From Hericium rajendrae (taxonomy: Eukaryota > Basidiomycota > Agaricomycetes > Russulales > Hericiaceae): 64,000 nucleotides of DNA. Within the stretch, counting starts at the first letter, position 1, and each line of letters begins with the position of its first letter. Of this stretch, positions 1 through 64,000 are shown piece by piece. The notes beneath the pieces are model-generated. The model was not told where the DNA came from. It saw only the letters and a program-made list of their open reading frames with translations, and ran no database searches. A program made the position numbers and the translations under genes. The stretch spans positions 124,001 through 188,000 of the forward strand of contig CM065889.1 of the NCBI GenBank assembly GCA_033439255.1. Reading direction: 5' to 3'.

Positions 1-1638
1 AGATCTATGGTATGAGTTGGCTCAAGTGACTCTTTATGGTCTTTCTCAACTTGCATTCCAGCGTGCGTGCAAGAACGACCGGACAAAGACCCTGTATGGT
101 TGGAGGGAAGGTGCACTATTTACCGTAACCCCGTCGTCCACCCTGGAGATCGTGCGTATTCCTCCATCACGTTGGCTGTATCTAATTTGCCTTCGTTGTC
201 TTCAGTACAGAACGTCTGGGCTGTAGGAAAACCTCCTGCAGACAAGCTATGCTTCTTCCGAAATTTGAAGAATGTCGTCGTGCTACCAGCAGTTGGTACG
301 TTCTATACGGAGTTTGTGGGTCTATCCGTCGTTTTAAATTTTGTTCAGGCAATCGTTCTCTTGCTTCGTGTCTCGGTGGCGGTGATGTCGATGGGTGAGC
401 AATCATGAACCTTGCGTTCTGCCAATCTCACGAGACTGTCTTACAGTGATGCGTTCAATATATTCTTCAACAGTCCCGAGCTTCAACCGACTCTGTATGT
501 CGGGCCTGCCTCGTATGTAGGTGTCGGGACTCGTTCACTAGAAGACGGCAGAACAAGCACTGTCGAAGACATCTGCGATTTCATTGTCGAGTATATTGAT
601 TCAGATGTCTTGGTAAGTAACTCACATCTACTGCTTTAATTTACACTAATTCTATGTTGTTCAGTCCCTCCTATGTGATAAACACCTTGTGATGCAGGTC
701 TGTTGTTCTGAAGTTGTCAATTTGGGTCGAAGCTAACCATCCATTCCATGCTCAGATCAGTCTTCGGTATGAAGCCGGCTCACAGCAATTAACATTTTTT
801 CTAACGTCTGATGCTAGGATGGCACCCAAGACCCTCGATGCATGCAGCTCGCCGAGTTATGCAGCCAAGCCGTCGACTATCCCAAGAATGGGATTCGCGT
901 CGATTTAGACAGCGAGAGATTCCATCCAAGCTCATCAAGTTCACGCCTGATTGGCACAAGCCGAGTTTGAAGGACCGCGTGACGATGACTTCTACGTGTC
1001 CAAACGCTCTAGGATATCTTTCCGCAACATCACGCTCAAGAAACCAGACGAGCCTCTCGATGTGCCATTGAAACCCTCGACCAAGTCTGACCCACGGGCA
1101 GATCCCATTTTCCAGACCGTCCGAAAGGTCGTCCGGCGTACGCTTAACAATCATTTTCCGATCTCCCTTCTCAAGATTCGATCTCCTGGCCGAATCCCTC
1201 TTCACGCGGTACTCTCGAGAGCTGCGGTACATCCGCGTGGCCCACACATTGGGGGAATCGCCGGACTCGCGGCTCGCAGAAGAGGAAGTCGTGGTGGGCA
1301 CGATCCTCACGAAGTGTGCCCACAAGATCCTGCGCAGCAGCCGCATCCAGCGGATGAAGGTCCATACCGGTGTGCTCGTGAAGGACATCCAACGCCGGCT
1401 GCTTCCTGATACTGCGGATAACGACTCCGAGCGCCTGAAGGCTGGACTAAAGATGGCCTGGGAGGTTCTGGAATGGACTTATACAAAGCAGGATGAGGAA
1501 GGAGTGGAGAGCTTTGGGCTTGTGGTTTTGGGGCTTGTTCTCGATTGTTTGACGAAGCTAGGTGCCATACCCGAAGGAAAGCCCATGAATCCCAAACCTT
1601 CTATGAATACCACCCCAACGATACAGCATTCAAAGTAA
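1..1638 (+). CDS. RNA-dependent RNA polymerase, copy 1 (3' part; frame-shifted)
   Basis: C-terminal half of a cellular (Qde-1/RDR-type) RNA-dependent RNA polymerase; the 5' part lies outside the window. This family makes double-stranded RNA for RNA silencing. Visible exons encode KLCFFRNLKNVVVLPAVG and then the catalytic loop SCLGGGDVDGD, whose Asp triad is split by the intron at 395-446. Other introns are at 152-205, 296-348, 613-664 and 698-817. The tail contains LCSQAVDYPKNGI, LAEEEVVVGTIL and VLVKDIQRRLLP, each matching the copy 2 tail. The frame changes by one base near 918, 958 and 1175 with no in-phase intron to explain it, so this is either a decaying paralogue or a stretch with sequencing errors. 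The stop is at 1636-1638. Family certain; functionality doubtful. Confidence 0.85.
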
Positions 1639-2086
1639 CTCGGTCTAGCTTATACATCGCAGTACTTACTACATACATGACTCTAATCTTGAGTGTTTCA
1701 ACGTGCATTTGCATATGCTCGAGTAAAGATGGGACGCGACCTCAACGGATGCGGGTATCTTTGCGATATCAACAATTCGACATCATGACAGACGGCCTTG
1801 TTGCGGCCCTGACCGAAGTCGACTTGAAACTTCTCCAGCGCCTCGATGTCTTTGGCACGCTTTGTACTCCATCCGCATCCTATAGTATCAGTGCTGCGGG
1901 ACGTTGCAAGTCTTTGTCTTTCCCAATCCAAAGCGCAGTCACTTGCCTTTCTAGAAGACAAACCAGGTACGTGGCTTGGGACACCTTCGTCTCCGTTGTG
2001 TATATAAGGTGAATCGAACCGTCTCGCTATGCAGCATTATCTTGTTTCACCTTAGCCTCTTGAGACCCTCTCCCGTTCATCATCCC
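1639..2086. other. Spacer between the two RdRP genes
   Basis: Holds the 3' flank of copy 1 and the promoter of copy 2. I see no further gene in it. Confidence 0.6.
2001..2009 (+). promoter_or_regulatory. TATA box of RdRP copy 2
   Basis: TATATAAGG lies 78 bases upstream of the chosen ATG at 2087, a normal distance for a fungal TATA element with a short leader. Confidence 0.55.
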
Positions 2087-5000
2087 ATGGAATTTGAGCT
2101 TCGATATGTTGATTTCAATGCCACCAAGTATCAGGTTATCAAGGCCATCGAACGCGTGCTGCATGGGCCTGATCTCTACGACCCCCAAGATCCGAAGACC
2201 AAAGGCAGAGTCCCGAACTTCGAGGTGAAGCTGAATGCAAGCAAGGTGGGCGGCGTTGGAAACGACGGCACTGGGACTCTTATCGTTCCTACTCGACGGT
2301 TGGGAGAACAACTTCATCGCTGGCTGCGGGAAGACAAGAATACGATTCGCGTCCTTGGCAAGAAGATGAACCTTTACCCGTCGCGTCGGGCAGTCAATAA
2401 GAATGTCAAGCAGAAGCTGGAGAAGGCATTATATATCGGGCCCGAGAAGGAGGAGGAGCGCGAGGAGATCATCTACAAACTTGGGAAACGCCTCCGTATT
2501 GCGAAGGTGCAGTTTGGCGTGTGGTATCAACCCAGCAATCCTCAGGCTTCAAGATCATTCTCCGTGGAGTACGAGCGCGATTATTCCAAACGGAGCGCGG
2601 GCTTTCTGGAGCTAGTCTATGATCATAAGTTACTGCAATTGCAGGTGTGTGATCTCCCTAGATGCTATTGTCACGCCACTTCATGGCCAGATAATTTAGC
2701 TGGGAGAACCATTCACCGAAGAGCAATGTTTCAACGTCGTCGTCAAGTTTTCCAGTATTAGAAAGATGGGCTATGGCCTTGACTTTGCCAATGCATGTCC
2801 GTACCTCTGATTATTATTAGCCGGACGAATGCTCATTCTGCTCGACAGTCATTTGTTTCGATCTCTATACGCCTCCAACAATCGTGGAGGGAAATTTCAA
2901 TAATCGTCCTCGGGAGGGCATCCAACGCGGATATAATAAAGATCGCGATCGCGTTCCAGCCATAGACGAGGCGCATGCTCGAGTAGCCCCGTACGCGCAT
3001 CATCTTCGAGTCACTCTGACCGACAGCGACGCCACGGAGGAATTTGCAAAGCTCTGCCATATAGCGAAGTGCGAGCCACGTCCCATCCCCGTCCAGCCCA
3101 TAGACACTTCCGTCCGTGGTTTCTATTCGCGCAGCCAGCTATTCAATGTCCAGCGTTGGATGAAGACCATGGACTGGAAGTGTGCATTCCAAATCGAAGC
3201 GCTTCTTTGCAATGGCCTTCTGAACACGGCTGACCTCTTAACAAATCTCAAAGGTCCAATTGATCATATGCGAGCGCAGTACGGTGGCCGGGCCAATGAG
3301 ATCCTACATTCATTTGGTGTGGCTCTACGGTTGCTCGAGAGAGAAGATACACCCAGGAAGTGCTTTGAACGCGTCTGTGCACAGCAGGTCGACACGGAAC
3401 CCGTATACTTACCTCCAGGGAACTTCCTCTGCCACCACGTCATTGTTACACCTACGCGGCTGATACTGGATGGCCCGAACGTGACGCAGTCGAACCGCAT
3501 TATTCGGCACTTCCAGGAGCACGATCCTGCGCTCATGGAGTATTTCATCCGAGTCGAAATGAAGGATGAAGACCGGCGTCGTTACAAGTGGGATTGGGAC
3601 ATCGACGGAACATGGTTCCTGCAGCAGCGCATCGGCACTCTCCTCAAGACAGGCTTTGAGCTCGGTGGCCGAAACTTCGAGTTCCTCGCGTACTCGAATT
3701 CTGCTCTTCGAGAGCACGCCGTTTGGTTCGTGTCTCCGTTCCATGATCCTGTGGAAGGACTGGTCACCGCCGAACATATACGGCGGTCCATAGGCAATTT
3801 CACGGGGACACTGCTCAAACAGCCATCGAAGTATGCTGCTCGTCTTGCGCAAGCTTTCACCGCGACAGACCCATCTGTCAAAATAACCAGAGATCAATGG
3901 GAAGAGATGCCGGATCTTGGCCCGAAAGGATACATCGATCCCATGGACGAATCTGTCACAACCAATGACTTCCACACAGACGGTGCAGGGACGATATCTT
4001 CCGAACTCAGAGATAGGATATGGGACATGCTTTGTTCCGTCCGACCCGACAGAGGAAGGAACAGCGTGAAGCCCGATGCTGTGAGTCTAGTTGAATAGTG
4101 ACCTCGGTCTGAAGATTATGACTGAATGTATCACGCAGTTCCAGATTCGTTTCTGGGATACAAAGGAGTTGTGGTGGTCGATTATCGACTCGCTGGAATC
4201 AAGATGCGACTCCGGCCGTCGATGAGGAAATTCCTTGCCCACGACCACATTCAATCTGCCAGCATAGAAATTGCCCGTGCCTTCGAACGTCCTAATCACT
4301 GCTTCCTCAACAGGCTCGTCTTCTTTGCTTTGTCAGAGCATATGTAATTGACAGTGAATCCAGGCCGGTTGTTATGGTCCTGGAAGACCGAGGCGTCGAC
4401 AAGTCAGCTTTCATCGACCTCCAAGAGAAAATCAAAGAGACCATCTATACCTCCCGTGATTCTCTCCTCAACTTCCGCTCTTTGCTCCAGATGAATGGCC
4501 TCGGATACGGCTTCCACCTTCCTTTCATCCTCGAACAACTGAGCAAATTAGATCTCGACTTCAGATCCGGGGCCAGAAGCGAGCAATTGACCATCCATTT
4601 ATCAGCCGTCTCGTTCGCTATGCAATGAACGCCGTTCTGCGTGACGTGAAGCACCGCGCCCGCATCCCGGTGCCGAACAGCTATCTGTTGGTGGGTGTCG
4701 CAGACGAAGGGCAGGCATACGTACAAGAGGGAGTACCCGCTGGCGACGTTTTCACCCTGAAGGTCGGACAAATTGCAGGTATTGTTGTTTCTTATGGTCG
4801 ATTTATATTTTCTATACTCACGCAGATTGACCATCCACAGCCTGCGTTCAGGAATCGCCCAACGAACCTGCGAGGTGGCTTAAGGGACTATGTGTCATCT
4901 CCCGCAGCCCAGTCGTACATCCAGGCGATGGTGAGTGCCTTCAGCGCGATGCTGCGATGTGGCACTGATACACTGCTCGCGACAGTCCAACGTGTGGAGG

Positions 5001-6280
5001 CTGTCGTGCCACCGAAGGACAAGATCTGCTTCTTCAGAGATCTCAAGAACGTCGTCGTGCTACCTGCCGTGGGAGACCGGTCCCTGGCCTCCTGCCTCGG
5101 AGGTGGTGATTTGGACGGGTGATTCTCCTCTGCGCGGGACTGTCATCCAGCTGCTGACGCATCTAGCGATCTCTTTGATATCATCCACGAGAACCACAAA
5201 CTTCTTCCGACCATGAGCGTGAAACCAGCGGAATACAAAGGCGTCGGCACACGCACCCTGGATCGAGACAGCACCGTGGAGGACATCTGCGACTTCGTCG
5301 TTGAGTACATCAACTCAGACGTGTTGGTGCATACCTCCGTGTTTCTGCACGCTCGATACTCCCACTAAACGTACAATACTGTAGGGCCTCCTCTCCGTGA
5401 AACTTCTCATTCTGGCTGGTGCGCCATTTACCTGCTGTCTTGGCTCCCGCTGACCACCACCACAGACCAATCCGCCGACGGCACCTTCGACACGCGCTGC
5501 TGCGAGACGCTCGCGCGGCTCTGCAGCCAGGCCGTCGACTACCCAAAGAACGGCATCCCCGTCGACCTCGACACCAACCGGCTCCCGGCGAACCTGATCC
5601 CCTTCAAGCCCGACTGGAACAAGCCCGAGGACGACGACCCGCGCGACGCGGACTACTACGAGTCCGACCGCGCGCTCGGCCACCTCTTCCGCAACATCGA
5701 GCTGCAGAAGCTCGACCCCGCCGCCCTCGCGCCCGCGCCCGCCGCACCGCGCCTAACGCCCACCGGCGCACTCGCAGACCCGATCTCCCGCGCGCTCGCG
5801 CCGCTCCTGCCGATGCCGGCGGACGCGCTCCAGGCCGGGACGGCGTCCGACCTGCCCGCGCGGCTGTTTGCGCACTACGCGCGGGCGGTGCGCATGATCC
5901 GCGCGACGCACACGCTGAGCGACGCGGCGGCGGTCGTGCTCGCGGAGGAGGAGCTCGTCGTCGGCGCGATCCTCGCGACGTCGAGCGACGGGCGCTGGCG
6001 CCGCGACCGCACGCAGAGCATGCGGCTGCACGTCGACGTCATCGTGAAGGACGTCGGGCGGCGGCTGCTCCCGCGCGCGGAGGGCGACGGCGAGGAGAGT
6101 CCCGAGGACGAGGATGTGCGGGTGCGGGGCGGGCTGGAGCGCGCGTGGGAGGCGTGGGCGTGGAGCTTGAGGCATGTGGGCGAGGAGGGCATGAACAGCT
6201 TCTCGTTGGTTGCGTTGTGGGTTGTGCTGGATTGTTTGAAGAGGCTGGATCTTATGCCTGTGCCGTTTGTGGTGGAATGA
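2087..6280 (+). CDS. RNA-dependent RNA polymerase, copy 2 (RNA silencing)
   Basis: Cellular RdRP of the Qde-1/RDR type, about 1,235 residues. It copies aberrant single-stranded RNA into dsRNA for Dicer. Predicted exons: 2087-2644, 2700-2796, 2849-4080, 4139-4313, 4364-4778, 4841-4930, 4986-5118, 5167-5326, 5385-5418 and 5466-6280. Conserved blocks run in family order: GIKMRLRPSMRKF, RIPVPNSYLLVGVADEG, VISRSPVVHPGDV, FFRDLKNVVVLPAVG, then the catalytic SCLGGGDLDGD, split by the intron 5119-5166. The start at 2087 opens the conserved N-terminal block MEFELRYVDFNATKYQVIKA. Two one-base frame shifts are needed, near 4152 (between FQIRF and LGYKG) and near 4590 (before HPFISRLVRYAMN). The intron 4314-4363 only keeps frame if its donor is GC. 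The last exon is strikingly GC- and Ala-rich compared with copy 1. Confidence 0.9.
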
Positions 6281-6569
6281 GGGCGTTGCTAAGGGAAATA
6301 TGGAAATGTCAGATTATCTGTTGTCCGTGCTTGTTTTCGTGTTTTACATGTTTTGTACATTGCTATCCTGTACCATCATATCCCTGTATGTACTGCCCAC
6401 ATCTTGACAGAATTTCATACCACCTAGGCGGACCATCATCGAGCATCAAACTGCATTTATTACCATCTGTTTTGTTGCATCTTGCACATCATTGTTGTGG
6501 CTCGAGCATATCCTATACAATGCCATTCATACCTCAATAAACAGCAATTAATATATCTCCATTTATCGT
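6281..6569. other. Convergent 3' spacer
   Basis: AT-richer 3' flanks of the RdRP gene and of the convergent cyclotransferase gene; no gene seen. Confidence 0.6.
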
Positions 6570-8067
6570 CTACGTCTCTTTAGGATCCCATGCTACTACT
6601 GTCCCTACTAAGCGCACGCGATCAGCAAGCAGTGAGACTTCGCACACAATGGCGCTCACCAGTTCGCTATCCGATCTCCTCACCGATTGCGCTTCGCTCC
6701 CTTCCGACGGGGACGGTGCAGGCCCTCTCCGCTGCGCCTCGTCCGGCCGCAAGCCAAGATACTCCGCGAAAAAGACGCGGAAAACGAGGTTCCACCGGCG
6801 CAGCGTCGGCAGATCCAACGCCGACGCGTCGTCCTGCGCCCACCTATCAGCACACCGCAGAAGAAACAGGCAAACACAACTCACCGACAGCCGATGCCAG
6901 ACGCTCGGGAACGGCTCCGTGATGACGTGCAGCACGTTCACGCCGCGGTCGAGGAACGGCTTGTGGTCGTCGCCGATATACCCGAGCACGCGCTGCCCGC
7001 CCGCCCTTTCCACAAAAAAGCTGCCGTCGCGCCCGCCGCCCGCGCCGTCCTCGCCCAGCTGCCCTGCCTCGCGCAGGCTGCGCTCCGCGCGCACGAGCGC
7101 GTCGAAGAGCCAGCCCGTCTCGGGGTAGTACGAGCGCACGAGCGGGCGCGGCGCGCCGAGGAGGTCGAGCAGGACGAGGTGGTCGAGCGTGGAGAGCAGC
7201 GTGTGCGGCGCGCCGGGGCCCGCGAGGCGGCGGCGCGGGTGCGGGGGGAGGAAGTGCGTCTCCCACGATCTCGGCGAGGTGCCGCGCGCCGTAGATCGAG
7301 TCGCGGTCCGTCCAGTCGTGGAACGCCTCCTCGCCGTCGAAGAATATGATCTGCAGCGTCGTCTGTGCGGCGTCCTCGTCGTCATCGAGGTCCGAGAAGG
7401 GGTCGTCTGCGGCGCTCGCGAGGCGCGCGGCGCGTGCGTCTAGGAGCGGGTTGAGGAACTGCGCGAGGTCGAGGATGAGGGCGCACGGCGCGGCGGAGTC
7501 GGTTGCGCCGACGAACTACTGCGCGGCGCGGGGTGAGCGGCCGCGGGGAGATGTCGGGCGCTCGTCAGATGGACGCACCTGGTTCATTGGGTACGTGGCG
7601 AAGAACTTGCTGTCGAAGTGCGCGGCGAGGGCGACGCGCCGCGCCGCGTCGGGGTCCTTCGTCGCGATGAGGTTCGTGAAGTGCTTCGGCCCCTCGGGGG
7701 TGTCGGCGAGGAATGGATCTTCCTCGATATGCCAGTGGAGCGCGCGGAGGGTGTCGGCGAGGTAGTTACGCACGAGGGTATTGTTTTCGGTATCAGCTGC
7801 GTGGGGTTAGTACGTGTTCCGGTGCTAAGAGTATTAGGACATACGGGCACGGGGAATGAGAATCTTGGAGAGATGGGAATCGGGGTTGGATGGGTCGAAA
7901 TTGGTCGTCGGATCTGGAGAGTCAGCTAAAGCAAGCAGGGATGAGGTAGAGAGAGCGGGGAGCTCGCGCTCCTCGACATAGCGAGCAGCGAGCAGACATG
8001 GTACAAGGAAGAGAAAAGCAGAGACAATGAAGACATAAAGCAGTAGGGTATGTGGTGGTCGATGCAT
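6570..8067 (-). CDS. Glutaminyl-peptide cyclotransferase (M28-fold), membrane-anchored
   Basis: Zinc-dependent glutaminyl cyclase, which converts N-terminal Gln to pyroglutamate on secretory proteins. Exons on the minus strand: 8067-7845, 7796-7579, 7515-6885, 6833-6570. The start at 8067 gives a short basic N-terminus followed by one hydrophobic segment (TLLLYVFIVSAFLFLVPCLL), a signal anchor. The ATG-less upstream extension was not used. Family motifs: IPRAPDTENNTLVRNYL, LAAHFDSK, GATDSAAPCALILDLA (metal Asp), IIFFDGEEAF (metal/catalytic Glu), DSIYGARHLA and IGDDHKPFLDRGVNVLHVI (metal His). A one-base frame shift is needed near 7270, between HLAE and SWETHFLP. The 3' acceptor of intron 2 is TAG at 7516-7518, since using the CAG three bases earlier would bring a stop codon in frame. 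Confidence 0.88.
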
Positions 8068-8174
8068 GAGAGACAGACGAGAACAACGTGTGTCCCGCCA
8101 AGCAAGTCTTCGTGCCAACGCGCTCGGGACGTTGCTGAGAAACAAAACAAAAAAAGGCTCAAGTTTCCACTTTA

Positions 8175-8248
8175 TGATTCGACCCGGTCTCGAACCGGGG
8201 ACCTTCTGTGTGTTAGACAGATGCGATAACCAACTACGCCATCGAACC
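8175..8248 (-). tRNA. tRNA-Val (anticodon AAC)
   Basis: Minus-strand cloverleaf of 74 bases. The acceptor GGTTCGA pairs with TCGAATC, followed by discriminator A. Anticodon stem TCTGT/ACAGA encloses the loop CTAACAC, giving anticodon AAC. The T-arm is CCCGG-TTCGAGA-CCGGG. No intron. It sits 95 bases upstream of the TRS23 start, on the opposite strand. Confidence 0.93.
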
Positions 8249-8343
8249 TTACGAGAAAAGAAAGTCTGAAATATATAATTAGTTTAATCATGTTCTATGA
8301 GTCCAAGCATTGACATTGCGTTCATACCGAGCACTCGACTATC

Positions 8344-8920
8344 ATGGCCATCTTCGGTCTTTGGGTAAATATCGCCCTCTCCTTCCGTTCTTCACCTATT
8401 TAGCGGCTCTCTAACAGGTCATCAATAAAGCAGGTGGCTTAGTCTACCAGCGCAACTTCGCCGGTATGAATTGCCCGTTCAAAAGCGCACAATCCAAGAG
8501 AGCTAACACGCTGTAGACGGTCTTGCCCAGCTCACCTCCAATGAATACCTCGTCCTCGCAGGAACACTGCACGGTATCCACGCGATTACGACGCGTCTCT
8601 CGCCATCGGGGCCCAGCTCCGGCGTGCAGGTCATCGAAGGCGAGACCTTCAAGATAACTATCCATCTGACCCCCACTGGTACGCCCGTGTTTGCTATATG
8701 CTTCTCTTGCTGCAGTATCTGAACACAATCCCCAGGCACGAAGTTTGTCCTGCTTACCTCGATTGCCGAGCCCGGCGTGAGCAACGACGCGCTCCTCCAG
8801 AAGGCCTACGAAGCGTACGCAGACGCGGTTATGAAGAATCCGTTCCACACGCCCGAGATGCCGATCCGCACCGAGGCGTTCGACTCCCGCATAACCGCGA
8901 TCATGGCTCCACATTCCTAA
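8344..8920 (+). CDS. TRS23: TRAPP complex subunit Trs23/TRAPPC4
   Basis: Longin-fold core subunit of the TRAPP tethering complex, which acts as the GEF for Rab1/Ypt1 in ER-Golgi traffic. Exons 8344-8364, 8418-8463, 8517-8678 and 8736-8920 encode 137 residues. The start gives [20 protein letters not shown], the family's signature first beta strand. [19 protein letters not shown] and the C-terminal [14 protein letters not shown] also match. It is shorter than the human and yeast proteins because it lacks the PDZ-like insertion after the first strands. All introns are in phase with no frame breaks, so this gene is intact. Confidence 0.93.
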
Positions 8921-9643
8921 ACCCCTTCGCAGGCCGCCAGGATAGAGGCGGGATGTGCACGTCTCTTACCTGCGTACCCATGATCAGATGTTAGACTTGA
9001 GTCACATCCGAGTTGGCGCCATGGGGCATTTGGTGCGATGAATGACGGCGGGTAGGCGATTCTATACACTTTCCCCGGGAATATGTCGATTCACGACAAT
9101 CGACGATATGGACTGCATCACTGTATCATCTGCATCATTAGGACAGATGTATTGAGGCAATGCACGTCGCTGATGAGGTCGCGTCTGGCAATGTCAATCT
9201 CCTCGTTAAACAGAGGGCTGTCCCCGCTATACTTTCGCTCAGCTAGCACCCGTGCGACGTATCTCTGACGTTCGTATCACTCAAACAATCCATGTCAGTA
9301 CGTCCATACCTGCTCTCTGATCCCGCACGTACCCCGTTGTGTGTGGCCCTAAGACTCGACTCGGTTCTCCAAAACGCTCTTGAATATGCTTATGGCCATG
9401 AAACGACGCGATCACTGGCGCGTTTGAAGCTACCGACGTCAACATCTCAACATTCGACTTTTTCAACGTTGACTTTTGATCTTCATCTGTCTTAAGGTTG
9501 CCCTCATAATGCAGCCGCGACGTGATGGACCCACTGGCGCGACGGTAACCCCACTCTCCCTGGCCAAGAAACTCTCATCTATATATATCCTGCAGTCAAC
9601 GTTAGCAATACATTGTAAATACATATATTCATTCTGCAATGCT
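8921..9643. other. Intergenic, no gene seen
   Basis: 3' flanks of TRS23 and of the convergent aldehyde dehydrogenase gene; only short, unsupported ORFs. Confidence 0.5.
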
Positions 9644-11479
9644 TCAAATCTGGTGTCCAAGGTTGACATGCACGGCCTTGACTTGGGTATAACTGAAGCA
9701 AGAAATCAGCATTGGAGTGATGTCCCGAAGAAACGAATACGCACGCCTCCAGACCGTACTCTCCCATCTCGCGTCCAATGCCCGACTGCTTGTACCCGCC
9801 GAAAGGCACACCTGGGTGCACCATGTTCGCACAATTGACCTGCTCGCATCTTGTCAATGATATGCACCAAGTCCACCACCACACCGTCACGTACCCAGAC
9901 CGTCCCCGCCTGCAACTTATGCGCAACTGTTATGGCCTTGTTAATGTCCTGGGTGAACATCGCAGCCGCGAGCCCATACAGCGTGTCGTTCGCCTGCCGC
10001 AGCACGTCCTCCTCGTCCTCGAACCGGATCACCACGCCCACCGGCCCGAAGATCTCCTCCTTCACGATGCGCATGTCCGGCGTCACGTCCGTGAAGATCG
10101 TCGGCTGCACCCAGAAGCCCTCCGCGCCGTGCCGCGCGCCGCCCGTGTGCACCGTCGCGCCCGCGGCCTTCCCGTCCGCGATGTAGCCCATGACGCGGTC
10201 GTACTGCGCCTGCGAGACAAGCGGGCCCTGGTCCGTCTCCGCGTCGTGCGGGTCGCCGAGCCGCAGCGCCTGCGTCTTCGCCGTGAAGCGCGCGAGGAAC
10301 GCGTCGTACACCCCCGCCTGCACGAAGATGCGCGAGCCCGCGCAGCACGCCTGCCCGTGGTTCCAGTAGAGCCCGTGCGCGGACCAGCCGACCGCCTTGT
10401 CGAGGTCCGCGTCGTCGAAGATGATGTTCGGGCTCTTCCCGCCGAGCTCGAGCGTCACCTTCTTCAGGTTCGTCGTCGCGGCGGCTTCCATGATCTTGCG
10501 CCCGACGAGCGTGCTGCCGTGAACGCGACCTTGGGGATGTCCATGTGCGCCGAGATCGCGGCGCCGACGGTCGGGCCGTATCCGACGAGCACGTTCACGA
10601 CGCCGTCGGGGAAGCCTGCTTCCTTGACGAGGTGCAGATGCGCAGCGCGGTGAGGGGCGTGAATTCGGAGGGCTTGAGGACGACAGTGTTGCCAGTTGCA
10701 AGCGCGGGGCCAAGCTTCCATGCCATCATCATCACTACGCAAAAGTCAATAAGGAACGCGCAGAACTTGCAATTAGACTCTGGGACACGCACAGGGGAAG
10801 TTCCAAGGGATGATCTGCCCGCAGACGCCGATGGGCTCATGGCGCGTGTACGCAAGCGTGTTCTCGGAGGTCTCAATGACCTTGCCCTGGATCTTGTCCG
10901 CGAAACCCGCGAAGTACTTGAGCGTCTCGATGGAGTTCGCAACGTCAGCCCTTTTCGCCCATCCGAATGTCTTGCCTGAACACGGATAGACGTGAGAACC
11001 GGGCGCCTGGATGGCGGCTAGAAGACCGACCGTTGTCCAGCGCCTCGATCGCCGAGAACTCGTCCTGGTCCCTTTCGAGGAGCGCGGCGAGCTTTGCGAT
11101 GAGCTTCCCGCGCTCGGTGCCAGGGCAATGGAGCCCCCAGACGGTGTCGAAGGCGCGCTTGGCGGCTACGACCGCGCGGTTCACGTCGTCGGGCGTCGCT
11201 TCGGACACCGATGTGATGACCTTGCCGTTGGCTGATACGGACCCTCTCAGCAATCGACGCCTACACGGCGTACAGGTAGGAGCAGAAACATACTGGGGTT
11301 GATAACACTGCAACACAACAGCAAGTCAGAAGTATGTGCTTGTCGCAAGGAGATCGCGCTCACTCGATGGTCTTGTTCGTACTTCCGTGCGAGAACTTGC
11401 CGTCGATGAACACGCCTGTCGGGTATGAGACCTTGCCCTTGAAGGTTGGGGTGTCGAATTCGTGTTCCCAAGTCGTCAT
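9644..11479 (-). CDS. Aldehyde dehydrogenase, paralogue 1
   Basis: NAD(P)-dependent aldehyde dehydrogenase, class 1/2 type, about 500 residues. It oxidises aldehydes to acids; the substrate is not predictable here. Minus-strand exons begin 11479-11364, then a 14-base exon 11307-11294, then 11231-11031 and 10975 onward. Near the 3' end, introns are at 9894-9840 and just before the final [16 protein letters not shown]. Catalytic blocks are present: [17 protein letters not shown] (general-base Glu) and [13 protein letters not shown] (nucleophile Cys), then [19 protein letters not shown] and [18 protein letters not shown]. Frame shifts of one base are needed near 10640 (before [10 protein letters not shown]) and near 10512 (between VAFT and [11 protein letters not shown]). 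It lies in tandem with paralogue 2 and is most like paralogue 3. Confidence 0.92.
11294..11307 (-). other. 14-nt micro-exon of ALDH paralogue 1
   Basis: Minus-strand exon TGTTATCAACCCCA between introns 11363-11308 (GTGAGC...CAG) and 11293-11232 (GTATGT...CAG). It joins the codons for TI-D and T-NGK to give the family block VINPTNGK, which is missing without it. Confidence 0.8.
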
Positions 11480-11558
11480 GGTGTCTGTGCGGCAGTAAAG
11501 GTAAAAATAATCAAGGCGAGAAGGGGGGATAATGAGACAGCATGCCACATTTCGACAG

Positions 11559-11565
11559 CTTTATA
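11559..11565 (-). promoter_or_regulatory. TATA box of ALDH paralogue 1
   Basis: TATAAAG on the minus strand, about 80 bases upstream of the ATG at 11479. Confidence 0.5.
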
Positions 11566-13531
11566 CGTCGAAGGCTTCCAATTGACTTGCCCAGATGGCG
11601 ATCCCGTCTCTGCGAGGAATGTTACATATTCCAATTTCCATCAGAAGTACATGGCGCTCGTGTGCTAGGCGATGGATTGCGAATGAATATTTACTGTTTC
11701 TGTAACAGGATCACGAAACGGAAAAAGCAACGTGTAAAATGTGTCAAACCGTAGGCACTAATGGAAATCGGACGACGACTGATGAAGACGATATCAATCT
11801 GGCCATGACCGTACTGCGATCCTATACAGACGTCAGGTGGTATATCCAGGCGTTTGTTGTCCGCAGAACACAGGGAAGTCAATCGCCACAGGAACCAGAA
11901 GAAGGCTTGGGTAGACCCTGCGAGGAAACGCGTTGCGGTTTGATGACCACAATCAATTAGTCCAATGCTTCTTCATTGCGGCTAGGCGGGGACGGAGGTC
12001 AGATGGATACAGTTCGATTTTCGATGGTGAGGACGTACCTGGGGAAGCGGAGCGTAGCATCTAACCTTACCGCGATACCAGTTTCATACAGTAGAGCGTC
12101 AAATGTCGGCCGCAAGGGGGTGTAGACCTCGTTGACATTGATATAGCCCCCAAGGAAGGAGACATGATCTATGTTGAAAGCAGAATGAATGTAGATTATG
12201 GTACCGTGCATGGTAACGCCCGGCGGTAATACACCAGCGACGATATGTCGCTTCTAGGGCGATCTGCAGCATGGCAAAGAAGTCGGGTCATCCGGTTTCA
12301 CAAAGAACAACCGATTGTCCCATGTTCGCGAAAGTTTCTGAAAAGGAAGTAGAAATCATGATAGCGCTGCATCGAATGCATGGAAATGAAGATTGTGGGG
12401 ATCACATCGTGTGTTATTACTTGTCGCTAAATCGACTGTCGGCGGTGTCTGGTGGAAACGGCTGCAATTGCGCGAGACATAAGTATCTCCATCCAGATAT
12501 CCACCCGTTAATGTATCTCGGCGCACGTCCTACGGAAAAAATTCGGTGTACGAAAATCTCTGGGCCACGCACCACAGAAAGCACGGCTCGAGCAGAATGG
12601 CCGTTGTTGATTCTACGGTGTTTGTTATTCGCGGATCCACGACAGGTGTCTGGAATGTTCACGATGGTGGATCCAAACTAGGACATAGCGATAATATTAC
12701 CGGCGAAACAGAGCTGGGGATCAACCGGAAGATCTGCTCCAATTCGGTAGGTGCTGGTACAGAGTCTGCAAAACAGACAGCACCACAGCACGAGGAAAAA
12801 ATTGCGGGACTCACGTGGCTTGGCAGAGGCTCAAAATACCATTTCAGAAAAGATAGAAATGCTGGACATCTCTATTTCTGAACCTCATCGGGAGTGTTTG
12901 CAGGTAAGTACTAGGATGGCCGTGACGCAGATGCGGAGGTTTCATGACGTAAACATCTCGTCCCGGCCTCTGTGGGCTTGCTGTGGGCACTTCTTCACAT
13001 TCACCACCGGTATGGCGTTACCAGTGACGGGTGCGATGGATGATTCGATACTGGGTGGCCTGCGAGTCTGGAGGTAAAAAAAAAAAAAATAGACACAATG
13101 TCGTCCAGGACGCGAAGTTGGGAGACGCGTTGGTGGCGCACAAGCGACGAATGAGGCAACTTTGCTTGAAAGGGTACACTTTTCTGCGGCCCGTCAGCGG
13201 CTCGCCTGCCATTGAACCAGTTTCATAGGGCTCGGCAAAATGACCGTTTCAAAAATCTTCGCGGAGTGTAAGATGGTCAAAACTTGTCGGAGAATGGGAT
13301 CTAGTTGGTTGACTACGCTGGGCTACTTGCCGAGGATGAGGCCGAGGCTCCCGGATCCAGATAACAGTTTATGAAATGCGTATATAAAGTCCAATATGAC
13401 TATAGCGCCTAGGAGGCGATGTTACACTGCCAGTGAACAATGGAGATCTAGTATAAATAAGTGGATGTGGGTAGATGTACATTGAGATCTCTTGATGATA
13501 TTCTAAGCAATCTGGGAGTTGCACGCTAGAT
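11566..13531. other. Intergenic between tandem ALDH genes, no gene seen
   Basis: About 2 kb with stops in all frames at short intervals and no recognisable domain. It contains a run of 14 A at 13076-13089. The left end is the promoter side of ALDH 1, the right end the 3' flank of ALDH 2. Confidence 0.5.
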
Positions 13532-15492
13532 TCACGGAATGATAATGATTCCTCCAAGGTTTAAATGGACTGCCTTGACATTTGTATATCTGCAATCGAG
13601 GGTAAGCAGGTCGCGATATAACGGATGGTGCAAATTTATACTACGCACTCAAGTACGCCATCCTCTCCATGTTCTCGCCCGATTCCGGACTGCTTGAAAC
13701 CCCAAACGCGACCACAGGGCTCACGATGCTTGCCTCATTGATCTTATGCGCGTGTAGTATAAATCAGTAAGAAACACGATGCTCTCAGACCGACACAGCT
13801 ACGCACCCATGTTGTCCCCGCCTGTAACCGATGCGCCATCCTCACCGCTCTTTCCACGTCCTTCGTGAATATTCCCGCCGCGAGGCCATAGATCGTATCA
13901 TTCGCCATGAGTATTGCATCTTCCTCGGTTTCAAACCGCATCAATGCGACAACAGGGCCAAAGCTCTCTTCGCGCGCGATCCGCATGTCCGGCCGCACGT
14001 CCGTAAATATCGTCGGCTCGATCCAGAGGCCATGTGCGCATGCCGGTGGCCGCCGAGGTGCAGCGTTGCACCCTCGGTGATGCCGGACTGGATGTGTGCC
14101 ATGATGCGCGTGAAGTGAGCCTGTGATGCCTGCGGGCCCTGCGTCGTGGCCGGATCAAAGGGGTCGCCGAGCTTAATCGCGCGCGCCACGGCGGTGAAGC
14201 GCGCGAGGAACTCGTCGTAAATGCTAGTGTGGACGAAAGACGCGAGGTGGCGACGCAGACCTGGCCAGCGTTGAAGCTGAATTGGATGCGTTGAGTTCAT
14301 TGTCGTCGGTTAATTCAATCAAATTGATAACTCACAAGCTTCCGTGCGCAGCCCATTTGACCGCTTTGTCCAGATCCGCGTCGTCGAAAATGATTGCAGG
14401 ATTTTTCCCGCCAAGTTCGAGGGTGATCTTCTTCAGGTTGCTTCGCGCCGCCGACTCCATGATCTTCTTCCCCGAAGCCGTGCTGCCGGTGAACGTGACT
14501 TTGTCGATGTCCATATGCTCCGTGATGGCATGGCCAACAGTGCGACCGTATCCTACTACGACGTTAATGACACCATCGGGGATGCCTGCTTCCTTGATGA
14601 GACTGCAGAAGCGCAGAGTCGTCAGTGGGTTGATTTCGAAGGTTTGATGACGACGGTGTTGCCTGCAGCGAGCGCGGGGCCGACCTTCATGAGCACCATC
14701 ATGACTATATTCACGAAAACGGGATAAAAATGAGGATCCCTCACGCAGACAGGTTATGGTTTGTTGTCAATACGTACGAGGGAAATTCCAGGGGGAGATT
14801 TGGCCACAAACGCCTATGGGTTCGCGTCGCGTGTATGCAAGCTTGTTCTCGGTCGTCTCTATGACTTTTCCCTGGATCTTGGAGGCCCAGCCGGCATTGT
14901 ATCGCAACGAAGCTACCGCTACGGACATGTCCAAAATTTTAGCAGACATGAATGGTGTGCCTATAAGGGGCCCCGGGTTTCGTATGCATCGTCAGCACCG
15001 GCCCATACTACATAACTGATCAAGTACACACCGCTATTCAAAGCCTCGATGGCGGCCAACTCATTTTGATGCGTCTCAACGAGATCTGCGAGTCTCGACA
15101 GCAGCCGACCACGCTCAGTTCCAGGACACTTCAGCCCCCAGATGGTGTTGAAAGCCTTCCGCGCAGAAACAACGGCACGATTGACGTCATCTGCGGTAGA
15201 TTCTGCTACGTGGGTAATCGTCTTGCCAGTCGCTATGACAGACAGCGGTGGATTAGCAACATCGGGCGCAGGATGTGAAAATCATCGGACGTACTTGGGC
15301 TGATGACACTGTGAATAGAATGCAAGTAACAAATCATGATCTATTCCATACACCACAGGAAGTGCCAAACACATACGGGATTGTTTTCTTGGTGCTGCCA
15401 AAGGAGAATTGCCCGTTGATATACACGCCGGTTGGAAAAGAGACCTTGCCTGTGAAGACGGAAGTATCGAAATGATGCGTCCAAGTCGACAT
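13532..15492 (-). CDS. Aldehyde dehydrogenase, paralogue 2 (divergent)
   Basis: Same family and gene plan as paralogues 1 and 3. Exon 1 is 15492-15377 (116 nt), then a 14-nt exon 15308-15295. The protein starts [20 protein letters not shown]. Catalytic Glu is in [19 protein letters not shown]. The nucleophile Cys is in [12 protein letters not shown], differing from the CCAGSR of its sisters. Further blocks: [20 protein letters not shown] and the C-terminal VKAVHLNLG, ending at 13532. One-base frame shifts are needed near 14245 (around SR-FVHTS), near 14060 (after HLGGHRH) and near 14637 (PS-EINPLTT), so it is either decaying or error-laden. The C-terminal region around 13700 also matches less well than in the other copies. 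Confidence 0.88.
15295..15308 (-). other. 14-nt micro-exon of ALDH paralogue 2
   Basis: Minus-strand TGTCATCAGCCCAA between introns starting GTATGT (15376) and GTACGT (15294). It restores the block PVISPTTGK and has the same length and phase as in the other two paralogues. Confidence 0.78.
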
Positions 15493-15558
15493 GATTGAGA
15501 GGGATAAGAACAGTGGTGGAATTGGCTAGATCGATCTTCAGCAAGACGCTGACGTTTA

Positions 15559-15566
15559 CTTATATA
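15559..15566 (-). promoter_or_regulatory. TATA box of ALDH paralogue 2
   Basis: TATATAAG on the minus strand, about 70 bases upstream of the ATG at 15492. Confidence 0.5.
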
Positions 15567-17166
15567 CGCAAAGCCAGGCAAGGAACGCACAATCAAGGTT
15601 GCTGCACTATACATATCGGTCTTCATGTACGGCAAGATGCCACGTGTCGACCAGACGCCGATACCGATATATGAACAACGACGTATGTCCATGCAAGAGT
15701 GGTGATATGCACTCCGCTGTTGGGGAAGAGATCGGGAACATTTGAACCGTTACATTAGCGGGGCAGGACATCTTTGTTCCCTGGAATGGCAGAAAAGTAG
15801 TTAGTCTTCCTTCCTGCCAGCGTACTTGCCGTTTCCCAGTCCATGTGGAAGAGTCGGTCAACGTCGGATACCATACAGCTATTTGCAGTAAGGCCTCTAT
15901 TGCGGCCGCGTAAATTGAAAGTCTGAGAGGAAGCTGAACGAACGTGACTGGTGGTTTCTGACGCGCAGGGGGGGGAGGATCATTAGGATCTAGCGCTTGA
16001 CACCCCGCGACCGTGGGTGCTACTACGATTGAAGTAGTCAACGGCGCCGCCCAACAAAGTACAGCGATCTTGCTGCCGCTCGAGGTATACGCATATGGGT
16101 GGTTATTTGCACATGGACAGGCTCCGAGATACCGGACGATTTCACCTGACTTTCCCCGGCAATTAATATTATGATATGTTTTGGAGCAGATCAACCTCAG
16201 ATTCCGCATTGGTCGACGAGACCTTATGAGAGCATTGTCAAGCGGAGAGGCTACTGTAGCATTAGTCTATGCTGGGAAAAGTCATCCATTAGTTCAGATA
16301 CCGAGGGAGATTTGAGAGCGCTCCCACCTTCTGATGAGAGCCCCAGATGAAGAGCAAATCGGTGCATATTAGACAAGGATGCGAGAACAACGGACAGGAA
16401 GATCTATTCCATGCATGTCTCAAAATAAGCAGCATCATGAGGCATGATGATGAGCACTTCCATCTTGACGCGTGACGAACCATGCTGTCGAGGTGTTCAG
16501 CAACTCATCGAGCAGGACGCCGTAACGATGACGGGTCTATCGACGATGTCCAGACCATTTGGGGCAGAAGTACAAGCTGACTCCGACTGCAACAGAATGT
16601 CAAACAGAACTTCGTGAAAAACGTTGAGAACGAACTCGGACTGCTATCGTCGCGCGTCCATAAATGAAGATGCCCGGGTCGGTCCCATCCGGGGATGCCG
16701 AGCAGGCCGATGAACGTTTCACGAATCAAAACCCCAGCATGGCAACATCTGTCAAGGTCATGAAATCTATAAGCCGCCCTATGCAATTTCATTCAACATG
16801 TCGCAGGGCATAGGCACCCCGTCGGGCATTCCGGAAAAAAAAAGAAAACATCAAATCGTCCAATCCAACCGCATGTACAATAAACATGATAATGCAAAGA
16901 GCGTACGAGTAGCAAAATGCTATAGATCCAAATGCATCAAAAGCGAAAAACATCAAACCATGCACGCCCTGTATATCTACCGAACCCTAGCTCGAGCGTT
17001 AGCGTCCACAACCGACAGCACCTCGTGTATAGAGTTCCCAGAGAGCGCCTCTGGTTCTGGACTCAAACTGTCCTGCGCAGCGCCGTCCTGCACATCGCCC
17101 GACATTTTGCTCTCACCAGAGTCGGCCCTGGAAAGCTCAGGAGCAAGCTCTGGCTCTGGGGAAGCC
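15567..17166. other. Intergenic, one unsupported minus-strand ORF
   Basis: The only long open frame is 200 codons on the minus strand (16209-15607), opened by ATG but with no recognisable domain and a G-run (15968-15976) inside it. I treat it as unproven. The rest has short ORFs only. Confidence 0.35.
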
Positions 17167-20100
17167 TCAGAAGCTCAGGCCCTTGCTCTGGGAAGCCTCG
17201 GGCTCCTTCGCAAGCTCATCAACGTGTTCCAGGACAGGTTCCGGCGTAGGCTCTTTTGTGATGACCTCCACAACAGGCTGCTTCTCCGGCGTCGGCGGCG
17301 GCGGGGACCTCACCGACGTCATCAACCATCTGGATCTCCTTGAACCCTCTCTTCTCAGGTAAAGGCGGCGCAGGATTCGGCGTCGCAGAACCGCTGCTCG
17401 GCAAGCTCGCCGAGCTGCCGTTCGGCATGAACGCCGTGCCGTTGACGTCGCCATTCGGCGGCGGCATCGGCGAGGTCGGGCGCACGTTCGGGCTGCGCGG
17501 CGGGGCGGGCGAGGGCGAGGGCGTCGGAAGGCTCTTCTCCATGTGCGCGGCGTGGGTGGCGCGCGAGAGCATACCCTTGATGCGGTCGTTCGCGAAAATG
17601 GAGCCGCGCTTTGTAGGCGCGGAGCGCGGTGAGCTGGGGTCTGGAAGTGGGGACGTTGCGCCGCCGGGCGGGCCGACACGTTTCTCGGAAACGACGGTCT
17701 CGAGCATACCCATCGGCGCAGTGACGTTTTTGAGAGCGGAGAACTTTGTGTTGAGATATCGCGCATCTGCCAAGAGCCTGAGTACCGGTCAAGATCAAAA
17801 CACGACAAATTCAGAAAATCGCATATGACGTACCGTTCCTTTGCTTGAGGCGTTGGTAGTTCGATCATGGTATATTCCTCAGACAATCGATGGTTCATGG
17901 CAGCGAAGACCTGCGACATCACATACTGCCAAAGACGCGTCAAGCAAACACGAGACGAGATGCATTCGAAGTAGCCTACCTCCACAACCGTGTTAGACAG
18001 ATACCGCGACAGGACCTTATGCAACGTGACAGTCTCCTTCACGAGAAGCTCCATGTAATCATTGACGGGCTTCGCTGGCGGCGTGTCCCACTTCACCTGC
18101 TGGAGCGACTTGATGTGCGCAGTGAGACGGTCGCCCATGATCGCGATGAGCTTCGAGTGGATCTCGTTCTGGTGCTCCTGGTAGTCGCGTTTGAGCTTGT
18201 CAAACTCGACAAGCATCACAGCCTGCTTCGGGTTCAGATGTCGCCGGAATGTCTCGCGGATGTAGGGTATTGAGCGCGATCGTAATCGAGAGCGATTGCG
18301 AAGCGAGCGCTGTACCGGTGTCAGGAAACTTGGTACAGGAAAGGCTATAGACACGCACCGAGATGCTTAGCGGTGATGTTCTTCAGTCCGGCACTCCGCA
18401 TGGCTCCAGCACCGAGGACAACCTGGCACATCCTCGAGTTGAACGCCTTCAAGAACTCGATTACGCGACTCATCGTGTCCGTCGTGAGCAGGCTGAGATT
18501 CACGATGACCTTGAGGTAGTCTGTCACTAGGATCAATACCTCCTGAGTCGCAGACACTATGAAGTAGCTTCGGTCTTCGATGCGCAGGTGTTTCGCTGGT
18601 GGACCATTAGCACCATTGGTGTGCGGACGGGGCGATGTAGGACGCGGGGAAGATGGTCTAGGAGAAAGCGGGCGAGGAGAAAGCGAGCGCGGGGAGCTGG
18701 GACGGGAACCGTGTGGCGAGCCTGGTGGCATCAAAGTTGCTGAGGAAGGATGCGGTGATGGAGGGGAAGCTGCGACGGCCGGCGGGACCTTGAGGATGAA
18801 TTCTGTGGGGTCATGAACGGCCGCGTCGACGAGCATGTTGGCGATATGTTGCAATGAGGGCGGGACATCTGCTTGTGACCATTGCTCGTCCTCCACGAGC
18901 TTTGCCGATTGCGAGATGCGGGACTGGTGAAACGCTTGAAGAAATGACTTCGCCTGGAATGTCAACGTTCAGTTGGGGTGCCAAATCAATCGCAGCGAAT
19001 CACAGATGATAACCGACCTGTCCGATGACCACACCGCGGAGACCGACGATCATTCGTCTGCAGAGGACTTCGCATCTGACGACGAAAGTCCAGCTTTCAT
19101 TGAAGAGCTCCACGAACTCCTGGAGCTGGAGCTTCGAATGCTGTTCAGCGCGCGCAGAAAGGATCTTGGAGGACAAGATGTTGGCAAGCTCAGCGGAGGA
19201 TGTGAGCACGTCGAGTAAAGTGTCCTGGACAGCGTTCATGTCAGAAGAAGATAAATCCTCTATCCTGTTGACATCGTCAGCGATGATAGTCCAACGTACT
19301 ACCACTGAATACCAACCGCATGCCATTGATAACATCCAGGAGCACGAGGTTTGAAGTCTGCAGACCTTCAACGCAATTCAAGAAGCTTCTGTAGACATTT
19401 CGTAACAGAGCAAGGAAGTCGGCATGTTCCATACTCCGTACATGAGCTATCCATCTACGGAAAACAAGTTAGTATAGAATGGACAAACAATAGTTTTACC
19501 GTACGGTTGCTCAGAAGCCGTCTTCCGTGTCTGGGGATCATCGTCGTCCGTCTCAAATAATGGTATATGCTGCAATCACGATTAGTTCAATAACATCGCA
19601 AGCATTGAGATAGCATACCCCCTTGATCACCCCCTTCACCTCTCCCAGCGCTACATTCCTCCATTCTGACATAGCTTCCCGCACTGTGCTTGTCTGCATA
19701 AGCCCGTGTACAAGAGGACGCAGTCGATCCCGCAAGACAACATTGTCGACATCCTGTCCCCCAGGTGAGCCGTATATCCGCTCCGTCAGATCGACCTTGA
19801 GCACTCCAACTAGGTCAGTCGTGAGCGATGCAGCGATCTCCAACGTCAGCGTCTGCAACTGGCTCGGAAGATTCGCAAACGCCTTCAGCGATGACAGTGA
19901 TATTGAAGGAGGTAGTCGTCGCGGGGTTGGTGGAGGCTCTGCAGCCGCCTCTGGCTCCTCGGTGACGGAAGGTAACGGCGTAGGCGGTGGCCTCGTCGGA
20001 ATGTCGACAGCCTGCGCCTGCTGTGCGTGCCACATCGCCTTCAACTCCTCCACCACGTTCAGCGCTTCGCCCCACTGTCCCGCGCCCACCAAACTCCGCG

Positions 20101-21174
20101 CAACACCCACCATCTCGACGACGCCGCTGACGACCTTCGCGCCTTCGCGCACGCGATCGAGTCGCTCGAGTCGCGCTCGCGCCGCACGGCTTCCAGACCG
20201 CGTTTCGCGACGTGCGTGTCGACATCTTGCAGCTGGCCGCGGAGGGACTGGATACGGGCGAGGCAGCGCGCCGACTCGGCCTGCAGGTCCTGCAGGTTTG
20301 AAAGCGCGGCGAAGAACGGACGGGCGCGGCGGGCGATTTCAGTGACGAGGTGCTGCTCGATGGTGTCTGCGTGATGGGAAAGTTTCTCGAGGAGCGGTAG
20401 GGAATGCGCCAGGGCGGAGGGGTCGTTCAAAGTTACGGGTGAGAGCGGCGCTAGGGCGGTAAGCATCGACGATGGGGTGGAGGATTCAGACTCGGAAACA
20501 GCATTGAAAGTTCGCGGATCGCCTAGATTGAATTTGGGATCGAAAAAGTCTTGCGGGATGGATGTGAGAGGTGGGAGGCTTCTGAAGGTCTGGCGGTCAG
20601 AGGTGACTCCGGCGTGAAGTCGAAATCTAGAGCCTGGGCGGAGGTGGAGGCGGACGGCGGGAGGACTTGAGCAGCAGCTCCCCGACCGAGCTCGGCGTTC
20701 TTTTGAAACCGATCCCATTCAGGTTCGACGGCGCGTAGGTAGGCGTCAAAGTCCTTCTGCGTACGCGTGGAAGGTCGGATGGCGGGACGGACGGCACTGC
20801 CGAGTGGGCTTTAGGCGGTGCGGATTTCTTGTGCGGATTATTCACGACAGTCGATATTGCTATTTGGAATAAGCCTTGCCCGGATAGTGCACGGATGGGG
20901 ACGTACCATGAAATCCATGTTTCGAGCTGCTCCATTCTTGTGGCGTCGCAAGACTCAGATTCGTCGTAGATGCAGATGCTCCGTAGATATCGACCTTGGG
21001 TGTCGTTGCAAAGTAGTCGCCCCTGCCCTCCGTGGTCTCCGACACGCTCCCGGGTCCTGCGCGTCGAGCATCCCAGTTGAACCTATACGCTGATCTTCCA
21101 TGCGCATTAGGGATATCTGGGAGTGGGCCTACGGGGGTTCCAGGACGCGAGTGTTCCGAGGTATAATCCGACAT
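17167..21174 (-). CDS. VPS54: Vps54, subunit of the GARP tethering complex
   Basis: Subunit of GARP (Vps51-54), which tethers endosome-derived vesicles at the trans-Golgi. Minus strand, about 1,100 residues in several exons. The start at 21174 gives MSDYTSEHSRPGTP and a low-complexity N-terminus. Next come KDFDAYLRAVEPEWDRFQKN and the coiled-coil region SMLTALAPL...LVTEIARRARPFFAALSNLQ. The middle block LEIAASLTTDLVGVLKVDL follows. The Vps54 C-terminal domain contains DRSYFIVSATQEVLILV, VLGAGAMRSAGLKNITAKHL, IPYIRETFRRHLNPKQAVML and LVKETVTLHKVLSRYL. A Pro/Ser-rich tail ends the protein. One-base frame shifts are needed near 20595, 20170, 18262 and possibly 17318; the last decides whether the end is 17167 or 17219. 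A Ser/Pro/Arg repeat (SPRPLSPRPSSPRPTSPRP) near 18660 splits two conserved blocks. Confidence 0.87.
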
Positions 21175-21497
21175 GGGAGGTGGTTATAGCAGACGTTGGT
21201 GACAAGCAATGCGCTGTAACCTGTGTGAACTCCTGCCAAGGTCAATCCACCATGAGCCCGGGTCAGAAAATGATGATGAAATGGCCAAAAATTGAACGCG
21301 TATGGAGGAGTAAAATGGTATGCCCTTGATAATATGTCGTGGGCGTCGTCATGCACGACAGCGAGGAAGGAGGTGTAGTCAACGAGCGGGAGACAATACC
21401 AATGACGAGCGCTGCTGCCGCTACATTTTGCTGACGTAATCCACGTACTCATATTATTGGCGCCCGAACAGAGAACGCGTCGACGTCGACGTTGACG
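21175..21497. promoter_or_regulatory. Divergent promoter region VPS54 / metaxin
   Basis: 323 bases between two divergent ATGs. No clear TATA element seen. Confidence 0.4.
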
Positions 21498-22563
21498 ATG
21501 GCGTCCCCGACAGTACTTGCTTCGGCGCCGCCACCTAATCCCACTTTATTTCCGTCGGTCCCAAAGCCTTTGGCGAAATTCTTCGCTCTTTTTCCCCTTC
21601 ATACCTACCCCGCAATCCCTGTCCCCGGCAAGCACCCGATCGCGACACCGACACTCTGGATACACGCTCCTCGAACGCCAGAACCCGAGAAACGCGACCT
21701 TCTGAGCGCCGATGTCGAATGTCTGAAATGGCAGTCCTATCTTGCACTTCGTGGACTCCGAGACATTCGAGTACGCTGGGATGTTAGTCCAGAAGGGGCT
21801 TTAGGGGGTCGTCTGCCGAACCTGCAAATACCGTCACGTCGCACAGCTGACGAAGATGGGGAGCTATTGGCGCCGCATCAGATTCCAACATGGGTTGATG
21901 AGCGTGTGGGGCTCCTGGACGAACTGGAGGGTACAGGGACGTGTCGGCACGAGACGAAAGCAATGCATGGGTCAAGTTGCTCGAGGGTGACGTGCATGCT
22001 GCATTAGTATGTACATGGAGACTTGAACCCGCATATGTCATTAACGAGCTGCGATGAAATCTTGCCTACAGGCCCTTGCCCAAGAGCCGCCCTCATTTTT
22101 GTTCCAGACCATCCTCCAGCTCCCGCAGGCGCACACCTTGCGCCCCATCGAAACCCTCCTGACTCCTCCTCCCGCACCGCTCTCTGGCGTCTGGTCGATC
22201 GTCCCCCCGTACGGCGCGCACGTTCCCGTACACGCTATCAAATCGAAATACTGCGATGCGATCGCCTCACTTAGCGAACGCCTGGGCACAGACAAGTGGT
22301 TCCTGGGCTCCGAGTATGTCTCTTAAACTTCTTCCATGTATCGATGTGAACGCTCCCGCAGAGGCCCCACCGCGCTTGACGCGCTCGCGTTCGCGTACAT
22401 CCACACGCTTCTCAATGCACCCGATGATCTACGTATTGAGGTCGCGCGGCGCGTCAACCTCGTGACCTGGGAACACCGCGTCTATGAGCAGGTCCGCACG
22501 GCATTCGTGCTGCGCCCTTCTGTAGGAGGCGCTGCGAAGCCGCCCGTAGAAGTTTCACCGTGA
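21498..22563 (+). CDS. Metaxin/SAM35-like mitochondrial outer-membrane protein
   Basis: Metaxin/Tom37-family protein, likely part of the mitochondrial sorting and assembly machinery that inserts beta-barrel proteins. The N-terminal part has PTLWIHAP and DVECLKWQSYLALRGL, the thioredoxin-like Tom37/metaxin domain. The C-terminal part has GPTALDALAFAYIHTLL, the GST-C-like helix of the family. Introns at about 22004-22070 (GTATGT...CAG) and 22315-22365 (GTATGT...CAG) join in phase. A one-base loss in a G run at about 21930 breaks the frame; on the far side the sequence reads RDVSARDESNAWVKLLEGD, a good family match. The start at 21498 is the first ATG in the frame. Confidence 0.75.
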
Positions 22564-25500
22564 TATAGAACGCGTACAGCTTGCCTGCGATCTTCAGGGT
22601 GCGTGAGTTCTTTGGTCCGCACCAGCCCATGTGTGAACCTCACAGGCTAGCACAGGAGTACTGAATGATGGAAGGCGCTCAACTGCGCGTTCTGCAGGGC
22701 AATATCATGTCCCAAATGGAAATCTCAGCCTCCTCGGTCCGAGTCCGATCTGCCATTTACCATGTATGCAGCCTTCCTGTTCGTTGCAATCACATTCACG
22801 CCGTATATTGCTTGTGATCGCCCTTGGGTCCGCGCGACCCGACTTCCAAGGACATAGCTGTCCATCTGTCCATCCACAGTATGGTCGATGATGGATGGAT
22901 GACGCCCATTTCGAAAGTGATTTCGCAAGGTAAAGATAGACCGCATGTCACGCAATCGAGGTCCATGAAGCTCTACTCAAATGGACAACGGTAAGCGAGG
23001 AATCACCGCTGCGGGTTTGGATATGGGGCACGCCTTTGGGCATTCGGGTTCTGCGAGCTCGCTCCAGGCTCAAACATCATCAGTAAGCACGCGCCAAATT
23101 TCCTAAGTGGCGAGAGGTGACAACATACTGCGTCAAGATGAACGCATGCAGCTCGATAAGTCAGAAGCCGCGGTGAAGTATTGTTGTACAGATGCTGTAA
23201 ACACCAATCCCTCATTCGCGGCGCGGAGATTGAGAGCGTCCCGTGCTTATGTCAACTACGGTCTAGACCACGTCATACTCTCCCTTGCAACACGGCGGAT
23301 AACAACACAACGCGGACTCAACGCGTGGCTCACCCATAAGGAGACAGTTCTCCAGCGTTCTCCATCTTTCTCCAGCCTGCGGAACTTGGTTTCGAGGTGT
23401 CCATGCAGGCATCCACCTCGATCTGAGTGCGCGGACCACCGTCGCCCACCCGATTTCGCTTCCGTTGCTAGCAACGGCGCGTTGTCCTCGTCCTGTCGTC
23501 ACCGATAAACAAACGTGCTCCAGCTAACAACCATCGCACTTAATACAAAGGCCACGATTGGCGCACACAAGTCCACGGTCCACCGCGCCGTGAGATCGCG
23601 TCACAGTGAAGAACCAGAGAACAATAGCGCCCCTCCCCTTCGAATCTAGGCACGGCTCTCCGCCGCGCACACTCCAGATCTTCCAAGAGACAATGGTCCC
23701 TGGGCTGATCTTCTCTTCCGTTCCGAGCTGCGGCGTCTTTGGAAGAGGCACGACGCACGGACGCACCTTGTTTTATTTTTCTTCGCGCTGGCGCTTTTGT
23801 TCGCCGGATTTGGAAGGCGTTGTAGGACGCGCGCGACGCGAACGTGCCACGCGTCTCGCGTGCCGCGTGTTTGTTCCCTCGTGAGTCAATTTGTTGTACT
23901 CGGTTTATAGGCATGGACGTGCAACCCCCGAAGCCTAACTGGAATGGAGGCTCGCGCGGGCTGCCACAGCGGCCGAGAATGTTCGCGCACGCCCAACTGG
24001 TCTTCGAGAACAAGACCTCGGCCGGTGTCTCACTCACGCACGCACTCACTCCCAGTCACATCACCCGTCAAGACTGACAGCAAATGCTGTCCGAGACAAC
24101 ATCGAAAACTTCGTGGGCGCCTCGCCTGAACAATTGCAACATCGCGCGCCTGCGGGTCCGTATCCGTATCCGTGCATCACTCGCACCGTCACGCCGCGCT
24201 CGCCGTTGACCACACGCACGCTTAAGGCGGTGCGGTCCACGACAGACTGCACCGCGTCACGGTCCCAAAAGGGGCGGGTGCCCTGCACGTCATGTCTCCG
24301 TTTTCCAGTCAACCCAGACACATCTGCAGCGCTGCGCATCCCTAAAGAGAATGTGCCCGCCGCCTGTGCGCGGGCGGCATCGGGACATGCGCCTGACGCG
24401 TTCAGGCCGGCATTGCTTACTGAACTCGCAGGTAAGTTACTTACACGAGGATCGCTGACTGGTTGTTTATAGTACCGGGCAAAACAGAACCTACGTTCGG
24501 CCGCCTCGGGATCATCGGTAAGTATTCAATGTTTTCATTTTAAAGCGTGAGGATGACAAACGTTTTAGACTTACAAAACCCACCACATCTTACTCATGCC
24601 CGCTCGGGTCCAGGCGCGCCCATGCGCGACGCCTCTCAAAGCGCACTCGCCCGCCGCTGGGCAGTCGCTGCCTCTCCCTGCGCGTGCGCCGGGCGCACCT
24701 TTCTCGGATGTACACGGGAAACGCTGACTATAGCACCGAACCAAAACAAACTCACCCTCGGCCGTCTCGGGATCATGGGTATCACAGTCAATCTTCAACA
24801 CTTGAAACTGACCAACCTTTCGAACTTACGCCACTGCACTCCTGACCAACCCTTCAGACTTACACAACCCACCACATCACACCACGCCCTACAGTCATCC
24901 CGGCTTTCTAACCATCCACCCATCTCAGATTCGAACGCAATTGCGCCTTCGCCCTCTTTCGCCCTACCCCGCACCGCGATCGCGCGTACCGCAGCAGTCC
25001 GCATACACGCACGGCCGGCCGGTGACGTCGTCCGGGCCCGATATCGGCGCAGCACGATAACTCAGTCCATCATCCGGAGCTCGCGCCCCAGTCAGGACGA
25101 GGGGACTGCAGTACCCGGGCGGCGCACGCCGCGCGGGAGCAAATGCTCAGAGTCACGGCGCCCAGCAGCCCGCACTGGCCAAGGGCCTATACCCGCGTCG
25201 GCCGTCCCGCTTGGCGCCACACTCCTCTCGCAGCGCGGGCAGGGCCCTCGTGCGCTCGAGGCCCGTACCGACGCGGGCCAGCAGCGTTGCCGTAGTATGA
25301 GCCAGTGGGGTGCTTGCTTCCGCGCCGGGGTGCTGCTCAGGCTCAGCTGGTCAGCGGGCTGTCACGTCTAAATGAAGAGCGCGTCACAGCTCGGCTTCCC
25401 TGCAACGCCTGCGGTAGCACGCAATGTGGTCTCGCGGGTACCACGCGTGGACGCTGACTCGTTGAAAGGTGGGTTTGGCTGCCCGGCGCGGTCGATGTTC

Positions 25501-27141
25501 TGTTCTCTTCTGGGGTGCGCCGGGCGAGGAAGGGGTTGCTGCCACTGGCGGATACCCCGCACGCGTTATCGCGCCTGTTCCCCGCCGCTTCGACTTCGCG
25601 CGCCGGCGACGAGGTATCGGGCCTGCCGGCTACTCCACCCACACGCCCATATCACCTTCGCGCCTTCTCCCCATTACGCCCGGCCTGAAAGCAGCGCACC
25701 GCTGCCCCTCCTGATACCCCCTTCACCGCACTCCCATCTTCGTGATCCCCATACGGCGACAACCACGCCTATCGCGCCGGGCCTCTGATCCGCCACAGCT
25801 GGTGCGCCGACGCCCTGGCCCTGCGGGGCTAAGCAGGCCACGGTGCCGGCCCTGGCCCTGTGCCCCAGTCCTCTGTAATCTGTAATGATATGATATTGAC
25901 TGTTCCGCCGATCACGTTCATGATGGCGGACGGCGACGCTGAGACACGCACGTCCAGACCGCGTCTCCGGCGTCGTCACGATTACACGCAGTGATAAATA
26001 ATAAATGCGCATCGGCGCGACGAGTGCGCACTACGGAAGAGCAAGGATAGCTCATCGTGAAGCTTCTGCCTGAGGCGCCGGGGTCTGGAGGCCGCGGCGC
26101 ACGAGCGATCGCCGATCGCGGCGCTACGAGACGGCGGAGGTGTAATTCCGGTATGACCGTGCGGTGCAGTCAACGGCGGCGCCAGTTGAGCCTGAGCGCA
26201 AACCAAAAAAAATAACATACGGGACGCGAGATCTCGGGACGCGGAGAGTCATACACGCACGCACGGCGCTCCGATGGCGCGATGCGGTGATTCTGATTCT
26301 GAGATCTGAGGACCTGCGCAATCGTGGTAATCGTACGATTGCGTGCGCGTGTGCGTGCCAGAATGGAGGGTATTGCGCGCGCGGGCGATCGCGCAGATGG
26401 CGTGCGGGATGGCTTCACTTGCTCGCCCGTCCGAGGACTTGCGGGTGCGGACTCGGACGCGATGGCCGCGTGTCGGTCGGTGTCGGATAGGTACATGCGT
26501 CGGAGGAATCAATCGGGAGTACGGAGCGGAGCATCGAGGCTGCTTGCTCGTTCTGGAATGGGAATATAACAGGCAGATCTGCACGGAACGCGACATATAT
26601 GAAATTGGGTTGCCGGGACAACGTAGTGGTTTGGGGATGTGGGCGCGCGGTGCGGCGACATATGCGTCAGATCGGCTGCGAGATCGTGGATGGGTATGGA
26701 ACGGTGATGGGGCAGTGAAGAGGAGGGAGGACAATGGAGGGACGTGTGACTTGGGAGAAGGGGACCGCACCGCGCGGTTCAGGCAGTGAAAGCAGAAGCA
26801 AGCGATGGAAGGAGTCCGCGGGGACCAGGCCTGGAGGGGCCGCGACTGTGCGGTGCCACGTTCGCAGGGGCGCCGCCGCGGCGGGGAAACGTGCGGCAGG
26901 CGGGGCGGGCGGGGGCGGGGAGTACCGCTGTGGGCAGCACCTGTGGACCAGACGTGGACCGGAGGGGTGGGAGATGACGAACGTGACGGGGTGTACCGAG
27001 GCTCTGGCTCGTCACGGTGCGGTCACGTCACGGACCCAGTCATCGTTCTCTGTTCTTCACGAAAGAACGGGCGCGCGTACTTATACGGCCACTTGCCAAA
27101 CAACAAACCCCCTACTTTCTTCCCTCCCTGCCATTCCCGCC
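22564..27141. other. Gene-poor, GC-rich 4.6-kb region
   Basis: No protein family recognised on either strand. The right half has high CpG content, which opens long chance frames such as 24547-25371 on the plus strand; that frame has GTG rather than ATG at its start and no domain. A diverged tandem repeat lies at 24310-24890. The last 500 bases are probably the promoter and leader of the Ecl1-like gene. Confidence 0.45.
24310..24890. repeat. Diverged tandem repeat, about 265 bp, two copies
   Basis: CGGCCGCCTCGGGATCATCG at 24498 recurs as CGGCCGTCTCGGGATCATGG near 24761. The downstream motif AGACTTACAAAACCCACCAC near 24569 recurs as AGACTTACACAACCCACCAC near 24853. The spacing is 263-284 bases, so the copies have drifted in length. 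Confidence 0.5.
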
Positions 27142-28452
27142 ATGTTTGAAGAAGACTGCTGCCTCCAGTGCGGCAACCCTGGCCTCTCCGATGCGTATGT
27201 ATTCCCTTTGTCTCCCCTTCGTCCTCCTGACTGACTGTCCCATGACCGCCTTGCCTTTCCCATTACGTCTCTTTCTGCAGCCGTATATACTGCTCCGACG
27301 AGTGCCGCGACCTAGACGCTAGCTCTCCCTCCATCTCGACCGCGTCCTCAGCCATGTCCTCCCCAGTCATGCAGCCATACCCCCACCACGCCCACACCGA
27401 CGTGCCACCCTTCTCCCTCATGCCCGGCGCTCCCTCCAAGAAGTCGTCCAGCGCTCTCTCCCGTTCCCATTACCACGCATACAGATACTCGTCTTCCAAG
27501 TCGTCCATCAGTGCCATGTGGTACGAAGACGACGACAGCGATGCCGCCGCCCTCACCCTCGACTCGGATACCGAAGACCCCACGATCATCAATCCCTTTG
27601 CGAACGCCGCCGCGTCCACCACTTCTCCAGCGCTGCGCCCAGCGGGCCTTTCCTACGCCCGCCGTCCTTCCAGCACCAACACCCACTCTACCATCCCCCT
27701 TCTCCACCGGCGCACGTCTTCCGTGACTACCAACGCGACTACCTCGGCATCCGCATCACCCGCGGAGGACTTGGACGCATCGTTCACACACGACCGGCAG
27801 CGCCTCTCCCAGCCGCTAGACCTTACCTTCAACGTAAACATGAACCCGGAGGTTTCCTCATCGACACCCACCAGCGGCACCGTGCCCTCGCGGCCATACA
27901 GGCACGACACGCTCAAGCCCTCCTTCCTCTCCACCTCCAAGCCCGCCGCGGGCGCAGGCACGGTCAGCACCACGAGCCAGAAACACCGCACGCGCAACCG
28001 CGCGTCGCTTCCCCGCGTACTTCTCGCTGCTACAGCTCGGCTCGCCAGGCGTGCGCGCGCCGAAGGCCACCTCGGCGGGTGTGAGCGTGTCGCTATCCCC
28101 CACCACGCCGACGCTCGCGGGCCCCGCGGTGGACGGCGTGCACGTCCTCGGCGTCAGCGTGGGCGCAGGCGCAGGCGCGCGGGCACGTCTGCCGGCCGGG
28201 CGCAGCGGCACGCCGTCGGACTCGGACTCCGAGCGGGAGCGCGGGCGCCCCCGTGCGATCGGCGCTGGGTCGCGGTCGCGGTCACGCTCGAGGTCGCGTG
28301 GAGATCGGATGGGCGCGCAGCTGGACGGCGTGCGTGGGCGGCGGCGGCCGCATGAGCTGGACGGGTGGAGGGGCGACCGCGAGTGGGGCTTTGGCAGCGG
28401 GCGGAGCGGGCTGCGCGAGCGGACGGAGCGCGGGAGGACGCGCGAGCGATAG
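27142..28452 (+). CDS. Ecl1-like zinc-binding protein with long Ser/Arg-rich tail
   Basis: The N-terminus carries the Ecl1 (life-span regulatory) zinc motif CLQCGNP...RIYCSDECRDLD, a four-Cys site formed across the intron 27195-27280. Fission-yeast Ecl1 proteins extend chronological life span; the role here is inferred. The start at 27142 is the only ATG before the motif. The rest, to about residue 410, is low complexity: Ser/Thr/Pro-rich, then acidic (WYEDDDSDAA), then Arg/Ser-rich (RSRSRSRSRGDR). The block RASLPAYFSLLQLGSP is reached only after a one-base shift in a CCCC run near 28015. The gene stands alone between two gene-poor regions. Confidence 0.72.
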
Positions 28453-28661
28453 GCACGCACGCACGCATACACACACGCACGCCAGCATCTGTCTCTCGCC
28501 TGTCCTCGCATCCCGCAAAACGCCACAGCACCCGCATAACTTATCGCACGAACTCTCGCAGTCCAGCAGCTCAAAACCCACCATCTCAGCATATCACCCA
28601 TCTCAGCATGCCCCCCTCCTCGTCTTCGCCCGCCTACATACACCCCGCGCACGGCGCGCGC

Positions 28662-28670
28662 ATATAAAAG
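28662..28670 (+). promoter_or_regulatory. Orphan TATA element
   Basis: ATATAAAAG in a GC-rich context, 210 bases downstream of the Ecl1-like stop, with no coding frame following it. It could drive a non-coding transcript or be chance. Confidence 0.3.
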
Positions 28671-29120
28671 GGCATGTCATGTCCCAGCATCGAGCAATTT
28701 CATTTCAACCGATTTGTCTACTACATACACAGCATACGGTACGGTACGGTAGGATTAGTTCGGATGGTGGTGGGGGTGGTGGATACAGTAAAAGAAGGGA
28801 ATACCAGTATGCGCAGTGTGAATGGCATTGTGTGAAGTCGAACTAGTTTTCGTCTGACAGAAAGTGCTTGCACGAGCGCTCGGAATTGTGGCTGGCTTCG
28901 CGTTGCGAGATTGAACAATCGGCGGCGCGCGAGCACGACAAGCGGCGTCATAGAACGTGGGGCGCGGGCGCACGCCATTCATGGCGTCACCGCGCCATCC
29001 GCTGACCTGCGTGCATCGGGCACGGACGCGTCACGGTCATAGAGCTTTCAACGCTTCATTCCAGGGCTCGGTGAGGACAAGGCGGCGTGGGTTCCGTGCG
29101 GTCATTACGACGCGGCGGCA

Positions 29121-29412
29121 GGACTCTCGAATACGGCAGCTCAAGCCATCGCGCGCTGCGCAACGTGCTAGCACTCGGCGTCCATCACCGTGCTTAGAGC
29201 AGGTAAGGTTATCTCAATAGAGGTCGGGCGGACGTTGTGCTCTGAATATCTCGCCAGCACCCGCGACGACAGGATTCTTGGATAAGGCAACTCGGCAGTC
29301 AGGCTCAGGCTGCCATCGCGCGCTGCGCAACGTGCTATCATAGCACTCGGCGGTCCATCGCCGTGCTTAGAATAAGTCATCTCAACGCAGGCCGGGCGGA
29401 CGTGGTGCTGCG
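29121..29412. repeat. Tandem repeat, about 150 bp, two copies
   Basis: Copy A 29121-29265 and copy B 29272-29412 share CATCGCGCGCTGCGCAACGT, CCGTGCTTAGA and GGGCGGACGT in the same order at an offset of about 150 bases. Weaker echoes (ACGTGCTATCGCGCGC) occur near 29450 and 29712. Confidence 0.7.
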
Positions 29413-29880
29413 ACTGTCTTAGCTTCCCAGTGCCAGCGTCGTGGAACGTGCTATCGCGCGCGGGCTCAGCGCAGACGCGTCCTGATCGAAGGTGGTCTGC
29501 GGGCTTGCTGGGCCGGGACGACTCTGTTCCTGCGAGGTCAGCAGCGCGCTCGGGCGCTTTGGAACTAGTCTCCGTGGCTGACCTCAGACAGAAGACAATC
29601 GTTCTGTCTATTGCTGTGGAACATGCTCGCGCTTTGGCGACTCAAGGACACATACATGCAAAGTTTTCTCAATTCGGGCCGTATGGGTTCGGTGCTCGCG
29701 AGCACCGCGAAACGTGCTATCGCGCGCTTCGACGGGCGAAGAGTCATTGAAACGATTCTTGATATGGGCGGCTCTGATATCGCGCTTGTGTGCCATTCTG
29801 CGTGGTGCTTCCGCGCTGGATATGCGAGTTGTGGTGCGATAGCGCGGTGGATCCATGCATCAGACCAGACCAAGTACAAT

Positions 29881-30065
29881 CAGACGCGTCTTGTGGGTGT
29901 CTTCTCGTAAAATTGCGCCAGTGGGCGATAGCGGGGCGCATCAGCGCATATTGTTATCGGACGCGTCCGGTACGTGTCTTCTTGCACAATCACGCCAGTC
30001 GAGTGAGGCGATAGGGAGGCGCATCAAACGCATATTGTTATCGGACGCGTCTTGTCTTCTTGTGA
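29881..30065. repeat. Tandem repeat, about 80-85 bp, two and a partial copy
   Basis: Units contain GACGCGTC, GTGTCTTCT, GGCGATAG, GGCGCATCA and CGCATATTGTTATCGGACGC; the last is repeated exactly near 29946 and 30030. The third copy stops after TCTTGTCTTCTTGTGAAG. Confidence 0.8.
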
Positions 30066-31684
30066 AGATAGATGATAAGTGTGCAGCAGATACCTACAGT
30101 ACTTACTTGCTCCGAAGTGCAGTTTTCAATCACGAACGGTGCGCGAGCCGAGCGCCGAGATAACAAAGCGCCGAGCCTTGTCCAAGCCTGCACAATCACC
30201 ACTAGTATTGGGCACTGCAGGGTGCCATGCCCGTCGGAGATGCGGACGTTTGAGCCGTGTGGGACCAGCGCCCGCAGGTGGCCCGTCGGGTTCCCGGGGA
30301 TGTCTACGGCGTACCGCCGCGAAGCTGATGTTGAAGATTTGAAGGGTACCGTTTCGGTCCTGACGCTAGCACGCGAGATACGCAGCGGGGCAGGACGGCA
30401 GGCAAGGGGAGACACGCAATGCTAAGCTGGCTGTCCTGCACCAGTGCGTCTAGCCCGTAAAGTTGTCCAGGTTCAGTCTCGCGGAAGCAGAGTAGAATAT
30501 TGGCTCAACCTTCGTGCAAGGATTGTCGTGTCTGTTCAGGCGGCCCCTCTGCGTCCTGCGATCCTGCGGTCGCAGAAACACGGCGAAACGCCTGGAACCA
30601 TCCAGGCGCCTCGTCTCCGAGCAGAACTTTAAACAGAAAACAGTCGTTCTGTGTTCCAGGTGCCGCGATGGCAGGATGTGCCGAGAACGGGTTGGCATGC
30701 GCGGAGAGCGGACTGCGCGGGTCCTCCTATCGTCCTCCCGCGTCGCGTGCGCACGTTCCGCGCGTGGGTGGTTCTCCCGGGCATGGGTGGGGCGTCATCC
30801 CGCGCGCACGTCATAGGGGCCGTCGTGGGTCCTTGTGGTGTGGGAGGGGTGGGAGCTACACGAGTTTGGACGCGTTGGGGCCAATAGGGACCACTTCGTG
30901 TACTCTCCTGAAGCAGACTGAACGAAGATGAATTCGCATACAACTTCGGTGTGAGTCTGCCAGACGTAGGGTGGTCAAGCCGACCAGGGGTTGAAATCGG
31001 TAGTGGGCCTTGGTCTCCGCCGAGAAACTCAGCACCGACTTGGCCGTGCGTCTCCGCAGGAGGATCATTTGCAGCTGCGTCTTAGTCGCGCCGCTATGGT
31101 GCGCATGTCGGCATATTGATCTTTGTGGACCATCTGACCAAGTCGAGCAATATGGACAAACGTGCATCGGTCATAATTTTTCGACCGCAGCGTTGCACAG
31201 GACTTCTGAGAATTAGAACCTCGTTCCGCACGTTGCGCTTGTGTTGCGCCAGTCGTCCACCCGAGGCGCCCCTGCGCTCCGCCGGCCACCCAATGGCCAC
31301 TTTTCGTCATCCAGCGTCATCTTCATCCCTAAAATGCTAAGATAAACGATCATCCTAGTCAAGTCAAGTCTAGTCACTGTCACCCAAGTATAGAGCGCAC
31401 GCACCAAAAAATAAAAAGGGCGAACAAGAACACGCACGCACGTGAACGCCTGGGCCGCGCTGCGCACTTGCGCGACCTGTTTGTTTGTCGACGAGTTGCA
31501 TCCGCGCACTCCTGCCTGGAAAACAGGGCACACGTGAACGCCTAGGTCGGCGAGTGCTGTCGTCATTGGATGCACCGAGTGGCCGCTGCTCTTTGTTTGC
31601 TACGTGGGGTTGCTGCTGAAGCTTTTACCTAGTCGCCCGACCTCGACCCGCCGCGGCGGAGGTCGCGGACGTGACGGCGGCTTA

Positions 31685-31855
31685 TGTCGGAAAAACTGCT
31701 CCGGGGTTATAATGGTTACAACCAAAGCGAAGACATTATAATGACACTTTCGTACCTAAACTGGCCTATAAATGGTAATTTGTACTGAAAAATGTGCCAT
31801 TATAATCACATTATAAGGTCTTTTCCATTATAACGTCGGTACAACTTTTCCGACA
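31685..31855. mobile_element. Tc1/mariner-type MITE (171 bp) with TA target duplication
   Basis: The left end TGTCGGAAAAACTGCTCCGG and the reverse complement of the right end, TGTCGGAAAAGTTGTACCGA, form an imperfect terminal inverted repeat of about 31 bases (25 matches) ending in TTATAATGG. Both sides are flanked by TA (31683-31684 and 31856-31857). The inside is AT-rich, in a GC-rich setting, and repeats TTATAATG several times. There is no coding capacity, so it would need a transposase from elsewhere. Confidence 0.85.
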
Positions 31856-34796
31856 TATCTGCGCTGGTCTCCCTTGGTCTCCGCGTCCCGTTCGCCGCGT
31901 GTCCCGTCGGCGCGACCCCACTACGACTTCGATATCCTGACTTCGAAGAGAGGAACGTTGTGTGCGATTGAGTTTGGGGATGACACCTGCTGCTGCGCGA
32001 TGGCGACGCCTTGTGCGTCGTCAGATGAGGTGGATGACAACATGGTATGCGTGCTCGGCCGACCATTTTCCTTGTTTCGCGCGTTCGAAGGGCAGTTGAG
32101 GGGCGCCATCTTCTTGAACGGGCACGGTGCATTCTGCGATTCAGGATGCGAAGGTACGCAGCATGTGTTCTGTGAAATGTGGGGCACTCACTGAACGCAA
32201 TCAGGATCGTCGGCCCCATCGGCACGTGGACCCATCTAGCTTTCGTTCATTCTTGTGCTTCTTGCGTCCTGAAGCGATGTGACACCGACGTTCTAGCAAC
32301 GACTGCTCCGCCCTGGGACTTCTTCCATCCATGTGCTTAAGCAGGCGATGTGTTTGTGGCGTTCAATTTCACTTGCAGTTGCTTCCAAGCGATGTGCTGC
32401 TATGGTCCTTCCAGGCTTTCCATTTCACCATCCATATGCTGCATTGCGAGGAAGTGAACGCGTCTTCCAGTGATGAATTACTTGTTCATCGTACTTCTGG
32501 CGCGTAAGTGGACGAGTCTTGCCCGCCGGTCCACCTACATCTCGTGACGGACCCAGCGCATCAGATGGACAGGCTATGATCTGCTATGATGCGCAAACAC
32601 GCAGGGTCTTGCGCATCAGCCGCAAAACTATCCACCCACTACATGAAACCTGCTGACGTCCGCCATCCGTGATTTCAGGCGGGTCTGTCGTAAGATCAAC
32701 TCTGGATTCAGTGTTGACAGATACTGATTTTGCGTAACGGATGGCGACAGACGCGGCTCGAACCCCAACGGGTCGCGAATTTTGCATCATCGGCCTTGGC
32801 TACCGAGGTTTCATCCTGCGGCCAGCGCAAGCGTGAAGTCATCGGCTTCGTGACGCTTAGGGCTTCTCCTGTTCACTACGGCAGAATTTTGCTGGAGGAA
32901 TTTCGAGGGCACACGGTACCCGTGTCATTTTCCCGGCGGGACGACACGGCTCCCGGTGTCGGGCCCGTGGCCGGACATCGTATCCGGATATCGCAGGGCC
33001 TCTGAACACGTCATGCCGGGATGAGGACGTCCCGCCAGAGACCCAGAACCCGCCGCACACCTTCCACTCCTGTTCTGGCACAACGTTTAATTTTTGGCCT
33101 CATCAGTGATCGTGACATCCGTACCTCCGAGCGAGGCCTCCGAGCATCGCAGGCCAGTTTCTCCCATTTATTCTGTCGCATCTGACGGGACCGTCTGAAT
33201 CCTGCGATGAAGTCATCGACATCAGTACCCACCATCCATCATACGAGCGGAAACGTACTCCTGTACGCGCAATCAGTGTCCCCGCCCTGATGCCACTGGA
33301 CCGCGACAGACCGTCACGCACCCTGAGTCCACAGGTCTGTCTTGGCCGCGCGAATCAACGAGAAAATCCCATCACGTCGACGTCAACGCATCACGCCACC
33401 GCTCGTGCTCTTCATTAATCATTCCGTCGCTCGTGCACGCAGGCCGCGGGCCGCATCACGGGGCGTGTCACCGTGCGCCCTCCGAGATCCAAGTGTAAAT
33501 GCAGGTGGACGCCCCGCACGACGCCATTGGCTGCGCGAAGGCAAATGATGGCATGGGCGGACGCTTCTTTACACTCCGGGGTCATGCGCGCGTGGTGGGC
33601 CATCGATTGATCGATGGCGTCTGTGTGGGAGGAGCACAACGTTCGTTCATCTGTCGGGCTGGCGGGATTAATTAAACCCGCGATGACGGGCGGCACACAT
33701 GCATTGGATGGTGGCGGGCAGCACATATGCATTGATGGATGAATCGATCGGTGTCGCGTACATCCTATCAAATTTGCGGGCGGAAGGCAAGCGAAAGGGA
33801 TGTTTAATTGCCTCTCGCTGTGGTTGTCGCATGTCGGCGTGGAGAGTGGTACGGCCATAATTATTGAATGAAGTCCTTGTTCCTTGCTCATGAGCGCATG
33901 GTCGGACCTTGCAATACGCCATCGCGAGCACATGTGTGGCGGTCGAGGGTCCTTCATGCAAGCTCTAGGCCGTGGTCCACGAGACTTGCGTCTGTCAAGA
34001 CAAGCGAATTATTTAGTATGTGGCGTCTGTGCGCCGTCTCTTGTAAGCCTGAATTTTTGAGGTTGCTCTTGTTATGATCTTGTGGAAAGGTCGCATGTCA
34101 CGTATGGTACTAAAATACCACAGCGTGCCTGGTACCACCATAAGACATCGGCCGCCGTCGGCCAATGGCAAGGCTCTCTTGGGCGAGGCACGCCATCTTC
34201 AGGACGCTATTATGGGGATTTGGTGAGTCCTAAATTTGCTTCCGATAACCCCGTGAACAAGGCGCGTGAAACAACTAAGATACATCCGGCGCTATTCTCG
34301 TCTGTTGAAGTAACTTGAAGTCCGAAGCCTCCTGTAAAAAGTTCGGCCGAGAGATAGACCAGCAGACCTATTGTAGATGCAGGAAGTGTACTAACGACAA
34401 ATGGTAATTGGGAGACGGTCATTGCGGAGTCAGAGCAGATTGTGTCCTAGGCGGGAAAACATACCGCCTTTTGAAGTTGAAGAACATTTCAATGCAGGGT
34501 CGAGCCTTGCGAGCGGTTTCGAGAACTTGGCAGTTACAATCAGAACGCATGGCCAATAGAGGCCAATTCCAATTCAACCCTCCACAATGCGTCTATAGAT
34601 CATTCTCAACTCTGAGCATGCTTGCAAGGTGGAAAAACCGGGTCAGCGCATGAAACGAAACGACCACAAGAAAAATCGACATACAACCGTTGCACATCGT
34701 CCCTCGGCAGAACGACCAGATCCACAGCGTGCCCGTTATGCAGCACGATGCCATCGACTTCCCAAGGCCGCTTCCGCGGCCCCGTCCGCACATCCC

Positions 34797-35882
34797 TCAG
34801 CGGCGGTCCTGCGCCGGAAGGCGGGGCCACCGCGCAGCATCCCACATCTCGCGAAGCGGCATCTCGTGTGGCACGGCGAGGAACCGCGTTTTGATGGTGA
34901 CGACGAGCAGCACGGTATCCGATGCACGGTGTCGCGCGGCCTGGCGGCGCACCTCACGCATTACCGGCGGTGGCAGGCTGAGCGTGGCCATCTGCGCCGC
35001 GAAGGCGGGGAAGAGGCCCGGGACGTGCGCGCCGAGCGTGGGCGCGGGGCCGTCCTCGGCGACCTCGAATGTCGCGGTGAATGGGCGGCCAGTTGTCGGG
35101 TCCCAGAGGTTCGGCGCGCAGACGTGGAAGGGGATGCTGAGTGGGGTGTTGAGTGGGTCGTGCGGTAGACGCGCGCGTCAGGGGTGGTGAAGTGGATGAG
35201 GGGGAGGGATGGAGGCTCTTCGCCCTGGGAAAGGGTGGGCGGGTACGGGAAGTGGGGGCGCAGTTCGGGCGGGACGATAATTCCGCGATGCTGGATTTGC
35301 TGTGAGTGAAGTGATTTCGGCTGAGGGTGGGTAGACATACATCCATCGCACGCAAAAGATCTGCATGCCGCCATGCTTTGCTCCCGGCTGGTGCCTTCAA
35401 TGTCTTTGCGATATCCTTCAAAACATCCCATTCGCCATCCGTTACCGATGAACCTTGTTCTTTCCGCAGTTTCTGAAACTTGGCGAACTCATCGCGTGCC
35501 TCTTCCTCGCGGCAGAAGAGGTGCAGAAGCTTTGCTTGGCGGAAAAGACACTTAGCTGTCATGTTCTTGTCAGAATCGGGAGTCGTATACTCTGGCGAGA
35601 GAGCGCATTCGTTTTCGGCCAGCGCATTGTGGGGATCCGACCACAGAAGATATGCCTGCGCTCGATTGGACAGCAGTTGGCGCTTCACCTCCGGAGACGA
35701 ACCCTCCGGATGCAGCGTTCAAAGCTTCAGTATACAACTGTGTATTTGTTTCGTGAAACAACGTCGTCAGTAGTATTTCTTGGTATTACCTGAACAGCTT
35801 CCTCGTAGTCCCCTATTCTGAACCTAGCGTTGGCCTTATCCTTCAATGCCAGGACGTCGGCAGCAGAGCTTTCACTTTGCAT
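34797..35882 (-). CDS. TPR-domain protein, function unknown
   Basis: The start at 35882 gives ADVLALKDKANARFRIGDYE, the first TPR helix pair. Then come LLSNRAQAYLLWSDPHNALA and AKCLFRQAKLLHLFCREEEA, two more TPR-like units typical of co-chaperone-type three-TPR domains. The C-terminal half (HRGIIVPPELRPHFPYP...PLSIPFHVCAPNLWDPTTG...) is not a domain I can name. Introns start at GTAATA near 35789 and GTATGT near 35335. One-base frame shifts are needed near 35690 and near 35165. It is divergent from the PIG-X-like gene, with about 220 bases between the ATGs. A TTC4/Cns1-like Hsp90 partner is possible, but the C-terminal domain does not obviously match. Confidence 0.65.
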
Positions 35883-36105
35883 ATCGTTGAATCGGAAAGT
35901 TCAAAAGGACAGGATTGCAAAGTGTATTGTTCATGGTCGACGAAGGCGTCGTCGCATACGTTTGGCGACGCTGAATAAAGTTCTTCGTGTTGTAGTGTCG
36001 ATTCGTGGGAACTCGATGGGAACTTACCTTTTGCAGTAACAATTTCCTTATTTGCCATACTCATTCTCCGTGCGCCACAAGCGCGAACCGTCGTTAACCG
36101 TGACG

Positions 36106-36846
36106 ATGCAGTCGTCTTCAGTTTCTCCATCTCGCGGGTTTCACACCTCTTTGACCACCGAAATCGTTCTTCCAGATGAACAATTGTCCGGGTCATGCTC
36201 TTTGCATATTTTTCAGCAATTTCCTCCAGATATCATCATCGATCCGTATGAACTCGAGAACTATGAAGATATCTTCACCTTCAATCTTGCAGGCCATCTA
36301 AACCTCGAACTACCCGTCTTCGCAACCGATATCAGCAACAGTGCGTTGTTGTTGAACTTGAAACGCCGTATCAGGAGCCCTGGCGAGGCCTTCAACGTCA
36401 CAATACCCCTGCACCTACGCTACGGCCGTCCTACCATCTGCGAGGATTCTCGATGTGGTTCAGAGCTAGACAGCATATTCATCCAGCCTGCAACAGTATT
36501 CCATGCATGCCCAGATCATGGTATGTCGCATGCCTCTTCTTCCAATCGCCACGATCTTATTCATCCTGCAGGGTCTGGACGAGCGTCGATCGAAATGCAG
36601 CCCGTCCTCGCATTATTCCCCGAATCCTTCGCGCCTATCACGTCTTTCACTTTAATTCCGCCTCGTGAAGATGTTGTCCGGTCACCACCAACCATTCAGA
36701 TTCCGGTCGCTCAATCACAGATGACGAGCACTGTAGAACTCGGCACAACGTTGGTGATTCTGCTCGCCGCGTTCTATTTGTGGTGGGTCTCCGGGAGGAT
36801 CGTGCGCACTCGGACATCTCGGACGACACATACCAAAGTGGAATGA
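36106..36846 (+). CDS. PIG-X/Pbn1-like subunit of GPI mannosyltransferase I
   Basis: ER-lumenal protein with one C-terminal membrane segment (LGTTLVILLAAFYLWWVSG). PIG-X/Pbn1 stabilises the PIG-M/Gpi14 mannosyltransferase in GPI-anchor synthesis. Signature: GFHTSLTTEI, CSLHIFQQFPPDIIIDPYEL and HLRYGRP. The ATG at 36106 was chosen because the upstream in-frame extension has no ATG. A 51-base segment (36513-36563, GTATGT...CAG) looks like an intron but is in frame and open, so spliced and unspliced forms would encode about 229 and 246 residues. No frame breaks. Confidence 0.8.
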   Translation: MQSSSVSPSRGFHTSLTTEIVLPDEQLSGSCSLHIFQQFPPDIIIDPYELENYEDIFTFNLAGHLNLELPVFATDISNSALLLNLKRRIRSPGEAFNVTIPLHLRYGRPTICEDSRCGSELDSIFIQPATVFHACPDHGMSHASSSNRHDLIHPAGSGRASIEMQPVLALFPESFAPITSFTLIPPREDVVRSPPTIQIPVAQSQMTSTVELGTTLVILLAAFYLWWVSGRIVRTRTSRTTHTKVE

Positions 36847-37496
36847 TGGACAGGCGGATGCCTATCATACGATTTGCTCGCCCTGTATATCCCTTCTCTC
36901 GTGGCATCACAGGCAGTCAACGTCATGACGAAAAATTGAAGTCATCATGTCATTTTGGCGTCTGGTACTCCAAGAAATGCTTCGAGAACGTCGATTTCCG
37001 CCGTGTGAAATGGGACTGCTCGATCTGCATGGTTACAGGATCCATGGAACAAGAATGGAAATGCCAGCCCGGACGATTCCATGCCCAATCCAATACTCTA
37101 CATGAATTCACTATTGCCGTTATATTTCTCTTTCAACAGATCCGCAAAACCCAGTTCATGGAATGCAGAACCACTTGATCATTGCGGCTGCTGACTTCGC
37201 ACACTTGCATACAAGGCTTAACGTTGCCGTTCGCTTTCCCCGACGGTCGGAATATAAGCCCATTAGACTCACCGTCCCATCTACAGAGACATCAAAGTAC
37301 CTTTCTGCTGATACGTCTTCCGTACGTGGGCGAAACGTACATCTGGGGTAAGAATCACCGTTGGGACGATCCCTTGCAGCCTTGTGATATCAATAATCAT
37401 TAGCCAAAACCAGCATCATATAAGGGCGACCTTGCGGCGATGGACTCTCAGTAGCTAAACCCCCTCCTCCCGTTCTTGTTCCTATACTCCCATACC
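36847..37496. other. Intergenic, promoter side of ALDH 3
   Basis: 3' flank of the PIG-X-like gene, then the promoter of ALDH 3 with a TATA element at 37418-37426. No gene seen. Confidence 0.5.
37418..37426 (+). promoter_or_regulatory. TATA box of ALDH paralogue 3
   Basis: ATATAAGGG about 75 bases upstream of the ATG at 37497, the same spacing as in the other two paralogues. Confidence 0.5.
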
Positions 37497-39396
37497 ATGA
37501 CGACGTGGGAACACCGGTTTGATACCCCGGCCTTCAAAGCCAAGGTCTCTTTCAATACAGGGGTTTTCATAGACGGTAAATTCTCGCATGGAAGCACAAA
37601 CAAGACAATCGAGTGAGTCCCCTTCTTCGAGCTTCATCGGCGAAGAGTTTCTGACCCACATGCTTTTCGTACAGAGTCACCAGTCCTGGTACGTCTGCAT
37701 CTCTTCCACTCTGGCCGATGGGATCTATCTCAATGGGAATACACATACCCCAGCCAACGGCAAAATCATTGCCATGGTGTCCGAAGCGACACCTGAGGAC
37801 GTCGATCGCGCCGTCGTTGCGGCTCAACGTGCCTTTGACACGGTCTGGGGTCTCAAATGCCCTGGGAGCCGAGCGCGGCAGGCTCATAGCGAAGCTGGCA
37901 GCCCTTCTCGAGGCGCACCAGGATGAACTCGCTGCGATCGAGTCGCTGGACAATGGTAGGCCTTGCATGCTGAGTTTAGTCGAAATTGTGTGGGGTAAAC
38001 TGATTGAACATAGGCAAAACGTTCGCGTATTCTAGAAGCATAGACATCGCGAACGCGATCGGTACGCTGAAGTATTTTGCTGGGCTCGCAGACAAGATCC
38101 AGGGCAAGGTCATCGAGACCTCGGAGGACAAGCTTGCGTACACTCGCCACGAGCCCATCGGCGTCTGTGGTCAAATCATCCCGTGGAATGTCCCTGGTGC
38201 GTGTTCCCGAACTCTGAAGGTGTTCTATCGCACTCCTGACTTTTTCTACGCAGTGATGATGATGGCATGGAAACTCGGCCCTGCCCTCGCGGCAGGCAAC
38301 ACCGTCGTCCTCAAGCCCTCTGAGATTGCACCGCTCAGCACGCTACGCATGTGCAGTCTCATCAAGGAAGCGGGCTTCCCCGACGGCGTCGTGAACGTGC
38401 TCGTCGGGTACGGTCCAACCGTTGGCGCAGCAATCTCGGAGCACATGGGTATCCGCAAGGTCGCATTTACAGGCAGCGCGATCGTCGGACGCAAGATTAT
38501 GGAGGCCGCAGCGAAGACGAACTTGAAGAAGGTCACGCTTGAGCTCGGCGGGAAGAGCCCGAACATCATCTTCAACGACGCGGACCTCGACAAGGCGGTC
38601 AATTGGACTGCCCAAGGAATCTAGTGAGCGCTCTATCTCTCACTCCAACATATGTAGCCAATCGAGGCGCAACGCCCAGCTGGAACAATGGCCAGGTATG
38701 CTGCGCCGGCTCGCGCATATACGTGCAGGCCGGGATCTACGACGCCTTCCTCGAGCGCTTCACCGCCATATCGCAGGCACTCCGGCTCGGCGACCCGCTC
38801 GATGCGGAGACCTATCTGGGCCCACTTGTCTCGCAGGTGCAGTTCGATCGCGTCATGGGCTACATCGAGAGCGGCAAGGCTGCGGGCGCGACGGTGCACC
38901 TCGGTGGCGCGCGGCACGGCGCGGAGGGATACTGGGTACAGCCGACGATCTTTACGGACGCAACACCGGATATGCGCATCGTGCGGGAAGAGATTTCGGA
39001 CCCGTGGCCGTGGTGATCCGATTCGAGGATGAGGAGGACGTGCTAAGGCAGGCAAACGACACGCCGTATGGGCTCGCGGCGGCAGTTTTTACTCAGGATG
39101 TCAACAAGGCAATCACGGTGGCGCATAAGCTGCAGGCCGGGACAGTCTGGGTGCGTGTAGATGTCCCTGTACTCACTTAATGCAGTTGCTGATGAATTCT
39201 GAGTAGGTGAACTGTGTCAACATTGTAGTTCCATCTGTGCCGTTTGGGGGGTACAAACAGTCGGGCATCGGTCGCGAGCTGGGAGAATGTGGTCTCGAAG
39301 CGTGTGTATATCCTCGTTCGCGATATATCTGTGGTGCTGATCTGTCGTTCTAGTTATACACAAGTCAAGGCCGTGCATGTCAATCTCGGACACTAG
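37497..39396 (+). CDS. Aldehyde dehydrogenase, paralogue 3
   Basis: Aldehyde dehydrogenase of the same plan as paralogues 1 and 2, on the opposite strand about 22 kb away. Exon 1 37497-37612 (116 nt), micro-exon 37675-37688, exon 3 from 37754. Later splices join QGI-YWNNGQ at about 38623 and TVW-VNCVN at about 39150. The start [19 protein letters not shown] is near-identical to paralogue 1. Catalytic Glu is in [18 protein letters not shown] and catalytic Cys in [15 protein letters not shown]. The protein ends AVHVNLGH. One-base frame shifts are needed near 37862 (after KCPG) and near 38994 (within REEI-FGPVAVV). High similarity to paralogue 1 suggests a fairly recent duplication. Confidence 0.92.
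37675..37688 (+). other. 14-nt micro-exon of ALDH paralogue 3
   Basis: AGTCACCAGTCCTG between ACAG (ending 37674) and GTACGT (37689). It yields the bridge EVTSPANGK and is equal in length and phase to the micro-exons of paralogues 1 and 2. Confidence 0.78.
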
Positions 39397-39896
39397 ATTT
39401 GAGGCATAGCAGAATGGATATCTGTACTGACATTGGAGTGCTAGACTTCCCTTTGCGGGAGACAAGTATGAGCTCTTATACGGGTAATTTTCGAGGCTTT
39501 GCGGATATTATGAAGTCGCTCTCCTACGCGAGTGTCTGCCGTGGTTGTGAGGCTGTATGCGGTGAGTTGCTGGCCCGCTTGTGGATGGTCCTTGAATTAT
39601 TCATGTCAGCCCTGGCATATCGGAAGATCTCAGTTTCGCCACTAGTGGCCAGTCTCCTCGCATCGTAGATCTCCAGGTTCACCACAGATGTGGCGCACAT
39701 ACATTCCAAGATGTTCAGGCAATCGACCAGCATTTGCTAGTCGATCGTTGGTCAGCGGTGTCAGCCCTGGTCACTGGTCAGCCTCCCAAGTCGTCGTATA
39801 AGTACTTTGACCCGCCTCACTGTTTGCCCACTCGGCTTCGCTCCGACCACCACACTCTTTGAAACCACACTCTGTTCTGACTGTCTGTTCAGGGCT
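39397..39896. other. Intergenic, no gene seen
   Basis: 3' flank of ALDH 3 and leader of the small gene that follows. Only short ORFs. Confidence 0.45.
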
Positions 39897-40302
39897 ATGG
39901 CTGTCGCCGCGACCATCTTCCGTCCCCCGCGCACTCCTCTTGGATACAGAAATGCCCGCGAGCCGACCTCCCCGCTCGCGCGCTATAGCGGACCGCTGCC
40001 CCCGCGGTTGCCCTCTCTAATCGCCTGGAAGAACGTATGCAAGGTGCGCTGGTTACCATGCAAATTACACGTACACATACTAACCCGCGAATGGCCCGCA
40101 GCTTGCATCCCTCGAAGTCTCCGCATCGCTCCCCGCGCTGTACGGCGCAGAAACGCCCAGCCCGACGCCCCGTCGGCAGAACAGCAAGCGCAAGCTGCAA
40201 GAGGCGGAGCTCGGCATCGACGACGAGGCGGGCGACTTGTCACTCAGTGCGTGCTGCAGGCCGGGCGGGACTGCAAGCGCGCTAGGGCGGGACGGCGCAT
40301 GA
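39897..40302 (+). CDS. Small hypothetical protein (115 residues)
   Basis: Two exons, 39897-40043 and 40102-40302, joined in phase by a 58-base GTGCGC...GCAG intron. The product is basic in the middle (PTPRRQNSKRKLQEAELG) after a Pro-rich start (FRPPRTPLGYRNAREPTSP); a nuclear location is possible. I do not recognise the family. The splice phase and codon-like composition support a real gene, but the 3' end could differ by one base-shift. Confidence 0.45.
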
Positions 40303-40819
40303 GCGCGCGGATGCGCAGGCGGAGGAGCGATTGAGGTCTGCGCTTTGTCGTGATCCTGTGCCTCGCGCCTCTTTCTCGTGTCTGCTGCAGTTTTGCCGAC
40401 GTTTGTTTGTTGCAAATTTGCCTGCTTCATCTGTTTATTCGAGTAGCATCATAAATATCTCATCGATTTCTTTCACGAATACAGAAGACGGAGTGGTCGA
40501 AGGACGACGCCAAGATAGTGAGGTCTCATGATAACAGAGTCAAACACACATCGTGTGAGTACGAAGAAGTGGCATTTGAAGACATTTGCGTCGTAACATG
40601 ATCTCCTCGTGAGTCACTTAGAAACCTGCATGACATAAAATCTTCAACTGATTATTTGCTTCGCACCGGTTGTAAATAACCGGGCTGTCTGCCCTCGCCA
40701 GCAATTTGTATATTTTGCTGGAACTCTGAGTCTTAGGGATTGAATTCTTGATGGTATTTGCTATTTCTCGTTGACCCAACGTCTCCAAATCCTAACTTAT
40801 ATCTTGTAGCTCATTCATT
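40303..40819. other. Intergenic, no gene seen
   Basis: AT-richer stretch with short ORFs only, ahead of the broken WVLG copy. Confidence 0.45.
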
Positions 40820-41207
40820 ATGCCGTAGGTCCTCAGCCATGACGTGTTCGAAGATGATTTGAAGGATCTTTTGTCCGCAACACGGAGAGTTGAACAAAGT
40901 CAAAAACTCGAAGGGTATGCTCAATCATATCGCTTATCTCGACTTTATATACGAGGACGAGCTTAAACAACATTACGAGGTTCAATACTGTCACGTTCGT
41001 AAAGGGATAGGCCCTCTGCCGGTGTTTCATTTCCACAGAGTGAACGATGGTGTGCCGCGGATACGGAAGAACGGATGTCCGACAAGGGACTGGTTCCACC
41101 GACGTCGAGCAGCGCACTGCGGGCGACGCAAGATGTGGTACCCTGCGGACCCTTGGACAGAAGAGTCTAAATGTTGGATGTCTCGAAAGGCTATCTATGC
41201 GAAGTAG
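40820..41207 (+). pseudogene. WVLG-family small protein, broken copy A
   Basis: Degenerate member of the unnamed family described for the next gene. The start region reads MP-stop-VLSHDVFEDDL, matching MAWVLGYDMPLSALDEF with the Trp codon turned into TAG. The frame then changes, and the C-terminal half is recognisable: VFHFHRVND, CPTRDW, GRRKMWY and SRKAIYAK align with YFHRTNKK, MPTKAQ, GRREMWY and PRRAIYGD of copy B. The stop plus frame change make it a likely pseudogene. Confidence 0.6.
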
Positions 41208-41742
41208 AACCGGCTTCGATGTCTCTGGATCGAGCTCAGCAGAGGTATCGGTCAGGAAGAGACCGTCAGCATTAACTATTCAGGAGCCAGAGATGGAGAA
41301 ATAGACAGCCTTTGGTCCGAGTTTCGAGGCGGTATGTAAATATCTTTCCATCCATCTTCTGGCTCCCGTTGATGATCACTCAAAGATAGAATGCGAATGT
41401 TGCTTAGCTCAGTTCTGTCCATCGTTATTTCCGTATTCAGTATCCCAGTCACGGTCTTGTAGGATAGCTACACACAGATCCGTTCAGCCAATTGGTAGCT
41501 GCTGCTATGCTGTAAGGATAGCATCAATTTGCAATCGGAAAGGTGCCTCGTGCATACTGCGTGCATCACCAATTAAGACGCCCGGTGTGTCAAGAAAATG
41601 GGACTCACGAGACTGACTCGACAGGCTGATACGTATACATACTTAAGGACAGGCCGTTTCGACGTCGAACCATTGCAGACGCACCATCTGTACACGTCCT
41701 CCCGTCCACAGCTCTCGACTTCAGCACTCACACTGCATCTCA
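41208..41742. other. Intergenic between WVLG copies A and B
   Basis: No gene seen. TATA-like TACATACTTAAG sits about 105 bases before the copy B ATG. Confidence 0.4.
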
Positions 41743-42138
41743 ATGGCGTGGGTGCTCGGCTACGACATGCCGCTTTCTGCCCTTGATGAATTCAAAAGAG
41801 TTCGCGGACTCAGTAAACACAACGCATGGGAGGTCGTATATAAGGAGACATTCAAAGTATTCCAACGGCGCTTGTCCTCGTCCTGGACAGTAGACGCTGC
41901 CGGAGACCTAAACCAAGTATTATATTTCCATCGAACGAATAAAAAGGACCCTCAACTCGATCTTGATAATTCCAAGATCGCAATGCCGACGAAGGCGCAG
42001 ATTCTGCAGCTCCGCCGCCTGTTTGGGCGTCGAGAGATGTGGTACCGGGATTGGGACAGATACAAGACGGCGTTGCCGCCAAGAAGAGCAATCTATGGGG
42101 ACGACGAACTCGACAGAGAGGACCAATTAGCAGTTTAG
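41743..42138 (+). CDS. WVLG-family small protein, copy B (131 residues)
   Basis: Intact single-exon gene of a small family with four members in this window. Shared with the other copies: the start MAWVLGY, a central W-T-x(6)-G with VLYFHR, a PTKAQI...LRRLFG segment, the core GRREMWY, and a Pro/Arg-rich PPRRAIYG ending. The sequence is charged with no signal peptide or membrane segment, so it is probably a soluble cytosolic or nuclear protein. I do not know the function. It may be one of the lineage-specific fungal families that lack a named domain. Confidence 0.65.
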   Translation: MAWVLGYDMPLSALDEFKRVRGLSKHNAWEVVYKETFKVFQRRLSSSWTVDAAGDLNQVLYFHRTNKKDPQLDLDNSKIAMPTKAQILQLRRLFGRREMWYRDWDRYKTALPPRRAIYGDDELDREDQLAV

Positions 42139-42561
42139 GAACGGATGGAGACAATGGCTATCAGGGAAGAGGAAGAGGAGACAGCGGAGGGTGCCGGGCA
42201 CTGAGGCAGTCCGACGATATGATGGTTGACGAGTAAGTCATTTCATTCGCCGCTCACCGCTATCCTCAAGTTGATGTCCTCATGATAGGACTCATCGATA
42301 CGAAGTCTCGAAAACCAGAATTATGCCGTGGAGAAAACAGTGTTGATACCTGGCATAGTCTCGTAAATCTTAGTATCAGTGCGGATGATGTCACGTTGCA
42401 GGATATGCGTATGAAGGAACATGAGCAGACGTCAGCAGACGAGACGGAACAAGATAGCAGGAGACATTGATAGAAAGCAGGACCAGTGACACAGTGAGCA
42501 AAGCAGAGAACAGCAAGACCAGCACGAAGCACAGAGCACAGAACAAGCAGAACACGGCAGA
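42139..42561. other. Intergenic, no gene seen
   Basis: 3' flank of WVLG copy B, rich in ACAGAGCA/AGCAGA-like A/G repeats near 42480-42560, then the 3' end of the convergent coiled-coil gene. Confidence 0.4.
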
Positions 42562-43649
42562 CTAGAAGAAACTGAACGCGCCCGAGTCCTTCTGACAGAC
42601 GATCTTCAGCTGCTTGAGCATCTGCTGCGCTGCCTCAGCGTCGTCTTTGTCGAATTGTTTGGACTTCTTCTCGGAGCTCGCGAGCAGTTTGCTGACGTCC
42701 TTGGGAGAGGCGTTGAGGCGGTCGCGCATGGCGTCTGCTGTGGGATCGAAATGCGAATGAGAACAGATCAGTGCTGCCCAACGACGGACGACACGACATT
42801 GGAAACAGAGTGGAGATAGAATTACCCTTTTCCTTCAGCTGGGCCTTGAACTTCTCGTCTATCTTCGCACGATTCGCAAGCCGCTTCTCTAGCTCTGCGA
42901 GCAAAGGCGCGACCTTTTGCTGAAGAGGCAATATATCGAGTAGTCCATCATGAGAGAGGGGACACACAAACCTGACTGCTCTGCACCGCCCTTGCCATCT
43001 CGCCATCATCGAACTCGATCTCCTCGAAAGCGCGGCACACATCAGCGAGACCGATGATGCTCTCCGCAAAGATTTCGCCCTGCTCGTTGAGCTGCGCGTG
43101 GACGTTGCGCACACGCCGCATCGTAGGCAAAAGCACATTGGCGATGTCTTCTTTGCGGGTCTGCGCGGCCTTGGTGAAAGCCGGTTGCAGAGAGTCAACG
43201 AGCTCCGCAACGGTGTCCTGAGTTTTCGCGAGTGTCGGGCTGGGGCAATATGCGAAAACGTAATGTTGATGGAGAACATAAGATGTACCTTTGTTTCAGT
43301 AGGGACACGAGGGTCTCCTCCTCGTCCCAATCAGATTCCTCTTCTTCAGGTTCGCCTTCTGACTCTTCGTCTTCGGAGTAGTCGTGTCCTCTGGCATTGC
43401 TAAACTCCCTCAACGCATCGAAAGGGCGGTCTTCCTTTCCGATGGAGGAGCGAGGCGTTCTTCGAGGCTTGTTTGAAGATGTTTTTTCGAATCGAGCCCG
43501 TTTGAATGGTGTAGACGTGAAGTATGCTGAAAAGGGTGAGTATATGCGCGCAAATCAATAGATGAAAGACCATTACAGCGCTCCCGACGCCTTGTACTTT
43601 CCGGCGAGAGTGCCTCTTTCTTGAGCAGTGGGGTATGGTTGCGCACCAT
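42562..43649 (-). CDS. Coiled-coil hypothetical protein
   Basis: Multi-exon minus-strand gene of about 275 residues. The ATG at 43649 gives MVRNHTPLLKKEALSPESTR. Then, across an intron, comes YFTSTPFKRARFEKTSSNKP (basic). An acidic block follows (EDEESEGEPEEEESDWDEEE), then long helices: VLLPTMRRVRNVHAQLNEQG and PLLAELEKRLANRAKIDEKF. The end is LASSEKKSKQFDKDDAEAAQ...DSGAFSFF. The basic-acidic-helical layout suits a chromatin or kinetochore adaptor, but I cannot name a family. It is divergent from the ING gene, with 176 bases between the ATGs, so a shared promoter is likely. Confidence 0.55.
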
Positions 43650-43825
43650 GATGAGTTCTAGCAGATGACGACGAAGGAGGGAGACAAGTTGAAGCACTGA
43701 GCAAGTTGTGGTGAGCTCGAGGCCGTTTACCAGGACACGCGCGTTGAATCTCCGATTGAGAGCCGCTGAGGTGGCGCCGTCTTAGTCAACAGCAGTGCAC
43801 TTCGAACAGTTCCCACGACCCCATC

Positions 43826-45356
43826 ATGGCTTCGAGCCGCAAACGACGACGCTCTGTCGCATTTCCCCGCAAATCCATCCCACAGCTTGAACTCGACGAT
43901 GCTGCCAACGACGGCGACTACAACGCTGAAGGGGTTGACACGGAGGAGCAAGATCCATCTAGGATGCAGGACTTGTGGGACGCGTTCAGCGAGGAGTTTC
44001 ACGAAAGTGCGTGTTTGAGTACGCGTTCTGTATCTGCGAACTAACGATATTGGCGCGTATCAGCCATGGAGCAACTCCCTCTGTCCCTGCATCGCTTATT
44101 CACCCTACTGCGAGAACAGGACATGAAGACTACTGGTCAGTCTCCCCGACCTTTGTAGCACACATCTCGCTTACCGACATCTTCACACAGCGGACAACGA
44201 GCAGCTGCTCGCTGGACTCCAGCAGTACATCACTCTAAGGAGAATTGCAGCTGGCCAGATCGCCCCTCCAGAAGAGAAGGATCCGTCTCTACCGGAAGCA
44301 GCTCCTGATCCCGATGCGCTACCTGTACTTGATCTAGGACACATGTCGGATGACGCCTCCAGACAATCAGAGACCTCGCGGCCATCACGACCAGAACGGC
44401 GCGTCAGCGCACGCCTCAACCGATCACCATCGAAGAAATCCATATCTCCTTCCAAGAGATCGAGGCAGGGCACCGCCTCTGCAGTTCCTCGCCCGTGACA
44501 CCATTCACTGTCAAGTCTGCCCCGGCCCGTCCTGCGAAACCTCCGCCCTCACCCCCACCAACAACGCGCGATATCCTGATGCGTATCGCGACACTGATGG
44601 ACGACCTCGTGCTCTCCTCGCACGAGAAAGCTAACCTTGCGAAAGCCGCATACGACTCCGTAAGCCGCCTCCTCACTCTCTCCAGCGCGCGTCACTGAAC
44701 CCCCTCCCTCCAGGTCGATAGACATGTCCGCCTGCTCGATCAGGCCATCAAAGACCAAGAAACCGCGATCCAGTACGGCAACCTCCCCGGCCTGCACGTC
44801 CGCCTCCTCCCGCCGCTCGCTGCCCCGCGGCCGACGCGCCCCGTCCGCTTCGAGTCCAGCCCGCTGCTCGAACCCGAGGCCGCGCCGGAGGCGGAAGCGG
44901 AGACCGTCCCATCGAAGGAGAAGGGCCGCGCGCAGAAGCGGCGCAAGGCGTCTGTTAGCGCGGAGCCGGAGGAGGCGCGGCAGGGCAGGCCGCTGAAGCT
45001 GCGCATTCCGCCGCGGCCGTCGACTACCGTGCCCGCGGGCGAGCAGGTCAATCCGAACGAGCCGCGGTATTGCTACTGCAATGACGTGTCGCATGGAGAG
45101 GTGCGTGGTTCTTGCTTTTTGTCGTACGGTAGTTGGCTGACGTGCGATTTGTAGATGGTTGCGTGTGATAACGATGACTGTCCTATCGAATGGGTGGGTA
45201 TACTTTTTATTATTGGATTAGAGTGGATGTTGATCATTTTGCGAACAGTTCCATCTCAAATGCGTGGGGCTATCCGCGCCGCCGGCTGAGAACGAGTCGT
45301 GGTACTGCCGCAACTGCAAGGAGCCGTCGATCGCGCCAAAACGCAAGGGACGTTGA
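43826..45356 (+). CDS. ING-family PHD-finger protein
   Basis: Inhibitor-of-growth type subunit of a histone acetyltransferase or deacetylase complex (NuA4/Rpd3 class), which reads H3K4 methylation. N-terminal ING helices: FHETMEQLPLSLHRLFTLLREQ and LLAGLQQYITLRRIA; DDLVLSSHEKANLAKAAYDS and HVRLLDQAIKDQE continue the helical domain. A basic linker follows. The C-terminal PHD finger spans CYCNDVSHGEMVACDNDDCP then FHLKCVGL and WYCRNC, a full C4HC3 set assembled across two introns. The start at 43826 is the first ATG. A one-base shift near 44490, before TPFTVKSAPARP, is required. The protein has about 375 residues and a long Pro/Ser linker for the family. Confidence 0.88.
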
Positions 45357-45784
45357 CGGTCTTCTGCCGCTATATGGATCTTCCTTCTTCACTAGCATAT
45401 CGGTTGTTTCCTCCCTTTTTGGTGTCTTTGTACGTACTGGTGTAACAATAATATGTACAGGCGGAGCGTCTCGTGACAGTGGATATCCAATTTACTATGA
45501 ACACTTTGGGGCCGCACTCGAACTTTTTGCCTCTTATCGTAATCTATGAATTGAGGACTGAAGTGAATAAAATGGATGCTAAAATGGTACGGCGAACACA
45601 GTCAAAACTGTCACAAAGGAATGTTGCGACTGGAACTTGTGGTCATGACCATCAGTGCAGATAGTTGTTGAGTTGACGAGAACCTCGATGTCGCGAGCGC
45701 CAGAATAACTTCTGTCCTCGACTCATTCATGCAGCTCACCACGACCTTGCCACTGTCATAAGCCCCCATGCTTCTAGATATCTC
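45357..45784. other. Intergenic, no gene seen
   Basis: AT-rich 3' flank of the ING gene and leader of the RCC1-type gene. Confidence 0.45.
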
Positions 45785-47116
45785 ATGCTAAACACCAACG
45801 CATCCTATAAATTATATGCCGCAGGCTCCAACGCCAAAGGACAACTCGGGATCGGTTCCGAAGATGATGCCCACACCTTCACACCCTGCCTCTTCCACTC
45901 CCCAAATCACTCCTCAGACCAGCTGCCACCAGATACCGAGTGTATCATCGCCCTAGCCGCAGGCGGCAACCACACTTTGTTGTTGCTATCCTGCCTCACA
46001 GATGATGGCCCATCGCGCCGCGAACTCTGGGGCTGCGGAGACAGCTCGAAAGGCCAACTAGGTCCATCCGATGGAACCAATAACACCTTCTTCCGACTCA
46101 TCGATCTGCACCTAGAGGCACACGGCTTCCCAGGATACACCATTGCGCGGATCGCAGCGTGCTGGGAGACGAGCTTCGTCGTCCTGTCGAAAGCGGGCGC
46201 CAGCGACGTCCTCCTCTCGATGGGCGGGAACGACTTCGGCGACCTCGGTATCGGGGCGTCGTTTTCCCAGGCGAGAGCGACCCGGCCCTTCCACGTCGTC
46301 GATATCGCGCGGGCGGCGGGCGAGTGCGTTCGCTCTGTCGCTGTGCTGGACCTCGTTGCGGGCCCACACCATGTCATCGTTCGCATCCGCGCGCAATATG
46401 AAGATGGGACGGCGCGCGTGCTCCTCGTAGGATGGGGCACGGCCCGGAATGGCCAGCTCGGGCCTATTCTTTCTGCGTCTGGACGGCCTGCGCCATTCGT
46501 ATCGCACCCTCATGCCGTCTCTCTTCCGTTTGCAGCAGAAGACATCACGGCTCTTGCGTTGGGCAATCAACACACCGTGCTTCTGCACACCTCGGGACGG
46601 CTTACGGGTCTAGGTTCAGACAAGAGAGGCCAGCTCAGCGGCCTTGAAGCCGTAGAGGGCGCACGCCAGATCGGGTGCACATGGAACGGGACGTATGTCC
46701 TTGTGGGCGACGGCGACGGCGAGCCGACGCTACTGTCATGCGGTAGCCGCGCAAGAGGACAGCTCGGACGCATGGACGCCGTTGCATCCTTGTCTGCTGT
46801 CCAGTTTCCGGTGCCTGCGCGACCGCGCAGGTTCGCGTGCGGCAGCGAGCATGTCTTGGTGCTGGCCTTGACGGCGCCGAGCTCGGAGGAGCGAGAGGTG
46901 TGGGGATGGGGGTGGAATGAACATGGAAATCTGGGCACTGGGTCGCTGGAGGATGTGCATGCTCCTGTCAGGATCTGGCCGCCTGCGCTTGTGCGCGCGG
47001 ATTCGCGCTCGGTTGATGAGGAGGTGGTCGGCGTCTGGGCTGGCTGTGGGACAAGTTGGATCGCTGTTCGCTCTGCAGGCATGCCTGTTGATAATGCTAG
47101 ACATGCGGTTCCTTGA
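45785..47116 (+). CDS. RCC1-repeat protein (Ats1/Kti13-like)
   Basis: Uninterrupted 443-residue frame with RCC1-type beta-propeller repeats: LYAAGSNAKGQLGIG, LWGCGDSSKGQLG, SMGGNDFGDLGIG, LVGWGTARNGQLGP, GLGSDKRGQLSG, SCGSRARGQLGR and WGWGWNEHGNLGTG, i.e. seven blades. Length and repeat number resemble Ats1/Kti13, which partners Kti11/Dph3 in diphthamide and tRNA wobble modification; the assignment within the RCC1 superfamily is inferred. The ATG at 45785 precedes the first blade directly. No introns or frame breaks. Confidence 0.8.
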   Translation: MLNTNASYKLYAAGSNAKGQLGIGSEDDAHTFTPCLFHSPNHSSDQLPPDTECIIALAAGGNHTLLLLSCLTDDGPSRRELWGCGDSSKGQLGPSDGTNNTFFRLIDLHLEAHGFPGYTIARIAACWETSFVVLSKAGASDVLLSMGGNDFGDLGIGASFSQARATRPFHVVDIARAAGECVRSVAVLDLVAGPHHVIVRIRAQYEDGTARVLLVGWGTARNGQLGPILSASGRPAPFVSHPHAVSLPFAAEDITALALGNQHTVLLHTSGRLTGLGSDKRGQLSGLEAVEGARQIGCTWNGTYVLVGDGDGEPTLLSCGSRARGQLGRMDAVASLSAVQFPVPARPRRFACGSEHVLVLALTAPSSEEREVWGWGWNEHGNLGTGSLEDVHAPVRIWPPALVRADSRSVDEEVVGVWAGCGTSWIAVRSAGMPVDNARHAVP

Positions 47117-47995
47117 TCCTCGACATCGTCACGCGCGTCTTTTAGCTCCGTACCCGAGCGCGCGAAGTCAATCTCGCCAGGCATATGCTTCCAACTGTCC
47201 CGGATGTCCTTCCATCTGCCCATCGCATGTCAACGGCGATTTTGGCAAGTCTGTATCCTGCATTACTCGAACCCAAGCGCCGAACTCGCTTTACTCTTCC
47301 TGGACGCGCGACAGCAAAGTATATACCCGTGGGCAACAGAGGTAACAAGATGCCGCTCATGCTATCCAAACTTTCGGTGGAGCTGCATTATCGCTGGGGT
47401 GGAAGGAATGAAAGTGGCGAGATGCGGACTCTGGCTGATCTTCGCGCACGTATCGCGTGGTGACCTAGATTTCAGGGTACACTCTTGCTGAGATGGACGT
47501 ATACGAGACACTCATTATCTCAGGCATCTGGAGTCTCAAGCTACTCGCCTAGCTTGGACCAGCTACCCGGCCAGAACCGAGACAAAAGTTGTCGCGCAGA
47601 CTCTGTTCCATCGCGCGCTCTTCCTTTCATGGAACCACCGCGACCCTTCACCTCAAGAATCATTACTGCACATATCCTTCTTGCGATGCGATGTCCGGTC
47701 ATAAAGTCCTACGCTTTCGGTGCTTGTCGCTCGCCTGGACCGATAGGCACGGCTTCATCGCCAGCTTTGAACAATTGCGGCATGCGCGAATGTGTGTTGC
47801 TTTGACCCGTGTGTCCTTATCACGCTTTGTTTTGCACTCGGGCCCCCACGTCTACCAGATTGGCTTTGACCCTGCGCGTGCCCATATAAGCAGCGCCCCG
47901 CGACCCCACAGGTATACTCAAGACGAAGTGACCGCCTCTCCTATTGACGTGTCCGTACCCAAGACTTTTATCCACCCCTCGTCCTTATTCTTAGC
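47117..47995. other. Intergenic, no gene recognised
   Basis: A plus-strand frame of 92 codons (47185-47463) has no domain. The right end holds the DUF7770 promoter, with CATATAAGC at about 47882-47890. A short motif near 47550 (GCCTAGCTTGGACCAGC) echoes the ends of the WVLG genes at 48908 and 50258. Confidence 0.4.
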
Positions 47996-48611
47996 ATGGT
48001 AAGGCTTCATGTTATCAATCCCGATGTCGAGCTGACAATCTGTGCAGGCCGAAAACGCCCTTGAGAAGTGGCTCCGTCAAACCCGGTGTTCCTGGCACTC
48101 GTCATATCTCGACCACGCCGATCTATCCAAAGAGATCTGTACGATCGAATTCTGTGCACATGCAGACAAGGCGGACATGGAACAACGTTGGCCCCCCAGC
48201 AATCGGTGGACAATGCTTCTAATCACGGGTGCCGACCACGCCGTGAGCATCGAGATATTCTCGAAAACGCAGAACCCGCACGCCGTTTGCACCGTTGTTG
48301 TGCAGACGAGAAAACATCCTATCGATGGGCACGATTACATGCTGACGGTGCCAGCGACTCCGCCTCCTGGCTTTCAGGTGCAAGACGTCTTGCTGCTCCT
48401 CATCAGACAGCGCCGCGATCACTACAGGCTCACCGAGTTTGGTGAAGGCCATCGGTGGTGGATGCATAAAATCTCGTGCGACATGCGCTACGCTGGGCTG
48501 CTCTCGACGGCCAATGTGATCAAGCTGCACAAGGCGCTGTCGAGGTACTGGAGAACGCCGGCAGAGAAGGGTTTTGAGCTTACTCCTTTGGAGGCGGGAC
48601 GATTCTACTAG
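47996..48611 (+). CDS. DUF7770-type protein
   Basis: Agaricomycete protein of the DUF7770 type, about 188 residues, function unknown. The predicted first coding exon is only ATG (47996-47998), followed by the intron 47999-48047 (GTAAGG...GCAG) and exon 2, 48048-48611. Family features: WTMLLITGADHAVSIEIF near the middle and HYRLTEFGEGHRWWMHKISC near the C-terminus, then ALSRYW. Without the ATG-only exon the first Met would lie well inside the conserved region, so the split start is the better model. It lies next to the WVLG duplication. Confidence 0.68.
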
Positions 48612-48967
48612 CAATCTGTGCAGGACGAGCATTGACTTCGCTTTTGCTATATCCGCGTTGATTCTTGCTTCAATACATTTGAAAGACTTGCAATCCTGCG
48701 AATCAGCTGCGGCACAGTCTCCGTTGTGACACCAAGAAGAACGAGCCATTTTCGCAATAGCTATTCCTGTGAAGATTTTGTATACGAGATATCCTGAATA
48801 CTCAGACTCTCCTCGTGACTTCCCCCTCCTCTTGATCATCATAATGTGGAACTCAAATTCTCCTGGAATGCCGACAATGTTCGTTGATATCATCATCAAG
48901 TCACTTGCCTAGCTCGGACCAGCCTTCGAATCGGACGTATCTCCATCCTCGCACACTTCCTCGATCC
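48612..48967. other. 3' flank of DUF7770 gene and left end of duplication
   Basis: GATTCTTGCTTCAATACATT at 48649 and CACCAAGAAGA, TCTCCTGGAAT downstream recur at 49977 onward, marking the start of the tandem duplication. No gene seen. Confidence 0.5.
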
Positions 48968-49408
48968 TCATGCTTCCCCGATCCTCATGCTTCCCATTCT
49001 TTCCTGAATTGTCTCATCCAACGGCGCCTGCTGCCTGGGTGCTTCTACATAGACAACGGGCCGTGACGGTTTATCGTGGAAGGCGTTGTTGGTCTTCCAG
49101 TACCACCTTTCTCGAAACCCAAGTCGGGTCCGCAGAGGCTCCATCTCTTCGTTCGTCGGACAGTCGCCCGTCCCGTCGAGCTGGGGAGGCTCTGCCTCCG
49201 ATGTTCTATAGAAATATATGACAGAGACGTCATTTCCGCCCTTCCCCTCGCATTGGGTCCATTTGCGCGTGCGTGTGGGCAACAAAGCTCTAGCCTGCAT
49301 CATTGTCCAATGCAAGGGCGAAAGTGTGTCGTCGGGTGGTATGTCCTGAGTCTGTCGAATTTCTTGGAGAAAAGAATCTGACAGCGCGAAGCCGAGGACC
49401 CATGTCAT
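48968..49408 (-). CDS. WVLG-family small protein, copy C (146 residues)
   Basis: Single-exon minus-strand gene starting MTWVLGFALSDSFLQEI. Conserved with copy D: KWTQCEGKGG with VIYFYRT, CPTNEEMEPLRTRLGFRERW followed by YWKTN, and RPVVYVEAP. No signal peptide or membrane segment. Function unknown. The start is set by the family-wide MTWVLG start. Confidence 0.65.
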   Translation of the reverse strand: MTWVLGFALSDSFLQEIRQTQDIPPDDTLSPLHWTMMQARALLPTRTRKWTQCEGKGGNDVSVIYFYRTSEAEPPQLDGTGDCPTNEEMEPLRTRLGFRERWYWKTNNAFHDKPSRPVVYVEAPRQQAPLDETIQERMGSMRIGEA

Positions 49409-49548
49409 TTTTGAAATACAGAAATGGTGGATTCGAGCCTGTTGAAAGGGATCGATAATGAATGAGTGGTGAGTCTGCGAACTCTGCACATGCTGTACTT
49501 ACGTCGTCTCCAGCGTGCTCTTCAACGCACGTTGTAAACAGGTGTTGA

Positions 49549-49938
49549 TTATCCAAACCTTAGATGACCCCGCGTAGCCTTTGATTCCGAATCATAAATC
49601 GCCACGCACCGATCATTGGACGATAGACTCCCTTCATCCAGACTCCAGCCCTTTCCTGTCTCCGTTTCGCGCAAGCGCCCGCAACCCGATGAAGGAGCCA
49701 AGAACACTGACAGCAAGCCCCACCACTCAAACGGAGCCATCGGAACCCCGGCAATGGCGTGTTGCATGTGGTCAAGAACTCGAGATGCGGCAGAGGTGAT
49801 GTACTCCAAGCGATCGCAATCGCAGAAGAGCGCGATGCAGTAAACGCGCGCCTTCCACGCAGGATGTAGAGCAGACTCCGATCTGGATGCTATGATGGGT
49901 TCTATTGGCAGTCCACGGTATGAGCTTTGAAGGTGCAC
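49549..49938 (-). CDS. Hypothetical protein fragment upstream of WVLG copy C
   Basis: Open frame encoding RVYCIALFCDCDRLEYITSA, then FEWWGLLSVFLAPSSGCGR and NDRCVAIYDSESKATRG. The part near 51000-51200 in duplication copy 2 encodes the same layout (ALSYKICDAELLERIVLPP, WGLLSVLLAPS, NDRCIASYELKATRG), so selection on the protein at some time is likely. The N-terminus may lie in further exons upstream. No named domain recognised. Confidence 0.4.
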   Translation of the reverse strand: MHLQSSYRGLPIEPIIASRSESALHPAWKARVYCIALFCDCDRLEYITSAASRVLDHMQHAIAGVPMAPFEWWGLLSVFLAPSSGCGRLRETETGKGWSLDEGSLSSNDRCVAIYDSESKATRGHLRFG

Positions 49939-50248
49939 ACGTCACTCAGACGATTCCTGCAACTGTCACCCCGCTGATTCTTGCTTCGATATATTTCCTT
50001 CTAATTGCCCCCAAGTCAGGGAGTTCTGAAGATTTACGATCCTTTGAACGGGGTACGTCTCAGTTTTTGTTACCACACCAAGAAAAATGAGCGATGCCAG
50101 CGTACACTGCTGCTGCTCATGTGCGCAAAACATGTTCTCCTAGGTATTTAAACTTTCATCGTGACCGGCTCTCCTTTTAGCCATCAAAATCTGGTACATA
50201 AAATCTCCTGGAATTAATTCCACCACCATGACGAGGACGATGAGTGAC
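49939..50248. other. Spacer between duplication copies
   Basis: Carries the 3' flank of WVLG copy D and the duplication junction; no gene seen. Confidence 0.45.
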
Positions 50249-50689
50249 CTACCCATCTAGCTCGGGCCAGCTTTTGACTCGGACATGTGTCCGTCCTCGC
50301 GCTCCTCCTCGATCCTGATTCTCTTCATCCCTTCCTGAACCGTCTCGTCCACCGGTTCCCGCATAGACAGCGGGCCGTGGCGGTCTACTACGGGCTCTGT
50401 TGGTCCTCCAATACCACATCTCTCGAATCCCCAGTTCAGCCCGCAGTGGTTCGATTTCTTCGTCCGTCAGACCGCCCATATCACCAAGCACAGGAGAATC
50501 TGTCTTGCCCCATTCGCAGAAGTATGCAACGATGACGATTGTCCCATCATGGCCATCGCACTGGATCCAGTGGACCTCGCGCCGAGTCAACACAGCTTCG
50601 ACCCGCCTCGATGCATTTCTCATATCGATGAATCTCATTTCGGGCTTACTGACCAAGTGTTTGAGCTCGAAGCCGAGGACCCAAGTCAT
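50249..50689 (-). CDS. WVLG-family small protein, copy D (146 residues)
   Basis: Same length as copy C and 1.28 kb away. It starts MTWVLGFELKHLVSKPEM. Conserved: VHWIQCDGHDG with IVAYF, LTDEEIEPLRAELGIREMWY followed by WRTN, and RPAVYAG. The C-terminal 35 residues are polar and Gly/Arg-rich (RGGARGRTHVRVKSWPELDG). A TATA element lies about 145 bases upstream. Function unknown. Confidence 0.68.
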   Translation of the reverse strand: MTWVLGFELKHLVSKPEMRFIDMRNASRRVEAVLTRREVHWIQCDGHDGTIVIVAYFCEWGKTDSPVLGDMGGLTDEEIEPLRAELGIREMWYWRTNRARSRPPRPAVYAGTGGRDGSGRDEENQDRGGARGRTHVRVKSWPELDG

Positions 50690-50832
50690 GTTTAGAAATG
50701 GCGTAAGTATTCGAGGTTGAGCAGTATTTGAATGCTCGATAAACTTTTGGATGCTGTCTTCAACGTGACCTTGTACACGTTGAAACAGGCGATGTTTGAC
50801 AACTACTAACGCTCGAGAGTTGAGATTGAAGT

Positions 50833-50839
50833 GGCCTCA
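50833..50839 (-). promoter_or_regulatory. TATA box of WVLG copy D
   Basis: TATAAAT on the minus strand between the upstream coding remnant and the copy D ATG, which suggests copy D has its own promoter. Confidence 0.45.
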
Positions 50840-50879
50840 TTTATAGCACATGCCCCGCGTGGCCTTCAATTCATAGCTA

Positions 50880-51215
50880 GCTATGCACCGATCATTGGTC
50901 GATAAGCTCCCCGACCCAACTGGGGGGCCAAGATATCCTTTCCCAGTTCCTTATGGTGTAAGTGCCAGCGACAAGTTTTTCACGAAGGAGCGAGAAGTAC
51001 CGACAGCAAGCCCCATGGCTCAGCGCTCAGCGCTCAGCCGAAGCGAGATCTTGACGACAGCTTGCTCCCCGAGGTCGTGGAATTCGAGATGCGGCGGCAG
51101 CACAATGCGCTCGAGGAGTTCGGCGTCGCAGATCTTGTAGGAGAGCGCGTCCGACTCGTTGGAATGGATCCAGTCGTGATCCGTAAGACGTGGGACGTGA
51201 GCATTCGGCGACTCT
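50880..51215 (-). pseudogene. Hypothetical protein remnant upstream of WVLG copy D
   Basis: Minus-strand sequence encoding LTDHDWIHSNESDALSYKIC, EFHDLGEQAVVKISLRL, then after frame changes WGLLSVLLAPS and NDRCIASYELKATRG. It is the counterpart of the frame at 49938-49549. At least two frame changes and a stop are present. Confidence 0.45.
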
Positions 51216-51230
51216 CGTGCCCAAAGTGCT

Positions 51231-51543
51231 GTTTCGCTTGTTCCCTATTAGATCAAAAATATGTGCATTTTGCTAGCATCGGAAGGAGATGGCGATGCTG
51301 GAACCTACGGAAGTGCATGCATTCTTCCAGAAGTCGCGATGCACAAGGCCGCACTGCGACTTTGATACAACGTGATGAATCATGGTGAATCTAGGCTCTC
51401 GCCCACGGGCAAGCCAAATCAGCTGTGTATTGCATGTCGTCTATGTTAACACGTAAAGAGTGCATAGCTGGCGACTCGTTCTGGCCACACCAGCAAAGGC
51501 ATGGCCGATGCATCGGATATAAGACCTGGACTCCTGGCCCCGA
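51231..51543. other. Intergenic, no gene seen
   Basis: Right edge of the duplication and the 3' flank of the thioredoxin gene. Confidence 0.4.
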
Positions 51544-52380
51544 TCACAACGTGTCGAGGAACTGCCGCACGCCCGCCTCGTTCAGCGCGCCGACGAAGTG
51601 GCCAACGGGCTTGCCATCCTTGAACGCAAACACGGTGGGGATCGAGCGGATCTGTTCGGAGGACGCGGGGGCACCGTGTGCAAGGTGAGGGTGATGCGTC
51701 GATATCGTCGTGGGATGGGGTCGCGACGTGGTGCGCGATATAAATGTGTGGAACATATCGAGCGGGGAGAGTGATTCGACATGGGCAATATCACCGGAAG
51801 CAGAAGGATATGTATAGCGCATTGATAGATGCAAAAATCAGTCCCGTAGATGGCGAGATGTCCGAGGAGATTTACGTACGCTATGCTGCGCCGCGACGTC
51901 GACCAGCCGGTCCGTGTCGACCGTGATGAGGTCGAGCGGGTGCCCGCTGCCAGTCTTCACCACCGAATCATCAGCCGTGAGCTTCTCGAGGATGGGCGAG
52001 AGCGTCCTGCACGGGATGCACCAGCTGGAACGCGCGTGGTCAATTACATGTCCAGATCAACGCCGAATGCACGATCAAAGTTGGACTTGGCGTGACGTGT
52101 GGCATGGGAACTGGAAGATGGATGGCGGGACACCTACTCAGCGTAAAAATCAACGAGCAGAACGCGGTCCTTTGTGTGTTCCGCAGAGGTCCGCTGCTCA
52201 AATGTCTGGACACAATCAGTTCGCTCGTGATGCGTCCGGTGATATGGCGACTGGCGTACATACTTCTCTGTCGGCATTGATAAAGTGCTCATAGCGCTGT
52301 GCGGAGGACGAGAACACGCGCGCTGAGCCGCGCGATGCTGCAACTCGCTGCAGAGTACGCGCTGCTTTGAAGGTGTTCAT
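51544..52380 (-). CDS. Mitochondrial thioredoxin, active site WCIPC
   Basis: The start at 52380 opens a typical mitochondrial presequence (MNTFKAARTLQRVAASRGSA, then RVFSSSAQ). Exons then give TKDRVLLVDFYAD, WCIPCRTLSPILEKL, PLDLITVDTDRLVDVAAQH and IRSIPTVFAFKDGKPVGHFV, the complete thioredoxin fold with the cis-Pro loop SIPTV. The active site is Cys-Ile-Pro-Cys instead of the common Cys-Gly-Pro-Cys. Introns have GTATGT, GTAGGT and GTACGT donors and join in phase; the WC pair is split from FYA by the second. No frame breaks. Likely a matrix thiol reductase. Confidence 0.85.
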
Positions 52381-53145
52381 GGTGTTTTTGCAGGTGGTTA
52401 GCGAAGACGGAGGTGAATATCGTTAGTCAGCATCGGAGACCGGTGGACCGGTCAGGTCCAATCCGGAGGTCCACGGCACAGCACATCCCTCCCGATCAAT
52501 TATCCTTTGCTCGTCCTCGGGCTCCATACGCTATCCCAGCATGTTGATGTGCCGCACATCACAGCCCTCCTTTTCATGTTTCAATCGTGGTCTTTTTACG
52601 CCTTTGACCAGCTGAACTCAAGAGGTGAGGGGAGAACAAAGCGTGGAAAACTTTGTGCCGCCAGTGCTTCTGAGTATCTTAGGAATGGACCACATGACCG
52701 GAAACGCGGCAAATTTGCGTGAAACTTTGAAGGGTATGTACCTTGCCCGGTCGTCAGGGCGACGAGGTTGCTCGTCGAGATGCTGATTGGTCGACGTGAT
52801 TTTAGAGGCGCACAGACTCAGACTCCGCATGGCGCTGTCCCTGGCTATATAAAAGCTTGTAGGATGCCCGTTTTTGATCTCTCATCCATCGTTCATCCCT
52901 TCGAGCCAAGGTCATTCGTTGTTCACGAGCAGGGTACGTCCTCTTCCCCACATCGTCTTCGACAACGCAGCCAGATACTGCTGTGATGCCGATGTCTTTC
53001 CTGTCTTCAACCGTAATACTGACCATCGTCTACAGTCTCGCAAGCCCTATATTCATCTTCTGCAAGACCGCATTTTCCTTCATTTTTAGTGCTTTGCTCC
53101 TGCTCGTCCGTTCATAACAACCAACCCTCTCTTTCAACGATCAAG
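52381..53145. other. Promoter and leader of cupredoxin gene
   Basis: No other gene seen. Contains the cupredoxin gene's TATA element at 52846-52854 and a probable 5'-UTR intron at 52934-53035 (GTACGT...ACAG). Confidence 0.45.
52846..52854 (+). promoter_or_regulatory. TATA box of cupredoxin gene
   Basis: TATATAAAA 300 bases upstream of the ATG at 53146. Removing the predicted 102-base leader intron brings the leader to an ordinary length. Confidence 0.55.
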
Positions 53146-53884
53146 ATGCGTTTCACCACCGCCCTCGCCGCCGTGCTCCCCATCCTCGCCGTCTCCGCGG
53201 CCAACTTCCAGGTCCTGGTCGGCAACAACGGGACCCTGGCCTTCGACCCGCCCCAGGTCACCGGCGCCGCGGTCGGCGACACCGTCTCCTTCGTCTTCAT
53301 GCCCAAGAACCACGTGCGTAGCCCTTTTCACCATCCAATGCATCAATCAAACTGCTGACCGCGTGCGACCATCAGACTGTGACGCAGTCGACGTTCGCCG
53401 CGCCCTGCCAGGACATGGCAAACGGCATCGGTTCCGGCTTCCAGCCCGTCGCCGCTGACGCGACGAACCTCCCGTCCTGGTCCTTCACCGTCAACGACAC
53501 CTCCGCGCCCCTCTGGTTCTACTGCAAGCAGACTGGGTACGTTCCATCTCCGTCGTCCTTCCTTCCCATTTACCCTTGTTGATTTACCTCTCGTACAGAC
53601 ACTGCGAGAAGGGCATGGTCTTCGCCCTGAACCCGACCGCGGCGAAGTCGTTCACCAGCTTCCAGGCCGCCGCCAATGCGTCCAGCGCAGACGGCACGCC
53701 CGCATCCGCCGCGTCGTCCGCCTCCGGCTCCGCGGCCGCCACAGCGAGTGGCTCCGCTTCTGCCAGCTCCCCCTCCGCCAGCGCGACCGCAGCCGGGGGC
53801 TCCGCGAACGGCGCGGTCGGCACGTCGGTGCGCGCGGGCGGGCTGCTCGCGGCGCTGGGTCTCGCCGCGGGTCTGCTGCTGTGA
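53146..53884 (+). CDS. Secreted serine-rich cupredoxin-like protein, probable GPI anchor
   Basis: Exons 53146-53313, 53376-53536 and 53599-53884, about 204 residues. The signal peptide MRFTTALAAVLPILAVSAA is followed by a cupredoxin fold: NGTLAFDPPQVTGAAVGDTV, FMPKNHTVTQSTFAAPCQ, then LWFYCKQTGHCEKGMVFALN. The copper-site His, Cys and His/Met positions (KNH, FYC, GHCEKGM) appear conserved. Next is a Ser/Ala-rich stalk of about 55 residues and a hydrophobic C-terminus (GGLLAALGLAAGLLL) without a charged end, as in GPI-anchored wall proteins. This family is common in Agaricomycetes. Codon use is strongly biased to C/G, suggesting high expression. Intact. Confidence 0.88.
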
Positions 53885-54690
53885 TTTTCCGCATTGAACT
53901 GGATTGGTTCGAGTCTTGGGTTTAGTTACATTGGTGGGCGGCGCGAGCGCTGCAGGGGGTCTTTGACAGATTGCTTTTCTTGTATGGTTCTTCAGCTTGG
54001 ATAGCTGGGCTTTGTGGCAATGCAAGGATACCGTTGGCTCGATTGATGTGCGTGCGCGGCGTGCTGGTGATCGATTGATCGGGTGCGATGCCTCCGTTGG
54101 AAGGGCAGTGTGCACAATTAATGATAGCTGAGGGTGATGTCTGTCTGCTCGCTCTTGACAAAACGACCGTATTTTGTTTTGAGATCAAATGCTGTATGGG
54201 CTCCTCTTTTGTGCGCGTTGATCTCGTGCGTATCTGTCAGTGCAGGCCATCAAAATATTTGCCAGTACTTGGCGTCTTGGCTTCCGATATTGTCCTCGAA
54301 GTTGAAAAACTTCCTCAGTCCAGTCGAGACGAGCCCTGTCGAGCCCCATCGCACGATCGTCGCTCGATGATTCCCGGTGGGCATGGCAATGCCATGCGTC
54401 GAGCGATAACAACGAGGACAACTGTCTTCGCAAGGCGCCGGATCCAGATAAGATCAGTCCCCTACGACAGTTCTATTTCCAGCTCTTCCTCTATCACCAT
54501 GACACGCCTGGTGTCACTATATTCTGTACAACCCAAGGTCTGAACACCAGTCAGATACTTTTGAGAAAAGTAGTATCATACAGCAACACTGAGGGCGAGG
54601 TCTATGTCTCCAAGATGTGACAAGCGCTCCGACAGGTATGAAAAAAAAAAAGAAAAATATGGCACAACGGGGGAAGCGATATGTCCGTCT
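53885..54690. other. Intergenic, convergent 3' flanks
   Basis: 3' flanks of the cupredoxin and tetraspanin genes. A run of 11 A at about 54642-54652. No gene seen. Confidence 0.45.
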
Positions 54691-55578
54691 TCAGACGAAG
54701 CCTCGGCCACCACGCTTGGCATCGATCCTCTTGAACCGCTCTATTTCTTGTCGCTATGCGGACATTAATAAAAGAAGCAGCTGTATGCAAGAATGAAGAC
54801 GCACCACTTTGATGACACAGAGCGACGAGAGGAAGAGACAGATGACGACCGCCATGAAGCCATAGACCTAGACCAGCAATGCATTTCAAAAACATGGCGC
54901 GCAGGAATGGCAGGCGACGTACGGATGTGAAGACCTCGTTCAACGAAGTGTCTGCGAACTTCGTGATCGGGGTAACACAGAAGTTGCTCGTCACAGTGGC
55001 GTTCAGCGAGTTCGCAAAATCCTGGCTCGTGCAGAACTTGCCGCCGACGGCGAGCAAGTCGGTGGCATTGAAATAGCCACAGCACGAATACTGCAATTCG
55101 CCGCCCTCAGGTCAATTGTCCGTCGGACACGGGCGGAACACGCACCATGTCCTGGATCTCGATCTTCCGTGTGTCTGCTAGCAGCGAGTACACCGCATGG
55201 AACTCGTTACGCTCCCGGAGCGTGTACCACCAGACGAACGTGCCGACCACGATAATTGCGCACGCGTCGAGGATGAGCATCCAGTTGAGGAGGACGAGGC
55301 CCATGGTGACATGGTTTCTCTGGATGATGGCGCCGACCGAGAGCACGACCGTCAGGAGGAGGAGGATCCCCAGTACGAGGCCACCTGCGCAGGTTGTGAG
55401 TGCCATGCGGGGAAGGAGGGAGTAGGGACGCACCAGTCAAGAACGCATTGCTGAACACCAGGTTGATCATTAGGTCGGCCTTTCTCCATACAAACGAAAA
55501 GACGGTTGATATGACGCCGGCGACCAGGAGAAGAAAGGTGAAGAAGGCGTATGCGCCCGTGAGGTACTTGGAAGGCAT
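54691..55578 (-). CDS. Tetraspanin-like membrane protein
   Basis: Four membrane segments on the minus strand: AYAFFTFLLLVAGVISTVFS, LVLGILLLLTVVLSVGAII, LVLLNWMLILDACAIIVVG and, after the large loop, GFMAVVICLFLSSLCVI. The large extracellular loop begins YSCCGYFNATDL, the CCG signature of tetraspanins, with partner Cys in FCTSQD and SNFCVTP. The tail is RQEIERFKRIDAKRGGRGFV. Introns are short and in phase: about 55435-55388, 55140-55088, 54935-54872 and 54811-54761. No frame breaks. The start at 55578 is the first ATG before segment 1; an extra 5' exon is possible but would lack an ATG in the visible frame. It may organise membrane domains, as the fungal tetraspanins of appressoria do. Confidence 0.85.
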
Positions 55579-57109
55579 TGCGGAACTCGGAGGACTGTCG
55601 TACAACCATAAGCTGCGATGAACGAAGAGATGGTAAAGCCGCGACCTACTTTGTCGGTGGGTGGGATATCTGTGGGTATTGGCTTGCTGAAGACAGACAA
55701 AAGATGGGACGAAGGCTCTTCCAGAGGTGCGGTAATGAATGAGAGGAAACCGGCCTCAGTCACTTGGATTGAACAGAACGTGGCGCTCAACGCCTAGTGC
55801 AAGCACTTCAAAAAAGAGGAAAGAACGAAGACCCGCAGGTGCGACGCGTTGAAGAGAAAAGAGTGTGTTGGGAAGGAGGAAGAGAAAGCTATACTAGTAG
55901 CCTACCAACCGAGTGCCGAAGTACTTGACGCGGTTGCCAAACAGGCGCAAGCTTCGGGCTGCGTCAAGGCAACACATCCATCAAACGCATCATCTCATAT
56001 CATATGTACCGCCGTGTTCCAGCTCTGCTCTGGACCTACCTCGTGTGTACATATAGCAATGTTCTTTGTAGGTCATCCGTTCTATTCAAGGTTCCTTTGC
56101 GCATCGCGCGACCTGTTGCAGACTTCCCATTGTTGTCACAATGGCAAATTGAAGGGGCCATTCTTCGATGACAATGAAGATCTGGAGAATGAATTGCAAG
56201 TCAGGGTCGAAATTAGGCTCGGTGAGATGTCTTGTGATATTGTTCCTTCGATCTCACCGTCATGGTGTATGTACTTACCGTGGGACTGACAATGAGCATC
56301 GGTCCGCCATATCTTTTTGCGTGGCTGTCGGCAGTATGTACTACATCTCAGGGTAAATCTGACTCTCCTGTCGCTGCCCAGGTCCCATCAGATCATTGAT
56401 ATGTCAATTGCCTGCTCCAACCGCCATAGGCCACGATTGATAAATTCACTCGACATATCGTATGTCTCTTCTGATGAGCCGCATGATAATTGAATGTCTA
56501 CCTATGATCACAACCACTAATGCCTTCACTACTGAACGACAGATTCTTCAAGCTCCGGGCTATTTTGCTCACAATAACACTGCGCAGGACATTGCGTCCT
56601 CTCCGCGGGGACGATGATCGGCACTGGCAGCGAACACTACGACGCGCGCAGTCCGCATCCGCCGGCTCCAGTTTGCGTCCGCACAGTCCTACTGGAACGA
56701 AGTTCTTCCTCCTCAGCTATCTACGCATGGCAATGCTTCAGTACGGTTAGTCTCCCTACGTGGTGATCATGGAGGCGGCGGCGTCATCGTAGGCTCCGTC
56801 CGAGCCTAGGTTGTTTTCCATCGTCATTCCGCGGCGACCGTGTTCGCTCATCCCCACCCGTCCTTCTTACAAACCACAGATCCGCCTCTCAGGCTCCCTG
56901 GCCATCGATCCGCTCGCAGTCGTCCGACACGGATGAACAATGTAATGGTGCACGGCCGAAATCATATGATGTCGATCGCGCGCACAGTACCACTGAACTG
57001 CGAGATGGTACGCAGCATGGGGTCAGGGTAGAAAAAGAGACGCGTTCGCCCTTGGGCTGTTGTGTCGATTTTCTTCCACGATTTCGCTGAACTTTTCCGA
57101 CAACCGAAT
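55579..57109. other. Intergenic, no gene recognised
   Basis: Leader of the tetraspanin gene, then about 1.3 kb with no recognised domain. A plus-strand stretch near 56600-56760 looks codon-like (GC-rich) but gives no family match. Confidence 0.4.
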
Positions 57110-58359
57110 ATGAGCGCTGCTGTGGAGATGCCGAGCCAGGCGCGCCCTGCGGGCAAAGATACGAAGAGCGCGCCTTTGGGGTACGGCGTGAAGGTGCGTC
57201 GGTGACTGTTTTATTTAATTGACGGTGCCCAGTGCTTATGGATGGACAGATGGGAGAAGCAGAATGGATCAGGTGTATCTTTGCATGATAGTTTTAGTCC
57301 AAGTATGTGGAACCTCATTGGCGACCAGATTGGACCGTATGCATAATGGGATCTGCGACTACCTGAACGGCAGGCTGCACCCGGCACCTTTGGACAATCC
57401 GCGCAAGATCCTAGAAATTGGGTGTGTCACCACGCTTTTGCTCGTTCTTGCTTGCATCTGACTTTGCTCGTGGCTTGCAGCGCGGGTTCGGGAGCATGGT
57501 ATGCTCAGCACAGGTTTGAATGTGATTTAAATTGACACGCTGCTTAGGGCCATCCAGGCTGCGAAGCAGTTCCCGAACGCCGAAGTCATCGCTACGGACA
57601 TTGTGCCCCTTCCTCCCCGGTACGTGCCATCCTCATCGCAATAACCAGGCGGCTTACCACCTCCCACCACAGACCGCTCCCCTCAAACATCAAAACACAA
57701 ATCCTCGACGTCTCCCAGCCCCTCCCCTTCTCGCCCAACACCTTCGACGTCATCCACCTCCGCTTCGTCCTCTGCCACGTACGCCCTTTCCCCCCTCCCC
57801 CCACCGCACCACTAACCCACCACAGATCCCGCACGGCCACGCGGTCCTCCCGCGCCTCGCCGACCTCCTCGCGCCCAGCGGCTGGCTGCTCGTCGACGAC
57901 TGCTGCATGCCCGCGCCCATCGCCGCAACGCCACCGGGCATCCGCCGCTGCCTCGACACCTACAACGCATACATGCGCGCAAACGCGCAGGACCCGCGCT
58001 TCGGCGCGGCGCTCGAGGCGCGCCTGCGCGCGCTCCCGGGCCTGCGCGACGTGTGCGCGGCGCGCACGCCCGTGCGCGTCAACGAGCCGTACGACGGTGC
58101 GTTTCCTTTATCCCTCTGGCTGGTGTCCTGGAGTGATGAGGGCGGTGCTGATGGCGGTGTGTGTGTAGACCCGGTGTTGCGGAACCTCGCGCTGAGCTTC
58201 CGCGAGTCGGCGGAGCGCATCTATACGGGGCCGATGTTGCCGCCCGTCGTCGAGTTCGGGCTGACGCCCGCGGTGCAGGATGCGTTCCGGCACGAGACGG
58301 CCACGACGGACTGGCGTGTCGACTTTGAGATGTATCAGACATGGGCGCAGAAGGTGTAG
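57110..58359 (+). CDS. SAM-dependent methyltransferase (class I)
   Basis: About 280 residues in seven or eight short exons. The start at 57110 gives MSAAVEMPSQARPAGKDTKS. EAEWIRLDRMHNGICDYL is followed by motif I LEIGAGSGAWAIQAA, then the acidic end of strand 2 EVIATDIVPLPP, motif IV-like FDVIHLRFVLCHIP and LAPSGWLLVDDCC. Motif I is assembled from three exons around the introns at about 57423 and 57500. It resembles the LaeA/UMTA-like methyltransferases that regulate or take part in secondary metabolism, but no biosynthetic genes lie nearby, so the substrate is unknown. Frame is intact through all predicted splices. The exon at 57830-58100 is very GC-rich. Confidence 0.82.
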
Positions 58360-59189
58360 GGCCTGCGGTAATTGTAGCCGGATTATCAGGCAGGGGGGAC
58401 TTTGTATAGCTGGTGTTGGCCCATTCATTTGTGGGGATAATCAGACGAGATTTCAACATCTCAGGCTTGTGTACATGCGGGTCCAGCGTGGAAGTGCAAT
58501 TGATCATCTAGCCCGTGATAAGACGCGACGTTGAATGCGAAATCATTGAGCAGACGAGCAAACGGAAACACTATGCACAGGTAGGTAACTTATTTAAGTA
58601 TAGACAGATCAATAACTAAGGAACGACGGGTGGGTGCGCATACAGGGTGCAGTACATGGGCCAGACGGGCAGAGGACGGACATAGCTCGAGAAGAAAGAA
58701 CAAAGCAAGAAAGGGGGTATATATGATGAATGATGTATGCTATGTACGGGTCGATGGTCCGCGAGGAGCTGAATGGATAAATATCAAGAGCACGCTGCCC
58801 TCTTCTTCCTCGTGTCTCCTTCGCGACCGCGACCGATCCTACACGCGCCCTCATCCATACCCAAACCATCCAAGCAGCACAATCCACGAAGCATAAGAAA
58901 GCAGACGAACACGAGCATAAACAGAGAGATACGAAGAGAGATATCCAACCTTCCTCCAATATACACGGGCGGTCGACGTCCGCGACAGTCGTCCTCTTCA
59001 TCAGACCACATGGAAGTAAGCTGAAGAATGGATGGCACGGGGACGAAGGGAGTGGGGAAACACGGCGATTTGATGTTATGTATGACGTTGTAGATAGATG
59101 CGGCGATTGCGAGACGATGAATAGCGACAGTTCAGAGTTTGTTGAGCGAGATTGGGGTTGTGAATGGAAGGTGGGATGGGCGAAAGCGA
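58360..59189. other. 3' flanks, no gene seen
   Basis: Lies between the convergent methyltransferase and G-gamma 1 genes; only short, low-complexity ORFs. Confidence 0.45.
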
Positions 59190-59683
59190 TTATTGCACAG
59201 TACAACAGCCGTTCGTGGCTTGTGGTGCATATGGGTCCTCATGTTTGCCTACTGGACCCCAGACAGAGGGCACCTGTAAATGCGAATACAGTGAGCGCCT
59301 TGTATCGTGCCTCGTGGTGCATAGAATGGGAAAGATGACGAAGGCGATAAAGTGAACGTCCGCGTCATTCGGACAAGTGGTACAAGACGGGCACAAAGGC
59401 AGATTTGGACAGAAACAAAAAAGCAAAATTATGGCCAGATGTTCACAAGAGCAACATGGCATGATGGTCCGAGATAGAAAGAGTGTTGTTTATCAAAGGG
59501 GGTTAGATATAGTTGAAAACGCACAAGATGATCCTTTGTTGTCTTGCAATATCGTATCAAGCTCGCGCTCGCCTCGCTCACGCGTATCCGCGGCCGTGCA
59601 AGGTCCTCCCGCAATCTCTGGTTATGCTCAAGTAGCCGGCGGAGTTTCAGCTCGGACATAGATTGTTTTGGGCGGGACGACAT
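59190..59683 (-). CDS. G-protein gamma subunit, paralogue 1 (CaaX CTVQ)
   Basis: Heterotrimeric G-protein gamma subunit, 82 residues, pairing with G-beta in pheromone/nutrient signalling at the plasma membrane. Exon 1 59683-59525 encodes [39 protein letters not shown] and [13 protein letters not shown]. After an unusually long intron of about 250 bases, exon 2 encodes [17 protein letters not shown] and the end GCCTVQ. The last four residues CTVQ form a CaaX prenylation box, and the Cys just before it can be palmitoylated. Start by the family-typical N-terminus. Intact. Confidence 0.9.
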
Positions 59684-60540
59684 CTCGGCGGGAAGACAGA
59701 AGTTTGAAGAAGAGTATATGCGGTGATGTGTGGCAGAGGGCTGGAGGTGCGGGTGGAAAAGGCAGGTGGTGGGACAAAGGCGCTGTAAACCGAGCGTCGG
59801 CGTTAGTTATAAATCTTCTCCCAGCATGGTACCGCTGTCTACTCCGCACTGCAGCCAGGGTCTGCAACACAAAGAGCACAGGACTGACGTCGACGGAAAA
59901 CAATACACGCCAGATGCGTAGACAGATGGTCGCTGCCACACTGGTTGGAACTTGCAACGCACCTAGTTTCACAGTTGACTTAGGCGTGACCTGTGGGAAA
60001 CCCGATGTGCTTTGTTCTCTAGTTGAGTTCGGACGCGCTGGCAACTGTCAAACTCAAAGGACAGCAGGAATGGGGGGAGAGGTGGGGGAGGGCGAGAAAG
60101 AGAGGGATGCCGTGGGGAAGAGCAAAGCTCTGATGGATGCGACTGTCGACGGCGGCGCGTGGGATGTCCTCTTCGGCATTTGCCGCGCACCCGATATGAC
60201 TGATTCGCGAACTTGGATACTTGGAACTGAACTTTGCAGTGACACTTGTTTGACCACTTTCGCACTCATGTATGAGCCTGCACGGCATCGTCGTGCATCG
60301 AATTAAATGACAATAACTGCGTCACAAATGGTATCGCCCGTATCCAGTCAATAGTACTGGTCGTCCTGCCTCACGTCACTGGCAAGGCGGCTTCTGGAGA
60401 ATAGCGCAAGGTGGCGACAGACGAAGGTCTGCTGGTGAGGTTATTTGCGATGAAGCCTCGTCATTCCTGTCTGAAATATCTTCAGATTTCTGCTATACAA
60501 GACCGCCACCTCTGCGATAACAGTCGCAAGGCGTTGAGGC
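59684..60540. other. Promoter of G-gamma 1, no gene supported
   Basis: A plus-strand frame (59668-60306) runs antisense to the G-gamma 1 leader and overlaps its first exon; it has TTG at its start and no domain, so it is not called. Nothing else seen. Confidence 0.4.
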
Positions 60541-61990
60541 CTACGGAGATATGAAGATATCCGGACCACAGATACCGATCTGCCAGAATGGGTCTATTGA
60601 CTCGCCTGCGGTCGCTTGGCCACAAATGGGACTCTATATCGAGAAAAGACAGAGTCGATGCTCCTTTCGCGTCATCACGCTCGCTATCGTAGGCCCCAAA
60701 GCGTCCTTTCGAAGCAGCGACCCGCGCCGCAGCGCATTCGCACGAAGTGATGAAAGTGCACAGCATGGAGACATTCACCAACAGATCCTGGACCTTCTCC
60801 ATCTGCTGGATGCCAGGATACCTCCGCTTCATCCGGTGGGATTGCAGCGGCACGGTGGTCGCCCGCTCTCTGGACATCCGGCGGCGCCACATGGACCCGC
60901 GAGCAGCGCGGGCACGACCCGAAGCGTTGTGAAGTTGATCGACATGGTCACCCTCGTCGACGTCCGCACAGTATACAGCGACTTTAGGGCGCTGCTCGAC
61001 TCCGATCTGCACGGCGTGGGGGATTACCCTCGCGGGCGTCCACGCCGTTCCCCGTGCCGCCGCTCGACTACTGGGTCCCCGTCGACCTCATCCGCATCCC
61101 CGTCCAAGACGAGTTTACGGATGCTGAGCGGGTCTTCGTCGCACCCCCCGCGGTCACACACTCGACGTACAGCTTAGGACGGAACACGATGGACTTGGTC
61201 GCCTACGACGTGCAGCAGCACCGCATAGTGTTTCTCAAAGACACATGGCGCATCGACGCGCCCTGCATCATGAAGGAGAAGGCGGTCTACCACGCGCTCG
61301 TGGAGCATCGCGTCGGCGGTGGTAGCGGGCGACGTAGCCGGGCAGAAAACACGGTCACAGGAGTACGAGGCGCGATCGTGGGTCCGGGGACTGTCGTTGC
61401 TCACGCCGTATCAGCACACGCAATTGGTGCTGGATATCGTCGCCCGGCCGCTGCAGTCGTTTCAATCTGACAGGGTCCTGTGCTCTGTCACTCGGGATAC
61501 TAGTGAAGGTAAGATATTGACGCCTCGCGCCGTGCTCGACTATTGATCGTTGTGCAAGTTGCATAGTCCATTCATTAGCATATACCCGGATAAAGTTACT
61601 GCATGGTGATGTCAGTGGCGACAATTTCCTGATCGACAATCACGGACACGGCGCCTTGACGGGCTGGGATACAATCCGCCAAGCCACCTCCATGAATCTC
61701 CGCCAGTGATACAGGTGGTCAGTTCTCGTGCTGTCTTCGTCTCGAGGCTCCAGCTTATTCCCCCTCTGTAGGATGCGTGGAGCTTCCAGGCAGCTACATG
61801 GAATCGGAAAGGATGCCAGAGCAATTGCCCCATGCTCCGCTACGATCTTAAATCCTTCTGGATCCTGATCTCCTACGTCCTGCGCCACGCACCGCATGCG
61901 CCATCGATTGCTGGGACCGCGCACCTTTCTATCTATTCGAATATCCAGAGGCAGACTCCAATATTGATTTCTTGACGGGCGGCATGGATA
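60541..61990 (+). pseudogene. FunK1-like protein kinase, fragmented
   Basis: Pieces of a fungal FunK1-type kinase in correct order. RSWTFSICWMPGYLRFIRWD (about 60780) is the N-terminal FunK1 domain. DLVAYDVQQHRIVFLKDTWR (about 61193) carries the ATP-binding Lys. VVAGDVAGQKTRSQEYEAR (about 61320) and LVLDIVARPLQSFQS (about 61427) follow. LLHGDVSGDNFLIDNHGHGA (about 61600) is the catalytic loop with HGD, followed by the metal-binding GWD. A C-lobe piece, MLRYDLKSFWILISY, lies near 61830. The pieces fall in different frames with at least four changes. Introns could explain some, not all. FunK1 genes are expanded in mushroom-forming fungi. It lies between the two G-gamma genes. Confidence 0.7.
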
Positions 61991-62881
61991 ATATCACAGA
62001 CACCGTGTTTCGCGGCGACGTCTATGCCTCGGGAGCACTATAGTGGAGCTCAAAAACCTGTTCACGCCTTTTTATGCGTGGTCGTTCAAGTGGATACCTG
62101 CCATGGACCGTTCCTCGTCGCCCTTTCTCGAGGTACTTGGCCGTCACTTGGGTCAGCAAGATGACTGGGATGATACGGTTCAGGGATGAGGGAGTGTAGG
62201 GACAATCTGTTTGGATTCGGCGCTCGAACATAGCGTTCACCGTGTTGCAAGTGATGCGCTCGTTTGCGATAAGTGATGCGCTTGTTTGCGATAAGTAATA
62301 CGTGGCGTCGGGCGAGGTTGTATACTCCTGGAATACTCTGTGAGAACGGGGCTTTCAGGCTGCACGAAGATAAATGCGGTATGTTCAGTGGATGACGGCT
62401 CGTCGAAAACATATAGTACGGATGGGCCTACGAAGATTATACTATATACGTTCCAAATCATACCTGGGCAGCAGTGCTGGGAATGAAGGGAAATAGCTCG
62501 CAGGTACGACAGACAGGCGTGCGATCTAGCCGCGGGAAAACCGTTGAAGGGGAATAAAAATGCGAAGTTCTAACCGACCAGTGCACGGAATCCGAAGACA
62601 ACTCGAGAATAAATACGACGATGAAGCAATAGCGGCGGTACGGTATGTTGAATAGGTGGGGGCAGCTGGGCGAAGGTAAAGAGCGTAGGTGCGCAGACGC
62701 AAGGCGATGTAAATGAGAAATAAGTGAGGGGCAAGGCGGGCTGTGACAGGCGGAGACCATCATCTTTTAGGACTAACCCGCATAGACTTTCTTCTTCTCC
62801 TGTCTCTCATAGAGGCTCGCATGCGAGGGATATATGATGGGGTGGGCATAGGCATGCGAACGAGGCGGGAGGGGAGAAGCG
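61991..62881. other. 3' flanks, no gene seen
   Basis: Between the FunK1 remnant and the 3' end of G-gamma 2; contains a 22-bp tandem repeat at 62249-62302. Confidence 0.4.
62249..62302. repeat. 22-bp tandem repeat, 2.5 copies
   Basis: AAGTGATGCGCTCGTTTGCG-AT at 62249-62270 and 62271-62292 (one C/T difference), then a partial, changed copy AAGTAATACG to 62302. Confidence 0.75.
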
Positions 62882-63351
62882 TTACATGATGGTACATTGG
62901 CAGCCCTGGCTTGCGGGTGGTGCGAAGGGGTCTTCGCCTTTGTTCACAGGTCCCCAGACGGATGGCACCTGCAGGCAGTGCATTAGGATCGAGGATGGCA
63001 AGATGACGTGCACATTGTTTCATGAACACCGCCCAGATGATCGTCGACAGCACGATGCGACCGATGGGCATGAAGCAAAACGCGTTGCACGGATCAGAGA
63101 TAGGACCAAACACGTACTAGATGATCTGTCGTCGTCTTGCAATACCGTATAAGACTGGGGACACATGCATCAGCATTTCGCTCTCGAATCACCCAAGGGC
63201 ATACAACGGGCAGCACATACCTTGAACTTGCCTCGCTCACTTTAATCCGTGGCCGCGACAGGTCCTCCTTCAACCGCTGATTGTGCTCCGTCAGACGGCG
63301 CAGCTTCAGCTCCGACATCGACTGCTTGTGTGGGCGCGCGTTCATGCTCAT
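62882..63351 (-). CDS. G-protein gamma subunit, paralogue 2 (CaaX CTIM)
   Basis: Second G-gamma gene, same strand as paralogue 1 and 3.7 kb upstream of it in gene direction. It encodes [54 protein letters not shown] and [17 protein letters not shown], ending GCQCTIM. CTIM is a CaaX box, again preceded by a Cys two residues upstream. It has an intron inside SEASS-SLIRY (GTATGT...CCCCAG, about 63225-63152) that paralogue 1 lacks; the second intron (about 63120-62976) is at the position of paralogue 1's long one. Either Met at 63351 or 63345 could start the protein; the upstream one is given. Intact, and closer to the usual fungal G-gamma end than CTVQ. Confidence 0.9.
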
Positions 63352-64000
63352 GAAGACGAGTTTGGCGGGGTCTCAGATGCAAGCTGCGGCAGGTGAACGG
63401 TGGATCGTGCACCAGGTATGATGACAGAGTCGGAAACAGAAAGAAAGGTGGGGTCCCGGGCGTGTTCTACAAGGTGAAGAGCACTGTGAGCGACGTGTTA
63501 GTGACAACAACGCAAGGAAACACTTACGAAGTAAAAGAGAGAGCGGGAGGGATGAAGAGAAAGTGATGGAGAGCGCGGTGACCGGCGACGACGACGAACG
63601 AGAGACCGAGCCTCCCCAGCCAGTCACAGCCGGGCGGACTTCAAATTTTCTCGTTCTACACATCCTTTTTTCGGCCGCCCTGCCTTTCTCACCTCACCGG
63701 CCTCACCATCATGTCTGTCTGCAGCAGCATTCTTCGCGTTGTATCGCATGCAGAAAAGTGCATAGTAAAGAAGTCTTGGAAAGTTTTTGCAGCCTACCTC
63801 GACGCCATTCGAAGACGGTGCTCGAAGACAGTCTTATCAGCACACTTGTCACACCCACGACTCCGGAATGTTACGGCTATAAAAGAACAGTATAGTCAAA
63901 ATTTTTTCTCCCCAACTTCTCAGTGGCATCGACAGCTTCACGGAATGACCGTGACCATAAGCTCATATGAGCCTTACCTCGTATCATGACTGCGATCGCA
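63352..64000. other. Upstream of G-gamma 2, no gene recognised
   Basis: Promoter and leader of G-gamma 2 on the left. A plus-strand frame at 63711-63989 is opened by ATG, but I see no domain in it and it reaches close to the window edge. Confidence 0.4.

What the first reader, a model, noticed from the sequence alone, without database searches (positions are those of the whole stretch)
40820..50689. An unnamed small-protein family (WVLG family) with four copies in 10 kb
Four small genes share a start M[AT]WVLG[YF], a central W-x-x-C/D...YF block, an EE[MI]EPLR-like helix, the core RE-M/R-WYW and an RP-x-VY/RRAIY ending. Copies C and D are exactly 146 residues; B is 131; A is broken. I know no named domain that fits. 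Copy number, conserved core and variable ends suggest a fast-evolving lineage-specific family, which in fungi often serves self/non-self recognition, defence or development; that function is inference only.
Basis: partly seen in the sequence, partly recalled or inferred. Interest (0 to 1): 0.8.

Follow-up and report, generated by a model that had tools for sequence, protein, structure and literature searches.

The report
Clustered ten-copy fungal small-protein family
A fungal chromosome carries a cluster of ten related small genes of an unnamed protein family that duplicates, swaps sequence between copies and decays; the family is real, but its function is unknown and such clusters are a familiar kind of thing in fungi.

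Summary
The family has ten copies, not four, within 65 kb of one contig (C12:164.8-230.0 kb); four single-protein searches of the 46.8-Mb genome found no convincing copy elsewhere. No Pfam, NCBIfam, PHROGs or PDB-sequence match is significant. It is protein-coding: dN/dS is 0.46 in five copies and 0.49 overall, below 1. Their equal length of 146 is coincidence: C ends in a 17-bp duplication and D's tail is in another frame. Two predicted models give a ferredoxin-like order, with weak matches only. Copy G has an H-like coding exon beneath an E-like upstream region, a gene-conversion signature. Two copies sit tail-to-tail with DUF7770 genes. Best reading: a birth-and-death family of cytosolic binding proteins with a conserved sheet and a variable side; a recognition or conflict role is inference. 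New family, familiar kind.

The parts
40820..41207 (+). Copy A, pseudogene: MP-stop-VLSHD start, frame change, core frame 40863-41204 with RRKMWYP and RKAIY
   Evidence: (profile E 1.1e-10)
41743..42138 (+). Copy B, 131 aa; TAG at 42136-42138, after which the same frame resembles J's tail; closest relative J (39%)
48968..49408 (-). Copy C, 146 aa; tail ended by a 17-bp tandem duplication at about 48961-48994
50249..50689 (-). Copy D, 146 aa; tandem duplicate of C (promoter-side DNA shared too); tail after about 50363 in another frame than the peptide kept in other copies
48144..48611 (+). DUF7770 (PF24968) gene, tail-to-tail with copy C; by eye its amino end lies in another frame (48068 to about 48205)
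   Evidence: (E 6.4e-24); frame change read by eye
49383..51022 (.). Direct repeats (41 nt at 80%, 39 nt at 77%, 30 nt at 90%, spaced ~1.28 kb) left by the C/D tandem duplication

Best explanation
SHOWN: a real protein-coding family of ten copies confined, as far as the searches reach, to one 65-kb cluster; it evolves by tandem and segmental duplication, gene conversion and decay (birth and death). INFERRED WITH SUPPORT: a small cytosolic protein with a ferredoxin-like sheet (beta1 WVLG, beta3 V-Y, beta4 REMWY conserved) and a freely changing side (alpha1, alpha1', beta2) plus a tail that is often lost or altered. INFERRED: it works as a binding protein whose variable side meets a diverse or changing partner, and the cluster supplies a reservoir of variants exchanged by conversion. 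The partner is unknown; the tail-to-tail DUF7770 protein is a candidate. Confidence is about 0.9 for the family and its birth-and-death evolution, about 0.5 for the fold class, and about 0.25 for a recognition or conflict role.
For: Ten profile hits with a clear gap below them: nine are the members themselves, the tenth (A) was not in the profile and scores E 1.1e-10; the next rows, 0.01 and 0.25, overlap D and C in another frame. Genome searches with C, H, J and I: only C12:164.8-230 kb, plus one chance-level C14 row at E 0.91. Omega 0.457 for E,F,G,H,I (lnL -1526.7 vs -1543.3 at omega 1), 0.638 for B,C,D,J (-1653.1 vs -1657.6), 0.492 for all nine (-3135.1 vs -3157.5). Neutral simulations: F-I, F-H, H-I and F-E 0 of 300 at or below observed, E-H 1 of 300, G-H 3 of 298, B-J 9 of 299 and 6 of 300 (two directions). 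Gene conversion: G's exon is 93-100% identical to H over about 400 bp while 1.2 kb upstream matches E (77%) and not H; dS G-H 0.08 against G-E 0.53. Same order of elements in two predictions, pLDDT 54.5 and 72.5. Between the two subgroups identity is 0.58 and 0.61 in beta1 and beta4 but 0.10, 0.08 and 0.07 in alpha1, alpha1' and beta2. No hydrophobic span: max 19-residue hydropathy 0.28-1.19 in nine sequences.
Confidence: 0.5

Rival explanations
1. Two-gene conflict module: WVLG and the tail-to-tail DUF7770 gene act as a pair (for example killer and suppressor, or an allorecognition pair) and were duplicated together.
For: DUF7770 lies convergent 0.26-0.36 kb from copy C and from copy J; of three DUF7770 sequences compared, these two are nearest, 55% against 21% to the C3 copy, and their difference shows constraint (omega 0.39, 0 of 200 simulations at or below).
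Against: Only 2 of 10 copies have the partner; in the flanks (up to 1.5 kb a side) of the other 16 DUF7770 matches nothing scored better than E 4.9 against the WVLG profile; DUF7770 is dispersed over the genome (18 matches); the window's DUF7770 looks frameshifted near its start (by eye).
Confidence: 0.12
2. Small enzyme or ligand-binding protein of the dimeric alpha+beta barrel type (EthD/monooxygenase-like), kept in several diverged copies, perhaps with the neighbouring 2OG-Fe(II) oxygenase-like genes.
For: EthD, olivetolic acid cyclase and hydroxynitrile lyase chains are among the weak structural rows; oxygenase-like genes are duplicated beside E, F and G.
Confidence: 0.15
3. Relict array: the window copies are decaying and without function; only constraint inherited from the past is seen.
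For: Broken or altered copies A, B, C, D; C-D omega 0.74 not below neutral; DUF7770 beside C looks frameshifted (by eye).
Against: Neutral drift to the C-D divergence leaves no stop in the core in only 0.9% of 2000 simulations, and C-D core gaps are 27, 3 and 3 bases in a plain DNA alignment; F, H, I, J are whole in the first exon.
Confidence: 0.2
4. Chance open frames or a mobile-element remnant.
For: Short frames in a GC-rich genome can be open by chance.
Against: Cross-hits at 1e-20 or better, omega below 1, donor-like GTGAGC/T or GTGGGT at the end of E-I; copies found in one cluster only, not dispersed.
Confidence: 0.02

Closest known systems
[quoted passage not shown] abstract and outline seen)
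   Same: Fungal multicopy gene family with rapid change and nonallelic gene conversion (abstract); broken copies (recalled).
   Different: No sequence relation was tested; recalled: Wtf proteins are multi-pass membrane proteins with poison and antidote forms, whereas WVLG proteins show no membrane span, and drive is untested.
DUF7770 (Pfam PF24968)
   Same: Small protein family of unknown function, neighbour of copies C and J.
   Different: No profile relation to WVLG (hhalign probability 0.0%); dispersed in the genome while WVLG was found in one cluster. No paper in the library holds the name.
Ferredoxin-like (beta-alpha-beta-beta-alpha-beta) folds such as ribosomal protein S6, acylphosphatase, EthD
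   Same: Order of secondary-structure elements in both models.
   Different: No significant match by Foldseek or PDB sequence; an additional helix alpha1'.

Membership tests
Known protein domain family (Pfam, NCBIfam, PHROGs) | Score over the curated cut-off, or E well below 0.001 | tested here: not met
   9 of 9 members scanned; best Pfam E 0.15 (BLF1, 11.9 bits against cut-off 25), best NCBIfam 0.04, best PHROG 0.046
DUF7770 (PF24968) | WVLG proteins match the DUF7770 profile or align to it | tested here: not met
   no DUF7770 row for 9 members at E <= 5; hhalign 0.0% against a three-sequence DUF7770 alignment
Ferredoxin-like fold | beta-alpha-beta-beta-alpha-beta order with a four-stranded sheet | tested here: inconclusive
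wtf-type killer meiotic drivers | multicopy family with nonallelic gene conversion | tested here: met
   ten copies, G/H/E mosaic; this feature alone is not specific
wtf-type killer meiotic drivers | membrane-spanning poison and antidote (recalled) | tested here: not met
   max 19-residue hydropathy 1.19 in nine sequences
wtf-type killer meiotic drivers | biased transmission in crosses | not testable with these tools
   needs crosses
Fungal allorecognition (het-type) genes | strain polymorphism under balancing selection and incompatibility on fusion | not testable with these tools
   one genome only
Secreted effector | amino-terminal signal peptide | tested here: inconclusive
   hydropathy only, no signal-peptide predictor: best 9-residue mean in the first 30 residues 0.19-1.81, highest in C; leans against

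The most novel reading that the evidence does not exclude
The cluster is a fungal genetic-conflict or allorecognition locus of a type not yet described: a ferredoxin-like small protein with a hypervariable side, a convergent DUF7770 partner, and coding exons exchanged between copies by gene conversion while promoters stay in place.
Probability: 0.1. Interest if true: 0.75.

Novelty: new member of a known kind. Interest (0 to 1): 0.36.

Why it matters
If the recognition or conflict reading is right, the locus gives a compact, testable candidate for non-self recognition or drive in what is probably a basidiomycete, a group in which somatic incompatibility is called poorly understood (PMC8229728, abstract start in the listing). 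If not, it is still a family without a name in Pfam, NCBIfam or PHROGs, with a clear case of gene conversion confined almost exactly to a coding exon.

Tried and rejected
Chance ORFs: rejected. A remote copy of DUF7770: rejected. WVLG genes beside the other 16 DUF7770 matches: nothing better than E 4.9 in flanks of up to 1.5 kb. The C6 pattern hit: a chance 17-mer, no family ORF. Bacterial/archaeal and viral relatives: none confirmed (35 and 21 pattern stretches). Telomere at the contig start: no repeat seen in the first 600 of 3000 fetched bases, the part I read. Viral structure library: no match at E <= 0.001. Papers: DUF7770 0 papers, RREMWY 0 papers; searches listed no title on such a family. 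PADLOC was not searched. YN00 failed on most distant pairs, so NG86 and codon maximum likelihood were used. First neutral likelihood runs used kappa 2.0 and were repeated with the fitted kappa. In one search undefined simulated ratios were set to 0; one search repeated the test with them counted apart (0 to 2 of 300), with the same outcome.

Full report
What is there. The window is C12:124001-188000 of a 46.77-Mb genome in 19 contigs, taken as a basidiomycete by inference. Copies B, C and D are open frames at the stated places; A is a pseudogene. Single-protein searches of the whole genome with C, H, J and I gave 7, 10, 8 and 7 rows, all in C12:164.8-230.0 kb except one C14 row at E 0.91. The tool calls its counts lower bounds, and very remote or intron-split copies could be missed. 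A profile of nine members run over six frames of 144 kb gives ten copies: the nine themselves, and A, which was not in the profile, at 1.1e-10. The next two rows (0.01 and 0.25) overlap D and C in another frame. I label the outside copies E (192.6-193.2, minus), F (195.4-196.0, minus), G (212.0-212.6, plus), H (226.4-227.0, plus), I (228.3-228.8, plus) and J (229.5-230.0, plus), all C12 kb.

Subgroups. The codon tree, without support values, splits E-I from C,D, with B and J apart. Within E-I core protein identity is 55-95%; C-D is 38%, B-J 35%, and between E-I and the rest 22-29%. Invariant over nine: L5, G6, V59, Y61, L90, R91, R97, E98, W100 and Y118 in B numbering.

No known family. Nine of nine members gave nothing near a cut-off in Pfam (best E 0.15), NCBIfam (0.04) or PHROGs (0.046), and the profile gave nothing better than E 0.84 in PDB sequences. 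Fungal proteomes could not be searched, so the range of the family is open.

Coding or not. GY+F3X4 omega is 0.457 for E-I, 0.638 for B,C,D,J and 0.492 for all; fixing omega at 1 with the fitted kappa costs 16.6, 4.4 and 22.4 log-likelihood units. Many between-group distances are saturated, so these ratios are rough. Neutral simulations on 8 of the 36 pairs: one search gave 0 of 200 at or below observed for F-I, F-H, E-H, H-I and F-E, 3 of 200 for B-J, 9 of 200 for G-H, and 73 of 200 for C-D. One search, with undefined ratios counted apart, gave 0 of 300 for F-I, F-H, H-I and F-E, 1 of 300 for E-H, 9 of 299 and 6 of 300 for B-J (two directions), 3 of 298 for G-H, and 120 and 98 of 300 for C-D (two directions). 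For C-D an open core would survive neutral drift in 0.9% of 2000 simulations; over six pairs the figures are 0.5-42%, the last being the close pair G-H. A plain DNA alignment of C and D has core gaps of 27 (16+11 across a line break), 3 and 3 bases. So C and D kept their frame but changed residues at a nearly neutral rate: relaxed or diversifying; the data do not separate these.

Tails. E-I keep a peptide that in E, F, H and I ends near AGPS, followed in all five by GTGAGC, GTGAGT or GTGGGT, after which their DNA no longer aligns: a donor site and intron, by inference. In C a 17-bp duplication ends the frame; in D the main frame leaves this peptide just after RPAVY; in B a TAG stands in the tail. 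J's frame near its end also differs from the AGPS frame, so the tail is loosely held throughout. Hence the equal length of C and D is coincidence. E has a 67-nt insertion after codon 3 with GT..AG ends (intron or lesion, undecided), and G a single-base insertion at codons 4-5.

Duplication and conversion. C and D are a tandem duplication that includes promoter-side DNA. E with its neighbouring oxygenase-like gene is an inverted duplicate of G with its own (ORFs 67.5% identical; upstream DNA of E and G 77% over 1168 bases). Yet G's coding exon is 93-100% identical to H in 60-base steps from 0 to about +420, while from -1200 to about -60 G and H match at 27-47%, about the level of unrelated sequence. 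Synonymous distance is 0.08 for G-H and 0.53 for G-E. Simple descent does not give this mosaic; ectopic gene conversion of about half a kilobase does. That H was donor and G acceptor is the likelier direction, not proved.

Neighbours. DUF7770 lies tail-to-tail with C (48144-48611 plus) and J (C12:230242-230697 minus). The two are 55% identical, omega 0.39, against 21% between the window copy and the C3 copy, the only other one compared. DUF7770 has 18 matches in the genome, 8 over the cut-off by direct score and one more with its neighbours; flanks of the other 16 gave nothing better than E 4.9 for WVLG. I scanned 172 of 241 chosen ORFs with Pfam (173 entries, one ORF in two pieces) in four sets; left out were ORFs under 95 aa, those of L017, the WVLG frames, ORFs across a locus border and a number of shorter overlapping ones; the RCC1 frame was scanned. 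Hits include RdRP, aldehyde dehydrogenase, G-gamma, Vps54, PIG-X, myotubularin, glyoxal oxidase, 2OG oxygenase, DUF382 and a short-chain dehydrogenase: an ordinary chromosomal neighbourhood with several local duplications. Of the three oxygenase-like genes one passes the Pfam cut-off, one is below it and one had no row.

Reading. Shown: a real, unnamed, clustered family evolving by birth, death and conversion. Supported but weak: a cytosolic ferredoxin-like scaffold with a variable side. Inferred: binding of a diverse partner in recognition or conflict. Rivals are a partner-module with DUF7770, a small enzyme, and a partly relict array. Lineage-specific tandem families are common in fungi (general knowledge), so I score interest modestly.

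Noticed in passing
C12:212.0-212.6 kb (L012) with L010 and L013: Copy G has an H-like coding exon under an E-like 1.2-kb upstream region: ectopic gene conversion bounded closely by the exon.
   Followed up: yes
C12:193.8-195.2, 210.0-211.6, 212.8-214.0 kb: Three related 2OG-Fe(II) oxygenase-like genes interleaved with copies E, F and G, sharing segmental duplications; only the 210-kb one passes the Pfam cut-off.
   Followed up: partly
L017:7896-9245, window 2821-4095 and L010:893-2008: Three related ORFs within 70 kb (39-52% identical); RNA-dependent RNA polymerase matches occur in the ORF sets of the window and of the region beyond it, but I did not tie them to these ORFs.
   Followed up: no
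window ~9700-15300 and ~38000-39200: Duplicated ORFs (mostly 60-88% identical stretches), perhaps the aldehyde dehydrogenase genes (8 ORFs of that set match Aldedh).
   Followed up: no
L050, L052, L053, L055-L060: Nine dispersed loci with weak DUF7770 matches, six in frames of exactly 162 aa; same-score frames recur in their flanks: perhaps a dispersed repeat carrying a DUF7770-like frame.
   Followed up: no
C12:193157-193223 (copy E): 67-nt insertion with GT..AG ends beginning with the same GTCCTTGGT that follows it: possible intron gain by local duplication, or a lesion.
   Followed up: partly
window 48068-48611 +: The window's DUF7770 gene seems split between two frames near its amino end, judged by eye against the copy beside J.
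   Followed up: no
window 45677-47113 +: RCC1-repeat protein between copies B and C.
   Followed up: no
window 8175-8248 -: tRNA gene.
   Followed up: no
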